The notes under the pieces were generated by a model, which was not told where the DNA came from, searched no databases, and saw only the letters and a program-made list of their open reading frames with translations. Source: Brucella thiophenivorans (GTDB taxonomy: Bacteria; Pseudomonadota; Alphaproteobacteria; Rhizobiales; Rhizobiaceae). Taken from it: a stretch of 64,000 nucleotides of DNA. The first letter of the stretch is position 1, and the number at the start of each line of letters is the position of its first letter. Shown piece by piece: positions 1-64,000 of this stretch. The stretch spans positions 372,001 through 436,000 of the forward strand of contig NZ_NNRJ01000051.1 of assembly GCF_002252445.1 (NCBI RefSeq). Reading direction: 5' to 3'. Made by a program: the position numbers and the translations under genes.

Positions 1-1847
1 CACAGATGCTTCTTAGCAGGCTTAGCTGGATATTCGTAGAAGCCCTTGCCGTTCTTGCGACCCTTGCGGTCAAACTCATTGACGAGCTTATCCACCAGTT
101 CCACATGGCGCGGGTCGACAGCCTTTTCGCCAAGATCGGCAAGCGTTGCCTTGAGAATCTTCTGTGACAGATCAATCGCTGTTTCATCGTTCAGCGCGAG
201 CGGACCAACCGGCATGCCAGCCATACGGGCAGCATTTTCGATCATCGCAGCCGGAACACCTTCAACGAGCATGTTGTAGGCTTCCGACATATAACGCAAC
301 ACGCAGCGATTGACGTAGAAACCGCGTGTATCGTTGACGACAATCGGCGTCTTCTTGATCGCACGAACATAGTCAAGGGCTACGGCAAGCGCCTTGTCAG
401 ATGTCTTCTTGCCGAGGATGACTTCAACCAGCAGCATCTTATCGACTGGCGAGAAGAAGTGAATACCAATGAAGTTCTTCGGACGTTTGGAGACTTTAGC
501 CAGACCGCTGATCGGAAGCGTCGAGGTGTTGGAAGCAAAAATTGCCGTCGCTTTCAGAACTTCTTCCGCCTTCTCGGTCGCAACCCGCTTGACTTCGCGA
601 TCCTCAAAAACAGCTTCGATCACAAGGTCCGCACCTTCCAGCAGGGAATAATCAGGCGTTGCTGTAATCAGCGACAAAAGCTTTTCCTTATCCGCTTCTG
701 TTGCACGACCTTTTTGCATTTCCTTTGTAACCAGCTCAGCAGTGTGAGCTTTGCCCTTATCGGCAGACTCTTGATCACGGTCTATCAGTACAACCGGAAT
801 GCCAGCCTTGGCGGTTACATAGGCAATGCCTGCGCCCATGAAGCCAGCACCGATAACGCCGATCTTCTTAAATTTATTAGGCTTTTCATCAACGGGACGG
901 CGCGCGCCCTTGTTCAGTTCCTGCAACGACACAAAGAGCGAACGGATCATCATGCCCGCTTCGGTCGTTTGCAAAATTTCGGTGAAGTAGCGCTGCTCGA
1001 TCTTAAGACCCGTATCGAAAGGAACCAGAAGGCCTTCATAAACCGATCTCAGAATAGCGAGTGCCGCCGGATAATTACCGGATGTTTCGCGGCGCAGAAT
1101 AGCGGTCGCCGCAGGCCAAAGGTTTGCACCAGCAGCGGAATAGATCGCTCCGCCCGGCAGCTTGAAGCCCTTCTCATCCCACGGCTGAACAGGCTTCAGA
1201 CCACTCTTGATAAGCTTCTTAGCTGTTTCAACGAGCTTCTTGGCAGGTGCAACCTCGGTGACAAGACCCATCGCCTTGGCGCGCTGCGCCGTCAGGCTTG
1301 AGCCTGTGGTCATCATTTGCAAAGCGTCCTGCTGATTGGCAAGGCGTGGAACGCGCTGCGTGCCGCCAGCACCCGGAAACAGACCAACTTTCACTTCTGG
1401 CAGGCCCATCTTCACGCCCGGCGCATCAGATGCAACGCGGGCATGGCAAGCAAGTGACATTTCGAATGCGCCGCCCATGCAGGTGCCATTGATGGCCGAA
1501 ACCCATGGCTTGCCCGAGGTTTCCAGCTTGCGGAACAGTCCGCCCATACGACCGACATTGTCGAACAACGACTGCACAGCAGCTTGGCTGTCCTTTACTT
1601 TTTGCTTCTGGAATTCCTTGAACATGCCTTCCAGCATGGTAAGATCGGCACCGCCGGAGAAAGTGTCTTTACCAGACGTAATGACCACGCCTTTGACCTT
1701 CTCGTCAGCGGTTGTTGCGTCGATGATGGCGTTCAACTCCTGCATCGCTTCGACGGTGAAAACATTCATCGACTTTTCAGGCATATCCCATGTAACGAGA
1801 GCAATGCCATCGGCGTCGGTTTCAACTTTGAAATTTACATAAGTCAT
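1..1847 (-). CDS. fadJ: FadJ-type 3-hydroxyacyl-CoA dehydrogenase / enoyl-CoA hydratase (partial, 3' end outside window)
   Basis: This is the multifunctional beta-oxidation enzyme: enoyl-CoA hydratase at the N-terminus and L-3-hydroxyacyl-CoA dehydrogenase after it. The start is ATG at 1847, preceded by GGAGG; about 615 codons are in the window before the frame runs off the left edge. The crotonase domain shows GGAFE and GLPEVK, carrying the two family glutamates, and an oxyanion-type GLFPGAGG segment. A Rossmann NAD-binding motif, GVIGAGFMGAGIAY, follows, then a C-terminal 3HCDH region. The gene lies 15 bp downstream of the thiolase gene, so the two subunits of a trifunctional-type complex are probably co-transcribed. 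Family assignment is firm; fadJ versus fadB naming is a convention. Confidence 0.93.
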   Translation of the reverse strand, partial: MTYVNFKVETDADGIALVTWDMPEKSMNVFTVEAMQELNAIIDATTADEKVKGVVITSGKDTFSGGADLTMLEGMFKEFQKQKVKDSQAAVQSLFDNVGRMGGLFRKLETSGKPWVSAINGTCMGGAFEMSLACHARVASDAPGVKMGLPEVKVGLFPGAGGTQRVPRLANQQDALQMMTTGSSLTAQRAKAMGLVTEVAPAKKLVETAKKLIKSGLKPVQPWDEKGFKLPGGAIYSAAGANLWPAATAILRRETSGNYPAALAILRSVYEGLLVPFDTGLKIEQRYFTEILQTTEAGMMIRSLFVSLQELNKGARRPVDEKPNKFKKIGVIGAGFMGAGIAYVTAKAGIPVVLIDRDQESADKGKAHTAELVTKEMQKGRATEADKEKLLSLITATPDYSLLEGADLVIEAVFEDREVKRVATEKAEEVLKATAIFASNTSTLPISGLAKVSKRPKNFIGIHFFSPVDKMLLVEVILGKKTSDKALAVALDYVRAIKKTPIVVNDTRGFYVNRCVLRYMSEAYNMLVEGVPAAMIENAARMAGMPVGPLALNDETAIDLSQKILKATLADLGEKAVDPRHVELVDKLVNEFDRKGRKNGKGFYEYPAKPAKKHL

Positions 1848-1862
1848 TGTTTAAGCCTCCCG

Positions 1863-3071
1863 TTACACGCGCTCAATGATCGTGGCCGTACCCATACCGG
1901 CACCGATGCACAATGTGACCAGTGCCACATTGAGGTCGCGGCGCTCCAACTCATCCAGCACAGTGCCAAGGATCATCGCACCCGTTGCACCCAGCGGATG
2001 GCCAAGCGCAATCGCGCCCCCATTGACGTTGATTTTGTCGTGCCCAATGTCAAAGGCCTGCATATAGCGCAGAACCACGGCGGCAAAAGCTTCGTTCAGC
2101 TCAAACAGATCAATGTCCGAGATTTTCATCTTGGCTTGCTTGAGAAGCTTTTCCGTCACATCAACAGGACCAGTCAGCATCAGCGCCGGTTCAGAACCAA
2201 TATTGGCAAAGGCACGGATACGTGCACGCGGCTTCATATCGAAGGTCTTGCCTGCCTTTTTTGAGCCAACGAGAACGCCTGCCGCGCCATCAACGATGCC
2301 AGACGAATTACCGGCATGGTGAACGTGATTGATGGTTTCGACTTCCGGATGCGCCTGAATGCCAACAGCATTGAAGCCGCCCATTTCGCCCGGCATCACA
2401 AAGGATGGGTTGAGCTGGCCAAGCGCCTGCATATCAGTGCCGGGGCGCATATGCTCGTCATGGTCAAGAATGGTGAGGCCGTTCTGATCCTTGATCGGAA
2501 TGACCGAATTCTTGAAATAGCCCTTTTCCCACGACTTGGCGGCGCGCTTCTGGCTTTCTACTGCATAAGCATCGACGTCATCGCGCGAGAAACCATATTT
2601 CGTGGCGATCAGATCAGCAGAAACACCCTGCGGCATGAAACGACCCGGAAACCCGACTGAGGGGTCCATATACCAGGCACCGCCCGACATACCCATGCCA
2701 ACGCGGGACATGCTTTCAACACCACCGGCAATCACCAGATCATCGGCACCAAAGGCAATCTTGGCCGCAGCCAGATTGATGGCGTCGAGACCCGACGCAC
2801 AAAAGCGCGAAATCTGAATGCCGGGAGCCTTGAAATCATAACCTGCTTCAAATGCCGACGAACGCGGGATAACCGCACCTGCTTCACCTACAGGATCGAC
2901 GCAGCCGAAAATAATGTCATCAACCTTAGCAGTGTCGATACCGTTACGGTCGCGCAAGGATTCAAGAACCTTCGCGCCCAGACGAACGGCAGGCACTTCG
3001 TGCAGGCTGCCATCCTTCTTACCACGTCCGCGCGGTGTGCGAACATGATCGTAAATATAAGCCTCGGCCAT
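1863..3071 (-). CDS. fadA: Acetyl-CoA C-acyltransferase (thiolase)
   Basis: Thiolase of 402 residues, full length for the family. It performs the CoA-dependent cleavage of 3-ketoacyl-CoA that ends each beta-oxidation cycle. The nucleophilic cysteine is C91 in [10 protein letters not shown]. The catalytic His motif is [11 protein letters not shown] and the second cysteine lies in CIGAGMGTA near the C-terminus. It sits between the acyl-CoA dehydrogenase gene (46 bp upstream) and the FadJ-type gene (15 bp downstream) on the same strand, so an operon is likely. Degradative rather than biosynthetic use is inferred from these neighbours. Confidence 0.95.
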
Positions 3072-3117
3072 TTTTGCTCCTTCCCGCTGAACCCGAAAGT
3101 CCAGCCTGATCTCTAAT

Positions 3118-4911
3118 TCAAAATGCGTCTGCGTTTAGCGCCATCATGCTATCTGCACCCGACTGGATACGCGCGAGATGAGCCACGCTTTCCGGCATGA
3201 TCCGCTCGAAATAGTAGCGAGCCGTGACAAGCTTGGCTTCAAGATAGGCCTTATTGCCTTCACCCGCTGCCAGCTTTTCTTCCGCGACCTTCGCCATGCG
3301 CGCCCACATATAACCCAGTGCTACCAGACCAAACAAATGCATGTAGTCGTTTGATGCGGCACCGGCATTGTCTGGCTTTGCCATAGCGTTCTGCATCAGC
3401 CACATGGTTGCGGCTTGAAGATCGTTGACGCCCTTTTTCAAGTGTTTGGTGAAGAATGAGAGCTTTTCATCTTCGCGATTAGTTTCGCAAAACTCTCCCA
3501 CTTCCTTGAAGAAAGCAGTGATCGCACGGCCACCATTCAGCGCTAGCTTACGGCCAACCAGATCAAGCGCCTGAATGCCGTTGGCACCTTCATAGATCAT
3601 GGCAATACGCGCATCGCGCACATATTGGCTCATGCCATGTTCTTCGATATAGCCGTGACCACCGAACACCTGCTGAGCCATGACAGCGTGCTCAAAACCC
3701 TTATCGGTCAGAACACCCTTCAGCACAGGCGTCAAAAGGCCAACGAGATCATCAGCTACCTGACGTTTCGCCTCATCGCCTGCACGATGGGCAATATCGG
3801 AGTTTAATGCAGTCCAAAGGATTAGCGCACGACCAGCTTCGTTATATGCGCGGATATTCATGAGATTGCGGCGAATATCTGGATGCACGATGATCGGATC
3901 AGCTTTTTTGTCAGGTGCCGCGGCACCTGAAAGCGCACGACCCTGAATACGCTCACGCGCATAGATCGCGGCGTTCTGATAAGCAGTTTCCGCAATCGAA
4001 AGCCCCTGCAAAGCCACACCAAGACGCGCTTCATTCATCATGGTGAACATGGCGCGCAGACCCTTGTGTGCTTCACCAATCAGGAAGCCCGTCGCATCGT
4101 CATAATTCATGACACAGGTAGAATTGCCATGGATGCCCATCTTTTCTTCGATGGAACCACAAGAAACGCCATTGCGATCACCTAGATTGCCGTCGGCATC
4201 CAGAATGAACTTTGGCACGATGAATAGCGAAATGCCCTTAACACCCTCCGGCGCGCCATCAATTCGGGCCAGTACAAGGTGAATGATATTTTCCGACATG
4301 TCGTGTTCGCCAGCCGAGATGAAAATCTTCTGGCCGGAAATCTTGTAGGAACCGTCATCCTGCGGGGTTGCGGTTGAACGCAGTAAACCCAAATCCGTGC
4401 CGCAATGCGGCTCAGTCAGGTTCATCGTGCCGGTCCATGTGCCTTCCACCATCTTTGGCAGATAGGTGTCTTTCTGCTCATCAGTGCCGTGCGTGAGGAT
4501 CGCGGCAATCGCGCCCTGCGTCAGGCCCGGATACATTGTAAGCGCCATATTGGCAGACGACATATATTCGCCAACTGCGGTATGCAGCAGATAAGGAAGC
4601 CCCTGCCCGCCATATTGTTCCGGCACCGCAAGACCAAGCCAGCCACCTTCGCGATACTGGTCATAGGCCGCTTTAAAACCCTTCGGCGTCTTTACAGAAC
4701 CATCAGATGCGCGAACGCAACCTTCCTGATCGCCAGAATGATTAACCGGAAACAGCGTGCCTTCGGCGAGCTTCGCGCCTTCGGACAGGATCGCCTCGAC
4801 GACATCGGGTGATGCATCGGCAAAACCCGGCAGATTGTTATAACGCTGATAATTCAGAACGTCATTGAGAACGAAATTTGTATCCTCAACTGGCGCGCGA
4901 TAGCTCGGCAT
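3118..4911 (-). CDS. Acyl-CoA dehydrogenase with C-terminal extension (FadE/DmdC-like)
   Basis: A 597-residue FAD-dependent acyl-CoA dehydrogenase, the first step of beta-oxidation. The start at 4911 ([11 protein letters not shown]) is chosen over an upstream in-frame codon because GGAGG precedes it. The N-terminal peptide resembles the AcylCoADH_N segment of long ACADs. [12 protein letters not shown] is the flavin/substrate-binding segment of the middle domain, and [17 protein letters not shown] carries the catalytic-base glutamate, followed by a C-terminal four-helix extension. The length fits the roughly 600-residue class annotated as 3-methylmercaptopropionyl-CoA dehydrogenase-like; the true chain-length specificity cannot be read from sequence. 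First gene of the fad operon. Confidence 0.93.
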
Positions 4912-5140
4912 CGAAATCCTCCAAATCAACAACCCGCTCGACCCAGCACTTAGCAGAGTGAGCGCCCATCTGCGTTTCCGCCATGATTGTCACATGAAGT
5001 GTTCAAATGCGTGACACCATGCCGTTTGGGATAAAAATGGGCTTCAAAACCTATAAAACCAGCCATTTTTACCACTTTTTGTCCTCCCGCTTCATCTTTT
5101 TCTAAGGCGAAAGTCCAAACCCAAGGCAAAACTAGCGCAC

Positions 5141-5164
5141 TTTGACGTTTCCGTAAACGTCAAA
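5141..5164. promoter_or_regulatory. Inverted-repeat operator candidate upstream of the fad operon
   Basis: TTTGACGTTT and AAACGTCAAA form a perfect 10-bp inverted repeat around a CCGT spacer. It lies about 230 bp upstream of the acyl-CoA dehydrogenase start, in the 590-bp gap between the divergent fad operon and the RloC-like gene. The shape resembles MerR-type (LiuR-like) or TetR-type operators known for acyl-CoA catabolism in proteobacteria. The regulator identity is inference. Apart from this repeat I see no gene in 4912-5501. Confidence 0.5.
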
Positions 5165-5501
5165 ATTTAGATATTTTTGTTGAGAATTATTGTGTGTAAA
5201 TTGTAAAAGTCGCCTTGGTTTGTCCTCCTGCCGCTTGGTATGGTCATTTCGCTGCGTTTGATTTGTCTTCTTTGGAAATGAAACGTCAATTCAGGGTAAT
5301 TGCACGAGCATCGTAATAGCGCGAGTGATTGCACAGGCTTCAGGAATTGAAACGCATCAACATAAGAATCATCAATTTGAATAAAGTTACCCGGTACCTA
5401 TCTAGGTTTGGCTGAAATAGGCTGGAAAGCTTGTAAATGATTTGTCTGATAGACGGTGAGCTCCACCATTGTTAACTTTAAGCAAACGGGGGGTGATTCT
5501 C

Positions 5502-7826
5502 ATGTCGTCTGCACCTAAGGCGTGTCTTCGCATGCGAGCTAAATGGCTCGGCCCTGTCGGTAGTTTAGATGCTGACCTAAGTAAGTATGCTCAAAACCTA
5601 ATTTATGCCCGAAACGGTACGGGGAAATCATTTCTTACTCGTGCACTCAGGTACCTTGACCTCCACGGGGATGGCGAAGATATCCAAGACGCGTTGATTA
5701 ATCTACTCGCCGAAGAATCCACGGACGGGGATGGGTTTTTCGAGCTCTCGCAGGGTGGCGTCAATATCGGCAAACTTACATTGAGCTCAACCCTGTCACG
5801 GGTCACTCCGGACAAAAGCGACCGTGTTTTCCATGTCTTCTCCGATGATTTCGTTCACTCTGAACTTCGACTATCAAACTTCGTTGTCAACGGTAATATC
5901 GAGAGCAAAATAGCCCTCGATCAGTCGATAATTAATACCAAAGATGCAGAGGAGGCGCTGGCGCGGGCGGACTCCAATTTGAAAAAAGAAATAACGCACT
6001 TAGAACAGCAAACACTCCAGCTCAAGGACCAGCAACTTGTTTCGAAGGCTGGCATAAATAAGCGACTCCGAGAATATGGCGACATAGAGTTACTCAACCT
6101 CTTAAAGACGCACTTAAGTTTGCCAGAGCAGTCTGCACGATCTTTCGGAGACGTTCTAAACGATCTTGATAGGCTCCGAAGCCTGCCTACCGAACCCGAT
6201 TATCCAGACAATATCGGCAAACCCTCCTTCGACCTCGCCTTACTAGATGTGGCATGCGAAAATATCGCGAAAATAACCTCTCCCTCGACGGTTGCAGAAC
6301 AAATCAAGTCCAAGATCGCAGCGAAGCCTGATTTCATCGAAACTGGGGTCGAAATAGTTGAGAACGATGCGCAAGACTGCTGCCCTTTCTGTGAACAATC
6401 CATACTCCAATCGCCCGCCAAAGATCTTATAGCTTCGTACATAGCTTTCTTTTCAGATGCTGAAGGTGGACATAAGGCAGCGCTTCGTAAAGATTGGAAG
6501 TGGATTAAGGGCATTCAAGATTCCCTTTCTCAATGTGAAAGGTCCATCGACAGAAACCTAGTCAAATACGACCGGTTGAAGAAATTGGTTCCATCACAAG
6601 CAAACGTTTCAGTGCCCAATTTTTCAACCCAAATTGAGGCCATAAAGAAATATCTAAGCGAGTTGGCTGAAGCTATTGAGCAAAAGGGGAGGAAACCAAG
6701 CAGCGACGTCGTCCTTCCGAAAAGTGATCCGCTTTCCTTATTTCAGACGCTTTATTTAATGATCGAAGAAATGAACACATCGTTCTCCGCACTAGCGGCA
6801 GCGATTAAAGCTTCTGACACAGAGCGACGAAATCTTCATCGCGAAGCCTGCTCTGTTTTCGTTGTCGATTTTGTGCGATCAAATTGGACTTCTTTCGAAG
6901 CAATTCGAGTAGGAGAGCGTGAAGTGCGAGTAGCCTCAGAAGATCTCGCGTCGCTTAAAAAGTCTCAACTTTCGGACAGCGCTCGCGACCGGGTAGCCGC
7001 AACCTTTGAAGCCCTCGTTACTAGTTTCTTTGGTCACAAATATACTTTCGACAAAGCTTCTTTCACCCTTCGGCGAGAGAATCGCGAGATGGCGCGAGGT
7101 CCAAGCAGAACTCTGAGTGACGGCGAAAAGACTGTAATCGCATTCTGCTATTTTATCGCATGTGTTCATAAGAAGGTAAAAGCGACCTCGGACTACGCGA
7201 AAATTTTTCTCGTATTCGATGATCCGATTACTTCGATGTCTTATGATTACGTGTTTGCAATCGCACAAACCCTAAAGCACTTGAGCATTTCGGCCATGGG
7301 CGAAGTATCGGTCAATCCCTCAGATATAAACAAAGGGTACATTAGACCCGATTTACTGGTCTTCACCCATAGCAGCTATTTCTACAATATCAGCGTCACA
7401 AACCGAGTCGTAAAAGACGAAGCCGCCTTCTTCCTATCTAAGACAGGGACTTCGCACCAGTTATCCCGGTTGAAGAAGTACATCGCACCTTTCGAAGAAC
7501 ATCTGCGGGAGATAGTCAACGTGCATCACGGGGCAGATGCTTCTCATACGACAGGACATGCCATACGCTGCGTTTTGGAAGCCGTTGGCCGCTTCTGCCA
7601 CCCTGATAAGTGTGAAAGTCTGTCTAACTACATCACCTATCTCGCGGGAGAAGAAGGCTTTGAGATCAAGAGTGTACTTATAAATAATATGTCTCATGGA
7701 ACTTACTATGACGAGACGCCTAGTCCAGATGAGCTGCGCGATGCGTGTAATGAAACAGTTAAAATCGTCGAGAAATATGCCAAAGGTCAGCTTGAAATGT
7801 TACGTGCAATTAATGTTGCAAACTAA
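5502..7826 (+). CDS. RloC/PrrC-like AAA ATPase, candidate anticodon nuclease
   Basis: A 774-residue protein starting at ATG 5502, behind a G-rich Shine-Dalgarno; the longer frame from 5469 lacks one. Seen in order: Walker A YARNGTGKSF (about residue 35), a long charged probable coiled coil, a zinc-hook-like CPFC at C294/C297, an ABC-type signature SDGEK (about 539), Walker B FLVFDDPITS (about 570), and a C-terminal helical domain. That domain carries RCVLE (R689, E693) and INNMSHG (H732), which resembles the Arg-Glu-His triad reported for PrrC/RloC anticodon nucleases. Length and zinc hook favour RloC over PrrC. No type I restriction genes flank it. A wider AAA_13 family assignment is secure; RNase activity is inference. 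Confidence 0.72.
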   Translation: MSSAPKACLRMRAKWLGPVGSLDADLSKYAQNLIYARNGTGKSFLTRALRYLDLHGDGEDIQDALINLLAEESTDGDGFFELSQGGVNIGKLTLSSTLSRVTPDKSDRVFHVFSDDFVHSELRLSNFVVNGNIESKIALDQSIINTKDAEEALARADSNLKKEITHLEQQTLQLKDQQLVSKAGINKRLREYGDIELLNLLKTHLSLPEQSARSFGDVLNDLDRLRSLPTEPDYPDNIGKPSFDLALLDVACENIAKITSPSTVAEQIKSKIAAKPDFIETGVEIVENDAQDCCPFCEQSILQSPAKDLIASYIAFFSDAEGGHKAALRKDWKWIKGIQDSLSQCERSIDRNLVKYDRLKKLVPSQANVSVPNFSTQIEAIKKYLSELAEAIEQKGRKPSSDVVLPKSDPLSLFQTLYLMIEEMNTSFSALAAAIKASDTERRNLHREACSVFVVDFVRSNWTSFEAIRVGEREVRVASEDLASLKKSQLSDSARDRVAATFEALVTSFFGHKYTFDKASFTLRRENREMARGPSRTLSDGEKTVIAFCYFIACVHKKVKATSDYAKIFLVFDDPITSMSYDYVFAIAQTLKHLSISAMGEVSVNPSDINKGYIRPDLLVFTHSSYFYNISVTNRVVKDEAAFFLSKTGTSHQLSRLKKYIAPFEEHLREIVNVHHGADASHTTGHAIRCVLEAVGRFCHPDKCESLSNYITYLAGEEGFEIKSVLINNMSHGTYYDETPSPDELRDACNETVKIVEKYAKGQLEMLRAINVAN

Positions 7827-8044
7827 AGCCAAACATCCCGAACACACAATACCAATTTTATAATTTTTCTTTATCAGAAGAAGAGCGGCCGCCAGATATC
7901 CTATTACGCCGAATAAAGACTACTATACGAGGTAATTTAGCCAAATACAATTAAGACAGTTCATATTTTTGCGACCTGCATAGATATAAAATTGGCATGT
8001 AATTCAGATGCCATTATTCATGTTTGTACCAACAGGAGAATGTT

Positions 8045-8488
8045 GTGAATAGCCAAGAAACTCTAATCGCCTTTTTAAACAAGAAAGCTTCCGAGGAATG
8101 GGAACTTAGACAACAGCCTTATCTTCTTAGCCTTGTGCCCCATGAATTCAATAGCGATAAAAGCATCTACCAAGAGATTCTTGCAGGGGAACGCCTAAAA
8201 TCTTTTGTGAAGCGAACAGCTCATGAGGCAGAATATAAACTCGTTGAGCATCCAAGCCAAAAAGCAAAGGTAGGTATAATCCCAACCGCGACTGAATTTA
8301 AGTGGGCGGACAGTTTATCTGCCCATAATGAATCAGACATCAAAATCACTAAAAAATTGAAAAAAATTGAGGCTCACCCCTCAAAATTAATTCTATTTCT
8401 TCAATCCATTGCTGATCTAAAAGATGAAGAGCTGGACAGGATGGGCGTTCCTCTAAAGGTTATACTTAGGCTGGCTGAAATGCGATGA
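8045..8488 (+). CDS. Hypothetical protein, first gene of an AT-rich pair
   Basis: 147 residues. I place the start at GTG 8045, because AGGAG lies six bases upstream; an in-frame TTG at 8024 is the alternative. No recognised domain, no signal peptide and no membrane segment. The C-terminal half is lysine-rich and probably helical. The stop overlaps the start of the next gene, so the two are translationally coupled. Visibly richer in A/T than the helicase gene downstream, consistent with transfer. It sits between a candidate anticodon nuclease and a DUF4011 helicase, so a defence role is possible but unproven. Confidence 0.6.
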   Translation: MNSQETLIAFLNKKASEEWELRQQPYLLSLVPHEFNSDKSIYQEILAGERLKSFVKRTAHEAEYKLVEHPSQKAKVGIIPTATEFKWADSLSAHNESDIKITKKLKKIEAHPSKLILFLQSIADLKDEELDRMGVPLKVILRLAEMR

Positions 8489-9324
8489 AAATATCTCTTT
8501 TTTTTCTGACGAAAAGCCGCAGGTTGAGAGATTTCCTTTCTCTTAAGAAGGGAGCAATTATACCTAAGGATGCTCTGAATAGAGGGTGTTATAGAGATGT
8601 TAGCCCGGTTATTTCCCATTTTGAAATATTGCTTGATGAGCAAACAACTTCGACAGATGTTGAAGGGTTTATTCTGAATAAGGCTATCGGAAGTGACGCT
8701 GTAATTGTTTTCGTCGATAAAACGTCAACTCATTTACTTTCCAACGTGAGGAACTCAATTTTAATCGTTGAATTAGGTGAATTCCCTCATAATACGAATT
8801 ATCAAAATCTAATACATCCCCAAATCGCTTTAGCACTTCGGACGATTAGTCATATTATTGTGAAGTTTAGTTCGTTCGACAACTATAAATTGTTGGCACT
8901 GCCTTTGCGTAATTTCTCCGGACAGGATTTATCAGAACTAGCGCGACTACATCGTGATAATTGGTACGCCTCGAACTATAGTGAACTTATCGAAGCACAA
9001 CTGGTCAGCCTACGAAAAAGAGTACGCCCTAGGCGTCGCTCCGATATGAAAAACGTTTATGCAGTAGATGATAACAAGCGTTTTTTTAGCTATGGATACG
9101 AGCAACATTCGCGCCAAGCGACTGGTCGACCCCATCTACCATCATGTGAGTTATCTGCAAACTTCAGATTTGGAGCAAAAATAGAATCAACTAAACATTA
9201 TAACGTTTCAGAAACTGAAGGGGACGAAACCACAATAAAAGGTACATTTATCGATTGCCATGGCGATTCTCACGATAAGAAAAAGAAAACGCACTTAAAT
9301 ATGTTCTCTAGCGATTTCTTCTAA
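8485..9324 (+). CDS. Hypothetical protein, second gene of the AT-rich pair
   Basis: 279 residues, start overlapping the preceding stop by four bases (ATGA). I do not recognise the family. The N-terminal half has alternating hydrophobic strands (DAVIVFVDKTS, NSILIVELGEF, HIIVKFSS) suggesting an alpha/beta fold. The middle is very basic (RKRVRPRRRSD), and the C-terminal 90 residues are polar and lysine-rich, possibly nucleic-acid binding. Low GC matches the partner gene. A hairpin follows just after the stop. Confidence 0.6.
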   Translation: MKISLFFLTKSRRLRDFLSLKKGAIIPKDALNRGCYRDVSPVISHFEILLDEQTTSTDVEGFILNKAIGSDAVIVFVDKTSTHLLSNVRNSILIVELGEFPHNTNYQNLIHPQIALALRTISHIIVKFSSFDNYKLLALPLRNFSGQDLSELARLHRDNWYASNYSELIEAQLVSLRKRVRPRRRSDMKNVYAVDDNKRFFSYGYEQHSRQATGRPHLPSCELSANFRFGAKIESTKHYNVSETEGDETTIKGTFIDCHGDSHDKKKKTHLNMFSSDFF

Positions 9325-9330
9325 TAAAAA

Positions 9331-9356
9331 GGGAGGCGTTTTTTCCAACACCTCCC
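9331..9356. terminator. Hairpin after the unknown gene pair; rest of gap empty
   Basis: GGGAGGCGTT pairs with AACACCTCCC with one mismatch across a short T-rich loop. It is placed immediately after the stop at 9324, so it may end the two-gene transcript, though no long T-run follows. The remainder of 9357-9730 shows no gene or repeat. Confidence 0.4.
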
Positions 9357-9730
9357 TCACCTTCATTCAAAAATAGCTTGTCTATCGTGGTATCCAATCC
9401 GCTGTGCCAGTTAACCGGATTACCTCTCAGAAACGAAATGTTCTGGCGTTCTCCCGCATCCCATCCACATTCAGCAACGGAATACCCAAACAGGTTGAGT
9501 TAAATCCCACTGCACGAATGGCACGTAGACATGCTCAATATATGTAGAATGCGTCGCTGAAAGTCAAGTGAGATCACGAAGACGGACACATAGCCTTTCA
9601 TCCCAATGCCACTTTATATAATTAGAAACGAAGTTGTCTCATCGTTGCTCTGTCGTTAAAAACTCTAAATCCAGCTAGACTCCTGCTCATGATTGTTCCA
9701 TTTATTGCTGATAATTGGGTGGGTTAAATC

Positions 9731-12700
9731 ATGGATCAGCAGCGTTCGGAATCGGCTAATTTGGCCGAAAATTCCGCTTTTTCAGGTAGTTTATCGATCG
9801 AAGACAAGATTGAACGAGCTCGAACAGAGCTTTTAGATCTTTCAGCTCGAAATCGCTTGTTGAACGTGCCGCGTTTTTCCAAGAGCGCAAAGACGGTCGA
9901 TATCGTCGATGAAAAAGCGGCAGAAGTATTTCGTATTCTCGTAACTGACGGCAAGGCAATGACCTTCCTTGCAGGCGCGAAAGGACGCGAGAAGACCGGA
10001 GAGGATGCTGATGGCGAAGAGCTTATAGAGCTTGCACTGCCGGATGACGACGAGCGCGATGAACAAGGCAAGCTTGTTCGGCATAGTGATACCAAGCTAC
10101 AGACCAAGATGACGCCGAATGCTTTGCAGAAACGTCTGCTGGACCTTTATTTCGACGCGCGCACACTCGAAGAAGAGCAAGGCGTCAATATTCTGTTTCT
10201 TGGTCTCGGAACGCTCAAATGGATCGACCCCAACAATAAAGAGAACATACGATATGCTCCTTTGATATTGGTGCCGGTCATATTGGAACGCGGAACCGCC
10301 GGTGAACGCTTTAAGCTCCGGGCACGGCAAGACGATTTCTCGTCCAATCTGTCCTTGGAAGCGTTACTTGACCGTGTCCACGCGATCAAAATGCCCGAGT
10401 TCGAGGCAACAGACGATTTTTCGTTCGAAGATTACGCGCAGAGAATTGCCTCGTGTATCGCGGTTAAGCCGGGTTGGTCAGTACAGCCTGACGACATCGT
10501 TCTTGGCTTCTTTTCATTCGCCAAGTTCCTGATGTACCGTGATCTCGATCCTGCTCTTTGGCCAGATCACGCCAAGTTTACAGATACGCCTCTCATTAGA
10601 TCTCTCGTCTCTGATGGATTTGAACGCGATGACGACCTGATTTCTGACGAGGCTAATATTGATGCCGTCATCCAGCCATCTGAGATGACCCATATCGTCG
10701 ATGCCGATAGCTCGCAGTCAGCGGCAATTCATGAGGTTAAACGAGGTAAGAACCTTGTGATTCAAGGGCCTCCCGGAACAGGGAAGTCGCAGACGATTGC
10801 CAATATTATTGCTTCGGCAGTAGCTGATGGGAAAACCGTACTGTTCGTAGCGGAGAAGATGGCGGCGCTGGAGGTGGTGAAACGCCGCTTGGACGCCGCT
10901 GGTGTCGGCGAAGCCTGCCTTGAGTTGCACAGCAATAAGGCGAACAAGAAAGCCGTTCTGCACGATCTTCAAAAAACTTGGGATCTAGGTTCGCCACGAG
11001 GAAATTTCGATGGCGCGATAGATAATGTCCTGCTCGATCTTCGTGACAAGCTCAACGATCATCCCAAGAGGCTACACCACCTGTATGAGCCATATCGACT
11101 TTCAGCATATACGGTCATAGGCCACCTGTCTCGGCTTCGTCGGGAAGGCATGGCACCGTCAGATATCGAGCTTCATAATGCGGTGGAGTGGACACCTGGT
11201 CATCGTGACGAAGTCTCAAAGTTGCTTATGGAGCTCGCCGAACGCATTCGCGACATTGGACTGCCTTCTCAACATCCTTGGCGTGGGGTTGGGATAACGG
11301 GTATCTCACCTCTCGATCTTGAACGACTAGCCGTACGCATCCAGAACTCAAGCACAGCATTCTCGGAACTGCTCGAAAGGATGCAAAAAACGACGACGGC
11401 GCTTCAGCATGCGGATGTCGTCGATCTTCAAGATTATCAGAACTGCAAGAAGCTTGCAGACCGACTCGCTAGCTGTCCCGATACTATTACGAATGAAGCC
11501 CTTTCAAATGATGCATGGGCGAATTCAATCACCGACATCGCTTCCTTGGTTCAAGATGGTAAGAAGTTAGCGAATGTTGCTGAAAGAATTAATGAAATCT
11601 TAAAATCGGAAGCTTGGGAATATGAGCCTGCTGGACTCGTTTCGCAGTTCTCGCGAGTGCCTGCAAATTTCTCCGATGCAGCTTTTACGACCGTTGAACA
11701 ATTAAGAACCCTTCTGCCGCGATTGCTGACAGCGGTGCGATCATTGCAAGCATTGCTCGGGATAGACGGCATAGGTTCATTGGCTTCGATTGAGCGGATG
11801 GTCGTAATCGGTCAACGTGTGGCGAATGCCCCGGATGCAAGCCCAGACGCTTTTGTTGCAGCTATTTGGGAACGAGGACTCGATCAGGCAAGTGATCTTG
11901 CTGAAGCCGTAGCCACACTACAGAACGCTCGATCAGAACTCACAGGGAAGGTTACTGATCACGCTTGGGAAGTCGATCTCGTTGCGGCGAGAACCGCTTT
12001 GGCGGTTCACGGAAAGCGAACGCTCAAATTCTTGAGCGGGGATTGGCGTTCTGCCCGATCATTGCTCAAAACGGTATTGGTTGGTGAGCCTTCCGTCGAC
12101 GAAGCGTTGCGTATTCTCGACGTGCTTCAGAAGGGCAAGCAGGCCAGATCGACTATACGAGACGGAGATGCTCTTGGCCGATCCGCCTTTGGAGCGGACT
12201 GGCGAGGCGAGAAGACAGACCCGAAGCCGCTTGAAGATCTGGTACTTTGGATGCGTAGCCTGCGCGGTGTCAGCACTGAGGCGAGGCAGATCGCAAGCCG
12301 TCTTTCGAACAAAGCCGCAGTTGGTACTAGTGCCGAACAAGTACAAGGCATCTTGGAAGAAGCCCGCAGACTGACTCATACTATGTGGCTGGAACTGTCT
12401 GATAAAACGCAGATTCTTTTCCCTGGCGCTACCGGAGCAGAAGACGCACATTTATCGCAAGTCCTTAGATTGGTGGATGAGCTCGGCCAAGCCGAGCAGG
12501 AAGCCAAGACGCTCCTTAAGCGCGATCTGGCAACAGCAGGCGAACGTTCGAAAATTTTCCAAGTGTTAGGCCTCGCCCTTGATCTAAAAGCAAAGGTAGA
12601 CGGTCAGGGAACGCTTTTAGCTTCAGCATTTGGTCAACGTTGGGAGGGCATTGGATCCGATTGGGATGCACTCTCTCTACTGGTCGATTGGGTTCAGCAA

Positions 12701-15304
12701 AATGCAGACATACGTCCTTTAGCTGCGACCATAGCTGATCGGGGAGACCTGGCCAGAAAAACGGGAGCGACGCTTGACGATGCCGGTACCTGGGTCGGCG
12801 AATTCTCAGCGATCCTTGATTACCTACAGACCGATCCGGAAACACTTTTTGGAGCCAACAGGGTTGAGGAAGTTCCCTGCTCCGAATTGCAGGAGCGGTT
12901 GCAAGTTTGGTTGACCTCACAGGAACAGCTGTCCAAATGGACCGCCTACCGTAATCGCGCCAATGCCGCAAATGATGCAGGCGCAGAACTAATTGTTGAA
13001 CGTATGGAAGACGGTCGTGTCTCTCCAGACGGCGTAATGTCATATTTTGAGATGGCATTTTACGAAGCCATCCTACGTGATCAACATAGACACGATCCGG
13101 AGCTAGCTCGTTTCGACGGCGAAGTTCATGGAAGGCTGGTAAATGAATTCGCGCGCCTTGACATGGACAGGATGGGACTGTCGCGACTGGAAGTCGTTCG
13201 TTCACACCATAAACGTATTCCGGGCAAGAGCGGTGTTGGCCCCGTAGGTGTCCTCAGATCTGAAATGGCGCGTCGCCGTGGTCACATGCCTATTCGTCAG
13301 TTGATGACCAGGGCGGCTCCAGCAATTCAAGCGCTGAAGCCTGTTATTATGATGAGCCCACTGTCCATTGCACAGTTTCTGCCGCCTGCACAACTTACCT
13401 TCGATTTGCTCGTTATGGACGAAGCCAGTCAGATACAACCTGTTGACGCTATTGGCGCTGTTGCCAGAGCGCGGCAGGTTGTTGTCGTGGGCGACGAAAG
13501 ACAGTTGCCGCCAACGCGCTTCTTCTCGAAGATGACTTCAAGCGGCTCCGAGGACGACGACGAACTTGAAGGCGCACAGGTTTCAGATATCGAGAGCATT
13601 CTAGGTCTGTTTTCTGCACGTGGCCTGCCCGAGAAAATGTTGAGATGGCATTATCGTAGCCGTCACCAGTCACTCATTGCTGTTTCAAATAGCGAGTTTT
13701 ACGAGAATAAGCTGTTTATCGTTCCTAGTCCGTATACGCTCGAAGCCGGAATGGGGCTCCGATTCCATCAAGTTCCAGGCGGAACCTTTGAAGAAGGCGT
13801 AAACAAAACCGAAGCCAAGGCCGTGGCCAAAGCTATCATCAAACATGCTCTTGAGAACCCTAACCTGTCATTGGGTGTTGCTACTTTTTCGATCAAGCAA
13901 CGTAGGGAAATACAGGACCAGCTTGAAATCCTGCGTAGGCTTAACCCTGAAACCGAAGCCTTCTTTCATTCCCATCCAACAGAACCGTTCTTCATCAAGA
14001 ACCTTGAAAACCTTCAGGGTGATGAACGTGACGTCATCTTCATTTCAGTGGCCTACGCCCGCAATGCCCAAGGGTACATGGGGATGAGATTCGGCCCACT
14101 TGGTGCAGAGGGTGGTGAACGACGTTTGAATGTTTTGATTAGTCGCGCCAAGCAACGCTGTGAAGTCTACGCGTCCATAACCGATGAGGACATCGATTTG
14201 GAGCGCGCACGAGGCAAAGGCGTAGCTGCGTTCAAGCTCTTCCTTCATTTTGCAAGAACCGGACGGCTATCGCTTTCCAAGCGTACTGAACGCGAGATGG
14301 ACAGCGTCTTTGAAGAACAGGTCGCTGCGGCATTGACCGAGCGCGGCTATCAGGTCCATCCGCAGGTGGGTATTGCGGGGTTCTTTATTGATCTTGCTGT
14401 CGCCGGTGACGACGTTCCTGGACGGTATTTGCTCGGTATTGAATGCGACGGTGCGGCATATCATGACTCTCGTTCAGCTCGCGACCGTGATCGTTTGCGA
14501 CAAGCTGTTCTCGAAGCGCATGGCTGGAATATTCATCGCATATGGAGCACCGATTGGTTTCAGCGCCCAAATGCTGAGCTCGAAAAGCTAATCGCCGCGA
14601 TAGAACGTGCGAAGGCCAATACACTTGAACTCGAAGGTGACACAGAGAAGAAGCGCAAAGCAGTCAATGTGGAGATCATCACCATTGATCGTGAGGATGT
14701 GACTGAAATCGGGCTATTGCCGAAGGATGTGATCGAAAACGCAACTCCCCTTTATAAGGAAGCGTCAATCACGCCAGCGATCCTTGTTGAACTTCATGAA
14801 ACGCCTATCGGCATTCTGGTTGAACACATTAAGGAAATTGTGGAGGTCGAAGGCCCTCTTCATCAGGATGAACTCGTCACTCGACTTAGAAGCGCGTGGG
14901 GATTACAAAGAGCAGGCCAGCGCATCAACAGCCACGTAATCGTGGCAATCTTGGCGGCGGCCCGAAACAAGCACATCAACATTGAAGGCCAATTCTTGCT
15001 ATGGCCAAATGGTGAAATCAAGCTTCGTGATCGAAGTGAAGTTACCTCGCTCAGTTTGCGCCGCCTTGATATGCTTCCTCCAATGGAGATCGATCAGGGA
15101 CTTCGACAATTGGTCGAGGCGAGCTTCGGTGCAACGCCAGATGAAGCAATCAATGCGATTTCCAGAGCGCTTGGGTTCAAATCCACAAGTGGGCAACTGA
15201 GGGAACATATCCAAGCGAGAATAGGCTATCTGAAGAAGGCCGATATACTTGATGAAAGAGATGGGCTTCTTATACTGAATAGGGATCAAACGGAAAACTG
15301 TTGA
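9731..15304 (+). CDS. DUF4011-type SF1 helicase fused to Vsr-like nuclease and DUF3320-like domain
   Basis: A 1857-residue protein. The N-terminal ~300 residues match the DUF4011 pattern (ARTELLDLSARNRLLNV, then LFLGLGTLKW). Helicase motifs follow: Walker A QGPPGTGKSQTIANII (about 345), then a long insertion of roughly 850 residues, Walker B VMDEASQIQP (about 1228), VVGDERQLPPTRFF, RWHYRSRHQSL, LQGDERDVIFISVAYA and NVLISRAKQR. A PD-(D/E)xK/Vsr-like nuclease segment comes next (FFIDLAV, then GIECDGAAYHDS, about 1549-1575). A DUF3320-like C-terminus ends the chain. Such helicase-nuclease fusions recur in bacterial defence islands; here one stands beside a candidate anticodon nuclease. Likely a single-gene anti-phage factor, but substrate and activity are unknown. 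The Shine-Dalgarno at 9731 is weak. Confidence 0.85.
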   Translation: MDQQRSESANLAENSAFSGSLSIEDKIERARTELLDLSARNRLLNVPRFSKSAKTVDIVDEKAAEVFRILVTDGKAMTFLAGAKGREKTGEDADGEELIELALPDDDERDEQGKLVRHSDTKLQTKMTPNALQKRLLDLYFDARTLEEEQGVNILFLGLGTLKWIDPNNKENIRYAPLILVPVILERGTAGERFKLRARQDDFSSNLSLEALLDRVHAIKMPEFEATDDFSFEDYAQRIASCIAVKPGWSVQPDDIVLGFFSFAKFLMYRDLDPALWPDHAKFTDTPLIRSLVSDGFERDDDLISDEANIDAVIQPSEMTHIVDADSSQSAAIHEVKRGKNLVIQGPPGTGKSQTIANIIASAVADGKTVLFVAEKMAALEVVKRRLDAAGVGEACLELHSNKANKKAVLHDLQKTWDLGSPRGNFDGAIDNVLLDLRDKLNDHPKRLHHLYEPYRLSAYTVIGHLSRLRREGMAPSDIELHNAVEWTPGHRDEVSKLLMELAERIRDIGLPSQHPWRGVGITGISPLDLERLAVRIQNSSTAFSELLERMQKTTTALQHADVVDLQDYQNCKKLADRLASCPDTITNEALSNDAWANSITDIASLVQDGKKLANVAERINEILKSEAWEYEPAGLVSQFSRVPANFSDAAFTTVEQLRTLLPRLLTAVRSLQALLGIDGIGSLASIERMVVIGQRVANAPDASPDAFVAAIWERGLDQASDLAEAVATLQNARSELTGKVTDHAWEVDLVAARTALAVHGKRTLKFLSGDWRSARSLLKTVLVGEPSVDEALRILDVLQKGKQARSTIRDGDALGRSAFGADWRGEKTDPKPLEDLVLWMRSLRGVSTEARQIASRLSNKAAVGTSAEQVQGILEEARRLTHTMWLELSDKTQILFPGATGAEDAHLSQVLRLVDELGQAEQEAKTLLKRDLATAGERSKIFQVLGLALDLKAKVDGQGTLLASAFGQRWEGIGSDWDALSLLVDWVQQNADIRPLAATIADRGDLARKTGATLDDAGTWVGEFSAILDYLQTDPETLFGANRVEEVPCSELQERLQVWLTSQEQLSKWTAYRNRANAANDAGAELIVERMEDGRVSPDGVMSYFEMAFYEAILRDQHRHDPELARFDGEVHGRLVNEFARLDMDRMGLSRLEVVRSHHKRIPGKSGVGPVGVLRSEMARRRGHMPIRQLMTRAAPAIQALKPVIMMSPLSIAQFLPPAQLTFDLLVMDEASQIQPVDAIGAVARARQVVVVGDERQLPPTRFFSKMTSSGSEDDDELEGAQVSDIESILGLFSARGLPEKMLRWHYRSRHQSLIAVSNSEFYENKLFIVPSPYTLEAGMGLRFHQVPGGTFEEGVNKTEAKAVAKAIIKHALENPNLSLGVATFSIKQRREIQDQLEILRRLNPETEAFFHSHPTEPFFIKNLENLQGDERDVIFISVAYARNAQGYMGMRFGPLGAEGGERRLNVLISRAKQRCEVYASITDEDIDLERARGKGVAAFKLFLHFARTGRLSLSKRTEREMDSVFEEQVAAALTERGYQVHPQVGIAGFFIDLAVAGDDVPGRYLLGIECDGAAYHDSRSARDRDRLRQAVLEAHGWNIHRIWSTDWFQRPNAELEKLIAAIERAKANTLELEGDTEKKRKAVNVEIITIDREDVTEIGLLPKDVIENATPLYKEASITPAILVELHETPIGILVEHIKEIVEVEGPLHQDELVTRLRSAWGLQRAGQRINSHVIVAILAAARNKHINIEGQFLLWPNGEIKLRDRSEVTSLSLRRLDMLPPMEIDQGLRQLVEASFGATPDEAINAISRALGFKSTSGQLREHIQARIGYLKKADILDERDGLLILNRDQTENC

Positions 15305-15419
15305 TCCCCCCTTTAGTATTAGATCAAGCTTTGGACGGGTTTTCTTGACTATGCACAATTACTGGGGGAGCATGATATTCGACAAGTCTGTTATTTCGAT
15401 CAACGCAACGGAGTAGGTC

Positions 15420-15917
15420 ATGAGCGATGATGATCATCACGAACATTTAGATCGATGGAAGCATGACGGGGTTCGCGTTGTAAAAGGTGACCAGCTTGAC
15501 GCTCACACAGCGCAAACGCCAGGAATGTTTCGTCAGGCAGCCATCAATCATGCGCGGGTTGGCGCACAGAAAATCTGGGCTGGGACAGTGGCCATCGAAC
15601 CCAACGCCAAGACGGGCGTCCATCACCATGGCGCGCTGGAGAGCGTCATTTTCGTTCTGCGCGGTAAAGCTCGTATGCGATGGGGAGATCATCTCGAATA
15701 TGTTGCCGAAGCCGGACCAGGCGACTTCATATTCGTGCCGCCATACGTTCCACATCAAGAGATCAACGCTGATCCGGATAATGTGTTGGAATGCGTACTG
15801 GTGAGGTCGGACAACGAAGCTATTGTCGTAAATATTACGGACGTCGATCCAATCGAAAACCCAGAAGAAGTGTATTGGGTAGATCCGCTACATCGTCACC
15901 CCGATAATGATATTTAA
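15420..15917 (+). CDS. Cupin-domain protein
   Basis: 165 residues, single cupin barrel. Motif 1 is GVHHHGALESVIFVLRGKA, with the metal-binding His cluster and Glu. Motif 2 is GDFIFVPPYVPHQEIN, with the third His. GGAG lies upstream of the ATG. The gene starts 116 bp after the helicase stop on the same strand; a functional tie is not evident. Cupins of this size are isomerases, dioxygenases or metabolite sensors, and the substrate cannot be inferred. Confidence 0.85.
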   Translation: MSDDDHHEHLDRWKHDGVRVVKGDQLDAHTAQTPGMFRQAAINHARVGAQKIWAGTVAIEPNAKTGVHHHGALESVIFVLRGKARMRWGDHLEYVAEAGPGDFIFVPPYVPHQEINADPDNVLECVLVRSDNEAIVVNITDVDPIENPEEVYWVDPLHRHPDNDI

Positions 15918-16009
15918 AATACGGTCTCTATCAATTAGACGCAGCTAGGTATTTATACTCGACGAATTTTTTCTTGAAAATTCAATAGTGAAGCGCGATT
16001 TCTAAACCT

Positions 16010-16204
16010 TTAATCGCCTTCTTCCAAAGGTCCGCCTTTCGATAAAAACTCGGCGGGGCTTTCGGATTTTTCACAGCCCAGAAATTTCAGTTCGAATTGT
16101 TTTTTACCAACATGGAATATCTCAGAACCGTTTATTTCGGCAAGTTGAAGTAGGTCGTTCAAGTTCTGAGTAGTCTCAACTTGAAGACGCTTATCTTTCG
16201 TCAT
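16010..16204 (-). CDS. Small antitoxin-like protein, divergent from the PIN gene
   Basis: 64 residues from ATG 16204, preceded by GGAG; the same frame is open further upstream to 16351 but that extension would overlap the PIN gene and lacks a ribosome-binding site. The C-terminus ends SPAEFLSKGGPLEEGD, which resembles the toxin-wrapping tails of several antitoxins of PIN toxins (xxFLxxGGPLxx). It lies head-to-head with the PIN gene, whereas typical vapBC genes are co-directional. Pairing is inference. Confidence 0.55.
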   Translation of the reverse strand: MTKDKRLQVETTQNLNDLLQLAEINGSEIFHVGKKQFELKFLGCEKSESPAEFLSKGGPLEEGD

Positions 16205-16332
16205 CAATTTATCTCCAAACAAAGATAGCAGTCCGATTTTTCGCGAACTGTTATTGCGTTTTATAATTAATGTATTCGAAATCACTTCGAGATATTTATA
16301 AGCTCTGGTGATCCCGTGTGAATCCTGAGCAA

Positions 16333-16863
16333 ATGATGTCCCAGTCTCCACGTATTCTGTTAGATACCTGCGTGATATCTCAGTTCACGTACAAGAATCC
16401 GTCGCCACAGCTTATCACTTGGATTAAAAAAATTCCGGAAGATTCTTTAGCAATTTCAGTTGCTACTGTTTTTGAGATACAAAAAGGTATTGAAAAGCTT
16501 AGATCGGCTAATTCACCCCGAGTTCAGGCATTTGAGGTTTGGCTTGATGAGCTTTTAGCCACCAGCATAATATGTTTGCAGCAGGATATCGAAACAGCAC
16601 GACTTCATGCCAAGATGGTCGCAGTCCCTGCCCTCAAAAGCTTATGGGTTCCTGACCCAACTGCAAAGACACCCAAGTATGGTCAGGATCTGCTCATTGC
16701 AGCGACAAGCATACGTTATGAAATCCCAATAGCAACGATCAATATCCGAGACTTCATGGCGATCCACGAGCATTTTCGGCTGCCAGGTTTATTAGATCCC
16801 AGCACCTCTTTGTGGCATGTAACTCCAAAACTTTACGAAGTTACTTCGCCGAAGAACAGCTAG
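16333..16863 (+). CDS. PIN-domain toxin (VapC-like RNase)
   Basis: About 176 residues. The fold is recognised from RILLDTCVISQF (first acidic residue), SVATVFEIQKGIEKL (second acid), GQDLLIAATSIRY (third acid) and PIATINIRDF (fourth). These are the four acidic positions of a Mg-dependent PIN ribonuclease. The start could be GTG 16318 or ATG 16333/16336; no strong ribosome-binding site separates them. Known members cleave tRNA or rRNA and are held in check by a cognate antitoxin; the only candidate here is the divergent small gene at 16010-16204. Confidence 0.8.
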   Translation: MMSQSPRILLDTCVISQFTYKNPSPQLITWIKKIPEDSLAISVATVFEIQKGIEKLRSANSPRVQAFEVWLDELLATSIICLQQDIETARLHAKMVAVPALKSLWVPDPTAKTPKYGQDLLIAATSIRYEIPIATINIRDFMAIHEHFRLPGLLDPSTSLWHVTPKLYEVTSPKNS

Positions 16864-17000
16864 AAATAACCAACCGGGTTTAGGTGACGCGACCTATCTC
16901 TGGTTGAAGCCAGGCGATAAATTAATGCTGATAACAGTTCACCATCAATTTTTGATTGGTTAAATAAACCGAATTCACGCCACATCTCCGTGGGCGACCC

Positions 17001-17120
17001 TTAGTGCGCTTTGGCGGTTCTTTTCTTTTTCGCAACTGGGGGAACGATAGTTTTCTCGTACTCCATGCGGGCATTTCTTAAGCGAAGTGTTTTTGCATGT
17101 ATAGCGTCCGTCTCAATCTG
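17001..17120 (-). pseudogene. Short lysine-rich ORF or gene remnant in the 16864-17340 gap
   Basis: The minus strand reads about 38 codons ending ARMEYEKTIVPPVAKKKR and a short tail, after an upstream in-frame stop. The lysine-rich end resembles small uncharacterised Rhizobiales proteins, but no normal start codon is present, so this may be a decayed copy. The rest of 16864-17340 holds nothing I can support. Confidence 0.3.
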
Positions 17121-17340
17121 TTAAATGGAACGAACAGTACGATCTATTCTTGACGCAGTCGATTCTTTACCGGACGTGACAGGCTTAAAGAGTGTCTCTT
17201 TTGTTATAGCTATTTGTGAATTTATCGACATCAAGGAATCCTTTTCAAATTAAAAAGGCCAGGCGTTACCTGACCTCATAAAGTAAACTTCTTTCAACAG
17301 TGCCAGTACATCCGTGGTCAAAGGAAAGAAGAAAACCTAT

Positions 17341-17550
17341 CTAAGCAGCCTGAAGATTGCAGGCGGACATTTTGCCCGACTTCATGTCGCGCTCCATATC
17401 GTAACCAATCTTCTGGCCTTCGACGATGTCGCGCATTCCGGCGCGCTCGACGGCAGAGATATGAACGAAGGCATCCGCGCCGCCGTTGTCAGGCTGAATG
17501 AAGCCGAACCCTTTTGTGGAATTGAACCATTTAACTGTGCCGGTGGTCAT
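17341..17550 (-). CDS. cspA: Cold-shock protein, CspA family
   Basis: 69 residues, start ATG 17550 behind GAAAGGG; upstream in-frame codons would add an unrelated peptide. The RNA-binding motifs RNP1 (KGFGFIQ) and RNP2 (DAFVHIS) are both present in the standard five-stranded cold-shock barrel. The protein is an RNA chaperone. The 5' leader runs over a region of direct A/T-rich sequence but no specific thermosensor can be proven. Confidence 0.93.
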   Translation of the reverse strand: MTTGTVKWFNSTKGFGFIQPDNGGADAFVHISAVERAGMRDIVEGQKIGYDMERDMKSGKMSACNLQAA

Positions 17551-17650
17551 AATAAACCCTTTCATAGCAACAAAGAAAAACGACACGCGATAGCGTGACG
17601 CAAAGTGATAACGATTTTTAAAAGGGGGTTCGTTCAGGGCACGGTGCTAA

Positions 17651-17884
17651 ATGTGCAATAAGAAAAACTCAACAAGAAAATATCGATACGCATTATCTAC
17701 TGAATATTTCAATATTTGTCAAACTATATTTAAACAAGATCTCCATGGCGTAATATTTTTGGATTTACCTCGAGATACCATATCGACAATATTCTTAGAA
17801 AAATTAAATGAGGCAAGCCTATTACTGAATACTAAGCCCACCAAAATAACTTGGACGATTATGGCGTGCCATACGCAGCAGTAG
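17651..17884 (+). CDS. Doubtful small AT-rich ORF
   Basis: 77 codons, A/T-rich, no convincing Shine-Dalgarno before the ATG. The sequence contains GVIFLDLPRDTISTIFLEK, which could form a regular strand-helix unit, so it is kept as a possible hypothetical protein. It overlaps the 3' end of the opposite-strand gene at 17859. Confidence 0.25.
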   Translation: MCNKKNSTRKYRYALSTEYFNICQTIFKQDLHGVIFLDLPRDTISTIFLEKLNEASLLLNTKPTKITWTIMACHTQQ

Positions 17885-18083
17885 AGTGGGGCAACGGCGC
17901 AGTTTCAACACGATAGTCACGCATAACGCCCGACATAAAATTTTGCAAAACTACTTGTGACTGGTGAAAGAGAGGCCCTGATAGCGGCTTCATTCTTGGC
18001 GTCACATACCCAGCCTTAGACATCATCTGTTTCAGGATGCGATTGCTGATATGAAAGTCGACGAGACGGATATTGGAAGGCAT
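17859..18083 (-). CDS. Hypothetical small protein with strong ribosome-binding site
   Basis: 74 residues. AAGGAGGG sits five bases before ATG 18083, a near-ideal signal that argues for real expression. No recognised domain; the protein begins with a basic amphipathic stretch (MPSNIRLVDFHISNRILKQM). No partner gene is evident. The gap 18084-18492 upstream is A/T-rich and shows no other gene. Confidence 0.55.
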   Translation of the reverse strand: MPSNIRLVDFHISNRILKQMMSKAGYVTPRMKPLSGPLFHQSQVVLQNFMSGVMRDYRVETAPLPHSTAAYGTP

Positions 18084-18492
18084 ACAGCCCTCCTTTCAAA
18101 TTGTGGGTACGGACAATTAAGCCCCGCCAGCGACCCCAGATAAATTCAGCTGGCTATTTAGTTTCAGCTTTCGTGGCTCAAATAGCAAGGAAACAATTGA
18201 GGTCGGTTTAAGGCAAATATTTAGTCTGCAATTCAATCTTTAATTATATAAGATAGTATCGCGAATGCCTAATTATCACAGTTAATCTATTCGACATTGA
18301 GTTATGGAGTTGCAACATTACATTTTACTGAGATACCTTTTTCAAAATAAATTAAAATACAGCTCATCTAATTATCGTTTATGTGAATTTTCTTCCGCGC
18401 CATTTCAACATGACGAGGACGAAAAAAGCTATTTTCTCGATTTCGACGCTTGGCCATTGAATTAGCAGACATTTTACAAAGCCGTTTAATAG

Positions 18493-18702
18493 CTATTCTA
18501 AATCGCTTTTCTTAGCACTCTCCGCGACATCTAGCTGGTCAAGGAGGCCAGAAAACCTCTCGTCGCCCTCAGTGACTGTCCTGTCGTTTAGTTCTGCGAT
18601 GGCATCTCCAATTGCTTGACTTGCATCACTTACGGAAGACATGCGTCTCGTAGTCGCGCGACGCGCTGCTTTAGCAAGGCTATTATTGAACGGTAATTGC
18701 AT
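18493..18702 (-). CDS. Hypothetical small helical protein
   Basis: 69 residues from ATG 18702 (MQLPFNNSLAKAARRATTRR), with GAAGG eleven bases upstream; a TTG at 18720 is the alternative. Ala/Arg-rich N-terminus and acidic C-terminus (LDQLDVAESAKKSDLE). I do not recognise the family. It lies 77 bp from the next minus-strand small gene. Confidence 0.45.
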   Translation of the reverse strand: MQLPFNNSLAKAARRATTRRMSSVSDASQAIGDAIAELNDRTVTEGDERFSGLLDQLDVAESAKKSDLE

Positions 18703-18779
18703 TAGTTCTAAAGCCTTCAAATGTACTGTGAAGGCTGAACACTCTCACACCGTCATGGTTCCCAATTATTAAACTGAAA

Positions 18780-19064
18780 TCACCTTAATGGCCCGGTCTT
18801 GTGATTTACATTCGCAGCAATTCCATAGTCGTCAGACTTTTTAATATTTGTCGGAGAACGAACCATTTGTATGGCTAACTCCACCAAATGATCTAAATCG
18901 CGCAAACCACTATCGTAAAGCCTTATTACATTTACAGTTAATTCATCTTTATTATAGTGCACTTTTGCATTCTGCAGCAAAGATTTGGCTCGTTCTACAG
19001 AACCGCGCAACAAATCAATTTCATCCGGCGAGTATACATGACTCGCTTTGTCGAAAAATGACAT
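18780..19064 (-). CDS. Small hypothetical protein, paralogue of 58569-58796
   Basis: 94 residues starting MSFFDKASHVYSPDEIDLL, with GGAGGGGAG before ATG 19064. The centre (VIRLYDSGLRDLDHLVELAIQMV) aligns with IYHVYDSGVTDPLQIARIIL of the small protein encoded at 58569-58796, and both begin with a Y-(S/N)-P-(D/Q) turn, so they are one family. Helical, cytoplasmic, function unknown. Nothing supportable lies in 19065-19440. Confidence 0.6.
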   Translation of the reverse strand: MSFFDKASHVYSPDEIDLLRGSVERAKSLLQNAKVHYNKDELTVNVIRLYDSGLRDLDHLVELAIQMVRSPTNIKKSDDYGIAANVNHKTGPLR

Positions 19065-19440
19065 ACTCCCCTCCATTTGAATTCCCGCATAAAGGCACTA
19101 CACTGGGAACTCGTTCAATATATGAATTATGGCGCAGTTAAATTACTAGATCAAGAATGTTGTTGCTTCGCAAAGGCCCCAGAAGCAAGGACTTCAACGG
19201 TGCTGGACACTATTGAAGCAGGGTTCAACAACTACCTATTGTACTGTCACGCTTTCTGCGAATTACAATGCGTAATAAGCAAATAGCTATTTCAGTCGAA
19301 TCCTCTAACTTTTCGCTAATTCTAATTTTTCAATCATAGATTTAAAGCCACACGTGAGCGATAAGCAACTGAAACGTTTTAGCTGATCGATGCTAAACTA
19401 GCAATTTCTCAAGAAAGCCCCCACCCATAAGGATCCCATA

Positions 19441-19704
19441 TCAAACCATGTTGTTGGCGGTAATTTTATATGAGGACTGTCGCGACTGTGAATATACTTC
19501 GGACGCCACGCTGTAGATTAATTTCCGTGACCTATCGAAAGCAGATAAAAATGATGCTTCGGAATTTCCTACAGGCCCTGAAGTTTCTAGTGCACCCTTA
19601 TCTATCACAAATGGAACAGAGATCATTCCGTCATAACCTACGAAGCGCAAGCCGTTTTGGATATCGATGAAACTCCTGCTGATATTTGGGAATGAAAGTG
19701 TCAT
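19441..19704 (-). CDS. DUF1488-like small protein
   Basis: 87 residues starting MTLSFPNISRSFIDIQNGLRF. The opening SFPN...NGLRFVGYDG...VPFVI is the DUF1488 pattern of short alphaproteobacterial proteins. AAGGA precedes ATG 19704. The start overlaps the stop of the upstream gene by four bases, so the two are coupled. Function unknown. Confidence 0.65.
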   Translation of the reverse strand: MTLSFPNISRSFIDIQNGLRFVGYDGMISVPFVIDKGALETSGPVGNSEASFLSAFDRSRKLIYSVASEVYSQSRQSSYKITANNMV

Positions 19705-19958
19705 CTGTTTTCCTTTTTCGTCGCTCCGCCTTCGTCGTCCCACTGGTCTACGGCAGAAGACAATGATATTTGGCGCGCAATAAATTGTTTTAAAGCAAAC
19801 TTCAAACGGCCTTCATCGCATGTGCCGTCTCTAAAACACTGCACCAGATAACGTGACGCCTTTCCGTTAAGATCAAGTGGATCATTAACCCTCTGGGCAT
19901 TTCTAATTAGTCTAGATAACATATTGATGCTGCTGGCATCTAAGCGGGTGGAAGACAA
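19701..19958 (-). CDS. Hypothetical protein coupled to the DUF1488-like gene
   Basis: 85 residues. The best start is TTG 19958, five bases after GGAGG; a later ATG exists but has no ribosome-binding site. Helical and basic, with a C-terminal acidic tail (DQWDDEGGATKKENR). It overlaps the DUF1488-like gene (ATGA). The 19959-20502 gap upstream contains no gene I can support. Confidence 0.55.
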   Translation of the reverse strand: MSSTRLDASSINMLSRLIRNAQRVNDPLDLNGKASRYLVQCFRDGTCDEGRLKFALKQFIARQISLSSAVDQWDDEGGATKKENR

Positions 19959-20502
19959 TGCGTCCTCCTTTGTTGCGGGCTAGGGGTTCACCCCTCTGAC
20001 GACAGCGCCCGTTTCAATTGCTGCCGAGGAATTCACCATGAACCCTATCGTGTTTAATAGCAAATTAGCCACGGCTTTCCTGTTTTCGGATAGCTACTCA
20101 ACTAATTGCTCCTCCGCTGTGTCTTTTTGCCGATAAAGCTAGGCTACAAGTCAATACAATCCTTACACAAACTCCATTTCGCAGAATGGAGACAGTTGAA
20201 TTAAAGCGGCCGAAGACTGGCTACGGGATGGGTCCGGTCCGAGAAATTATTTATCGAAGGGTAACTGCAGGATAACCTCATTATAATTGGCGCTAAATTA
20301 ATCGAAGCTCTTGGTTTGTTCATACATAAGAAGTTGCTTTTTATATTAACAGCAAGCACACTCAATATGGTCAAGCTCAAACATCTTAGCCGAAAAATTG
20401 AAGAGCTATATACTTCCATTCATTGCATGTAGCTCTCGACTGAATTTCATACCTAGGAACATACTAAAGTAGTCACAGTAAAATTTATGTAAGGATATCA
20501 GG

Positions 20503-21897
20503 ATGCTTCGGGTTTTCGCTGCCGGATTTTTCTCGATAGTCTGTACTATCGTCCAACCGATATCTTCAGAAGCGCAGCCAGTCGCGCCGCATGATATCCA
20601 AGCCGTTGCCAAGGAAGCCTATGTTTATGGCGTTCCAATGGTAAGCAGCTACGGCACCATGTTCGAATTCTCTATTAATAAGGATAGTCCCGAATACAAG
20701 GGACCATTTAACTCAGTTTTGAACGTAGCGCGTGTATTTACACCTGACGACAAAGGCTTCGTGACACCAAACTCAGACACGCCGTATACATTTATGGGTC
20801 TAGATCTGCGGGCAGAACCGATTGTGATCAGCATACCTCCTGTTGAGGAGAGCCGATACTTCGTTTTCCAGATGATGGATCTTTACACGTTCAATTTTGA
20901 CTATATTGGTAGGCGAACCACGGGGAATGGAGGCGGCACTTATCTTGTGGCTGGCCCGAATTGGCAAGGGCAGACCCCCGATGGTATAACTAAAACACTT
21001 CGTTCGGAAACCGAGCTGGTCAACGTGATCGGTCGCACACAGCTTTTCAACCCAGCTGATCTAGATAAAGTCAAAGAGATACAAGCGGGCTACAAGTTAC
21101 AGCCACTTTCGGCATTTCTCGGCCAAGAAACACCCCCTGCTTCGCCGGAAACTAACTGGATAAAGCCCCTCAGCCCCACTGATCAACGAAAATCACTCGA
21201 ATTCTTCAATGTGCTCAATTTTGCGCTGCAGTTCGCTCCGACGCATCCTTCTGAAGTAGAGTTACGGGAACGGTTTGCAACGATTGGTATCATACCCGGT
21301 AAATCAATCGATATCTCCACGCTTTCAGAAGAAACCAAAACCGCCCTTCAAGCGGGCATGATTGATGGACAAAAGGAAATTGATGCACGTCGCAGCAGTC
21401 TTGGCGGCAACATTGATCAGCTCTTCGGAACTCGTGAATTTCTTAAGAATGATTATGTAGCGCGCGCCGTCGGTACACAGGTTGGTATTGGTGCCAATTC
21501 ACGCGAGGAGGCTCTGTACCCCATATATGAAAAGGATGGGAATGGGGACGCGCTCGACGGTTCTAAGGCAGCTTATACATTGCATTTTTCGGGAAATAAT
21601 TTTCCACCCGTAAATGCCTTCTGGTCGCTCACAATGTATGATCTACCAAGTCAACTGCTGGTGGCAAATCCACTTAACCGTTACCTGATCAATTCCCCGA
21701 TGATGCCCGACTTGAAGCTGGACCCAGATGGAGGTTTGACCATCTACATTCAGAATGAATCGCCAGGAGCAGACAAAGAGCCTAATTGGCTCCCTGCTCC
21801 AAAAGGGCCTTTTATGCTGACGATGCGTTACTATCTGCCAAAGCCCGAGCTCCTATCGGGTGAGTGGAGCTCTCCAAAAGTGAAAAAAGCCAATTAA
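20503..21897 (+). CDS. DUF1254/DUF1214 exported protein (copy 1)
   Basis: 464 residues with an N-terminal signal peptide ending near SEAQPVA. DUF1254 occupies the first half (AVAKEAYVYGVPMV..., FVTPNSDTPYTFMGLDLRAEP) and DUF1214 the second (FWSLTMYDLPSQLL, YIQNESPGADKEPNWLPAPKGPFMLTMRYY broken here by its gaps). Start supported by AAGGAT upstream. Periplasmic location is inferred from the signal. The biochemical role of this family is not established. Two further intact members (21999, 25020) and a wreck (29230) lie nearby. Confidence 0.88.
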   Translation: MLRVFAAGFFSIVCTIVQPISSEAQPVAPHDIQAVAKEAYVYGVPMVSSYGTMFEFSINKDSPEYKGPFNSVLNVARVFTPDDKGFVTPNSDTPYTFMGLDLRAEPIVISIPPVEESRYFVFQMMDLYTFNFDYIGRRTTGNGGGTYLVAGPNWQGQTPDGITKTLRSETELVNVIGRTQLFNPADLDKVKEIQAGYKLQPLSAFLGQETPPASPETNWIKPLSPTDQRKSLEFFNVLNFALQFAPTHPSEVELRERFATIGIIPGKSIDISTLSEETKTALQAGMIDGQKEIDARRSSLGGNIDQLFGTREFLKNDYVARAVGTQVGIGANSREEALYPIYEKDGNGDALDGSKAAYTLHFSGNNFPPVNAFWSLTMYDLPSQLLVANPLNRYLINSPMMPDLKLDPDGGLTIYIQNESPGADKEPNWLPAPKGPFMLTMRYYLPKPELLSGEWSSPKVKKAN

Positions 21898-21998
21898 CGG
21901 CGATCTAATTGTTGTTTTTCACATCGTCTTCGCAGTTCTAGCACGCGCGCCCCATCATTAGTTATTTGACAGCAATGGGTGCCTTAAGGAGTAAGTTC

Positions 21999-23363
21999 AT
22001 GTCCTTCTTCAACAGAATGGCTTTTGCGACCACTTTATCAACACTTGTCTCATTCACAACATTTGTAAATGCTCAAAACGTTACTCCTGAGGACGCGCAA
22101 GCAATTGCAAAAGAAGCATATATTTATGCTATTGCGCCAATTGCCAATTATCAGACTTGGCGTAAACAGGCTGTAGATTCAAAAGCTCCAGAGTATGTGG
22201 GCGGATTTAATGTTTTCCGACACTACGCTCAAACATTTACACCTGAAAATAAGGACGTCGTAACGCCCAATAACGACACTCCCTACTCCTGGGCGTGGCT
22301 TGACCTTCGTACGGAACCTATGGTTCTCAGCGTCCCCGCCGTGCCCAAGGATCGCTATTACGTAATGCAACTTATTGATCTTTTCACTTATAACTTCGGC
22401 TACGTAGGTGTGCGTGCAACCGGATTTGATGCGGGAAATTATCTTATTGCAGGCCCTAACTGGCAGGGAGAAGTGCCGGATGCGATCACGAAAACATTCA
22501 AGGCCGAAACGGACATCATTGGCATCTTAGGACGTACGTCTCTTGATGGACAAGAAGATGTCGATAACGTGAAAGCATTGCAGGCTCAGTATAAGCTGCA
22601 GCCGCTTAGTTCATTCACCAAAACCAAGACACCTGCAGCAGCTCCTCCAGTAGAGTTCCCACCTTACAATGAGGCGAAAGCTACCAGCCATGATTTTATC
22701 GGCTACCTCAATTTCCTTTTACAGTTCGCCCAGCCAACTACCCCCGCAGAAAAAGAACTCATGGAGCGGTTTGCCAAGATTGGTATTGGTGCGAACAAAT
22801 CGTGGAATGCGGATGCTCTAGACCCAGCCCTCTTGGCGGCAATCGATAAGGGCGTGGCTGAAGCTCAGGCTGAGATGAAGGCAACAGTCGCTAAGACGCA
22901 CAGCTCAAACGGATTGTTTGGAACTCGTGAGTTTATAAATGGTGATTACGTGTTGCGAGCAACAGCCGCAACCATGGGCCTCTACGGCAATTCGCTCGAG
23001 GAAGCTTGGTATGGTGGCTTTGTCGGAGATGGCACGAAACCATCGATGCTTCATTTCCCGGCAGGAAAATTGCCTCCGGCGGACTTTTTCTGGTCACTGA
23101 CACTCTATACTTTGCCAGATCGCTTTCTCTATTCGAACAGCATTGATCGCTACTCTATTGGTGACCGTACTAAGGGACTTGTTTATGATGACGATAAATC
23201 GCTGACAATCTATCTCAGTCATGAATCACCGGGTAAGGACAAGGAAGCCAACTGGTTGCCGACGCCTGCTGCGCCTTATAGCCTGGTCGCTCGCATCTAT
23301 GGCCCAAAACCAGAAGCGATCAATGGAACCTGGAAGTTACCGACCCTTCAGCCCATAGACTAA
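21999..23363 (+). CDS. DUF1254/DUF1214 exported protein (copy 2)
   Basis: 454 residues from ATG 21999, behind AAGGAG; the frame is open upstream to 21966 but those codons lack a ribosome-binding site. Signal peptide ending near TFVNAQNV. Same architecture as copy 1, and clearly its paralogue: PEDAQAIAKEAYIYAIAP versus PHDIQAVAKEAYVYGVPM, and both carry NNDTPYSW/NSDTPYTF and the GPNWQG motif. The tandem layout, 101 bp apart, suggests local duplication and co-expression. Function unknown. Confidence 0.88.
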   Translation: MSFFNRMAFATTLSTLVSFTTFVNAQNVTPEDAQAIAKEAYIYAIAPIANYQTWRKQAVDSKAPEYVGGFNVFRHYAQTFTPENKDVVTPNNDTPYSWAWLDLRTEPMVLSVPAVPKDRYYVMQLIDLFTYNFGYVGVRATGFDAGNYLIAGPNWQGEVPDAITKTFKAETDIIGILGRTSLDGQEDVDNVKALQAQYKLQPLSSFTKTKTPAAAPPVEFPPYNEAKATSHDFIGYLNFLLQFAQPTTPAEKELMERFAKIGIGANKSWNADALDPALLAAIDKGVAEAQAEMKATVAKTHSSNGLFGTREFINGDYVLRATAATMGLYGNSLEEAWYGGFVGDGTKPSMLHFPAGKLPPADFFWSLTLYTLPDRFLYSNSIDRYSIGDRTKGLVYDDDKSLTIYLSHESPGKDKEANWLPTPAAPYSLVARIYGPKPEAINGTWKLPTLQPID

Positions 23364-23632
23364 TGGGGTCAGTCCACTACGCCGTATAATTCCATCCGTA
23401 AGGGTCAATGTAGGGTATGCCCAACCTGCATTGACCATTTACTCACACTAATTGTACAGAATACAAGCATAGTCGGAGGAGAAAATTTGAGGCTTTATAT
23501 ATCAAATATCTCATTGACTTAGGAGGTTTCGAACAACAGGGCTGTGAGATTCATTCCTAACTGCTAACTTGACGCTTGCTCAGCAGAATAAAATTCACTC
23601 AATATTCGCGATATCGCCATCTTGAAATTGGG

Positions 23633-23899
23633 CTATTGCAGCTTTTGTATAGAAATCAATTTATTATTCTGATCGAATATTAAGAGATATTGGGCAAAGC
23701 GAGATCCGTCATCGCAAGTCACCTTAACCGGGTTCTCATTATTCTTCTTCAAGTGCAATGCAGGTCGAATATCGCTAATCACATCACACCAAAACCCTTC
23801 GCTTCTGATATGACGCGCAACCTGCCGCTCCAACACGTCAGCGATAGATGATGACAATCCCGACAAAATGATAACAACGCCAATCAATATTCTAATCAT
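23633..23899 (-). CDS. Small exported protein, intact paralogue of a remnant at 50822
   Basis: 88 residues from ATG 23899 (MIRILIGVVIILSGLSSSIA), which reads as a signal peptide; AAAGG lies upstream. The mature part is about 70 residues with two cysteines (EGFWCDV and VTCDDGSRF), so a disulphide is plausible in the periplasm. The family is unknown to me. A decayed copy is present at 50822-51020. The gap 23364-23632 shows nothing else. Confidence 0.65.
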   Translation of the reverse strand: MIRILIGVVIILSGLSSSIADVLERQVARHIRSEGFWCDVISDIRPALHLKKNNENPVKVTCDDGSRFAQYLLIFDQNNKLISIQKLQ

Positions 23900-23999
23900 C
23901 AGCTGACCTTTCACTTTCTCTAAAAACCTAGTTCGCGCTTTATACAACTCGAAATATTGTGAGGTCCGCTTGGATGAATAAATTTTTTCATACTGTGTT

Positions 24000-24980
24000 T
24001 CAATGCTGAGAGACTGCTAAGGGTATAGCGACGGTCAAAAATACGGAATTTCCCTCGGCTCGATTTTCAGCTGCAAATTCATGAAAATATTTAAGACGCG
24101 TTGAGACAGGCATTGGTCCCAACTCGAAGTTGTAGCCCACCGTCGCACCAACTGCAGCTACGCGTCCTTTGTACTCACCAAGACGAGCTCCTGCGCCGCT
24201 ATCGCCAGTAATCTGGTCATAGTAATAACCAATAACGCCTGCCGAGAACTGCTTAGAGAAATTCTGAGAAACAGCCCATTCCACATGGAACTCTGTCCCG
24301 GTTTTATAGTCAGTTGCCGGGTTTTCCCCATTAAACGTAAAACCCGAAGCAACCGAAACGTCAAGGCCTGTGGTAGGATCAAGCCATGTCACAGCAGCAT
24401 TCAGATCCGTAGCCCAGCGGTTAAAGGATATATTGGAAAGGGATCCGTCTTTATAATCACCAATCGGAACATTGACCATAATACCGGTTTGCCAGTACCA
24501 ATTACCAGAGTTCCAACCGATCATACCTGATATAACTGGATCTCCAAAGCTGAATCTGTCCTCTTGACGTGATCGCGAAATCGCTGTGCCCGTTACCGGA
24601 TTGACCACATCTAATCCTGCCTCCATATCTTTTTGCCCAAACGGCAAAGATAAAGAGAATGCCAGTGACCCGCCTGCTATGTCTGTTGGGGTTACCCAGA
24701 TCGCAGTCGGCACATTAATGACAGCTGTCGCGTCTATATCTGCCACGATACGACCGCCTAACGGGATACCCCGTGATCCGCCCATTCCGCCGGAGTAAAT
24801 ATAGAGGTCATTCTGCAGGTACAAGCCAGGAAGTGGGGGCAAAATGGCCGCTGCCGGACCTTTGCTACCAAGCATGTAGAAACCAGAGCCGCCTTCGGCT
24901 GCTTCAGTAATACTAATTGCTCCAAGTGGGACCGTGACAGCAAAGCTGAGGCCTAAAATCCCTAGTTGTCTCACGTTCAC
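24000..24980 (-). CDS. SphA-type outer-membrane protein (MetA phenol-degradation family), copy 1
   Basis: 326 residues with an N-terminal signal (LSFAVTVPLGAISITEAAE). It carries alternating beta-strand pattern and a terminal KYFHEFAAENRAEGNSVFLT segment shared with the protein at 39157, its close paralogue. This is the PF13557-like barrel family annotated as involved in a meta-pathway of phenol degradation, but that name is historical and substrate transport is only inferred. It sits 39 bp after the DUF1254 gene at 25020, so the two are probably one transcript. Confidence 0.85.
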   Translation of the reverse strand: MNVRQLGILGLSFAVTVPLGAISITEAAEGGSGFYMLGSKGPAAAILPPLPGLYLQNDLYIYSGGMGGSRGIPLGGRIVADIDATAVINVPTAIWVTPTDIAGGSLAFSLSLPFGQKDMEAGLDVVNPVTGTAISRSRQEDRFSFGDPVISGMIGWNSGNWYWQTGIMVNVPIGDYKDGSLSNISFNRWATDLNAAVTWLDPTTGLDVSVASGFTFNGENPATDYKTGTEFHVEWAVSQNFSKQFSAGVIGYYYDQITGDSGAGARLGEYKGRVAAVGATVGYNFELGPMPVSTRLKYFHEFAAENRAEGNSVFLTVAIPLAVSQH

Positions 24981-25019
24981 TGTATTTTCCCCAATTCCTG
25001 ATAATTCACAAATGTTCGA

Positions 25020-26480
25020 CTAATTATGCTTTTCGATGTCAGGAAGCTCCCAGCTTTGATCGAAATAGGTTTCTGTAGGTCCGTAAAACCTAAATAATGC
25101 AAACCATGCTTTTCCAGGAATGGTCGGAATCCAGTTCTTCTCATGTCCCGCAGGCTTTTCCGGTCCCATGAAAAGATCGACCGAACCATCTACATTCTTT
25201 TTGAGATCGGCACGTGACGAACGATCAACTATTCCTTCTGGCGTGTTGTCGAAAAATGCGCGCGTTTCCGTATCATAAACTGTAAGCGACCAAAATAATT
25301 TAGCCGGGGCATTCGCCGGAACGTGAAGGCGATAGCTCTTGCCCCCATCAAGCCATGCACCGTCTTTGTCATGGGCGGTACCGATATAAGCCTGGCCTAC
25401 GCCTGGAGTTTTTGTTACCATTCCCCGGCTCGTCGTCACAGCCTGATAAAAATAACCTGTTCGCTGATCCAGTGGCGCGTAAGTGCCCACGTCTTGGCCA
25501 GGATCAAATGTGAATAGGTATTCCCAGCGCGCGTCTGGACGATACCGGGCATTAGGATCACGGTTGTCGAACGCAAGCGACTGCGCCATTTTTTCACCAA
25601 GAACGGCCGCTTCCTCAAGCAACTTTCTTTGGCTTTCATTGGGCTTGAATGGTTTTCCCTTTTCAATGCCAAGTGGCTTTAGCATGGCCATATAAAAGCG
25701 ATCACGCTCCATGACTGGCTCGCGCTGTAATATGTCGTTCAACCGTTCCCAAAAGGCAATGCCGTTCGGGGGAACCTGGCTCCATTCACGACCCTCAGGC
25801 TGAATGAAGCGGGTTTCTCCGGGTTTATCGCGATCAGCGTATGGATAGATCCTAACCTTCGAGATTAATTCTTTGCCCTTGGCAGGATCGGGATCCAAAA
25901 CGCGGAAAGCAAAGAAGATATTTACAGTTGGCGATTGGATTACGGTATAGCCTTCGGCATCAGGTGATGTTTGATTGGGTCCAACAATCAGATATTTGCC
26001 ACCCTTACCTTTGTCAGGACCCGTTTCCCCCATGTCTTCGATTGGGCGCTGCCAGAAATCCCCCACACCACCAGCCGATGCTCCGGGTGGATAATCGATT
26101 ATAAGTGGTCCTGTTTTTGAAAGGTCGGGCATACCTACAATGTAAGGTGTCGTGGCATTTGCGGTCAGAATACCGAGCTTGTCCTTGACGCTTTCATAAA
26201 TAACCATATCTGTGTCGGCAGCACCGAAAACGTTACGCTGCGCATCCTGCCAGCCTGCAAATCCTACAATCGGCAAAGCCCAGAGATAAGACTGAACCGC
26301 TCTTTGGAAGTCCATTTCATTATAGAGCTTCTCAACTGCTGCCTGATTTGCAGGCAGACCGAAGTGTGTCGGGATTTCGCCGATGCGCGTTTGGACCGAC
26401 TCGGCGTGAACGGCCGAAGTAATACTCAAGCCAGCCATCAAAACGGCGATGCTTATTGGCTTATTGAAAGCGAATGTCAT
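25020..26480 (-). CDS. DUF1254/DUF1214 exported protein (copy 3)
   Basis: 486 residues with signal peptide ending at SAVHAES. DUF1254 covers the N-terminal half and DUF1214 the C-terminal half (KLFWSLTVYDTETRAFF, then EKNWIPTIPGKAWFALFRFYGP). More diverged from copies 1 and 2 than they are from each other, so it belongs to another subfamily. Start ATG 26480 follows AAGGGAACA. It heads the two-gene unit with the outer-membrane protein at 24000, which makes an envelope role likely. Function unknown. Confidence 0.88.
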   Translation of the reverse strand: MTFAFNKPISIAVLMAGLSITSAVHAESVQTRIGEIPTHFGLPANQAAVEKLYNEMDFQRAVQSYLWALPIVGFAGWQDAQRNVFGAADTDMVIYESVKDKLGILTANATTPYIVGMPDLSKTGPLIIDYPPGASAGGVGDFWQRPIEDMGETGPDKGKGGKYLIVGPNQTSPDAEGYTVIQSPTVNIFFAFRVLDPDPAKGKELISKVRIYPYADRDKPGETRFIQPEGREWSQVPPNGIAFWERLNDILQREPVMERDRFYMAMLKPLGIEKGKPFKPNESQRKLLEEAAVLGEKMAQSLAFDNRDPNARYRPDARWEYLFTFDPGQDVGTYAPLDQRTGYFYQAVTTSRGMVTKTPGVGQAYIGTAHDKDGAWLDGGKSYRLHVPANAPAKLFWSLTVYDTETRAFFDNTPEGIVDRSSRADLKKNVDGSVDLFMGPEKPAGHEKNWIPTIPGKAWFALFRFYGPTETYFDQSWELPDIEKHN

Positions 26481-26600
26481 TGTTTGTTCCCTTATCGCAC
26501 TAGCATCATATAACTCTTGCAGATGCGTATTATTCTAGTCGCCTCTCGCAAGGAGTCAGCCTCATCATTTGGTTGGCAATTAATCTTAAACTCCGGAAGT

Positions 26601-29078
26601 CTAACGTCGCCGCATCCCTAATCCGCCATGACGCCCGCCAGAACGAGAGAATCCACCACCCCTGAACTCTGGATGAAACTCCATGCGATGACCAAGCGAC
26701 TGTCGATTACCAAACTCACGTCCCGCCCGATCAATCGAAAGATGATCAGGCGCGACCAATCTTTGTCGCGAGCCTAACTGTTTGACTGGCTGTCCCTGGG
26801 CATGGCGTTCCCGGAGCGAACTCGCGGCGTCTGGGTGTTTGGTCGCAAAATGTTGACCGCGTTGTTTCAAATCATCCGCAGAAGGTTTTTGTACTGGGGA
26901 CCAGCCATCATCGGAATGCTTTTGCCATTGTCCTGCCTGGCGACGATATACATTCCCGTCACGACCAGCATAGACATCTCCACCCGTTCCACTGCCTGCG
27001 ACAAAACCGTGATTGCCGCCGGACGTCCGCCAGCGAACACCTTCTTCTCCACCTGGAGCTTCACCGCCATGGGCACGAACCCAATCTGATCCATGACGAA
27101 CGCTTGCCGTACCCCACGAACCATAAATATTGTGTCCGCCATGCGCGAAGGCAGCAGTTTCGGTTCGTGGATTGTAAGCTGCTACGAATCCTCTATCACC
27201 TAAAGGACCAGCCATGCCGCCGCCGCGTACATAGTTTCCGGTGATTGGGTTGTAAGCGGCTCCACCCGCAATCCCGCGATAAGGTCCATAGGCATAACCA
27301 TAGCGACCGAATGTGCCGCGAGCCGGATTATAGAAAGCACCCACACCATAGCTCATTGGACGTGGATAATAAGGCCAGAACCCACCCGCCCATCCGTAAT
27401 CCCAATACGCTGGATAATACCAGCCAGTGCCGTAAACAATGGCATCCCATGCAAGATAAGCACCAAGATAACCCATTGTATAGCCAAACCAGACCGCATC
27501 ATCCTCAGTCTGATAGATCCGGACATAAGTCACATTATAAACGGGCGACGTGGGAGGGATTTTATAGATATCCTCGGGAATGGATCGAGCTACAGCAAAA
27601 GGACCTTGGGGAGTGTCACCGACGAACCATATGCCCTGTTTAAGGACGTAGTATTTGTCACCAACCTTGATTACCTGATCATTGGTATTGACCGCAAATT
27701 CAAGGGAAGTACCTTTGATTGGCTCAAACTTCGGATCGCCACTGTATGTGACGTCGACCTTTACTGAACCATCGGTTGCTACACGAGCGGTCTCCGGGAT
27801 GCTCGCGCGAAGCCGCGCTTCGGCGCTTTCAGAAGTCCCAGGAACCGAAGCACGGACGGTGTAATAAGGTGCATCATCGGGAATATTGCGGAAATCCTCC
27901 GGTAGATCAGGAGTTGCGAACGTCCAAGGTGCTTCCAGTGCGGCTGCCGAAAACCACCTTCCTGAAAGAAGCACATACCACTTCTTGTCTGCCTTGCTGA
28001 AGAAGACATCGTTCTCACTATTGGAAACCCATTCCAATTGAGTGCCAGAGACCGCTTCAAGCGTGGGTTTGCCTTTGAACTGGATCAATTCGGCTGGCTT
28101 GTCGGAATAAACTACGCTTGGTTTATTGCCATCCTCAAACGCAACAGGCGGAATCGCGGTGCGCGCGTCTTTCCAGTTTTCTTCGTCCGGAAGTTTGGAA
28201 ATGAGTTCCGGTAGGCTCGTTACAGGTTCCCATGTGGCTGTAAGATCTTGAGAGGTAAGCCAAGACTTACCGTCGCGCAGATAGAGCGACTTGTCTGCAT
28301 CAATCTGGAACAGGTCCCAGTTGGTGTTGACGACAAAGGAAAGTCCATCCACGCCCTTTACCGGAGCATAAACTGCCTTACCGTCAGTCTGAACCAATAT
28401 GGCGGGACTTTCGGAAACCTGAATGATTGGTGGCTCTGTATTCAGCCCCTTGACATCCTCTGTCCTTCGATAATCGGCAAGGCTCGCCGTCAGACCCTCT
28501 ACGGGCAGGGTTACAGTGCCGACCGGAATGAGTTTGCCTATGTCCAGCGACAAATCGGCGAGCTTCTTTCGATCAAGGGCCGAGAAATTAAGCTCTGTCA
28601 CCCTGATATCACTCAGCTCTATCTGTCCATTGGCTCCGTCATTCGTCGTTTTTCCAACAATGCTGACTATGCCAAAGACCGGTTTGGCCTGTTTGTCTAC
28701 CTTGATTTCGGTTGCAATTTGCGCGGAAAGCTCAGCATATTCTTTCCACTCGGTGATCTGAGGTTGATAAAGGACAATTTCAGAGCCCTTGTCCGTAGAG
28801 AACGAGCGAGGCCACCCCGGCCGTTCAGTATCAGCTTCCTTAACATACTGTCCGCTGACGAAACCGTTCTTGCCTTGATAGGTCACTGAACACCAGGAGC
28901 CACCTTCATTACATGCGCCGAGCTGCACTTCAGCTCTCTCAGGGATTGATCCGGCAGTGTTGTACCCCGTTCCCGGCCCCACACGAAGGTTTACTTTGGC
29001 TGTAGTAACACCAGGCGCTGCATGCGCAGTAGATACGGCCAAAGAGGCTACTGAGATATATAGGGCCAATTTGCGCAT
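26601..29078 (-). CDS. Large exported SH3-domain protein with Gly/Tyr-rich C-terminus
   Basis: 825 residues from ATG 29078 (MRKLALYISVASLAVSTAHA), preceded by GAAGGAG; the longer frame to 29096 is unneeded. Signal peptide, then a bacterial SH3 repeat (TTAKVNLRVGPGTGYNTAGSIPERAEV), then repeated units built on a theme like LEAVSGTQLEWVSNSENDVFF / FEPIKGTSLEFAVNTNDQVIK / YAPVKGVDGLSFVVNTNWDLF, at least three copies. A Gly/Tyr/Pro-rich segment and a Gly/Arg-rich tail follow. Probably periplasmic or surface-exposed. No enzymatic motif seen. It stands alone, flanked by the DUF1254 block. Confidence 0.75.
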   Translation of the reverse strand: MRKLALYISVASLAVSTAHAAPGVTTAKVNLRVGPGTGYNTAGSIPERAEVQLGACNEGGSWCSVTYQGKNGFVSGQYVKEADTERPGWPRSFSTDKGSEIVLYQPQITEWKEYAELSAQIATEIKVDKQAKPVFGIVSIVGKTTNDGANGQIELSDIRVTELNFSALDRKKLADLSLDIGKLIPVGTVTLPVEGLTASLADYRRTEDVKGLNTEPPIIQVSESPAILVQTDGKAVYAPVKGVDGLSFVVNTNWDLFQIDADKSLYLRDGKSWLTSQDLTATWEPVTSLPELISKLPDEENWKDARTAIPPVAFEDGNKPSVVYSDKPAELIQFKGKPTLEAVSGTQLEWVSNSENDVFFSKADKKWYVLLSGRWFSAAALEAPWTFATPDLPEDFRNIPDDAPYYTVRASVPGTSESAEARLRASIPETARVATDGSVKVDVTYSGDPKFEPIKGTSLEFAVNTNDQVIKVGDKYYVLKQGIWFVGDTPQGPFAVARSIPEDIYKIPPTSPVYNVTYVRIYQTEDDAVWFGYTMGYLGAYLAWDAIVYGTGWYYPAYWDYGWAGGFWPYYPRPMSYGVGAFYNPARGTFGRYGYAYGPYRGIAGGAAYNPITGNYVRGGGMAGPLGDRGFVAAYNPRTETAAFAHGGHNIYGSWGTASVRHGSDWVRAHGGEAPGGEEGVRWRTSGGNHGFVAGSGTGGDVYAGRDGNVYRRQAGQWQKHSDDGWSPVQKPSADDLKQRGQHFATKHPDAASSLRERHAQGQPVKQLGSRQRLVAPDHLSIDRAGREFGNRQSLGHRMEFHPEFRGGGFSRSGGRHGGLGMRRR

Positions 29079-29176
29079 GTGAGGCTCCTTCGCCACTCTA
29101 TAAACGCCATTGTTTCACAATCTGTTGTTGCCAGACGTCAACGCTGTCTTTGATTTGCATGCTGTATGAGAATTTT

Positions 29177-29200
29177 CCTGCCGCTTAACCCAGCGGCAGG
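29177..29200. terminator. Perfect hairpin in the 29079-29430 gap
   Basis: CCTGCCGCT and AGCGGCAGG form a perfect 9-bp stem around TAACCC. There is no long T-run on either side, so factor-independent termination is uncertain; a role as a transcript end for the minus-strand gene or a regulatory hairpin is possible. Confidence 0.4.
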
Positions 29201-29229
29201 GTAAGTATTTATCCTTTAACCACTTCAAT

Positions 29230-29400
29230 TTAACCCGGTCGCCAGCTCTTATCGAAGAATGTTTGCAGCGGGCTGTAAAGTCGCAGCATCAACCACCAGC
29301 TTCTTTTCGGATCAGTTTCAACCAGATTCTTTCCTTAGCGCCATCTGGCTTTTGCGCCGCAAAATGGATTGTTGTGGATCCATATGAGTTTGCCTCGGCT
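29230..29400 (-). pseudogene. Remnant of a fourth DUF1254/DUF1214 gene (C-terminal end)
   Basis: On the minus strand the 3' part reads RSWWLMLRLYSPLQTFF and DKSWRPG then a stop, which is the typical end of a DUF1214 domain. Just upstream, in another frame, IHFAAQKPDGAKERIWLK reads like the preceding strand. One frameshift thus separates the two pieces and nothing of the N-terminal two thirds is present. Its position beside three intact members shows local duplication and loss. Confidence 0.7.
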
Positions 29401-29430
29401 GCCTCAAATTTCTAGGACCAAACAGTCAAT

Positions 29431-30222
29431 CTATTTGCCAACAGCAAACTGAAAATTAACTCCGGCGAATATCTGCCATTCGGGTTGCCCGGTACCATGA
29501 CTAAACACGGTATACTGCGGCTCAACAAAAGCATTCATTGTAACTTTGTCGTTGAGCGGAATAACCTTACCAACACCGAATCCGACGGGGATCGAATAAT
29601 CTCCATCTTCCAGATCGAAGTTCCAGGTCGCTGACGAACGTAGATAAAACCCATCTTTCAAATTGATATTCAGTATTGGTTGTACCGTCGCTAATGAGAC
29701 TTCGTCGCGATCACCATCACCAGCAAAAGACGCCTGATAAGTAGCAAGACCGCCAACCAACCCCCACGATTGGGGCGCTATCGCCACACCTGCCAGACCC
29801 GCCTGCCATTTTCCCGCGCCTAGAACATCATCAGATGCAGTGGGGAGAACCAATAATGGTCCAGCGCCGAACGACACTTCTTTCCCTGGAAACATGAACA
29901 AGTCCATAAGCGTAAGATCGCCAAGACCAGTGGTTTCACCATCAGGGAATGTAGGGGCAGTAGCAATAGGCAGAGTGAAACGAAAAAGCTGCGGAGCACC
30001 AAACAGATTCGATGGTATTAACCCACGTAAAAGAAACTGATTTGCATATTTGTCGGGTACATCAGTCAACTCCGGAACATAGTAATTATGAAAGTTGACG
30101 GTGATTTTGGGAGTAAGCGGATTGTTCGCCTCATTCACAGCGTCGTGCTCTTGTGCCGCTACTGAGAAAATAGGAACAGTCGACGCTGCGATAAACGCTA
30201 GACAAATTTTTAAGTGCTGCAT
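29431..30222 (-). CDS. Outer-membrane beta-barrel protein (MetA/transporter-like)
   Basis: 263 residues with signal peptide (MQHLKICLAFIAASTVPIFSV, cleaved near AAQ). The mature chain alternates polar and hydrophobic residues with turns (GLGDLTLMDLF, FGAGPLLVLPTAS, GKWQAGLAGVAI) and ends in Phe-rich strands (WQIFAGVNFQFAVGK), typical of a barrel. It belongs to the same broad PF13557-like group as the SphA-type proteins here but is shorter and distant. Stands at the border of the DUF1254 block. Confidence 0.72.
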   Translation of the reverse strand: MQHLKICLAFIAASTVPIFSVAAQEHDAVNEANNPLTPKITVNFHNYYVPELTDVPDKYANQFLLRGLIPSNLFGAPQLFRFTLPIATAPTFPDGETTGLGDLTLMDLFMFPGKEVSFGAGPLLVLPTASDDVLGAGKWQAGLAGVAIAPQSWGLVGGLATYQASFAGDGDRDEVSLATVQPILNINLKDGFYLRSSATWNFDLEDGDYSIPVGFGVGKVIPLNDKVTMNAFVEPQYTVFSHGTGQPEWQIFAGVNFQFAVGK

Positions 30223-30798
30223 GTAAAGAATCCCCTCTTAATGCAGTGCCCTTAAAGTCTTTACAAAATATGTGATCAGATACGCCTGTTTAGCAAGATA
30301 AAAGTGATGACCCGTGTACGCGACGATCGAGGCAGCCATTACTTCCCGTAAAAATATTGAATTTACTATCGAGCGAACTCAAACGCGGTTTAAAGACATA
30401 GATGTTCAGAAAAATGGACTGATGATCCGCTCTCCGAGCAGTTTGAAGCACAGATTATGAATCTTTCATTCTCCGTGCAAATAGCCTCTGAAGATAAGCC
30501 CTTGGCAAGTATGGGGAGCGAGGCGGGAGGCCGCATCCATTACAAGCAATATGACTACAATTTGATTATTATCAGAATGAATTGGAATTTTTAATGTCAG
30601 GAAAGCAATATTTAATCGAGTGTTACTAAATTTAGGCAAACTCCATCAATAAATAAGGCATCAGAATTTCATGGGCGGATGAATCAGCCCAGTCCTTCGA
30701 CAGGTGGAAAAAGAGCGAGCAAGTATTTTAAACGACCCCATGAGCGGTACGTATGGCGTCCGATCAAAAAAAACTAAACAGACCTTCACTAAAATCGC

Positions 30799-30835
30799 TT
30801 GACGTGACCCATTTGTTCTGCTTATGTTCTAGATA
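30799..30835 (+). promoter_or_regulatory. Promoter with LexA-type box (GTTCN7GTTC) upstream of the nuclease/protease cluster
   Basis: GTTC at 30815-30818, seven bases (TGCTTAT), then GTTC at 30826-30829: the alphaproteobacterial LexA direct repeat. It sits between and over a TTGACG -35 (30799-30804) and a TATGTT-like -10, the usual place for a repressor. The gene at 30978 begins about 150 bp downstream. The rest of 30223-30977 shows no gene. Such an 8-base match is expected about twice by chance in a 64-kb window, so the promoter overlap is the main support. Confidence 0.5.
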
Positions 30836-30977
30836 TGAGAAACGAACGCACCCATCCCAATTGCGCATTTGTTGCCTTTAGGCAGCCCTTAGCGCTTGTG
30901 CGTCGAATAGGTAGCTTCTGAGTTAAATGTGAACCCTCCCCGTTCATAGACGGTTTGCCGTCCTCAGGAGCAATCTC

Positions 30978-31565
30978 ATGTTCCGATCTAATAATGACAT
31001 TCTTTCCGAAGCTAAACTTCGTGCAGCTAGCAATTCATTTGCACCGTCAGTTGTATTGAAGTGTAAAGGCCTCGCGCTTTTTCGTTCACAAAGGGCTAGG
31101 AATCTGGCCTGCTATTTTGATCTCAGCCCTGATGTGGTCATTTGGACTTGCATGCCAGTTTTGCTTGGCTCAACTCAAGCTTTTCACATTCCAGATTTTG
31201 CCGTTCAGCGAGTGGATGGCGATTACTTGGTTGATATTCAAAACACGCCCGATTGGGCTCTAAAGTCCGCTGAAGCAGAGGGTTGGGTTTATGACGAGCG
31301 CACTTACAGAATGATCGAGCAATCAATCATCTCTAATGCCGTCGATCTTCTACCTTTTGCCTCATCTACAGTGTCTCTTGGAGATCGTCTTCGATTACTT
31401 TCTGTTCTAGACGATGATGGCCCTCTGCCTCTCAAACATTGCTGCGAATTAGTGCGCAATACCAACGAGCCGATGAGCGCGTTAGCCGCGCTGTATTTTT
31501 CCGGGGAGATTTCATTCGATCTTACAGAGAGAATAAGCCCTGAGACAAGGGTTTCGCGAACCTGA
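30978..31565 (+). CDS. TnsA-like endonuclease-fold protein, first gene of a three-gene cluster
   Basis: 195 residues from ATG 30978 behind AGGAG. The segment IPDFAVQRVDGDYLVDIQN gives the Pro-Asp...Asp-x-Gln spacing of a PD-(D/E)xK nuclease core, as in TnsA-like proteins and restriction-type nucleases; an earlier Glu (SEAKLRAAS) may complete the site. The region after this is helical. The next two genes follow in the same direction at 65 and about 97 bp. There is no transposase or TnsB nearby. The nuclease fold is inference from a short motif. Confidence 0.55.
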   Translation: MFRSNNDILSEAKLRAASNSFAPSVVLKCKGLALFRSQRARNLACYFDLSPDVVIWTCMPVLLGSTQAFHIPDFAVQRVDGDYLVDIQNTPDWALKSAEAEGWVYDERTYRMIEQSIISNAVDLLPFASSTVSLGDRLRLLSVLDDDGPLPLKHCCELVRNTNEPMSALAALYFSGEISFDLTERISPETRVSRT

Positions 31566-31630
31566 GCTTACGAAACATTTTGAATCATTCAAATCGACGT
31601 TTTCACGTACGATAACGAGGAAACTTATCT

Positions 31631-31945
31631 ATGAATAACTTGAATTATCTCAATGAAATGATCGAACTTCTTCAAAACTTACTCGAAGACTTGAAAAGCC
31701 TGCGGGATGGCAATGAGCTGAATAGCGAGGTTCTCAGCAAGAGCCCCGTGCTCAACGGATGGAGCCAGACAACGCGATCGACGGCTTGTCTGGAAGGGGT
31801 GGTTCAGGAGCACCCTCGCCTAGGCAAAAGCAAAGTCATTCTTACCAGCGATCTATATTACCTAGATCCTGAAATGCGCTTTGCTCGCACATTGTCGAGA
31901 TATTACCGCCTAGGGAAACCAGCCAAGTTCAAAGGCCTACGTTAA
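31631..31945 (+). CDS. DUF6634-like small protein
   Basis: 104 residues, GAGGAAA upstream of ATG 31631. The C-terminal half (RSTACLEGVVQEHPRLG, TSDLYYLDPEMRFARTLSRYYRLGKP) is the pattern I associate with the DUF6634 family of Rhizobiales. The N-terminus is a leucine-rich helix. Function unknown; its place between a TnsA-like gene and an AAA+ protease gene suggests a shared complex or regulator. Confidence 0.6.
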   Translation: MNNLNYLNEMIELLQNLLEDLKSLRDGNELNSEVLSKSPVLNGWSQTTRSTACLEGVVQEHPRLGKSKVILTSDLYYLDPEMRFARTLSRYYRLGKPAKFKGLR

Positions 31946-31965
31946 AATTTGAGGAGGTCAATTTT

Positions 31966-32088
31966 ATGAAATCTTTCCGAATACCCGTCCGTCTCTGCCG
32001 CTTTTCACTCCTCAGTGCAATTAACTCTAGCGAGCAAACAGAATGCGATATTTCCAACAAACGTCTGAAAGCTTGGCACTGCGACTAG
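31966..32088 (+). CDS. Short ORF overlapping the protease start (leader peptide or frameshifted N-terminus)
   Basis: 41 codons from ATG 31966, with GAGGAGG placed seven bases upstream, a far stronger signal than that of the protease gene. The frame ends at TAG 32086-32088, inside the first 15 codons of the AAA protease ORF in a different frame. Either a real leader peptide translates into the protease, or the true protease N-terminus lies here and a frameshift separates them. Confidence 0.4.
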   Translation: MKSFRIPVRLCRFSLLSAINSSEQTECDISNKRLKAWHCD

Positions 32089-33917
32089 CCGTTGCGCATC
32101 TAACACGACAATTGCGTAAACAAGGTTTGCATGATTTTTTAGCAGGCCGCGTGTTTAATCTGATTGTGACAGCGGAAAACGCTGATGACCTGGAACTATA
32201 TGAAAAAGCCATTGGGCGACTAAGCTATCTGTGTTCGGCTAAGCCCTCACAACGTAGCATCATCCAAAGAAGCGGAAAGACAAAGCAGTCCGAAGATTTA
32301 GATGACCAACACCTTATCTACAAACAAACGCTTCATTTCTCACACAGTGCCAACGCATTGTCGAAACAGGTGATCATGGAAGCCGATCACATCATCGATA
32401 TGAAACTTGACGGCACCCTTTGTGAAGCCATCGCCAGGGAAACTTTAAAATCTCCTCCGCGTTTCTCGACGCTTCCCAAACCTTCACCATTTCCACTGCG
32501 CGTTTTGGCATCCATGATCGTTCAGTCCTGGAATGATCAAGATGTTCAGCACAAGCTTGATAAGATCATGCGTGGCGCAATTCATAAAGCTAAAAACATG
32601 AAAAGCGATCTCAATCTTTATACCATTCCTGGTTATGGGCAGGCAGCTGAATGGGGAAAAACGCTCGCAGAAGATTTGGCAACTTACATCAAAGGAGATC
32701 TTGGCTGGGAGGACATTGATCGCGGCGTACTGCTGTGCGGCCCCCCAGGGGTTGGCAAAACACTGTTTGCTCGTGCGCTTGCAGGAACCTGCAATGTGCC
32801 ATTATTCGCTCACTCGTTGACCGAATGGCAAGCTCAAGGCAGTTTGGATGACCTACTCAAAGCAATGCTCAACGCGTTTGATAAAGCTAAAAGCGAGGCT
32901 CCTTGCATCTTGTTTGTTGATGAATTGGATAGCTTCGGAGATCGATCACAGCTTTCGGGACCAAATGCGAACTACTCACGACAGGTAATCAATGCATTTC
33001 TTCAATGCTTAGACGGGCTGGACGGAAGAGAAGGAGTTATTGTCGTCGCAGCGACCAACAATTTCGACAAGATTGATCCAGCCATCCTACGTTCAGGCAG
33101 AATTGAGCGGCATATTAACATCAGCCTGCCAAATGCCAGTGGTAGGGAAAAAATTCTAAGGTATCATCTGCGAGATGATCTAAAGGACTGTGATATTTCC
33201 GACATTGCCACTGGGCTTGATGGACTATCAGGTGCAGACATCGCTCGTTTCATCAGAGAAGCCCGCAGCCGAGCAAGATCACGAAAAGAGCCTCTGGTTA
33301 TTTCAGACCTTTCAATCGCTATTCCCAAGCCTCGCCCTGTCCGTATTGATGATATTCGCAGAACAGCAATCCACGAAGCTGGCCACGCGATTGTTGCCGA
33401 CGAATTATACGACATTACAGGCATCAAAGCCGTCGCGGTTCAGATTAAGCGAAATGTTCAGGATGGCGATAGCAACCTCGGAGGCACAAAGATGCATATT
33501 CGAGCAGACAGGGTTCTGACGACAAAAGCTGAATATTTAGCTCGGATTTGCACGCTACTGGCTGGTCTTGCCGCCGAGAAAGCGATGTTAGGAGCCGCAT
33601 CAGACGGCGGTGGAGGCGGCAAACATTCTGATCTAGCCGAGGCAACAAAAATTGCAATTCGTATCGAAGCCTCATTCGGCTTGGGTAACGGTCTGGCATT
33701 CTTAGCTACCACGAATTTTTGCGACGAAACCCTGTTGCGTCAAAATTCCCACCTCGAACAGCGTGTGAATGAAATTCTTCAAACCCAGTTTGACAGAGCG
33801 GTCGGCATAATCGAGAAAAAAGCGAAAGCCCTTTCCTCAATTGCCGCGAAGCTTGAACGTTATTCGGCACTCAACGAAAGGCAGTTGAAAAGAATCTTTC
33901 AGAAGAAGGTAGCCTAG
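32043..33917 (+). CDS. Soluble FtsH-like AAA+ ATPase with M41 zinc-protease site
   Basis: 624 residues. AAA+ module: Walker A LCGPPGVGKTLFARALA (about 232), Walker B CILFVDELDSFGDR (about 289), and AILRSGRIERHI in the second region. The protease module shows IHEAGHAIVADEL (zinc HExxH, about 443) and GGKHSDLAEATKIA (third ligand Asp, about 529), as in FtsH/M41. Unlike FtsH there are no N-terminal membrane segments; a 200-residue unrelated N-terminus is present instead. No convincing Shine-Dalgarno precedes 32043. Ends with a hairpin terminator. It probably unfolds and degrades, or remodels, a substrate connected with the adjacent genes. Confidence 0.85.
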   Translation: MRYFQQTSESLALRLAVAHLTRQLRKQGLHDFLAGRVFNLIVTAENADDLELYEKAIGRLSYLCSAKPSQRSIIQRSGKTKQSEDLDDQHLIYKQTLHFSHSANALSKQVIMEADHIIDMKLDGTLCEAIARETLKSPPRFSTLPKPSPFPLRVLASMIVQSWNDQDVQHKLDKIMRGAIHKAKNMKSDLNLYTIPGYGQAAEWGKTLAEDLATYIKGDLGWEDIDRGVLLCGPPGVGKTLFARALAGTCNVPLFAHSLTEWQAQGSLDDLLKAMLNAFDKAKSEAPCILFVDELDSFGDRSQLSGPNANYSRQVINAFLQCLDGLDGREGVIVVAATNNFDKIDPAILRSGRIERHINISLPNASGREKILRYHLRDDLKDCDISDIATGLDGLSGADIARFIREARSRARSRKEPLVISDLSIAIPKPRPVRIDDIRRTAIHEAGHAIVADELYDITGIKAVAVQIKRNVQDGDSNLGGTKMHIRADRVLTTKAEYLARICTLLAGLAAEKAMLGAASDGGGGGKHSDLAEATKIAIRIEASFGLGNGLAFLATTNFCDETLLRQNSHLEQRVNEILQTQFDRAVGIIEKKAKALSSIAAKLERYSALNERQLKRIFQKKVA

Positions 33918-33941
33918 ATACTGCATGCGTATCGATCTTTA

Positions 33942-33964
33942 AACGGGCCACAAGTTGGCCCGTT
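33942..33964 (+). terminator. Terminator after the AAA/M41 gene
   Basis: AACGGGCC and GGCCCGTT form a perfect 8-bp stem with loop ACAAGTT, followed by CTGTATTT. It closes the cluster and separates it from the convergent toxin-antitoxin pair. Confidence 0.6.
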
Positions 33965-34010
33965 CTGTATTTCACGAAGACAACCTGATATTGGTTCGGT
34001 ATGCTTTTTG

Positions 34011-34700
34011 TTACGGCGTTTGCAGGATCGAAGGAATTGCACTTCCGTCCCACTTAAATGTTATATGATCTCCCTGACGCACATTCTGTATGACGGAAGG
34101 TCGGAAAACCGCAATACACTCACCACCGGGACGTCTCACGGATGGATAAATCAAGCCGTTACCACCGCTCGCGAATATCGATTTAGCCAATGTCTGCCCC
34201 ACTGGGTAAGCAATCGCAGTGTCAGGCTGAAGGCTTTCGTGATCTGGCATACTGCGGAGGTCATGAAAGTTCGACGTGAAACCCGCTAATAATTCTCGAT
34301 AGTGGCCAATGTCATCAAAGCACCCTGCCGCTGCTAATGCGCGTGTACGGTGGAAGATAATCTCTGCTTGCGATGTTAGTTTTGCGTCGATGCCGAATGC
34401 GCAATACCACGCCCCCCTATCTTGATTGTTGAATCTGTTTCCAGATGGCCGGGCGTGACAGAAGGCGGCGTTTATCAACGTGTATCCATATCCAAATGAT
34501 GCGTTCAGAATTTCACTTGGATCGACTTCTGCAGGCAACGCAACTGTGCTCATGCGTGCCGAAGTTGCTCCTTCAAGCTTGGTCAGTATCTCGATTTCTT
34601 CATCGTCATCCGCCAGAGGTGCGACGGCTTCTTCTTTTATATAAGCTGTTGATATTAGACGAATTGTTGCTGGATCTGTAAAGTCAGTATTAGGGATCAT
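34011..34700 (-). CDS. RES-domain toxin
   Basis: 229 residues. Conserved RES positions are visible: an Arg in NRFNNQDRGAWYCAF, a Glu in SQAEIIFHRT, and a Ser in GLIYPSVR. RES toxins degrade NAD+ (established for characterised members). The gene overlaps the antitoxin gene by four bases, in the usual antitoxin-then-toxin order. The family is confident; NAD+ cleavage for this member is inferred. Confidence 0.82.
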   Translation of the reverse strand: MIPNTDFTDPATIRLISTAYIKEEAVAPLADDDEEIEILTKLEGATSARMSTVALPAEVDPSEILNASFGYGYTLINAAFCHARPSGNRFNNQDRGAWYCAFGIDAKLTSQAEIIFHRTRALAAAGCFDDIGHYRELLAGFTSNFHDLRSMPDHESLQPDTAIAYPVGQTLAKSIFASGGNGLIYPSVRRPGGECIAVFRPSVIQNVRQGDHITFKWDGSAIPSILQTP

Positions 34701-35104
34701 AAACCACCACGAAGTCCGTCAATGTATCGCCGTGTTTGGATCATTGCAGGAATTCCCCCTTCAATCATAAATTGGGTGGGCATTTTTCCACCAAAGATGG
34801 AATCTGTATTTGGTCGTTTTGGCCATCCATAGGTTAGAGGGCCGTTGAAGAACAACCGCAACCCCTTAAAAATCCCAACAATGAGGCTGGCTCTAGTCTT
34901 CTTGTCTTGATCTAGCTTGCCTCTGAAGATTCCAGACTTCATACGATTCCATGTCGCGATAGGCACGCCGAAAAGGTCCGCCGCCTCTTGGTTTGTTAAC
35001 TCCCAATGGGAAAAAGTACGTACTATGGCTTTGACGATGACGGCATCCTCATCTTTGCCTGACTTCAGTGTGTTATCCGAATGTGCTGCAGATACGTAGG
35101 TCAC
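34697..35104 (-). CDS. Xre/MbcA/ParS-type antitoxin of the RES toxin
   Basis: About 135 residues from GTG 35104, six bases after AGGAG; the frame is open upstream to 35146 but runs through the palindrome below. N-terminal helix-turn-helix (LTNQEAADLFGVPIATWNRMKSG) and a C-terminal toxin-binding part (FNGPLTYGWPKRPN, FGGKMPTQFMIEGG) are the Xre-MbcA-ParS features. It neutralises the RES protein and probably autoregulates the pair. Confidence 0.82.
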   Translation of the reverse strand: MTYVSAAHSDNTLKSGKDEDAVIVKAIVRTFSHWELTNQEAADLFGVPIATWNRMKSGIFRGKLDQDKKTRASLIVGIFKGLRLFFNGPLTYGWPKRPNTDSIFGGKMPTQFMIEGGIPAMIQTRRYIDGLRGGL

Positions 35105-35129
35105 ACTTGTTTCTCCTGATGTACTTATT

Positions 35130-35145
35130 TGTATCATATGATACA
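35130..35145. promoter_or_regulatory. Perfect palindrome, probable Xre operator
   Basis: TGTATCATATGATACA is a perfect 16-bp palindrome lying 25 bp upstream of the antitoxin start. Its position fits autoregulation of the RES-Xre operon by the helix-turn-helix protein. Confidence 0.6.
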
Positions 35146-35359
35146 CTAATGCAAATTAATTTCAAGTCCGCATTATGGGACAAGATTGTTGGACGCGTTG
35201 ATCTGGATCAGATTCACCCTTTCTCAGGTCGCTCGCTAGTTGTTATGAAATTAGAGATTGTGAAGACCTAGGCTAAAAAAAAACGAGCCGAGCGGTCTAT
35301 GACCACGAATGGCAACCTCTGGACCAGGCGAAGTGACAACCCATCCCAATGTTGCCGCG

Positions 35360-35523
35360 AGTTAGAACGACGCTCGTGGCTTGGCAGAGTTGGTGCGCAT
35401 CGGTTGGTACAAGGAGGTAAAGGTCAAGAGTACCGAAAGTCAGCAAGTTCGATCTCTGCTCGTCACGCGCTCTCGTCTTGTCGAGATCAGGCGCGATCTG
35501 GAAAATCAGATTCGATCAATGTT
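35360..35523 (+). pseudogene. IS110-family transposase fragment
   Basis: The translation [20 protein letters not shown] and [20 protein letters not shown] is the RuvC-like N-terminal part of an IS110 transposase. It is preceded by a stop and ends abruptly at about 35523, where a different IS family begins. No catalytic serine-containing C-terminus remains. Confidence 0.65.
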
Positions 35524-35885
35524 CGGAATTCAGTTCACCAAACGGACCCGAGACATCTACGATTTTGACCACATCTTCAATTGGGTCTGCGACGAAAACG
35601 GCATCGAGCATCGGTTGACCAAGGTGAAACATCCCTGGACGAATGGGTCAAGTTGAGCGGATGAACAGAACCATCAAAGAGGCTACCGTAAAGCGCTTCC
35701 ATTACGATGACCACGCCCAATTGCGAACGCACCTCAACGATTTTGTCACCGCTTACAATTTCGGTCGCCGCCTAAAGACACTCACAGGCCTTACTCCATA
35801 CGAATTCATCTGCAAATGCTGGACAAAAGAACCCGAACGTTTCAGGTTAAATCCGATCCATCAAATCGGGACTGAACACCTAGCA
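35523..35885 (+). pseudogene. IS481-family transposase C-terminal fragment
   Basis: Reads [20 protein letters not shown] ... [13 protein letters not shown], then, after a +1 frameshift near 35645, [20 protein letters not shown] ... LKTLTGLTPYEF. This is the IS481 catalytic C-terminus (the DDE glutamate lies in QVERMNRT). The N-terminal two thirds is missing and the frame is broken, so it is inactive. It is joined directly to an IS110 fragment. Confidence 0.75.
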
Positions 35886-35915
35886 TCTCTCTTGGGGATC
35901 AAAATAGCTATTCAT

Positions 35916-35932
35916 TTTACCGTTACGTACTT
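35916..35932 (+). promoter_or_regulatory. Copy 1 of a shared 17-bp motif
   Basis: TTTACCGTTACGTACTT, identical to 39062-39078. It lies 100 bp upstream of the exported-protein gene at 36033. See findings for the regulon argument. Confidence 0.5.
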
Positions 35933-36032
35933 TTCCAAAACAGGAGGAGCGTGCATATCATGCATAATAATATGCCTTTCTGATGATCTTCGAAGAAGGC
36001 ACGCTGCGAGGAAAAGAAAGAGTAGCGATAAA

Positions 36033-36707
36033 ATGAATAGCGATTTTGGACGCTCAGGAAGCCCCTCCCTTGTTATGTTTATTGCTGCAATTTCCATTGC
36101 GGTAGCGGGAACAATTGAAACCGCCATGGGAGAGGACAGATTGGCTGGCTTTCCTTCTCTCGTATTAGGGGGGCAAACAACGACAGCCCAAAACCAACAG
36201 TTTCAGTCGCCTTTTGACAACCTCATAGACGCAGGCTCATTCAAAATTGTGCTCGAAAAAACTGCTATGGCCGATATTCGCGATACTTTTGGAGGATCGC
36301 TGCAATCTCATACTCTGCCCGATGCCTCGGCCAGTTGGCTTTGTTATGAGTTGATTGACAACAATCTGAAGAGAAGAATCTGGTTCATTGCCGAAGGTGT
36401 CAATCCGAGCGGCGGTTGCCCGACGCCTGTGAACTTTGTTTCTACCGAATTGGTTGATGATCATATTAAGGGGTGTGACGCGCCCAATATTGATTTGGCG
36501 GCCATCGTACTTCCCGTTCCCGCGTTAAAAGATGACAGCCAAATGCTCGGTGAGCGCTTTGGTGCCGTTCCTGAAAACGGAATGGTTCGTTACTCTAATG
36601 AAAGAAGAAACGAAAACGACGAGACTATAGTTCAGTCGCTCGTATATCGTTTGCAGGGTGGAAAAATTAACGCGATAGCATTTTCTCAGGCAACATCCCA
36701 ACGCTAG
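36033..36707 (+). CDS. Exported hypothetical protein
   Basis: 224 residues from ATG 36033 (MNSDFGRSGSPSLVMFIAAIS), a signal-peptide-like start with Ala-rich core and probable cleavage after ETAMG. The same frame is open far upstream, but that part is the IS481 wreck, so it is excluded. The mature protein has WLCYELIDNNLKRRIWFIAE and CDAP, with three cysteines, two of which may pair in the periplasm. Family unknown. Carries the shared motif upstream. Confidence 0.65.
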   Translation: MNSDFGRSGSPSLVMFIAAISIAVAGTIETAMGEDRLAGFPSLVLGGQTTTAQNQQFQSPFDNLIDAGSFKIVLEKTAMADIRDTFGGSLQSHTLPDASASWLCYELIDNNLKRRIWFIAEGVNPSGGCPTPVNFVSTELVDDHIKGCDAPNIDLAAIVLPVPALKDDSQMLGERFGAVPENGMVRYSNERRNENDETIVQSLVYRLQGGKINAIAFSQATSQR

Positions 36708-36915
36708 ATTGTATCGATATAATATTTAATCATGTTATTTACGCGTTAAAGTATCAGAACGTCTTATTCATTCAATCACCTTTTAATTTTGATTAGAATT
36801 TAATCTGGCAGCGTAATTATATAAACTAATTTTTCTTTCTACTAGATCGTATATCCGACCTTCAACCGATGCGTCTATTGTAGATGACTGAATGATACTG
36901 GGGCAATGGAGCAAA

Positions 36916-37200
36916 ATGGGAACAGAAAAAGAGAGTGTCCCAATCATGTCGTCAAAAGCAAAGCGGGGACTCTGGAAACTCATGATGAGATTGCCTGCAC
37001 TGCGTGGCGAAATTCAAATACTTGCTAACCAGCATGAAACGCTGCACGACCTTTGTGAAGCCTACGAGGAAGCCACCGAAATGCTTATTTCGATCAGATT
37101 GAGCCAAAAAATTGATCAAAATCTACTCAACGAATATGTAAACACCTGCAATGAAATTGAAAATGATATCGTAAATTACTGTACAACTCTGAAAGATTGA
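36916..37200 (+). CDS. Small helical hypothetical protein
   Basis: 94 residues from ATG 36916, four bases after GGAG. The body is a regular helical hairpin pattern (EIQILANQHETLHDLCEAYEE, EIENDIVNYCTTL) with no signal peptide. Unknown family; lies just before the TPR gene. Confidence 0.5.
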   Translation: MGTEKESVPIMSSKAKRGLWKLMMRLPALRGEIQILANQHETLHDLCEAYEEATEMLISIRLSQKIDQNLLNEYVNTCNEIENDIVNYCTTLKD

Positions 37201-37353
37201 CAAAATCACAATTAGGGACGTCCCCATGGAATTACAGGTTATTTATTGGTGATAGCCTTAAAGTAGAATTCGCAATAGTAGTATTGACTCATTTAAGTAA
37301 CTCGTTATTCTCGGAATCCTGGTAAGTTCTTATGTTTTTGCTGGGGATGAGCT

Positions 37354-39045
37354 ATGAAAGCTGATCTTGCCGAGGGATCTGACGCGCCCATTAGTGACGC
37401 TGTCGCACAATCGACATTAGATGATTTGTTGGCCGACACGCGTTTTCGCGTGACGGAACGCGGGAAGTCGATAATAAAATACATCGCTTCTCATTATTTC
37501 TCTGGAAGCCTCGACGGGATCAAGGGCTATAATATAGCTATTGATGTTTTGGGGCGTCCCGCCAGTTTCGATCCATCCAATGATCCAATAGTTCGAATAG
37601 AGCTCAGCCGCTTGCGTACGGCGCTATTTCAGTACTACGAGGCCTATGGCCATGAACTGCATATGGCGGTCGATATCCCCAGAGGCAAATATACGATAAC
37701 CTTCACCAACCGAGAGAAGCATTTAGAACGGACAGGAATTAATTCTGACGCGGAGGTTCAGGGTTTGCCAACACACTCCGTCCAAACAGAGCATTATAGA
37801 TTAAAATTCAATTCCAATCTCATATTGTCGCTCGCGGCGGTACTTGCCTTAGTGTTGGTTGTGATTAATCTACGGAGCACTCCTTTAGGCACAACAAAGC
37901 CGCTGATCAACATCAACATGCATGCCAACGACCAAAACCTGCGTGATGAGGCAAACCAGATCCGAGACGCGTTAATAACGGCGTTGACCCAGTATAATAC
38001 GTTAACAATCCAGTCCTCGAATTTTGAGAACGATAATACCAGAGCGCTCAATTACGAGATAGAAATGAAGTATTATCAGGACGATGGGAAGAAGAGTGTT
38101 TGGTGGGCGGTACGGGACGTGGACTTGTCCGAAATTCTACAATCGGGAATAGATTCAGTGCCAGAGCAAAGCCAGTCTGCATCAAGCATTCGTGAGGCAA
38201 TTGTCCCAGTTTTGGCCGCACATTTCGCCACTTCACGCAGCGCAATCAATTTGTCAGAACTCAAAAAATCCGATCCTCATGATGTTGGCAATGCTTGTTT
38301 ACTGCGTGCCGAACAGATACCCCGAACCATAATTCCTTCAAGCATGCGCGACGTCCTTAATTGCCTGGAGCGTACGTTGCAAAGCAATCCCGATGACAGC
38401 GATGCAAACGCTGCACTCGCGCAGGCCCTTTTATTTTCCGCAGATGGCAAAATCGATACAGTTGCCATGGAACGCAGCCGGGAATTGGCTCGTCGTGCCG
38501 TCAGGATCTCCCCACAGTCTGATCGCGCACTTACAGCCATGATGCTCTCTCAGTTTTATTCAGGAAAAGTTGACGCTGCGATTGATATCGGGCGTAAGGC
38601 ATTGTCGAATAATCCCAATAACCCCACGACCTTGGGATTGTTTGCGTGGATTTTGTTTACGACTGGCAACTGGGAAAAAGCGATCGAACTTACAAAATCA
38701 GCTGAGCGTGTAACGTCTGTGACACCGCCAAGCGTTCAACTGGTCCTCGCATTTGACGCCTACCGACAAGGTGACTGGTCACGGGTGGCAAGCCTCGCAC
38801 AACAAACGAACGGCGAAGAAAAATTAATTACGGCGTTGCATATTGCTGCACTTGGACAATTGGGGTCGCCTGACGCCTTAATTCAATTGAACGACGTGCA
38901 ATCTGACAATCCGGATTTTATTAGCCAAATCAATATGCTTTTAGCGTATGAGCGCATGGTCGTACCACTACGACAGCAGCTACTTCAAGGTTTGAACAAG
39001 GCCAGTGCGGATGGCTCAAGAATAGTCGTTAGTGGAGCAATATGA
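37354..39045 (+). CDS. Membrane-anchored TPR protein with DNA-binding-like N-terminal domain
   Basis: 563 residues. The N-terminal ~110 residues (RFRVTERGKSIIKYIASHYF, KGYNIAIDVLGRPASFDPSN, PIVRIELSRLRTALFQYYEA) match a domain seen at the start of many Rhizobiales TPR/adenylate-cyclase-like proteins and thought to be wHTH-like. A membrane segment follows (LILSLAAVLALVLVVINL, about residues 150-168). The C-terminal part has TPR-type repeats (NPDDSDANAALAQALLFS, NPNNPTTLGLFAWILFTTGN). The layout resembles CadC/ToxR-type regulators with an external sensor. GGGGATGAGCT precedes ATG 37354. It may regulate the neighbours. Confidence 0.7.
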   Translation: MKADLAEGSDAPISDAVAQSTLDDLLADTRFRVTERGKSIIKYIASHYFSGSLDGIKGYNIAIDVLGRPASFDPSNDPIVRIELSRLRTALFQYYEAYGHELHMAVDIPRGKYTITFTNREKHLERTGINSDAEVQGLPTHSVQTEHYRLKFNSNLILSLAAVLALVLVVINLRSTPLGTTKPLININMHANDQNLRDEANQIRDALITALTQYNTLTIQSSNFENDNTRALNYEIEMKYYQDDGKKSVWWAVRDVDLSEILQSGIDSVPEQSQSASSIREAIVPVLAAHFATSRSAINLSELKKSDPHDVGNACLLRAEQIPRTIIPSSMRDVLNCLERTLQSNPDDSDANAALAQALLFSADGKIDTVAMERSRELARRAVRISPQSDRALTAMMLSQFYSGKVDAAIDIGRKALSNNPNNPTTLGLFAWILFTTGNWEKAIELTKSAERVTSVTPPSVQLVLAFDAYRQGDWSRVASLAQQTNGEEKLITALHIAALGQLGSPDALIQLNDVQSDNPDFISQINMLLAYERMVVPLRQQLLQGLNKASADGSRIVVSGAI

Positions 39046-39061
39046 AGTTTGAGCCAATGAA

Positions 39062-39078
39062 TTTACCGTTACGTACTT
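39062..39078 (+). promoter_or_regulatory. Copy 2 of the shared 17-bp motif
   Basis: TTTACCGTTACGTACTT, identical to copy 1, 79 bp upstream of the SphA-type gene start at 39157. Confidence 0.5.
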
Positions 39079-39156
39079 CGTAAAATCCCTGCTCTTGTTA
39101 CAGTCAATTACGTCACTTTAGAACTATTGCGTAGCGACTGGCTTAAGGGGATATGC

Positions 39157-40140
39157 ATGATTATGATGAGCAAACTCAGGTACGGCTCGCTAATCGCAAT
39201 TTTAACAACAGCGCTTCCAGGTCAGCTTCACGCGGCTGAGGGTGGAGCTGGTTTTTATTTGCTGGGCTCGAAAGGGGCAGCGGCAGCTATCACTCCGCCG
39301 CCTGGATTGTACTTTCAGAACGATCTCTACTTCTATCGGGGCGACCTCGGCGGCAACAAACAGTTGCCAACAGGGGGACGCTTAGCCGTTGGCGTTGAAG
39401 GCAGTGCTGTCATCGAGATCCCAACCTTGATATGGATCGCCCCAGAAATGGTGTTGGGTGGAAATCTTGGTCTGAGTACAACTGTACCCATCGGATGGAA
39501 AAGAACAGAAGCTGACGCTACTCTTGCCAGACCATCAGGACGTAACATAACAGGTGCGGTCAGCGACACGGCCTTCACAATCGGCGATCCATTGGTGGGA
39601 GCCTTTGTTGGATGGCATGCAGGCAATTTCCATTATCAAGTTGGTACGCTTGTGAATATTCCAATCGGTGATTACCAGGATGGTGAGATCTCAAATATCT
39701 CTTTCAACCATTGGGGTGCGGATATCTTTGCCGCAGCAACATGGATGGACCCAACGATCGGCTGGGATATTTCTGGCGTGGTCGGAATGACATTCAATGC
39801 CGAAAATCCGGCAACAGACTACAAGACTGGAAATGAGCTCCATTTTGAATGGGCTGCCGTCAAACACTTCAACGAGAAAATTGATGCGGGTCTTGTCGGC
39901 TATTACTATCAGCAGGTTTCTGGTGATAGTGGCGAAGGTGCCAATCGTCCCTTCAAGGGACGAGTTGCTGCGATCGGCGCAACCATTGGGTATAATTTTA
40001 TGCTAGCCGAAACACCCATGGCGGCGCGTGTAAAGTATTTCCATGAGTTTGCAGCGGAAAACCGCGCTGAGGGGGACGCTTTCTATTTAACGCTATCCAT
40101 GCCGTTAAACTTCAAGAAGACAAACGCCGCCTCCGACTAG
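39157..40140 (+). CDS. SphA-type outer-membrane protein (MetA phenol-degradation family), copy 2
   Basis: About 327 residues from ATG 39157, six bases after AAGGGG; the frame from 39127 has no such signal. Signal peptide (ILTTALPGQLHAAE), beta-barrel pattern, and a close match to copy 1 (GGAGFYLLGSKG, NPATDYKTGNELHFEW, KYFHEFAAENRAEG). Substrate unknown. It sits between the TPR gene and the sulfatase genes and carries the shared motif. Confidence 0.85.
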   Translation: MIMMSKLRYGSLIAILTTALPGQLHAAEGGAGFYLLGSKGAAAAITPPPGLYFQNDLYFYRGDLGGNKQLPTGGRLAVGVEGSAVIEIPTLIWIAPEMVLGGNLGLSTTVPIGWKRTEADATLARPSGRNITGAVSDTAFTIGDPLVGAFVGWHAGNFHYQVGTLVNIPIGDYQDGEISNISFNHWGADIFAAATWMDPTIGWDISGVVGMTFNAENPATDYKTGNELHFEWAAVKHFNEKIDAGLVGYYYQQVSGDSGEGANRPFKGRVAAIGATIGYNFMLAETPMAARVKYFHEFAAENRAEGDAFYLTLSMPLNFKKTNAASD

Positions 40141-40147
40141 GAGGCGG
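40127..40147 (+). terminator. Rho-independent terminator after sphA-type gene
   Basis: CCGCCTCC and GGAGGCGG form a perfect 8-bp stem around GACTA, followed by a T-rich stretch (TTATTTTATTTTTC). The stem includes the last codons and stop of the gene. It also separates the convergent phosphatase gene. Confidence 0.75.
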
Positions 40148-40156
40148 AATGTTATT

Positions 40157-41140
40157 TTATTTTTCAAAGGCATATATTTTTTTCCAGTCATTCTTCATAT
40201 CGATAACGAGCCAATTGCGATTGTTCGCCTCGTTTAGCGCTTTGTCCAATTTACCAAACTCCGACTGACGATCATACGCATATTCGCGCTCAGCATCGGT
40301 GTGATGCACGATAATTCCCAGTGAGGGCCGCTGTTTCCCCGAAGTAACCCAACGCAGCATCTCATAATCGCCATCAGAATTACCGGCGACGAAAATCGGT
40401 CGTTTTCCAATCAATCTATTAATGCCAACAGGCTTGCCTGCACCATCATCAATGAAGTCGATTTCAGGGAGACGCTTCAATACAGGCTCATCGCCATTCA
40501 GTGCATATTGTGTTTTGATGCTACTTCCGATGACTTGCTCCGGAGGAATGCCATATGCCTCTTGCGTCATTGGTCGCATAAACTCCACACCACCGCCCGA
40601 AACAATATAAGTTTTAAAGTCATTTGAGCGCAGATAATCGAGTAGCTCCCTCATCGGAAGAAACGTCATCTTATTGAAGGGCTGTTTTGTCTTGGGATGT
40701 TTTGCAGATGCGTACCAGTCTTTTACGATCTCGCCAAATTCATCTGTTGTCATGCCAGCATGCGTTGTCATACCCAGTTCCACAACGCCCTTTTCACCCG
40801 ATTTGGCGATGCCCTTCAAGTCACCCGCAAGAATCGATTTGAATGGTTCTTTCTCATTCCATTCGGGATGTTGCGGCGCGAGAGCTTTAACCCGATCAAG
40901 CATAAAACCCAACTGAAAGTAAAAGGGCTGCTCAGTCCAGAGTGTGCCGTCATTATCGAAAACGGCGATGCGCTCTTCTGGTGGAACAAATTGAGACCCT
41001 GAAGGATCTACAACCTTCTCCACAAACGCAATGATTGCATCTTTGCTGGCTCCATCGTTCCACGATGGTAGATTGTCCGCCCAACTGGTGATTGGATGAA
41101 TAAAAGTCACCAAAGCCAACATAAGGAAATAACGCTTCAT
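40157..41140 (-). CDS. Exported HAD-superfamily phosphatase
   Basis: 327 residues with a signal peptide ending near TSWA. The catalytic DxDGT motif is in AVFDNDGTLW (D62, D64), the Thr/Ser motif is in TYIVSGGG, and the acidic motif is AGNSDGDYEMLRW. This is a periplasmic acid-phosphatase-like member. It follows the formylglycine-generating enzyme gene by 60 bp on the same strand, so it probably belongs to the same operon. Confidence 0.85.
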   Translation of the reverse strand: MKRYFLMLALVTFIHPITSWADNLPSWNDGASKDAIIAFVEKVVDPSGSQFVPPEERIAVFDNDGTLWTEQPFYFQLGFMLDRVKALAPQHPEWNEKEPFKSILAGDLKGIAKSGEKGVVELGMTTHAGMTTDEFGEIVKDWYASAKHPKTKQPFNKMTFLPMRELLDYLRSNDFKTYIVSGGGVEFMRPMTQEAYGIPPEQVIGSSIKTQYALNGDEPVLKRLPEIDFIDDGAGKPVGINRLIGKRPIFVAGNSDGDYEMLRWVTSGKQRPSLGIIVHHTDAEREYAYDRQSEFGKLDKALNEANNRNWLVIDMKNDWKKIYAFEK

Positions 41141-41200
41141 CGTATCCTCCTTGAGTAAAGCGCATCCTAAAAACAGGTGAAGAGGTTTTCGGGAAACAGT

Positions 41201-42160
41201 CTATGAAAAGCGTTTAATACAGCGAAAACCAACATGGCTCGTTGATGTATCTTCGGGTTCTGCGTGTCTGGCTGCTGGTCTGTAGCGTCGGCAATAATTG
41301 GGCGCACATAGATGGGAGCCACCTTTAAGGACACGGCGTGGTACTAATATTTGGGGCTGCCTAGGATCATAACTATTGGACGGGTCAATTCGTCTCGGGT
41401 TCGTTGGAATACAGCAAGCTTTTGCCGCAGGCTCGTTGTGTCGCGTGGACCAAAAGTCAACTGTCCATTCCCACACATTTCCAATCATATCATACAGACC
41501 ATACCCATTTGCCGGATATGACCCGACAGGTGACGTGCGCTCTTTTCCGTTGGGCTTTAAACTTTTTGTAGGGAATGCACCCTGCCAAGTATTGGCCATA
41601 GGTGCACCTTCAGGCATGAATTCAACGCCCCATGCATACTCGACGTTCTCCAAACCACCCTTTGCAGCAAATTCAAAATCGGCCTCGGTGGGGAGCTCTA
41701 ACCCTGCCCAATCAGCATAAGCTTTCGCGTCTTTGTAAGCTACGTGGACGACAGGATGGTCCAGCTTTCCGCGAATATCGCTTAATCCGCCCAGCGGTCG
41801 TTTCCAGTAAGCGCCGAACTTAAACTTCCACCATTGTGCCAAATCGTTGTTTTCTATTTGTTTTGGCGGCGTAAAAACAAGCGATCCGGGCCTCAACATT
41901 TCTGGTATCGCGCCGGGATAATCCTCCGCTTTGGGTGCAATTTCGGCCATGGTAATATAACCGGTATCCTTCACGAACTGCGCAAATTGTCGGTTCGTAA
42001 CAGGCGTGGTGCTCATCCAAAAGCCATCCACCGTAACAGGGTGTACAGGCGCTTCCTCTGGATAATGGTTGTCAGACCCCATCATGAATGTACCGCCCGA
42101 AATCCACGCCATGCCGTCAGGTGTAACAGACTTGAAATCCGTATTAATGGCAGACGTCAT
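41201..42160 (-). CDS. Formylglycine-generating enzyme (sulfatase-modifying factor)
   Basis: 319 residues, GGAGG before ATG 42160. FGE fold signatures (ISGGTFMMGSDN, LPTEADFEFAAKGGL, MIGNVWEWTVDFW) and the active-site cysteine pair C285 and C290 in HLCAPNYC, matching the C-x4-C of characterised FGE. It oxidises a cysteine of sulfatases to C-alpha-formylglycine. The divergent sulfatase at 42645 is the evident substrate. No signal peptide is visible, so it acts in the cytoplasm before export. Confidence 0.9.
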   Translation of the reverse strand: MTSAINTDFKSVTPDGMAWISGGTFMMGSDNHYPEEAPVHPVTVDGFWMSTTPVTNRQFAQFVKDTGYITMAEIAPKAEDYPGAIPEMLRPGSLVFTPPKQIENNDLAQWWKFKFGAYWKRPLGGLSDIRGKLDHPVVHVAYKDAKAYADWAGLELPTEADFEFAAKGGLENVEYAWGVEFMPEGAPMANTWQGAFPTKSLKPNGKERTSPVGSYPANGYGLYDMIGNVWEWTVDFWSTRHNEPAAKACCIPTNPRRIDPSNSYDPRQPQILVPRRVLKGGSHLCAPNYCRRYRPAARHAEPEDTSTSHVGFRCIKRFS

Positions 42161-42212
42161 GGAAGCCTCCGAGCATCGTCAGATGAATATTGAAAAAAGC
42201 GAAGTCGCCTTC

Positions 42213-42229
42213 AAGTACGTTACTGTTAA
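42213..42229 (-). promoter_or_regulatory. Copy 4 (inverted) of the shared motif, upstream of FGE gene
   Basis: TTAACAGTAACGTACTT on the minus strand, 14 of 17 bases as in copies 1 and 2, 52 bp upstream of the FGE start in the correct orientation. Between 42161 and 42644 there is no gene, only this and copy 3. Confidence 0.4.
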
Positions 42230-42501
42230 TGATCTGAAAAAGTCATTGATGACATTCCCTCAAACTCGTTGCACAAACAAAATCGGTCGCCTGATTTCAG
42301 GCTGAGTAGATTGGTTCCTTACAGGCTTCGCATGCGAGGCTGACAGGCGTTGTTCTCACGCCGCAGGTCCGCCTACCCTAGGATGTCATAACCCTATCAC
42401 TCGTGAATATTTATGGAGCGTTCAGCAATCCGGACAACGGTATCGCGTTCGTCATAGCACGAACATTTCCGGTTGCCGTCGCGCTCCCTGTTACCCTGCT
42501 T

Positions 42502-42518
42502 GTTACTGTTGCGTACTT
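42502..42518 (+). promoter_or_regulatory. Copy 3 of the shared motif, upstream of the sulfatase gene
   Basis: GTTACTGTTGCGTACTT matches copies 1 and 2 at 14 of 17 positions, 126 bp upstream of the sulfatase start. Confidence 0.4.
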
Positions 42519-42644
42519 ACTAATCCTTCTTTTCAGACTGACATTCTCAGCGTGAATTCCTATTGCCCTTTCAAGGCGACCTCAAAGGTCGCGCATCGAG
42601 GAGAGCGCCATGTTTATTGACAGCAGGAAAATCGGGAGGCGTTC

Positions 42645-44288
42645 ATGAGCAGCCTTTCAAGGCGTATTTTGAGCGTGGGAGCTGCGCTAGCTGTAGCTTT
42701 AACGACAACATCACTCGTCCCAATTCGTGCACAGGCACAGACGGCCCCAGCTGCCGCCCCAGCGTCCGATAATTCGAACAGCTCAAAGCCTAATATTCTT
42801 GTTATCTTTGGTGACGATATCGGGCAAACCAACATTAGCGCCTATTCAATGGGCCTTGTTGGTTACAAAACACCGAATATTGACAGCATCGCCAAAGCCG
42901 GAATGATGTTTACGGACTACTATGCAGAGAACAGCTGCACTGCCGGTCGATCAACGTTCATCACCGGGCAGACTTGTTTGCGAACAGGACTTTGCAAAGT
43001 AGGCGCTCCGGGCGCTCCGGTTGGGCTTCAGCCCGGAGACATGACCATTGCACAGGCGCTAAAGCCACTCGGCTACGCGACTGGCCAGTTCGGCAAGAAC
43101 CATCTTGGTGACCGCGACGAATACCTGCCAACAAATCATGGGTTCGATGAATTTTTTGGTAATCTTTACCATCTCAATGCAGAAGAAGAACCAGAGGCTC
43201 CTTATTGGCCCAAAGGCGACAAAGAATTCCTGAAAGCCTATAATCCGCGTGGTGTTATAAAGGCCTCTGCCGACGGCAAGATTGAGGACACCGGTCCGCT
43301 GAACAAAAAGCGGATGGAGACAATCGACGATGAAACGACGGCTGCGGCTATCGACTTCATGGGTCGCCAGGTTCAGCAAAAGAAGCCGTTCTTCACCTGG
43401 ATGAACGCAACGCGAATGCATCTTTTCACTCATGTTCGCGAGTCAATGCGCGGTCAGAGCGGGATGCAAGGCAATGATTATGCGGATGGCATGATCGAGC
43501 ATGACGGGCACGTTGGCAAGCTGCTGAAAGCTCTTGATGACCTCGGAATTACCGAGAATACAATTGTCGTCTACACCACCGATAACGGTCCGAACCAATT
43601 CTCCTGGCCTGACGCAGCAACCACTCCGTTTCGGAGCGAGAAAGATACCAATTGGGAAGGTGCGTTCCGCGTACCGGCCATGGTAAGATGGCCCGGCCAT
43701 GTAGCGCCTGGACAGGTTGTCAACGGTGTGGTTTCCGGGCTGGACTGGTTTCCAACATTGCTGGCAGCAGCAGGAGATCCGGATGTAAAAGGCCGCCTCT
43801 TGAATGGCTGGCAACCGTCCGGCAGCAGCACAACCTTCAAAAACCACCTTGATGGCTATAACCAGCTCGACTATCTGACGGGAAAGTCGGACAAGAGCGC
43901 AAGAAACGATTTCTATTACTTTGACGATGACGGCGGTCTTGTCGCCACACGTTTTGACGACTGGAAAGTGGTGTTCAAGGAGCAGCCAGCAGCTGGAGGC
44001 TTTGCTGTGTGGCAAACCCCCTTCGTGACGTGGCGTATTCCAAAGTTGTTCAATCTTCGCATGGATCCCTACGAACGGGCTGATACAGTTTCCGATCAGT
44101 ATAATGATTGGGTAGTCCGTAACGACTACCTTTTGGTCAAAGGCCAGCTGCAAGGGGCAGCCTTTCTGGAAACATTCGTTAAGTTCCCACCAAGCCAACG
44201 CGTAGCCAGCTTCAACATCGAAGGTGTGCGCGCTGAAGTGGACAAGGCGATCGACCAGTCTTTCAAAGACCGGGGCATTGAGAAATAG
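42645..44288 (+). CDS. Type I arylsulfatase (exported)
   Basis: 547 residues. GGGAGG precedes ATG 42645. Signal peptide ending near RAQAQ. Metal-binding IFGDDIGQTN at the N-terminus; modification site ENSCTAGRSTFITGQ, with Cys98 the formylglycine candidate; FGKNHLGD and TTDNGPNQFSW as further active-site strings. The core reads C-T-A-G-R rather than C-x-P-S-R, a variant found in an alphaproteobacterial subfamily. Cleaves sulfate esters; substrate unknown. It is paired with a dedicated FGE, phosphatase and outer-membrane protein, so the locus may scavenge sulfate esters. Confidence 0.9.
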   Translation: MSSLSRRILSVGAALAVALTTTSLVPIRAQAQTAPAAAPASDNSNSSKPNILVIFGDDIGQTNISAYSMGLVGYKTPNIDSIAKAGMMFTDYYAENSCTAGRSTFITGQTCLRTGLCKVGAPGAPVGLQPGDMTIAQALKPLGYATGQFGKNHLGDRDEYLPTNHGFDEFFGNLYHLNAEEEPEAPYWPKGDKEFLKAYNPRGVIKASADGKIEDTGPLNKKRMETIDDETTAAAIDFMGRQVQQKKPFFTWMNATRMHLFTHVRESMRGQSGMQGNDYADGMIEHDGHVGKLLKALDDLGITENTIVVYTTDNGPNQFSWPDAATTPFRSEKDTNWEGAFRVPAMVRWPGHVAPGQVVNGVVSGLDWFPTLLAAAGDPDVKGRLLNGWQPSGSSTTFKNHLDGYNQLDYLTGKSDKSARNDFYYFDDDGGLVATRFDDWKVVFKEQPAAGGFAVWQTPFVTWRIPKLFNLRMDPYERADTVSDQYNDWVVRNDYLLVKGQLQGAAFLETFVKFPPSQRVASFNIEGVRAEVDKAIDQSFKDRGIEK

Positions 44289-44298
44289 CTACTGCTAG

Positions 44299-44334
44299 GA
44301 GGCGTAGCATTTAGTGCGCCTCCCTCTCTTTTTA
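44299..44334 (+). terminator. Hairpin between the sulfatase and moxR genes
   Basis: GGAGGCG and CGCCTCC form a 7-bp stem, followed by a CTCTCTTTTT run. It may end or attenuate the sulfatase transcript so that MoxR is made at lower level. Confidence 0.5.
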
Positions 44335-44359
44335 CCCTCTCTTTTTAATTGAGGACATC

Positions 44360-45340
44360 ATGGCGGTTCGCGACGACATCATTGCTCTTGGTCAGCGTAT
44401 TGGAGAGTCGATCATCGGTCAGGATACGATGGTTGAACGGCTGCTGCTTGGCCTTCTCGCCAACGGGCATTTATTGGTGGAAGGGCTGCCGGGGCTTGCA
44501 AAGACCCGAGCAATCAAGAGTCTGGCTCGAAACCTTGATTCAGAGCTGTCGCGCGTTCAGTTCACTCCAGATCTGTTGCCCGCCGATATTACCGGTTCGG
44601 AAATCTATTTCAGTGAAGGTGGGAAAGGGCAGTTCAAGTTCGAACAAGGGCCGATCTTCGCCAATCTGATCCTCGCTGATGAAATAAACCGTGCCCCCGC
44701 CAAAGTGCAATCAGCACTGCTTGAGGCGATGGAAGAGCGCCAGGTCACCGTGGGAGGTAAGAGCTATCCCTTGCCCGAGCTCTTCATGGTGATGGCAACG
44801 CAGAACCCGATAGAGCAGGAAGGCACTTATCCCCTTCCCGAAGCACAGCTTGACCGGTTTCTGATGCATATCGAGGTCGGCTATCCCGACGCTAAATCCG
44901 AGGCTGCAATCATGCGGCTCAACCGCGACGAAGAAAATGCTGCCCATGATGCGCGTAAGCGCGCGAACCAACCGGTAAAACTCAAACCGCAAGCCATATT
45001 CGACGCGCGCAGGGAGATCGGTGTCGTGACGGTCTCTGATCCAGTAGAGTCCTATATCGTCTCACTCGTACTCGCCACGCGCTATCCTGAAAAATACGAT
45101 ACAGAGCTCGCAAAGCTACTGCAGGTGGGTGTCAGTCCACGCGGCGTCATTGGTCTCGACAAAGTCTCTCGCTCCTATGCATGGCTCAACGGGAGGGATT
45201 ACGTAACCCCCGATGACGTGAAGGAGGTCGCAAACGATGTTCTGCGTCACCGGCTTATTCTCTCATATGAAGCCCATACGACCAATACCACACCCGACCA
45301 GGTGATAGATCGCATTGTCGACCTTGTAGCGATTGCTTGA
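44360..45340 (+). CDS. MoxR-family AAA+ ATPase
   Basis: 326 residues. Walker A GLPGLAKTRAIK (a MoxR variant with L-A-K), Walker B ILADEINRAPAKVQ, sensor 1 VMATQNPIEQEG, and arginine-finger and sensor 2 regions downstream (YPLPEAQLDRFLM). MoxR proteins act as chaperone-like ATPases with VWA partners. The next gene starts 10 bp after, as part of an operon. Confidence 0.93.
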   Translation: MAVRDDIIALGQRIGESIIGQDTMVERLLLGLLANGHLLVEGLPGLAKTRAIKSLARNLDSELSRVQFTPDLLPADITGSEIYFSEGGKGQFKFEQGPIFANLILADEINRAPAKVQSALLEAMEERQVTVGGKSYPLPELFMVMATQNPIEQEGTYPLPEAQLDRFLMHIEVGYPDAKSEAAIMRLNRDEENAAHDARKRANQPVKLKPQAIFDARREIGVVTVSDPVESYIVSLVLATRYPEKYDTELAKLLQVGVSPRGVIGLDKVSRSYAWLNGRDYVTPDDVKEVANDVLRHRLILSYEAHTTNTTPDQVIDRIVDLVAIA

Positions 45341-45349
45341 GGGGAAGCC

Positions 45350-46300
45350 ATGCCTGAAGCAAAGAGCAGAAGCGGGGTCTATGTTTCCACACAGGGGCTC
45401 GTCGCACTTGAGGGGCATGCTCGGGACCTGCGATTTGTTCAGAAAGCAAAAAGCCACCGACAACTCGAAGGCCGGATGCAGTCATCAATGCGTGGCCGCG
45501 GTCTGACATTTGAAGAACTCCGAAATTACCTGCCCGGCGACGACATCCGCTCCATTGACTGGCGCGTGACCGCACGTTCCAATAAGCCAGTTGTCCGCGT
45601 CTATAGTGAGGAGAAGGAGCGCCCTGCCCTCATCATTGTCGATCAACGCCTCAACATGTTTTTTGGCAGTCGATTGTCGATGAAATCAGTCACCGCCGCC
45701 GAGGCAGCCTTGCTTTGTGCGTGGCGCATTCTTGGATCTGGGGATCGGGTAGGAGGCTTTGTCTTTAACGATGTCCAGACCGATGACGTGAAGCCACAGA
45801 GAAGTCGTAACGCTGTCATCGCCTTTGCCGATAAAGTAGCCCGACAAAATGAGGCACTGAGCGCTGCCTCAACCACACCGACCAAAGCCAGCCAGCTCGA
45901 CGAGGTGCTTCGTACGGTCTGTGATATCGCTCATCACGATCACCTCGTCATTGTCATATCCGACTTTGATGGTCACTCTGATCAAACACGAGACATGCTG
46001 CTGCAATTGTCGGCACGCAACGACGTCATCTGTCTGTTGGTGTATGATCCGTTTTTGTTGGAGCTTCCGAAGTCAGGAGAAATCATAGTCAGCGGCGGTG
46101 GCATGCAGGTGGAGCTTGCTTTGCGACAAAATACTCTGCGGCAATCAATCGGCAACTTTGCGCGTGAACGGGGTCGCGAACTCCGGGCCTGGCAGCGCGA
46201 TCTTGGTCTCCCCATGCTTCCCGTATCTGCCGCTAACGAGACAGCCCCACAGCTTCGGCAACTGCTTGAGCAGTCAGCCTGGCGGCAAAGGAGGCGATAA
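45350..46300 (+). CDS. DUF58 protein of the MoxR operon
   Basis: 316 residues, DUF58 signature LRNYLPGDDIRSIDWRVTAR followed by a VWA-like remainder (VIVISDFDGHSD). It probably mediates contact between MoxR and the VWA proteins. Its TAA overlaps the next ATG by one base. Confidence 0.9.
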   Translation: MPEAKSRSGVYVSTQGLVALEGHARDLRFVQKAKSHRQLEGRMQSSMRGRGLTFEELRNYLPGDDIRSIDWRVTARSNKPVVRVYSEEKERPALIIVDQRLNMFFGSRLSMKSVTAAEAALLCAWRILGSGDRVGGFVFNDVQTDDVKPQRSRNAVIAFADKVARQNEALSAASTTPTKASQLDEVLRTVCDIAHHDHLVIVISDFDGHSDQTRDMLLQLSARNDVICLLVYDPFLLELPKSGEIIVSGGGMQVELALRQNTLRQSIGNFARERGRELRAWQRDLGLPMLPVSAANETAPQLRQLLEQSAWRQRRR

Positions 46301-46824
46301 TGGAACCTCCCGCTCCCATTCTCGATCCGATGGCAGAAACTGCCTTACGTTCATTAAAAGATATCGTCGTACCACCACCGATATCGTGGATGCCGCAGAC
46401 TTGGGGATGGGCGGTGCTGGGGCTCATACTTCTCGCAGGAATTTTGATTGTTCTCCTAAAAGCCGCGCAGCACTATCGTGCGAATGCCTATCGCCGCGAA
46501 GCTCTTTCAATACTCTCAGAGATCGGCAATAGGCTTGATGATCCGCGTACCCGAATGGCAGCGCTCGCAGAGATTAGCGCGCTTGTGAAACGCACGGCGA
46601 TGGTTGCCTGGCCGCGACACGACGTAGCCGATCTCACAGGAAAGACATGGGCTGAATTTCTGGCAGCTCACTCGCCCACTAACAGCGGACATTTGCTTGA
46701 GAAACTTGTGAATGACATCGAATACCGCAATGAAGAATTTGTGAGCAGACTGCCATCGAAGCTGAACAGTGAGCTGATCAAAGCGACCCGGAACTGGATC
46801 GAGCAGCACAATGTATCAGCTTGA
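46300..46824 (+). CDS. DUF4381 membrane protein
   Basis: 174 residues with one transmembrane segment near the N-terminus (TWGWAVLGLILLAGILIVLL). The cytoplasmic part has LDDPRTRMAALAEISALVKR. Typical third gene of alphaproteobacterial MoxR/Bat operons. Overlaps the next gene by 14 bp. Confidence 0.85.
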   Translation: MEPPAPILDPMAETALRSLKDIVVPPPISWMPQTWGWAVLGLILLAGILIVLLKAAQHYRANAYRREALSILSEIGNRLDDPRTRMAALAEISALVKRTAMVAWPRHDVADLTGKTWAEFLAAHSPTNSGHLLEKLVNDIEYRNEEFVSRLPSKLNSELIKATRNWIEQHNVSA

Positions 46825-47797
46825 TCTTCCTTGGCTTCTGGCTCTTTTGCCCCTACCCTTATTTATTTGGTGGCTTGTGCCTCCACATCATGAGACCTCC
46901 CCCTCGATACGCCTTCCCTTTTTCCAGCAGGTTGCACAGGCTGCGGGCGTTCATCCAACCGATGGATCGGTCATCGCTCGCCGTAGTTGGCCGCAACTGA
47001 TCACAGAGAGTGTGGCTTGGTGCCTGATCGTTCTGGCCTTAGCACGACCGCAGTTTATTGAGCCACCTATCGTGAAGGTGGAGCCACAGCGTGATATCAT
47101 GCTCGCGCTTGATCTCTCCCAATCGATGGATACCAAGGACTTCAAAGCTCCAGATGGATCCATTAATTCACGTCTGAATGCTGTTCGCACAGTTGTTGCC
47201 GATTTCGTTACCAAAAGACCCGTTGACCGGATTGGTCTGATCGCATTCGGCGACGCTCCCTATCCGCTCGTTCCTTTCACGATGGATCACGCAACCGTTC
47301 AGACTATGATCGGGGAAATCGTTCCCGGCATGGCAGGGCCTCGCACATCACTGGGCGACGCGATCGGCCTGGCAATTAAAATGTTCGACAGAACGACCGT
47401 CCCTCAAAAAGTGCTGATCGTATTGACCGATGGCAACGACACTGCCAGCAAGATGCCCCCGGCAAAAGCCGCAGACATTGCCAAGCGAAAAGGCATCATC
47501 GTGCACGCTGTGGGCATTGGAGACCCAAGCTCAACGGGCGAAGATAAGCTCGATGTTGATACATTGAGCGCTGTGGCTCAAAAGACGGGGGGACGTTATT
47601 TCTTTGGCCAAGACCAGGCTCAGCTCGCAGCAGCATATGCGGTCCTCGACCAGATAACCCCTGAAGAGCAGAAAAGCCAGTCTTGGCGACCACGCGCCGA
47701 ACTGTTTCATTGGCCACTTGGCGCTTCAATCATTTTGCTAGGTATTTTCTATGGTATCGCAGGCCTCTCTGCACGTCAGAGGAGGCAAAGGCAATGA
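46811..47797 (+). CDS. BatA-like VWA-domain membrane protein
   Basis: 328 residues. N-terminal membrane segment (LPWLLALLPLPLFIWWLV) and a second at the C-terminus, around a VWA domain with intact MIDAS DLSQSMDT (D-x-S-x-S). Overlaps the next gene by four bases. Confidence 0.9.
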   Translation: MYQLDLPWLLALLPLPLFIWWLVPPHHETSPSIRLPFFQQVAQAAGVHPTDGSVIARRSWPQLITESVAWCLIVLALARPQFIEPPIVKVEPQRDIMLALDLSQSMDTKDFKAPDGSINSRLNAVRTVVADFVTKRPVDRIGLIAFGDAPYPLVPFTMDHATVQTMIGEIVPGMAGPRTSLGDAIGLAIKMFDRTTVPQKVLIVLTDGNDTASKMPPAKAADIAKRKGIIVHAVGIGDPSSTGEDKLDVDTLSAVAQKTGGRYFFGQDQAQLAAAYAVLDQITPEEQKSQSWRPRAELFHWPLGASIILLGIFYGIAGLSARQRRQRQ

Positions 47798-49353
47798 TTG
47801 AAAGTTTTCACTTTTTACGCCCATGGTGGCTGATGGCGCTAGTCATTCCCATGGCTGTCATCTGGCTCTCATCGCGTGCGAAAGATATCCGCGCACGGTG
47901 GGAGAATATGATAGCGCCCCATCTGCTTGATAGCCTGCTCGTTCTCCCCACCCCCGGCACACGCGTCCGTCCATCGTGGGTCTTGGCCGTCATCCTTACT
48001 TTGGCAGTGTTTGCCACTGCTGGTCCCACTTGGCAACGAGAGGTTCCACCATTTGTTGAGGATGCGGCACCACTCGTCATTGCTGTGGATTTGTCTCAGA
48101 CCATGAATGCCATTGACGTGACCCCATCAAGGCTTGAAAGGGCCAAGCTCAAAATCAAGGATATTGTGGCTCGCAGACAAGGTGGAAAGACAGCTATCAT
48201 TGCCTATGCCGGAAGTGCCCACCAAGTGTTGCCGCTAACAGACGATGCGACATTGCTCGGAACCTATGCGGAAGCGCTTGCGACCCGAATAGTGCCTGTA
48301 GCGGGAAAAAACACGACCGCCGCTCTGAAGATGGCGGAGGGGGCGCTGGCGGATGCAGGTGCTGAAGGCACAGTTCTGTTTATAACGGATGGAGTGGAAG
48401 CGGCCGCATCCGATGCTTTCGCAAAGAAGGCCAGTTTCGGCATTCTGATACTGGGTATTGGAACATCCCAAGGTGGGCTGATCAAGATGGCTGATGGCGG
48501 TTTCCTCACGGACGAAGGTGGCGATCGAACTTCGGCAAAACTCGATGTTGAAGCGATAAAAAAACTTGGCACGAATGATAGCATCGGCGTGGCGACAAGC
48601 ACGGACGACGATAGTGATGTGCGTTGGGTGCTTGAGCATGTCGCCACGCATTTTGCAGCGAAAAAGACCGGCGATGGCGATCAATGGAAAGACTCAGGTT
48701 GGTTACTTCTCTTTCCAACTGCGTTGCTTTTTGCCCTTACTTTCCGCAGAGGTTGGATGGTTCGAGTAGGCGTCTTTTTGCTGTCCGCCAGACTGTTTCT
48801 CGTTCCCTCAACCGCATCCGCCTCGGATCTGACTGATATGTGGCTCACGGAGGATCAGCAGGGACGGCTCGCTTATGAACGGGGAGATTTTTCTGATGCG
48901 TCCGCGCACTTCCGCGATCCGATGTGGCGTGGCACGGCGTTCTATCGCGCGAAAAAATATGCCGAAGCAATTGATGCCTTTGCGACCGTCGATACGCCCG
49001 AGAGTTGGTACAATCAAGGCAACGCTCTGATACATCTTGGCAAATACGATGAGGCTGTTGCTGCCTATAACAAAGCTTTGGAAACGCGCAAGGGCTGGAC
49101 CTATGCGCAATCCAACCTCGCTACCGCAGAAAGACTGCTCGCCGCAAATAAGAAAGATGATGACGATCCGCCGCAAGAACCGAACGAGCGTCCTGATCAG
49201 GTTCAATTCGACGACAAAGGGAAGAAAGGCAAGGAAGGTCAGATCGATGTCGCGGAGCAGACATCAGAGATGTGGATGAATAATATTCAGGTCAGCCCTA
49301 CGGACCTCATGGCGCGCAAATTCGCTATCGAGGCGGGAGGAAGCGAAAAATGA
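47794..49353 (+). CDS. BatB-type VWA protein fused to TPR repeats (BatC-like)
   Basis: About 519 residues from ATG 47794, overlapping the previous stop. VWA core AVDLSQTMNA carries a Thr in place of the last MIDAS Ser. Two membrane segments lie on either side. The C-terminal 150 residues hold TPR-like units (AYERGDFSDASAHFRDP, YNQGNALIHLGKYDEAVAAY) followed by an acidic linker. BatB and BatC are separate genes in Bacteroidetes; here they appear fused, a common arrangement in proteobacteria. Confidence 0.88.
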   Translation: MIESFHFLRPWWLMALVIPMAVIWLSSRAKDIRARWENMIAPHLLDSLLVLPTPGTRVRPSWVLAVILTLAVFATAGPTWQREVPPFVEDAAPLVIAVDLSQTMNAIDVTPSRLERAKLKIKDIVARRQGGKTAIIAYAGSAHQVLPLTDDATLLGTYAEALATRIVPVAGKNTTAALKMAEGALADAGAEGTVLFITDGVEAAASDAFAKKASFGILILGIGTSQGGLIKMADGGFLTDEGGDRTSAKLDVEAIKKLGTNDSIGVATSTDDDSDVRWVLEHVATHFAAKKTGDGDQWKDSGWLLLFPTALLFALTFRRGWMVRVGVFLLSARLFLVPSTASASDLTDMWLTEDQQGRLAYERGDFSDASAHFRDPMWRGTAFYRAKKYAEAIDAFATVDTPESWYNQGNALIHLGKYDEAVAAYNKALETRKGWTYAQSNLATAERLLAANKKDDDDPPQEPNERPDQVQFDDKGKKGKEGQIDVAEQTSEMWMNNIQVSPTDLMARKFAIEAGGSEK

Positions 49354-50630
49354 GATGGTTCATAATCACACTCTCAATGCTTATTTCCCAAATAGCTTTG
49401 GGAGCAGAGCCGTTCGCGCGCGCGACGGTTGAAACACAGGGCAATACCGTACCGGGCCAGCAGATCTATATTCTTGTGGAGGTATTCGCGCCCGATTTCT
49501 TCACATCACCGCCCCAGTTCCCACTGTTTGATTTGCCAGACGCTTTGGTGACAATCCCCGACGAACGTGCCCAAAACATGGTTCAGACGATTGATGGCGT
49601 AGAGTATGCAGGTATCCGGCGTAGTTACGCGATTGTTCCAGAAAAGCCGGGTACATATAATTTGCCACCGATATCGATAGCTCTCGGATATTCGGTCGAT
49701 GGCAAGTCGATAAAGGGAGTAGCCATAACTGAGGGTGTAAGCTTTAACGTGAGTGAAGGTGCCAAAAATGCACAAGATATTGCCTTTGCCGCAAAAGGAC
49801 TGACACTAACGCAATCGTTTGACCAGAACCCAGCTTCTTTGAAAACGGGCGATGCCTTTGTTCGAACTATCACAATATTTGCCGAGGACACGCAGGCTAT
49901 GTTGATCCCCGCGCTGACAATAGGTGCCGCAGAGGGTCTCACTCAGTATCCTAAATCTCCAAAAATTTTGGACGATGTTCAGATCGAGCGAACTCATGGC
50001 AGCAGCCGGACGGAGACCATCGTCTACACTGCCGGGAAGGATGGAGCATTTGTCATACCAGCGATTTCATATGGCTGGTTCGATCTGGACACTGGTTCTG
50101 CGCAGACCGCCACGCTTCCAGCTATTAACGTCACGGTTGCTCCTACACAACCCGCCTCAGACCGTATCGCCCCTGAACTTCAAGAACCCGTGGCTGAAAC
50201 GACTGCTTGGAAAAGAACATTAGCGCTCTCCGCTCTCAGTATTTGCCTGTTTGCATTGGGTGCATGGCTCTTCAAACGCAAAATTGTGCTGACATCCACA
50301 CGCGTGCATAATTGGTTGGGACAATTCAAAACCACCCGGCACAGACCACTACATCGCTTGAGGTCGACCATTCTGAACGCAGACGATCAATCAATCTACG
50401 TGGCTCTTGAAGAATGGAGCAAAAATCTGGGTCATCGCTCACTCGCGGCATGGCTTGATGCCCAAAAATCACAGGCGTTAAGGATTGAAGTGAACGCGTT
50501 AGAAAGGCGGCTATTTCGAACAAAGGACATAGAGGTAAACAGAAAGTCTCTTGCCGCATTGGTCGGTGAGCAAGTCCACCAAACAAAGACATCGCGGCGA
50601 TCAGCGTTGCCAGCACTCAATCCGTTATAA
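49350..50630 (+). CDS. BatD-like membrane protein
   Basis: 426 residues, signal peptide (MRWFIITLSMLISQIALG), beta-sandwich periplasmic repeats (TVPGQQIYILVEVFAP, TLTQSFDQNPASLKTGDAFV), and a transmembrane segment near residue 290 (RTLALSALSICLFALGAWLF) before a cytoplasmic tail. Last gene of the MoxR/Bat operon; starts four bases inside the previous stop. Confidence 0.87.
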   Translation: MRWFIITLSMLISQIALGAEPFARATVETQGNTVPGQQIYILVEVFAPDFFTSPPQFPLFDLPDALVTIPDERAQNMVQTIDGVEYAGIRRSYAIVPEKPGTYNLPPISIALGYSVDGKSIKGVAITEGVSFNVSEGAKNAQDIAFAAKGLTLTQSFDQNPASLKTGDAFVRTITIFAEDTQAMLIPALTIGAAEGLTQYPKSPKILDDVQIERTHGSSRTETIVYTAGKDGAFVIPAISYGWFDLDTGSAQTATLPAINVTVAPTQPASDRIAPELQEPVAETTAWKRTLALSALSICLFALGAWLFKRKIVLTSTRVHNWLGQFKTTRHRPLHRLRSTILNADDQSIYVALEEWSKNLGHRSLAAWLDAQKSQALRIEVNALERRLFRTKDIEVNRKSLAALVGEQVHQTKTSRRSALPALNPL

Positions 50631-50821
50631 ATATATGCGCCCTTCTAAATACATGTGGTTATAGAAAACTTCTTGATCATCCAAAAATTTGACCACTCGT
50701 TCCACCACATTGGTGACAGCGCTTGCGAAAAACCTGCTCGAACGGCTAAACCAAGTTGTGATTGACATAGCGTGCCTATCGGTCGTGTGCCTTGAATTGG
50801 ATTGATAAAAATAAAAGATTC

Positions 50822-51020
50822 TTATTTTTTTGTTATACTAACCAATTTGTCATTTGCGTCGAAGACTAACAAATATTGTTCGAACCGAGCTCCGTCATCG
50901 CATGTCACAAGGACTGGATTATTATCCCCCTTCTTCAAATGAACTGCAGGCCGAATATCGCTAACAACTTTGCACCAAAAACCTTCAGCTCTTATCAGCC
51001 GCGAGACTGTTCGGGTAATC
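50822..51020 (-). pseudogene. Decayed copy of the small exported protein gene (23633-23899)
   Basis: Minus strand reads AEGFWCKVVSDIRPAVHLKK, then NPVLVTCDDGARFEQYLLVF and NDKLVSI with the final stop at 50822. This aligns along its length with the C-terminal two thirds of the intact protein. Upstream an in-frame stop and no start or signal peptide, so the copy is broken or truncated. The segment 50631-50821 holds nothing else. Confidence 0.65.
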
Positions 51021-51239
51021 CCCCCGCCAAAGTTCAGTTTTCAATCATCGGCACAATCGGATAATAAGCGAAACGCAAACAAAATATGATTGTGTGGTCT
51101 GCCCCCATCGAGTGATCCGAGTTTAATGTTAGTGCATGCTGGGCCTAATCGCTAGAGCCGGAGTTGATGCAGGTCCGTTTTGAGGCGGCCAGACCGAGGC
51201 CTCTGGCGCCGGTGGCTTGTAGCCCAAGGATGAGTGCGG

Positions 51240-51986
51240 TCACACGGTGTTGTAGTGTTTCCGCCAGCTCTCGATGATGATCTTCGCCTCCTTGAGCGTG
51301 TAAAAGATTTCTCCGTTAAGCAGTTCATCCCTGAGCTTAGAGTTGAAGCTTTCGCAATACCCGTTTTCCCATGGGCTACCCGGCATGATGTAAGCCGTCT
51401 TTGCACCAACAAGCGCAATCCACTCCCTCAAAGCCTTGGCGATGAATTCCGGGCCATTGTCGGAACGAATATGCCCAGGAATGCCCCGCAAGATGAACAG
51501 GTCGGTCAGGACGTCGATGACATCAACAGCCTTTAACTTTCTCTCGACCCTGATAGCGATACATTCTCGCGTGAACTCGTCGATCACGTTTAGCAAGCGG
51601 ATTTTCCTGCCATTGTGCGTCCTATCCTCAACAAAATCATAGGACCAGACATGGTTGGGGTATTCGGGTCGAAGCCGGGTACATGAACTGTCGTTCAGCC
51701 AAAGCCGACCGCGCTTAGGTTGCTTTTGCGGAACCTTCAGCCCCTCTCGTCGCCATATCCGCTCGACCCGTTTGACGTTCACGATCCAACCTGCTTGGTG
51801 CAGCATCGCGGTGATGCGACGATAGCCATATCGGCCATACTGGATAGCGAGCGCTGTGATGTCGTCAGTCAATGCCGCTTCATCATATGGGGTCTTTGCG
51901 ATTTTTCGCTGTGTGGAGCGATGCTGGCCGAGAACTTGGCATGCCCGTCGTTCAGACACGCCCAACTCTGAAGTGACGTGTTCCAC
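51240..51986 (-). CDS. IS3-family transposase OrfB
   Basis: 248 residues shown from an internal start; the in-frame reading extends upstream into the orfA end and includes LLSPARRRACVEHV, so the active product is probably an OrfAB fusion by -1 slippage near GGGGAAAC. The DDE catalytic residues are visible in SYDFVEDRTHNGR (D), IRSDNGPEFIA (D) and ENGYCESFNSKLRDELL (E). Intact. Confidence 0.9.
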   Translation of the reverse strand: MEHVTSELGVSERRACQVLGQHRSTQRKIAKTPYDEAALTDDITALAIQYGRYGYRRITAMLHQAGWIVNVKRVERIWRREGLKVPQKQPKRGRLWLNDSSCTRLRPEYPNHVWSYDFVEDRTHNGRKIRLLNVIDEFTRECIAIRVERKLKAVDVIDVLTDLFILRGIPGHIRSDNGPEFIAKALREWIALVGAKTAYIMPGSPWENGYCESFNSKLRDELLNGEIFYTLKEAKIIIESWRKHYNTV

Positions 51987-52009
51987 ACAAGCACGGCGGC
52001 GAGCGGGGC

Positions 52010-52318
52010 TCAGAAGTTTCCCCGGGCGGCCTCCGCCAAAATCATTTTGTCCAGCGTCAGATCGGAAACTGCCCGCCGAAGACGGGCATTCTCCGTCTCA
52101 AGCTCCTTCAGGCGCTTCACCTGGTCGCCCTTCAGGCCACCGTATTCTGCGCGCCAGCGGTAATATGTAACTTCCGTTACGCCTATCGATCGGATCGCCC
52201 CTGCCATCGATTTTCCCTGAGCATTCAGCACGTCAACCTGACGAAGCTTCGTGACGATCTCTTCCGCCTTGTGTCTTTTCGCTGCCATTTCAATATCCTT
52301 CTTCGGCTCATAAGCCAT
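52010..52318 (-). CDS. IS3-family transposase OrfA
   Basis: About 92-102 residues; the likely start is the internal Met of MAAKRHKAEEIVTKLRQ at 52288, with 52318 as alternative. Helix-turn-helix (SIGVTEVTYYRWRAEYG) and leucine-zipper region (LKELETENARLRRAV) complete the standard OrfA. Its end overlaps the OrfB frame. Confidence 0.9.
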   Translation of the reverse strand: MAYEPKKDIEMAAKRHKAEEIVTKLRQVDVLNAQGKSMAGAIRSIGVTEVTYYRWRAEYGGLKGDQVKRLKELETENARLRRAVSDLTLDKMILAEAARGNF

Positions 52319-52353
52319 ACTTCAAAAAGGATCACTTTTCAGGGGGCAGACCA

Positions 52354-52533
52354 GCATTCGGTGCTGGTGCCGTCGTTGGTGGCGCTTTAAATAATCAGCG
52401 CCCGGCAGCCCGTGGCTATAGCAATCGACATTATCAGTGGTGTTCATCGCGCTACCGCACATATAGAGCATCAGATAATACGTATGTTCCGAGTGCAGGT
52501 CGTCGTGCGATCTGCAACTCCCCTTACAGCTAA
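52354..52533 (+). pseudogene. BA14K-family gene, 5' part lost to the insertion sequence
   Basis: Reading from the IS edge, the plus strand encodes AFGAGAVVGGALNNQRP ... HYQWCSSRYRTYRASDN ... YVPSAGRRAICNSPYS and a TAA at 52531-52533. HYQWC, the RASDNTYVPS string and the final C-N-S-P-Y are BA14K hallmarks. The signal peptide and N-terminal part are absent; the sequence on the other side of the IS is unrelated, so IS-mediated deletion is likely. Confidence 0.75.
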
Positions 52534-52548
52534 AATTAGCCGTCAAAA

Positions 52549-52578
52549 GCCTCACGACTAAAAATCGTGAGGCTTTTT
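52549..52578 (+). terminator. Terminator of the BA14K remnant
   Basis: GCCTCACGA and TCGTGAGGC form a perfect 9-bp stem around CTAAAAA, followed by TTTTTATTG. It survives from the beheaded gene and still separates the IS from the next gene. Confidence 0.8.
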
Positions 52579-52647
52579 ATTGTTCGTCGTGATGTGTGAT
52601 GGACAGTCATACACAGCGCCCTATTCTCTTTCGTTCTGGAGGAGAGC

Positions 52648-53325
52648 ATGTGCAATCTTTACAATATCACGACCACACATGAGGCAATGCGCCGTTTGTT
52701 TCCGAAATTTGGCGATGTCACGAACCGAGTTGATCCAAGATTGGACATTTACCCGGACTATCCTGCTCCAGTGCTGCGTAACTTGATAGATGGTGAGCAT
52801 GAGCTTGCACATCTTCGCTGGGGAATGCCTACGCCGCCTATTTACGTTAAGGGCGAAGCAGACAGCGGCGTGACAAACATACGCAACCTCACCTCTCCTC
52901 ATTGGCGGCGCTGGCAGGGCGTTGAAAGCCGCTGTGTTGTGCCTGCCACTTCATTCTCAGAATACGGGCAAGAACCCGACCCAAAGACGAAACGCAAACC
53001 GCTACATTGGTTCGCACTCAATAAGGGAAAGCCGCTCTTTGCCTTCGCTGGCATTTGGACAACATGGAAAGGTGTGCGGAAGAAGAAGGAAGGCCCGGTT
53101 GAGGTCGATATATTTGGCTTCCTGACCACCGAGCCCAACGCCGTGGTAAAACCAGTTCATCCGAAGGCTATGCCAGTAATCCTGCGCACGACAGAGGAAA
53201 TCGATACCTGGTTACGTGCGCCGTGGGATGAAGCCAAGGAGATGCAGAGGCCGTTGCCGAATAATGACCTAATTGATCTGACGCCTATCATTCACAACGA
53301 GGAAGAACAGGCAAGTCTCTGGTGA
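52648..53325 (+). CDS. HMCES/YedK-type abasic-site processing protein
   Basis: 225 residues beginning Met-Cys ([10 protein letters not shown]); the Cys2 forms the DNA-protein crosslink. Conserved Glu in SFSEYG and His in [10 protein letters not shown] complete the site. It protects abasic sites in single-stranded DNA. GGAGGAGAG precedes the ATG. No LexA-type box seen upstream. Confidence 0.92.
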
Positions 53326-53541
53326 ACGCATCATCCGATTCAAAGAGAAAGCCATGAACATATCCCTTTATAGGGGAAAAACTTATTTGCATAAAAACAA
53401 CTGCTTATTACAATAATTCTAAAAAAACGTAGGATTAATCCAATTAATCAAACTTGTTTTGTTGAAAGAGCAGTATGGTTGCGGGCTTTGTCTAATTTCA
53501 CTAAAAAATATTGGTAATTATTTTAAGACATGGAGAGATAT

Positions 53542-53925
53542 ATGCACCGTCTAATCCTCGCAGCGGCAATAGCCGGGACCACAATGACTTCTGCGTTTGC
53601 ACAACAGCCAACGCCGGAACAAATGGAAATGGCTTACAATGCAGCACGAAACCAACTCGGCGTGCTCGCATACTGTCAAGAGAAAGGCTTTATTGACGGG
53701 AGTGCATCTGAAATACAAACAAAGATGATGACTCTTATTCCAGCTCCCGCAGACGCTTCGAAGGGCGACGCAGCTGAGGCCATCGGTAGAGAGGGTAAAA
53801 TTTCTGCTATGGGTATGGAACAAGAACTCCAGACAGCCGCAAAAGCACAGGGCATCGAAGAAGCGAAGCTCTGCGAAACGATGGCGAGCGCACTTAAACA
53901 AGCTGCGGCTAATATGCCGAATTAA
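53542..53925 (+). CDS. Small exported hypothetical protein
   Basis: 127 residues from ATG 53542 (MHRLILAAAIAGTTMTSAFA), preferred over 53530 because GGAGAG is placed for it. Signal peptide, then a Gln/Met-rich helical mature part with two cysteines (LAYCQEKG, KLCETM). Ends in a terminator. Family unrecognised, but of Brucella-type look. Confidence 0.7.
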   Translation: MHRLILAAAIAGTTMTSAFAQQPTPEQMEMAYNAARNQLGVLAYCQEKGFIDGSASEIQTKMMTLIPAPADASKGDAAEAIGREGKISAMGMEQELQTAAKAQGIEEAKLCETMASALKQAAANMPN

Positions 53926-53931
53926 CGAGAT

Positions 53932-53967
53932 AGCCCCGTGCACATATCGGCGACACGGGGCTTTTTC
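53932..53967 (+). terminator. Terminator after the small exported gene
   Basis: AGCCCCGTG and CACGGGGCT (9-bp stem) with a 13-base loop and a TTTTTC end. Confidence 0.85.
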
Positions 53968-54063
53968 TTGCTCACAAGTTTTGCAGGGAATTCGCCAGCA
54001 CACAATGGAACCTAACAAGCAATAGAATGTTTTCACAGCGCACACACCCTTAGGAGTAATGCA

Positions 54064-54351
54064 ATGAAGAGTGTACTTATTGCTGCCGCTGCATTCGCTA
54101 TGATTTCCGGTTCCGCTTTTGCTCAGGAGGCACCAAAGCCACCTGCCCCTCCAGAAGCCGCTGCTCCTGGTACTCCACCCCCACCCCCACCGCGCGGTGG
54201 TCCTCGCCCAGCCCCTGATAAATCTGCACACATTCGTGTTGAAGATAAAGGATACAAGGTCGATGTGAAATGCGCTGAAGACCAGTCAACTGTCGAGTGC
54301 GCAGAGATTGTTTATAAACTCCTCGACCGTGTCGGCCCGCCGAAGGAATAA
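54064..54351 (+). CDS. Small Pro-rich exported protein
   Basis: 95 residues. Signal peptide (MKSVLIAAAAFAMISGSAFA), a Pro-rich stretch (GTPPPPPPRGGPRP), then a short domain with two cysteines (VKCAEDQSTVECAE), likely disulphide-bonded in the periplasm. Start preceded by TTAGGAGTAA. Unknown family; resembles exported Rhizobiales proteins. Confidence 0.7.
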   Translation: MKSVLIAAAAFAMISGSAFAQEAPKPPAPPEAAAPGTPPPPPPRGGPRPAPDKSAHIRVEDKGYKVDVKCAEDQSTVECAEIVYKLLDRVGPPKE

Positions 54352-54369
54352 CTTATAGAGCACTTATTA

Positions 54370-54390
54370 CCCCGCTTCGGCGGGGTTTTT
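54370..54390 (+). terminator. Terminator after the Pro-rich gene
   Basis: CCCCGC and GCGGGG (6-bp stem) around the stable TTCG loop, followed by TTTTT. Beyond it, 54391-54767 holds only a doubtful minus-strand frame (54481-54723). Confidence 0.9.
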
Positions 54391-54767
54391 ATTTTGATAT
54401 AAATCAACAGTTTAAATGAAATGTTCCTAAATTGGGCACTTAGCTGAGCTCAGCCTGAATGTTTTTAAACACGTCCAGTCTTAGAACGTTTGGCTTGCGA
54501 GGTTCGAAAGCGAGGAATGACGCTGGCGTTCTTTCCCACTAGCGAGGAGAGTTAGCCTATTCCGGGCTGATTGTGTCGCCGTGAGCCATGTTAAATTGAT
54601 ATCCACACCGACACGGTGATTATATTCAATTGATGATGCACCTGGTGGAATAATGACACTTCCGCTTAGATCATCAGTTCCTCTGCACTTACAAAAAAAC
54701 AAATTAATCAAGGATCGTTTCAACCCTTAGTTAGTTGATAGCATGCAAACCTAATCAAGGAATTTCA

Positions 54768-55181
54768 ATGTCCGATAATTATACGCCTTATGCGCTCGTA
54801 GCTGATGACGATGTGATCATTCGTATGGATGCAGTTGATATCCTTGAGACGGCTGGTTTTCGTGTAAAAGAAGCGAGCAATGTCGAAGAAGCGCTGGAAC
54901 TCTTAGAAAGCGATGCAGACAGGTTTCAGTTACTATTTACTGACGTACAGATGCCGCCAAGTGAACTGACTGGTTTTGATCTTGCGCACAAGTGTTCGAA
55001 AAACTGGCCCCATATTAGCATACTCATCGCCTCGGGTATGATGCTCCCCGGTGAAAATGACCTGCCCGATGGCGCTGTATTTGTCAGAAAGCCGTTTAGC
55101 GCAAAGGTAGTTTATGATCACCTCCAAGTGATCCTACCAGATGGCAAGAAACCTGAACCACTCAAAACGATGGCATCCTAG
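54768..55181 (+). CDS. Single-domain response regulator
   Basis: 137 residues from ATG 54768 (MSDNYTPYALVADDDVIIRM). Acidic pocket in ADDD, phospho-acceptor Asp in LFTDVQMPP, and Lys in VFVRKPFSAK; no output domain. Two HWE-type kinases nearby may phosphorylate it. Confidence 0.85.
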   Translation: MSDNYTPYALVADDDVIIRMDAVDILETAGFRVKEASNVEEALELLESDADRFQLLFTDVQMPPSELTGFDLAHKCSKNWPHISILIASGMMLPGENDLPDGAVFVRKPFSAKVVYDHLQVILPDGKKPEPLKTMAS

Positions 55182-55329
55182 CACGGCTTTTATTTTCGCT
55201 CGAGGCGTAGAGGAGGTATCTTCATGCTCATAGTTCAAAGTTACGATACCTCTTCACCGCTGTGGCCAGCAACCACTCTGGAAGATCTTGTCATCTAAAT
55301 TTTTAACAAAAAGTACCCTAGCGTGAAAA

Positions 55330-55845
55330 TTATCTACCAATTCTCAAATATTTACAGGAAAACGAGAAGGGAATAAAGATGGAAGATCTACTCATATCGA
55401 TAGAGTAACCTTTTTTTCGTATATCTGTACTTAAGTTAAGCGTTTTCTCCACCTCAAAATTCTTATCTTTATGCGGCTGTGACCAATGTTTAACCTCTAG
55501 GAGTGCCCTTTTCTTCGCTGAAGCAATATCTGGCATAACCAGCAATATGTTTTTGTGTAGTTCACCGAACTCGGCAGGATCGTAGCCACCAAGATTGAGA
55601 AAAAATAACTTGTTTTCGCTCACACTCTTCGATCTGGGCAGTATTCTTATATCGTAACCATCGACTTGAGCTACTTCGCCCCAACAATCAAGATGAAGAC
55701 TTTTGGGATCTCCCCACCACTGTTCACGCAAGTCATCGTAACAATCTTGAATAGTATTACCTATAGAAAAACGTACGTCATGCAGCTCAACGTTCGCACC
55801 GCCGTAGTTTCCACCAATTTGGAACATAAACAGTTTCATGGTCAC
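55330..55845 (-). CDS. DUF1543-like protein
   Basis: 171 residues, starting MTMKLFMFQIGGNYGGANVE, the DUF1543 beginning. It has the GG-containing turn and a beta-rich core (VQVDGYDIRILPRSK-like; DGYDIRI seen). Function unknown. It may be shortened at the far end since the last 40 residues look atypical. Confidence 0.65.
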   Translation of the reverse strand: MTMKLFMFQIGGNYGGANVELHDVRFSIGNTIQDCYDDLREQWWGDPKSLHLDCWGEVAQVDGYDIRILPRSKSVSENKLFFLNLGGYDPAEFGELHKNILLVMPDIASAKKRALLEVKHWSQPHKDKNFEVEKTLNLSTDIRKKGYSIDMSRSSIFIPFSFSCKYLRIGR

Positions 55846-56017
55846 CGATTACCTTCAGTAAAACTAGCTGGAAGGCATCGTACCCCATTCAGGCGCGCCG
55901 ACAAGGTCGGTTCTGTACTGAATGATATCAAAGCCATTTGCTTCAAAGCGATGTGGAAAACGAAAATAATAATTTTACGCAGCAACTGATGCTCATCAAT
56001 TCTCTTGCTAGCCAGAC

Positions 56018-57139
56018 ATGAAAGAGATGATGATGTTAAACAGTTTTGCGTTTCTCCACGCAGACGGACGATCTGCCGAAGAAATTCAGAAGTACGATTG
56101 GGCAAGTAGCGCTCTCGGAACGACTTCAGAGTGGCCTGCACCCCTTAAAACCGCGCTGCAGATGATGTTGGCTTCGCGGTTTCCTAAAGCTATAGTCTGG
56201 GGACCCCAACACATAACATTTTTCAACGATGCTTTCCGACCTATCCTTGGTGGCAAGGACAACTGCATGGGGAAATCATTCAAAGACATATGGGCAGAAG
56301 CTTGGGATGAGATATCGCCAATCGTCGACAAGGCATACTTGGGTGAGGCAACATTTATTGAAGATTTTCCTCTTGCCATTAACAGGCATGGGTATCTTGA
56401 GCAGTGCTATTTTACGTTCTGCTACAGCCCGATACGTTTAGAAAACGGTCAGATCGGTGGCATGATTGATACTGTGGTAGAGACGACGGGAAAAGTCGAA
56501 TCGGAGCAACGCGCACTCATCTTTAATGCCGAACTTGCTCACAGGATAAAAAACACGTTCAGCATCGTTAGCTCGATTGCCAATCAAACTTTTGTCGACG
56601 CCAATTCCGATCAGCGCCACAAGTTTTCTGAGCGATTGAACGCTTTGAGCTACGCGCACGAGATATTGCGTTTACAGGATACACCGCAAAGCTATTTGTC
56701 CGATATAATTGAAAGCATCGGCTCCGCACTCGGAGTGAGTGATAATATGGACGTAAGCGGCCCCGACATTCATGTGGGCTCGAAAGGCGTCGCGTCGATT
56801 TCACTTTTGCTTCATGAACTGACTACAAACGCGATCAAATATGGATCACTTTCGAAACAAGGTGGACGTGTAGTTGTCGATCTGAGAATTTCAAATGAAA
56901 ACGGCCCCAGTTTACTGACGCTAAATTGGAAAGAGATCGGCGGTCCCGAAGTCTCAGCGCCTAATCGCAAAGGTTTTGGAACAAAACTCATTCGAACGGG
57001 CCTTCTTGGAACTGGCGATGTCGATCTGCGCTTTGAGCGTTCTGGACTTGAGGCTGTAATGACAGCTCCCCTGCACCAACTCCGTGCCGACATAGGTAAA
57101 AAATATCAAAGTATATCGCCGAAAGCTGGGAACGATTGA
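56018..57139 (+). CDS. HWE-family sensor histidine kinase with PAS domain
   Basis: 373 residues. PAS-like N-terminus, then the HWE dimerisation motif with phospho-accepting His in AELAHRIKNTFSIV, an HxxxNxxxK-type N box in HELTTNAIKYGSLS, and WKE later (LNWKEIGGP), the residues that name the family. Cytosolic. Start: MKEMMML at 56018 or the later Met of MMMLNSF. Confidence 0.9.
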   Translation: MKEMMMLNSFAFLHADGRSAEEIQKYDWASSALGTTSEWPAPLKTALQMMLASRFPKAIVWGPQHITFFNDAFRPILGGKDNCMGKSFKDIWAEAWDEISPIVDKAYLGEATFIEDFPLAINRHGYLEQCYFTFCYSPIRLENGQIGGMIDTVVETTGKVESEQRALIFNAELAHRIKNTFSIVSSIANQTFVDANSDQRHKFSERLNALSYAHEILRLQDTPQSYLSDIIESIGSALGVSDNMDVSGPDIHVGSKGVASISLLLHELTTNAIKYGSLSKQGGRVVVDLRISNENGPSLLTLNWKEIGGPEVSAPNRKGFGTKLIRTGLLGTGDVDLRFERSGLEAVMTAPLHQLRADIGKKYQSISPKAGND

Positions 57140-57187
57140 TGGTGATAAGCATTATCTGCCAGTGCACGGGGCGCTTGTTAAAAACGA

Positions 57188-57433
57188 ATGGAATACCGGT
57201 TGGCCGAAGATGGTTGCGCCTATTTAATGGGTCAGATTTATAGTTTGCGTAATGCATTACGAACTATCAGCAATAAAATTGTTCCAGCTGAAAAAAGCGA
57301 AATAATCTCTATACTATTAAAAGAAACAAAAATTTATGAGGAACAACTTAAGGTTTCTAATGATGAGAAATTTAAAGATTTTGCAATGGGAGCCATAGAT
57401 GAAAATAATCGCGCCTTGGAAACTACAATTTAA
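57188..57433 (+). CDS. Doubtful small helical ORF
   Basis: 81 codons, A/T-rich; no strong ribosome-binding site before 57188 or the internal Met at 57227. Regular helical pattern with heptad-like leucines (SLRNALRTISNKIV). Follows the HWE kinase; function unknown. Confidence 0.35.
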   Translation: MEYRLAEDGCAYLMGQIYSLRNALRTISNKIVPAEKSEIISILLKETKIYEEQLKVSNDEKFKDFAMGAIDENNRALETTI

Positions 57434-57674
57434 ATAACTATAATGTAATATTTGAATAAGACGAAGGATTTACGTTTGAAAACGTAAATATATTTGATCT
57501 ATAATTAATTATCTGTGAAAAGATAATGTATTAGAAAAATCGAAACGTGTCTTATATACAATAAAATGACAATATTATATTATCAAATTTTGAATTTTTC
57601 CAATGTTGATTTTCTTATTTCATTGAGAACACTTTGACTAAGCAGCAACATTCAGCAACTCTATGGAGTATAAT

Positions 57675-58484
57675 ATGGCTGAAGACACTAGCGCTGAGCA
57701 AACAGCGGAGACGCTGAAGGAAACCCTCCCCTCCAAATCCGCTGCAATACATGAATTGATACGCAGACACGGCGAAAAAGAACTTGGACGTGATGTTCTT
57801 GCTCTACTTTGGTCCGCTATTGCTGCGGGTATATCCATGAGCTTTTCTATGATGGCAAGAGGTATCCTCGAAGCAAACCTTCCAGCTTCTGAAATGTCAT
57901 TTCTAATTAGCTCAGCAGGGTACACCGTAGGCTTTATAATCGTAATTATAGCCAACCAGCAGCTTTTCACAGAAAACACCATAACACCTGTGTTGCCATT
58001 TATGGATCAACCTAGCGCCTATAATTTATGGAGGGTAAGCAGGCTATGGGGAGTTGTACTCACTGGAAATCTGATTGGAGGAGGAATAGCAGCCGCAGCG
58101 TTCGCCATGCTACCCATTTTTTCAGATGACACGTTCCGCTCATTTGTAGCAATGGGTCATCATTTGATGGAAAACACTGCAGGAGAAATGTTTGGCAAGA
58201 GTATAATATCTGGCTGGCTGATCGCTACGCTTGTATGGATGTTGCACAGCACAAAAGCTTCACACTTCGCAATAATATTTCTCATCACCTACTTGATAGC
58301 CATCGGTGATTTTACACATATAATAGTCGGTTCCATTGAGGTGATATTTCTTTTGCTGATCGGCGAAGTTTCCTTCACAGACGCAGTCTTGCGTTTCGGC
58401 ATTCCCACTCTGTTTGGCAATATATTTGGCGGGACGTTTATTTTTGCTCTCATTTCGCATGCACAAATCAAAGCTGATGAGTAG
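57675..58484 (+). CDS. Formate/nitrite transporter family protein
   Basis: 269 residues from ATG 57675, six bases after GGAG. Six membrane segments appear (such as AIAAGISMSFSMMARGI, FLISSAGYTVGFIIVIIAN, LTGNLIGGGIAAAAFAML, FGNIFGGTFIFALI). The GNIFGG motif is characteristic of FNT-type channels (YfdC-like). Forms a pentameric anion channel; the ion is unknown. Preceded by an A/T-rich gap 57434-57674 with nothing supportable. Confidence 0.85.
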   Translation: MAEDTSAEQTAETLKETLPSKSAAIHELIRRHGEKELGRDVLALLWSAIAAGISMSFSMMARGILEANLPASEMSFLISSAGYTVGFIIVIIANQQLFTENTITPVLPFMDQPSAYNLWRVSRLWGVVLTGNLIGGGIAAAAFAMLPIFSDDTFRSFVAMGHHLMENTAGEMFGKSIISGWLIATLVWMLHSTKASHFAIIFLITYLIAIGDFTHIIVGSIEVIFLLLIGEVSFTDAVLRFGIPTLFGNIFGGTFIFALISHAQIKADE

Positions 58485-58568
58485 TGACGTTTGACGGTAG
58501 GGTTGCTGAAAACGCGAGCAGCATTAATTTAGTCAGCGACACTCATCGTTCAAATGGAAAAACCTAAT

Positions 58569-58796
58569 ATGCCGTTTCGATCAGGACTGTTTGTAGGAAC
58601 ATATAATCCGCAACAGTTGAGAGCTATGCAGGAAGCATATCGTGAAACTTGCCATCAACTCGGCCGCACAACTCAAAGTCCAAGCAAAGCTCAGGGATTA
58701 GCCAAACAAATATACCACGTCTACGACAGCGGTGTTACCGACCCTTTACAAATTGCTCGCATCATTTTGCACGCAGAAAGCATGGATTATGGGTAG
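58569..58796 (+). CDS. Small hypothetical protein, paralogue of 18780-19064
   Basis: 75 residues from the internal ATG 58569 (MPFRSGLFVG); 58554 is an alternative start. The centre IYHVYDSGVTDPLQIARIIL aligns with the 18780 protein (VIRLYDSGLRDLDHLVELAI). Family widespread-looking in Rhizobiales but of unknown role. Confidence 0.5.
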   Translation: MPFRSGLFVGTYNPQQLRAMQEAYRETCHQLGRTTQSPSKAQGLAKQIYHVYDSGVTDPLQIARIILHAESMDYG

Positions 58797-58892
58797 CAAT
58801 ATTTAATAATTCTATTTCAATTTATTTGATTTTATTGCAAGATACTTAATAAGTATTTTTAGAATATAATAGATCAATTTTAAATTTACAAT

Positions 58893-59024
58893 TAGAACTA
58901 GAACTAGAACTAGAATTAGAATTAGAATTAGAATTAGAATTAGAATTAGAATTAGAATTAGAATTAGAATTAGAATTAGAATTAGAATTAGAATTAGAAT
59001 TAGAATTAGAATTAGAATTAGAAT
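58893..59024 (+). repeat. Hexanucleotide tandem repeat, 22 units (TAGAAC x3, TAGAAT x19)
   Basis: Three TAGAAC units at 58893-58910 followed by 19 perfect TAGAAT units at 58911-59024. It ends 104 bp before the alpha/beta hydrolase start, so changes in number would alter promoter spacing rather than the reading frame. The rest of 58797-59127 is A/T-rich and empty. Confidence 0.98.
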
Positions 59025-59127
59025 TAAATAAATATGCTAAAAAAATTCTCGCTAGTAAAATTCATTCAACGTGGGAACTTTGATTGGCATTTTAAATTAC
59101 TATTGTGTTATCAAAAAGGAACCCAAA

Positions 59128-59970
59128 ATGCCTTTTATTGAAGCTGCGGACGGAATTAGCTTACACGTTAAGGATATGGGGCACGGAACTCCGGTTGTGC
59201 TAATCCACGGTTGGCCCCTCACGGGTGATATGTTCGAATTCCAAACAATGGCCCTACTGGAAGCGGGATACCGTGTAATCACGTATGATCGTCGCGGTTT
59301 TGGTCAGTCTTCACACCCCGCCGATGGTTATAGTTATGATAACTTCGCGGATGATTTATCCAAGGTCATTGAGCATCTGGAATTGAAGGATGTCGTCTTA
59401 GTCGGCTTTTCCATGGGCGGAGGCGAAATTGCCAGATACCTATCTCGACACGGATCGAAACGTGTAGCTAAAGTCGTACTCGTCGCATCGGTTGTGCCTT
59501 ACCTTCTTAAAGACGACAGCAATCCCGATGGCGTGAACAGCGAAGTCCTTGAAGACATGAAGGACCAGATTAAAAAAGATCGCTTTCACTTCCTGCAATC
59601 TTTTGCGAAGACGTTCTACGGTGTGGGATTTGTTACAAGCCCAGTTAGTCAAGGCATTCTCGACTGGAGCTTTGCGTTGGCCATCATGGCAAGCCCAAAA
59701 GCGACTTACGATTGCATAGACGCTTTCGGCAAGACCGACTTCCGAGGGGATCTCTCATCATTCACGGTACCAACACTGATCATCCATGGTACGAACGACA
59801 ACACAGTTCCAATCGAACCATCAGCTAGAACTGCAGCTAAAAGTATACCTTCAGCTCGATTGATTGAATATGATGGCGAGCCACATGGCTTGTTCGCAAC
59901 TGCCGCGGACAGGTTAAATACTGATCTTATTGCCTTCATTCGAGAGCCTCAACAAAACGACACTCTTTAA
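59128..59970 (+). CDS. Alpha/beta hydrolase (non-heme chloroperoxidase/esterase-like)
   Basis: 280 residues from ATG 59128 behind AAGGAA; the longer frame from 59071 includes unlikely residues. HGWPLTGDMFEF is the oxyanion-side motif, GFSMGGGEIARY carries the nucleophilic Ser, GTNDNTVPIE the Asp, and GEPHGLF the His. Metal-free chloroperoxidases are in practice esterases/perhydrolases. Expression may depend on the hexamer repeat upstream. Confidence 0.9.
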   Translation: MPFIEAADGISLHVKDMGHGTPVVLIHGWPLTGDMFEFQTMALLEAGYRVITYDRRGFGQSSHPADGYSYDNFADDLSKVIEHLELKDVVLVGFSMGGGEIARYLSRHGSKRVAKVVLVASVVPYLLKDDSNPDGVNSEVLEDMKDQIKKDRFHFLQSFAKTFYGVGFVTSPVSQGILDWSFALAIMASPKATYDCIDAFGKTDFRGDLSSFTVPTLIIHGTNDNTVPIEPSARTAAKSIPSARLIEYDGEPHGLFATAADRLNTDLIAFIREPQQNDTL

Positions 59971-59989
59971 ATATTTCTAAAGAAGAATT

Positions 59990-60033
59990 TTTCTACACCA
60001 ATTTGTCCACTAGTGGACAAATTGGTGTAGAAA
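59990..60033. terminator. 44-bp perfect palindrome after the hydrolase gene
   Basis: Each arm is 22 bases (arm 5' end TTTCTACACCAATTTGTCCA) with no separating loop. A T-rich stretch follows (TACTTTTATTTTTATTG), so it could act as a terminator. The perfect symmetry is unusual for a terminator and may also allow cruciform formation or protein binding. Confidence 0.6.
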
Positions 60034-60128
60034 TACTTTTATTTTTATTGTGAGTTCTATTTCAATAGAACGTGCGTTACTTTAGCTACAAAATGTCGAT
60101 GCCTTAATACGAACTATGATGGACCAAT

Positions 60129-62171
60129 ATGAAGCGCCACGCTGCTGATAGAGAAACACGACGGATTGAGGCGCTCGAGAGCTACAATGTTCTCGATACA
60201 CCCAGAGAAAAAGATTTTGACGACATCGCAGCATTGGCAGCACAAATCTGTCAAACACCAATTGGCGTTGTGAATCTTATTGCGAGAGATAGGCAATTCT
60301 TCAAAGCCGAAGTGGGCTTAGGAGTTCGCGAGACGCCCCTTGCAAGTTCATTTTGTGCGAAAGCGATACTCGAGCAAGATTTTCTGCTGGTTCCAGATGC
60401 AACCTTGGATCACAGATTTAATTGTAACCCTCTTGTAGTTGGCGAACCCTTCATCCGGTTTTATGCCGGGGCTCTTCTTAAGTCTGACAACGGCTATCCG
60501 ATTGGAACGCTTTGCGTATTGGGCCACGAACCGAAGATGCTGACCAGTGAGCAACAATTTGCTCTAAATGTCTTAGCCAACCAAGCCATCGCGCAACTCG
60601 AACTGCGTAAACGCATTCAAGATCTTTCATATGACCTTTCTGTTGAGCGTCGTCTTTCCTCAAAAAGGAAGGCACGCGTCGCTAGTATCGACGCAAAGAA
60701 CGAACAGTTGAAAGAAAACGAAGTTCGAAATGCAACAGCGCAGGCTGCAGGTGGGATTGGCATATTTGAGGTGGATACGCGAACAAATACCATCACCGTG
60801 TCGGACGAGTTTTGTCGAATTTTTGGCGTGGGCACCAATCAGACCTATGAAGCCACGTTCTTCGAGAATTTAGTATTAGACGAAGATCGCGATCAGGCAT
60901 CAAGTGTTCAAAGTAGGAACGATGCAACAGCACATCTTGCTGTCGAATATCGTATTCGAAGGCCCTCAGATCAGAGAATTAGGTGGATAGCGCGCCGAGC
61001 TCAGTTTCTGCCAGATGATGAAGGCAAATCATCAAAAATGGTTGGCGTTGCAATCGACATAACTGATGCGAAGCGCAAGGATGCACGGGTTGCCGCATTG
61101 CTGGCGCTCGGAGATCGCCTGAGCGTTGCTGATACCATGCAAGATATCTGTCAGATTGCCTCCGAGGTTTTGCATGAGGGCTTGGGTGTTGACCGTTCTG
61201 GTTACGCAACAATCAGTCAGAGCGAGCAGAGCTTTAAAATCGAGTATGAACACTCCCTGCCGATGAAGAGGTCTCTTGCTGGAACTCATTCGACCGCCGA
61301 TTTCGCAAGAACAATTGCTCGTCTTTCAGAAGGAAAATTAATCACCGTTTCCGACGTTAGTACTGATCCATTTCTGAACGGCGAATCTGCCAGCTACATT
61401 GATTCCGGCATACGGTCTTTCATCAAAGCGCCTTTACTAAAAAACGGCGCACTGGTTGGCGTTCTGTTTACACATGAGGAGAAGCCTCGTTTTTGGAGCA
61501 AAGCTGAGCTTGATTTTGTAGCTGGCGTTACTGACCGCACATATGCTGCAGTCGCAAAACTTAATGCGGAAGCTGAACAGCGCGTCCTAAATACTGAACT
61601 AAGCCATCGGCTTAAAAATACATTGTCTATCGTTCATGCATTGATTGGCCAAACACTTAGAAATGTTTCTGAGAGGGATGCAGTCAACGCACTAACCGGA
61701 CGAATACAGGCATTGGGGAGCGCACACGAGCTGCTGTTGCAACAGTCATGGTCGTCAGCGCAGTTGCATCAAGTGATAGAACAAGCAATGAAACTTCACT
61801 CGGATGGCGACCGTATTTTTCTGCATGGTCCAACAACTGAACTTGGTCCCAAAGCGGGTCTTTCTATAGCACTGCTTTTGCATGAGCTGGGCACTAATGC
61901 GCTCAAATATGGAGCACTGTCGAATGAATCCGGACAGGTTCACATTTCATGGATGATCATCGATAAAGATAAAGAACAACCTGAGCTTCAACTTCGCTGG
62001 GAAGAAAAATTCGGCCCAATCGTCTCGGAGCCCCAAAGCAGGGGCTTTGGTTCTAGACTAATCAAGATGGGGTTGAATGGAACCGGTAACGTTGAACTAC
62101 TCTATAAGCCGACGGGCTTGCTGGCGACTTTTTCCGCCCCGTTGGCCATGATTATGCGGCATGATGATTAA
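60129..62171 (+). CDS. HWE-family histidine kinase with GAF-PAS-GAF sensors
   Basis: 680 residues. First GAF (ALESYNVLDTPREKDFDDIA, GVNL... with ASSFCAKAIL), then PAS (GGIGIFEVDTRTNTITVSDE), second GAF (LGVDRSGYATI, SFIKAPLLKNGALVGVLFTHE), and the HWE module: phospho-accepting His in NTELSHRLKNTLSIVHALIG, N-box in HELGTNALKYGALS and W in RWEEKFGP. Likely an intracellular small-molecule or light/redox sensor feeding general stress signalling. Confidence 0.9.
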   Translation: MKRHAADRETRRIEALESYNVLDTPREKDFDDIAALAAQICQTPIGVVNLIARDRQFFKAEVGLGVRETPLASSFCAKAILEQDFLLVPDATLDHRFNCNPLVVGEPFIRFYAGALLKSDNGYPIGTLCVLGHEPKMLTSEQQFALNVLANQAIAQLELRKRIQDLSYDLSVERRLSSKRKARVASIDAKNEQLKENEVRNATAQAAGGIGIFEVDTRTNTITVSDEFCRIFGVGTNQTYEATFFENLVLDEDRDQASSVQSRNDATAHLAVEYRIRRPSDQRIRWIARRAQFLPDDEGKSSKMVGVAIDITDAKRKDARVAALLALGDRLSVADTMQDICQIASEVLHEGLGVDRSGYATISQSEQSFKIEYEHSLPMKRSLAGTHSTADFARTIARLSEGKLITVSDVSTDPFLNGESASYIDSGIRSFIKAPLLKNGALVGVLFTHEEKPRFWSKAELDFVAGVTDRTYAAVAKLNAEAEQRVLNTELSHRLKNTLSIVHALIGQTLRNVSERDAVNALTGRIQALGSAHELLLQQSWSSAQLHQVIEQAMKLHSDGDRIFLHGPTTELGPKAGLSIALLLHELGTNALKYGALSNESGQVHISWMIIDKDKEQPELQLRWEEKFGPIVSEPQSRGFGSRLIKMGLNGTGNVELLYKPTGLLATFSAPLAMIMRHDD

Positions 62172-62985
62172 GACAATACAAATAGGACCGCTGAGCGAAA
62201 AGTCTGCACCGTTAAACTGCAAGTCAATTTCCTGCCTAACGAAAGTCTAATACTGCCAGACCTCGAAACGTTGGTATTCTATGAGCAAGCTCAGTGCCTT
62301 GGCTCGGTACCGGGAGCTCAGTAGGCGCAACTGCGCACTTCGCGAGCCATGAAATGATGGATGATTACACCTCAGATTTTCGGTGATGCCACTGAGTGCG
62401 AAAGGAATGAACTCTGTTTGGTGCCATCAATTGAGAAACTCAAAAAATCTATTCGCTTCAGGTGCCAATTTTTTTGCATATCCATCGAATACTTCAACCA
62501 AATGCTTTGATCATTCGCGGTATACTTCAGCAATCGAGGCCCTGCACGATTTCATCGTGCAGAGGAAACGACTGATTTGCTTGAGACCCCGTTTTATCCT
62601 CACCGAAGTCAACACTGTGTTTCAACTCCTGCAATACTTCACCGCAATCAAAATTTCTAATGACGGCGCATAGATTGATGAAATGCGATCCAATTCTCAG
62701 TTCCGTCCGGCTGGATATTGGGGGGGGGAGCATGTGAACAACCAGAACTGAGAACAAACGAGCTCGAGAGGGATTTCGCACATTCTGTTTGTCTTTAAAG
62801 CGGCATAAGTAGCTCGTCAGATAATTCCACCACGCAGTCCAAGCCTAAAAAACTACCTAAAAATATAATTTAAAATCAATAGAGCGGATGTATCGCACAA
62901 TTTTCACGTGCACAACCTGGTTGATCTTTGGTAAAACGCAAAATAGCAGTTGACGGAATATTTCAATTTAACACATTTTGTTTCC
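62172..62985. other. Gap with no supportable gene
   Basis: Open frames on both strands (62383-62673 plus, 62527-62781 minus) overlap each other and have no family features. A run of nine G lies at 62720-62728. Possible decayed gene; the 3' half could hold the promoter of the KAP gene. Confidence 0.5.
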
Positions 62986-64000
62986 ATGTGGTCAGATAAT
63001 GAAACAAACATAGATTACCTCAATTACACAGAACTCGCAGAATTAATCTGCGACATTGTAACCGACGATACGTTATTCCCTCTTTCTGTCGGCGTTTACG
63101 GTGGGTGGGGTGCGGGGAAATCCAGCGTATTAAGGCTCGTTGAAGAGACATTATCCACGCGGGATGACACTATCGTCGTCGAATTCGATGCCTGGCTTTA
63201 CCAAGGTTATGACGAAGCGAAGTCAGCTTTGATGACAGTTATCGCATCCAAGTTACTGACGACCGCGCCTCAAAGCCTGAAAGACAAGGCTATCGGTCTA
63301 GTAAAGCGAACGAATAAACTGCGATTATTAGGACTGGGACTCGACGCCGGACTTATGGCCGCCGGAGTACCGAGCTTCGGTCTAGCGACAAAGGGGCTGG
63401 AATCATTGGGTAATGTATTCAATGGCGATGCCAACATAGAAGACAGTGCCAATATTAAGGCTGCGCTAACCGACGTTAAGCACAGAGCAGACGGACTGAT
63501 AGCTGCAAAAGAAGTCAAATCTGCTCCGGAGGAAATAGCCGCTTTTAAAGAAGAATTTAGCGACCTTCTTCATTCGATGGAAAAGCGCTTAGTGGTCTTT
63601 GTTGACAATCTTGATCGCTGCCTACCCGAAAATGCGATCAAAAGCCTTGAAGCCATGAGGCTTTTCCTTTCAATGCACAATACAGCTTTCATCGTGGCTG
63701 CGGATGTGGATATCATCAGGCATGCGGTCTCCACTCACTTCAAGGGCGCATCGCCCAGACACGTCGTTGATTACCTGGACAAGTTGATACAATTCCCTGT
63801 AGCTGTGCCGAAGCTTGGAATGCGAGAAGTACTAGCATTTTTGTGTATGCTGATCGCGAGCCGCTCAGGTGCTGAAACTGCGGCCATCGAAGAACTTAGA
63901 TGTTACCTTATTAAAAACATTCAGGATTCTTGGCAAGATACGCACAAAATCGAACAAAAAGACGTGTTGGCTATCTTGGGAGCAAACGACGCTGCTCTTT
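62986..64000 (+). CDS. KAP-family P-loop NTPase, N-terminal part (possible QatA)
   Basis: The first 338 codons, cut by the window end; start ATG 62986 (MWSDNETNIDYLNYTELAEL). Walker A is YGGWGAGKSSV (about 39-48), Walker B is VVFVDNLDRC with the KAP D-x-x-D pattern, and a region between with a few hydrophobic segments (LGLGLDAGLMAAGVPSFGLA). KAP NTPases include QatA of the four-gene Qat anti-phage system; the opening MWSDNET matches the KAP start. Whether QatB, C and D follow is beyond the window. Defence role is inference. Confidence 0.78.
   Translation, partial: MWSDNETNIDYLNYTELAELICDIVTDDTLFPLSVGVYGGWGAGKSSVLRLVEETLSTRDDTIVVEFDAWLYQGYDEAKSALMTVIASKLLTTAPQSLKDKAIGLVKRTNKLRLLGLGLDAGLMAAGVPSFGLATKGLESLGNVFNGDANIEDSANIKAALTDVKHRADGLIAAKEVKSAPEEIAAFKEEFSDLLHSMEKRLVVFVDNLDRCLPENAIKSLEAMRLFLSMHNTAFIVAADVDIIRHAVSTHFKGASPRHVVDYLDKLIQFPVAVPKLGMREVLAFLCMLIASRSGAETAAIEELRCYLIKNIQDSWQDTHKIEQKDVLAILGANDAAL

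Follow-up and report, generated by a model that had tools for sequence, protein, structure and literature searches.

The window, by which we mean the whole 64-kb stretch of DNA analysed here, contains a candidate regulator gene, REG, among the following genes:

36033..36707 (+), exported-protein gene without a Pfam match in this portion; precedes the small ORF and REG
36892..37200 (+), small ORF of 102 aa as listed; conserved partner gene immediately before REG
37354..39045 (+), REG, candidate regulator; N-terminal domain OmpR-like by profile match, hydrophobic segment at residues 155-173, TPR repeats
39127..40140 (+), outer-membrane barrel gene (PF13557), given from its furthest-upstream start codon
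40157..41140 (-), HAD-family hydrolase; same-strand neighbour of FGE, which ends 60 bases upstream
41201..42160 (-), formylglycine-generating enzyme (FGE), PF03781 at E 3e-76
42645..44288 (+), arylsulfatase-like gene, PF00884; PDB arylsulfatase 7aj0 at E 6e-58
after the sulfatase gene, to 50630, MoxR/Bat-type genes (Bat-type name taken from annotated relatives)

The ORF listed from 35643 is the exported-protein gene fused with an IS481-type transposase remnant, and the gene start was taken as 36033. The barrel gene likelier starts at the ATG at 39157 than at 39127. FGE aligned with the PDB FGE 6s07 (E 7e-63), with the C-x4-C region in the alignment and both cysteines of the site present; we take this pair to be the catalytic cysteines. 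Type I Cys-type sulfatases carry the signature C-x-[P/A]-x-R, which the sulfatase of the window has as CTAGR at the aligned position of CTSSR in 7aj0.

Four copies of a motif before four genes

The initial annotation described a 17-letter motif, TTTACCGTTACGTACTT, in two exact copies and two copies matching at 14 of 17 letters, each pointing toward a gene. A pattern scan of the window recovered all four, at the same positions and match levels, and each was directed at a gene:

Site 1, 35916..35932 (+), exact 17-mer; before the exported-protein gene, 100 bases to the start at 36033
Site 2, 39062..39078 (+), exact 17-mer; before the barrel gene, 48 bases to the furthest-upstream start codon
Site 3, 42213..42229 (-), three mismatches to the 17-mer, none to the refined pattern (see below); before FGE, 52 bases
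Site 4, 42502..42518 (+), three mismatches to the 17-mer, none to the refined pattern; before the sulfatase gene, 126 bases

The repetition had been judged to exceed chance, and it did: four copies were observed in the window against a mean of 0.09 expected, and 0 of 100 shuffles reached four. On a weight matrix, the four sites scored 23.6-27.3 and the next best window position 11.3, a gap that is partly by construction, because the matrix was derived from the same four sites. The matrix scan found no degenerate site scoring at least 10 before the window's small ORF and REG, nor any such site before a second cluster of DUF1254, SH3 and barrel genes at 20503-30222.

The consensus is [G/T]T[A/T]AC-N-GT[A/T]ACGTACTTnC. 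In the 4.36-Mb genome, the refined pattern TWACNGTWRCGTACTT matched four sites without mismatch, all in the window, none at one mismatch and 21 at two, and its control gave 92 matches at up to two mismatches. A motif common throughout the genome, which had been named as a possible refutation, is thus not what the genome holds: just the window's four sites lie at zero or one mismatch. With up to three mismatches, the original 17-mer had eight matches in the same genome, four of them the window sites; the remaining four are at chance level, because the reversed-pattern control gave 29. The other possible refutation, absence from orthologous promoters, was not borne out either. The motif was present in both the sulfatase and the FGE promoters of two congeners; one of the two also had it in the barrel promoter, at a score of 19.1, and the other had a weak copy there, with 14.8 on the four-site matrix. 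The exported-protein gene in both congeners lies directly downstream of the barrel gene, and its promoter is without the motif. It is very probable that the 17-letter sign before the four cell-envelope genes is a genuine promoter element, and, judging from sequence, the four sites may function as a regulon.

Distribution of the motif and its tie to REG

The motif is tied to REG and is common to many rhizobia. It occurred in 2-7 copies beside many REG homologues in the Rhizobiaceae and on a Paracoccus plasmid, and the genes downstream of the sites included sulfatases, FGE, DUF1254 proteins, barrels, SH3 proteins and the REG operon. Among 297 genomes of the family, 104 exact sites were present in 22 genomes, compared with 10 sites in 9 genomes for the reversed control. 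At least two exact sites were found in 16/297 genomes, and all 16 had a REG homologue at E<2e-30, a cut chosen after the data were seen. Such a homologue without two sites occurred in 9 genomes, 272 had neither, and no family genome without such a homologue held two sites (Fisher 1.8e-20 for the association). Outside the family, but in the same order, one site was found in 1/376 genomes (control, 18 sites). The window shuffles, the genome scan and the family scan ruled out chance as the origin of the copies. The local regulon proposed in the initial annotation fits this genome, but is too narrow overall, as other genomes hold up to 20 exact copies.

In a tree of 44 REG homologues, a strong site lay within 1.5 kb in 21 of the 28 members of one clade, and one more member had a variant site; among the remaining 16 homologues, two had a strong site (2/16), both originally found via the motif. 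Six of the 28 clade members had no site within 1.5 kb, and four of these six had 3-5 exact sites elsewhere in their genomes. Another 17 loci, on plasmids, were picked by similarity to REG: 11 had 3-7 canonical sites, four had the R. leguminosarum variant and two had none, while a permuted-matrix control gave 0.1 hit per 12 loci. Many relatives have a site before the small ORF and REG, and the window has none. A scan of the genome contigs with REG gave two irrelevant matches and nothing else.

Several genomes departed from the typical arrangement. In one with 11 sites, the best REG match belonged to the outer clade, and a nearer copy, beside four of the sites, matched in pieces (best 1e-29). 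In another, the sites were kept although REG reads in two frames. The single site of two further genomes adjoins a REG-family gene and is oriented away from it. REG, the one regulator gene that the element tracks, had been left unnamed in the initial annotation.

A -10-like hexamer at a fixed distance

To the motif, its conservation and its tie to REG, computation added a -10-like hexamer at one fixed downstream distance, which was present in 96 of 153 sites at offset 0 and in 6-28 at 28 other offsets, offset 0 having been picked after an earlier look at site contexts. The hexamer occupies motif positions 38-43:

Site 1, 35953..35958 (+), GCATAT, weak; fails the strict A2/T6 test
Site 2, 39099..39104 (+), TACAGT
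Site 3, 42187..42192 (-), CAATAT
Site 4, 42539..42544 (+), TGACAT; passes the strict test as 42540-42545 (GACATT)

Among 147 usable sites, a qualifying ORF start within 260 bases was missing for 21, and for 18 the sole such start lay behind the site. When 150 site contexts were compared, nothing beyond the motif, the bases directly flanking it and the -10 was similar, and the sites precede many different gene families across many genera. On both counts we rejected a mobile-element repeat as the source of the copies; its probability is negligible, even though site 1 lies just downstream of the end of the IS481-type remnant.

From this fixed distance, the motif would span roughly -50 to -34, a position expected of an activator in contact with the -35 element. 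Class II promoters of OmpR/PhoB type are alike in that the element overlaps the -35 region at a fixed distance from the -10. However, PhoB/OmpR sites are roughly 11-base direct repeats, whereas the motif has GTWAC half-repeats 6 bases apart and a distinct GTACTT tail. A second element at fixed spacing would also suit promoters of an alternative (ECF-type) sigma factor, with the motif as their -35 element. We find this very improbable: the motif has 17 positions, most of them nearly invariant, and is far longer than the 6-7 bases of a sigma -35 element; the -10 is loose and resembles the ordinary housekeeping kind; and the gene tables of the annotated plasmid loci, which are incomplete, list no sigma factor. 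It is also unlikely that REG is a repressor, keeping the promoter shut through the site for as long as no signal is present. Polymerase could indeed be blocked from a site in contact with the -35 region, but the single fixed distance to the -10 fits activation better, because repressor sites are more variable in position, and ToxR/CadC-like proteins are mostly activators. We favour, with good confidence, a motif that would be an activator's binding site inside the promoter, with REG (37354-39045) as the candidate activator.

REG, its small neighbour and the putative regulon

Conservation in REG is highest at the N-terminus, which a profile match suggests to be OmpR-like. Against 31 OmpR-type domains, in a pairwise comparison rather than a library search, hhalign gave a score of 29.9 (prob 67, E 5e-5, 69 columns), compared with 15.6 for the best of 20 column shuffles and 11.9 for the reversed profile. 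Other helix-turn-helix families, GntR and TetR, scored 10.8 and 15.5 in a comparison in which the OmpR set had ten rows, one of them empty. The N-terminal domain of the window's REG had no Pfam match at E<=1, and one of 22 REG N-terminal domains matched PF00486 (Trans_reg_C, OmpR type), at E 0.22, short of the cut-off. A PDB search with the sequence profile of the N-terminus gave no match. An AF2 model of this part, made from a single sequence without alignment, was too poor to use (pLDDT 54.9), and Foldseek with it returned nothing at E<=0.001. In a hydropathy scan, which is not a topology predictor, the most hydrophobic 19-mer started at residue 131-166 in 23/23 aligned members, and the same scan placed a single membrane segment between the putative DNA-binding and the C-terminal domains, as in ToxR/CadC. 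REG thus resembles ToxR/CadC regulators in its putative N-terminal OmpR-like DNA-binding domain, one membrane segment and large C-terminal part. Unlike in these regulators, its N-terminal domain is almost beyond Pfam's reach, and its C-terminal part is TPR. A small gene adjoins REG, as toxS adjoins toxR (PMC9214523). The small partner of REG has no membrane segment (best 19-mer hydropathy 0.66), whereas ToxS is periplasmic.

This small ORF was present upstream of REG in 26/31 genes assigned to the motif clade versus 1/17 others, tracking the clade nearly as well as REG, and its product had a sub-threshold Pfam match to a winged-helix model (15.3 bits, cut-off 27). Both observations would suit another DNA-binding protein, such as this one, reading the site, with REG merely signalling to it. 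We regard that as quite improbable. In two Pseudochrobactrum loci with three good sites each, the 900 bases preceding REG gave no match to the small ORF, and it is the N-terminus of REG that is most conserved and matches OmpR-type domains at the profile level. Moreover, five R. leguminosarum-type loci had Glu at REG position 89 together with a changed operator, GTWACNGTWAC-Ann-CT[T/C], in at least three copies per locus, so that, in this comparison of REG proteins, a change in the operator accompanies a change in the REG helix.

With REG as the activator, we infer its binding, activation, membrane orientation and signal as follows. REG would be a ToxR/CadC-like one-component membrane regulator whose OmpR-like winged helix lies in the cytoplasm and whose TPR repeats lie outside, joined by a single membrane helix, and it may sense something in the periplasm or envelope. 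It would bind [G/T]TWACNGTWACGTACTT at about -50 to -34 and meet RNA polymerase at CTTnC, the part of the motif in the -35 region; transcription would start from the fixed -10, which follows about 20 bases later. The predicted targets in this genome are the exported protein, the barrel, FGE-HAD and the sulfatase-MoxR/Bat genes, and transcription from site 1 perhaps continues into the small ORF, the putative conserved partner of REG, and REG itself. In relatives, the REG operon would join the targets, along with DUF1254, SH3 and further exported proteins. More tentatively, REG and the small protein might form a new two-part signalling cassette, in which a cytoplasmic partner tunes a membrane regulator whose DNA-binding domain is divergent and whose TPR sensor is external. 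Such a cassette would have its own operator code changing with the recognition helix, would travel on plasmids between bacterial orders and would command a mobile sulfatase and envelope-remodelling programme.

FGE activates Cys-type sulfatases, and, as in other sulfatase/FGE gene pairs, both genes are present at this locus. To our knowledge, no dedicated regulator and operator shared by such a pair have been reported in rhizobia, and none was described among the papers listed in an open-access literature search; in a search on the motif letters, all of the matches listed were primer-type or unrelated by title. A shared motif tied to one membrane regulator therefore points to an apparently undescribed regulon of sulfatase and envelope-protein genes. 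It would provide a candidate regulator and regulon for a widespread rhizobial kit of sulfatase, FGE, DUF1254, MoxR/Bat, barrels and mechanosensitive channels. Because the operator is highly specific, a pattern search is enough to draw up target lists from genomes, and the function of the kit and its signal thereby become directly testable. Additionally, REG and the variant operators offer a natural system for the joint change of a DNA-binding protein and its site.

The motif and its genes in the window

The initial annotation had claimed four copies of a shared 17-bp motif, and had called an exact 17-mer twice within 3.2 kb unexpected by chance. All four are present: the 17-mer is exact at 35916 and 39062, whereas the copies at 42213 (minus strand) and 42502 each differ from it at three positions. 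A chance origin is indeed not expected, with four sites against 0.09 expected and with none of 100 shuffles giving as many. The pattern refined from relatives, TWACNGTWRCGTACTT, is matched perfectly by all four. The scan of the whole genome, proposed along with the claim, revealed that the motif is not common. Within its own genome the motif is specific to this locus: the refined pattern has no further match at 0–1 mismatch, and its 21 matches at 2 mismatches fall below the 92 (at up to 2) that the reversed pattern gives as a control. The genes concerned are as follows.

36033, exported protein, downstream of a motif site
36892–37200 (+), small ORF, directly preceding REG
37354–39045 (+), REG, candidate regulator gene (563 aa), amid the motif-bearing genes
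Outer-membrane barrel (PF13557), downstream of a motif site
Formylglycine-generating enzyme (FGE), downstream of a motif site, with a HAD hydrolase 60 bases further downstream
Arylsulfatase, downstream of a motif site, followed by MoxR/Bat-type genes

The FGE is close to solved FGEs, with its C-x4-C region aligning, and CTAGR of the sulfatase aligns with CTSSR of arylsulfatase 7aj0. No motif site of REG's own was found in the window.

The window has a G+C content of 48%, and its best plasmid DNA match is R. tumorigenes (76%). The 3' remnant of an IS481-type transposase (35643–35900, plus strand) adjoins the site at 35916 and forms an in-frame fusion with the exported-protein ORF. At 34011–35146 (minus strand), a RES-domain protein and its Xre-like HTH partner look like a RES/Xre toxin–antitoxin pair. 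Defence-like genes (5469–15304 and 32043–33917, both plus strand) include an AAA protein (PDC-S06), a DUF4011/DUF3320 helicase-nuclease (PDC-S37/Hhe-like), and an FtsH-like AAA protein with IetA matches. Another cluster, at 20503–30222, comprises DUF1254 proteins and an SH3 protein together with a second barrel and ORF 29431. These families bear the motif elsewhere, but no motif site is present here.

Co-occurrence of the motif and REG

A search of 297 genomes of the family (very probably Rhizobiaceae in the GTDB sense) with REG gave matches in 129 at E ≤ 1e-10, many among the matches listed covering the N-terminal domain only. Around the better matches we fetched 20 stretches, all 20 kb long except one, a short contig. 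Nine of them (L041, L042, L044, L046, L048, L049, L050, L055 and L056) contain 2–6 sites scoring ≥16, and the other 11 contain none at this score. In L044 (8563–10213; G246, a congener), REG is in two frames near residue 50, and the operator sites are intact.

Across the 297 genomes, the exact pattern occurs 104 times, spread over 22 genomes; the reversed control occurs 10 times, in 9 genomes. All of the 16 genomes with two or more sites contain a REG homologue at E < 2e-30; such a homologue is also present in nine genomes that lack two sites, and 272 have neither (Fisher p 1.8e-20, with the E cut set after the data were seen). The motif, its specificity, its conservation and its tie to REG stand as computed results, as does the fixed −10 described below. 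Genome G216 carries eleven sites; its best REG homologue is of the outer clade, and the REG copy that adjoins four of these sites is matched in fragments (best 1e-29). In G121 and G191, which have one site each, the site lies <100 bases from a REG-family match and is oriented away from it, and the remaining four single-site genomes are no higher than the control level. Three sampled congeners, G016, G119 and G294, lack both REG and the motif. In the order outside the family, a single site was found in 1 of 376 genomes, with 18 sites for the control.

A tblastn search with REG gave 271 plasmid records, mainly from Rhizobium (97) and Sinorhizobium (97). Similarity to REG guided the choice of eleven loci that we read first and of six read later; one more was taken for the similarity of its sulfatase DNA. 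Canonical sites are present in 11 of the 17 REG-chosen loci: seven in R. tumorigenes, six in R. rhizogenes, five in Neorhizobium, four each in A. tumefaciens AF1/95 and Ensifer canadensis, and three each in two Pseudochrobactrum loci, Phyllobacterium, Rhizobium sp. NXC24, A. pusense and Paracoccus yeei, which belongs to another order. Four others are of the R. leguminosarum type, with a variant operator, and two have no site: the homologue on S. meliloti pSymA is a remote paralogue, and the REG on R. etli p42a is broken. The permuted-matrix control gave 0.1 match per 12 loci. Where annotated in these loci, REG is a 'hypothetical protein'. Its recurring neighbours are the small ORF, a transporter-type barrel, HAD, FGE, arylsulfatase and MoxR/DUF58/DUF4381/VWA/BatD genes, as well as mechanosensitive channels, DUF1254, SH3 and DUF2092 proteins. 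The Paracoccus yeei plasmid (NZ_CP044082.1, locus L231) carries the small ORF, REG, sulfatase, MoxR/HAD/Bat genes and three canonical sites, a module likely acquired whole by horizontal transfer.

Promoter geometry and downstream genes

We pooled 154 distinct sites (150 contexts once near-copies were removed). The sources were the window plus 92 fetched stretches, many of the latter fetched because of the motif; a site is present in 79 sources. The immediate flank is conserved, above all a C two bases downstream. Beyond it there is one conspicuous element, with A at 39–40 and T at 43–44 in the motif count. The A2/T6 hexamer occurs at this fixed distance at 96 of 153 sites, against 6–28 at 28 other offsets (the offset was picked after the data were seen). 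We read this hexamer as a −10; the motif would therefore span about −50 to −34, with its CTTnC overlapping the −35 region. The alphaproteobacterial −35 is CTTGAC. By reading, three of the four window sites have a strict A2/T6, and the site at 35916 has GCATAT. A second, looser repeat-like stretch, GTTACAGTCAATTACGTCACTT, lies at 39090–39125, between the site at 39062 and the barrel start, and contains TACAGT, a predicted −10.

Among 147 usable sites, a qualifying gene start was found only in front of 70, only behind 18, on both sides of 38 and on neither side of 21; at random positions, a gene start was in front in 174 of 735. A long open frame encloses 39 of the 147 sites and 593 of the 735 random positions.

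The longest ORF within 450 bases was taken mechanically as the downstream ORF, so some singletons are spurious; at 4 sites none was found within this distance. The 150 downstream ORFs form 40 clusters, the remainder of those below being small clusters and singletons.

Clusters of ORFs downstream of motif sites
Sulfatase, 27
FGE, 20
DUF1254, 16
Small ORF, 12 (plus REG, 3)
Barrel, 9
SH3, 8
Relatives of window ORF 29431, 7
HAD, 3
MoxR, 3
Exported protein of the 36033 type, 2

The small ORF and its homologues are an unnamed family of about 80 conserved residues (RGLxxLMLKLPALRGxLQ...), with no membrane segment in the product, that marks motif-clade REG operons. We assigned 31 REG genes to the motif clade, five of which (L226–L229 and L231) are absent from the tree; 26 of the 31 have the small ORF ≤900 bases upstream, against 1 of 17 others (L053).

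REG as a candidate activator

The N-terminal domain of REG is conserved and carries no Pfam name; the protein also has a hydrophobic segment (155–173) and TPR repeats. The N-terminal 105 residues are best conserved: mean column identity is 67% there and 45% over the full length. We compared a profile of 22 of these N-terminal domains with one of 31 OmpR-type domains from the window's genome and relatives (score 29.9, E 5e-5). The alignment takes in the SRLR helix and reaches the start of the wing. Scores from 20 column shuffles were ≤15.6, and those of the GntR and TetR controls 10.8 and 15.5. However, the window domain has no Pfam match at E ≤ 1, Trans_reg_C is matched by only 1 of the 22, at E 0.22, and PDB gave no sequence match to the N-terminus. 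Its predicted structure was too poor in quality for fold comparison. For these reasons, we suggest that REG works like an OmpR/ToxR-type regulator, and do not assign it to that family. PMC9214523 deals with ToxR/ToxS-like 'co-component' systems.

The tree, built from 44 REG proteins, contains a well-supported group of 28, of which 21 have a strong site ≤1.5 kb away and one has a variant. The other 16 proteins include two with a strong site nearby, both found via the motif. Among the six group members without a nearby site, L043, L045, L047 and L060 come from three genomes with 3–5 exact sites elsewhere, L125 is a broken copy, and L053 is basal and long-branched.

The R. leguminosarum-type operator reads GTWACNGTWAC-Ann-CT[T/C], with three copies each in L119, L122, L226 and L228 and four in L227. 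In L119, L226 and L227, copies lie ~90–150 bases before annotated starts, namely those of the arylsulfatase, of the REG operon and of the transporter or SH3 gene. The putative recognition helix has LRE[T/S]L in all five REG copies of this type (the L122 copy is short); among the canonical-site members compared, its E is replaced by A, S or T. As the five loci are close kin, the change of operator and helix counts as one event, not five.

Among the best-matching open-access papers listed by full-text search, none dealt with the motif, regulator or regulon. Most likely, as judged from sequence, REG is an activator that is held in the membrane and would bind the motif next to polymerase; we infer its binding, activation, membrane orientation and signal alike. 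Transcription from the site at 35916 may continue past the exported-protein gene and the small ORF as far as REG, so that a feedback loop would be preserved.
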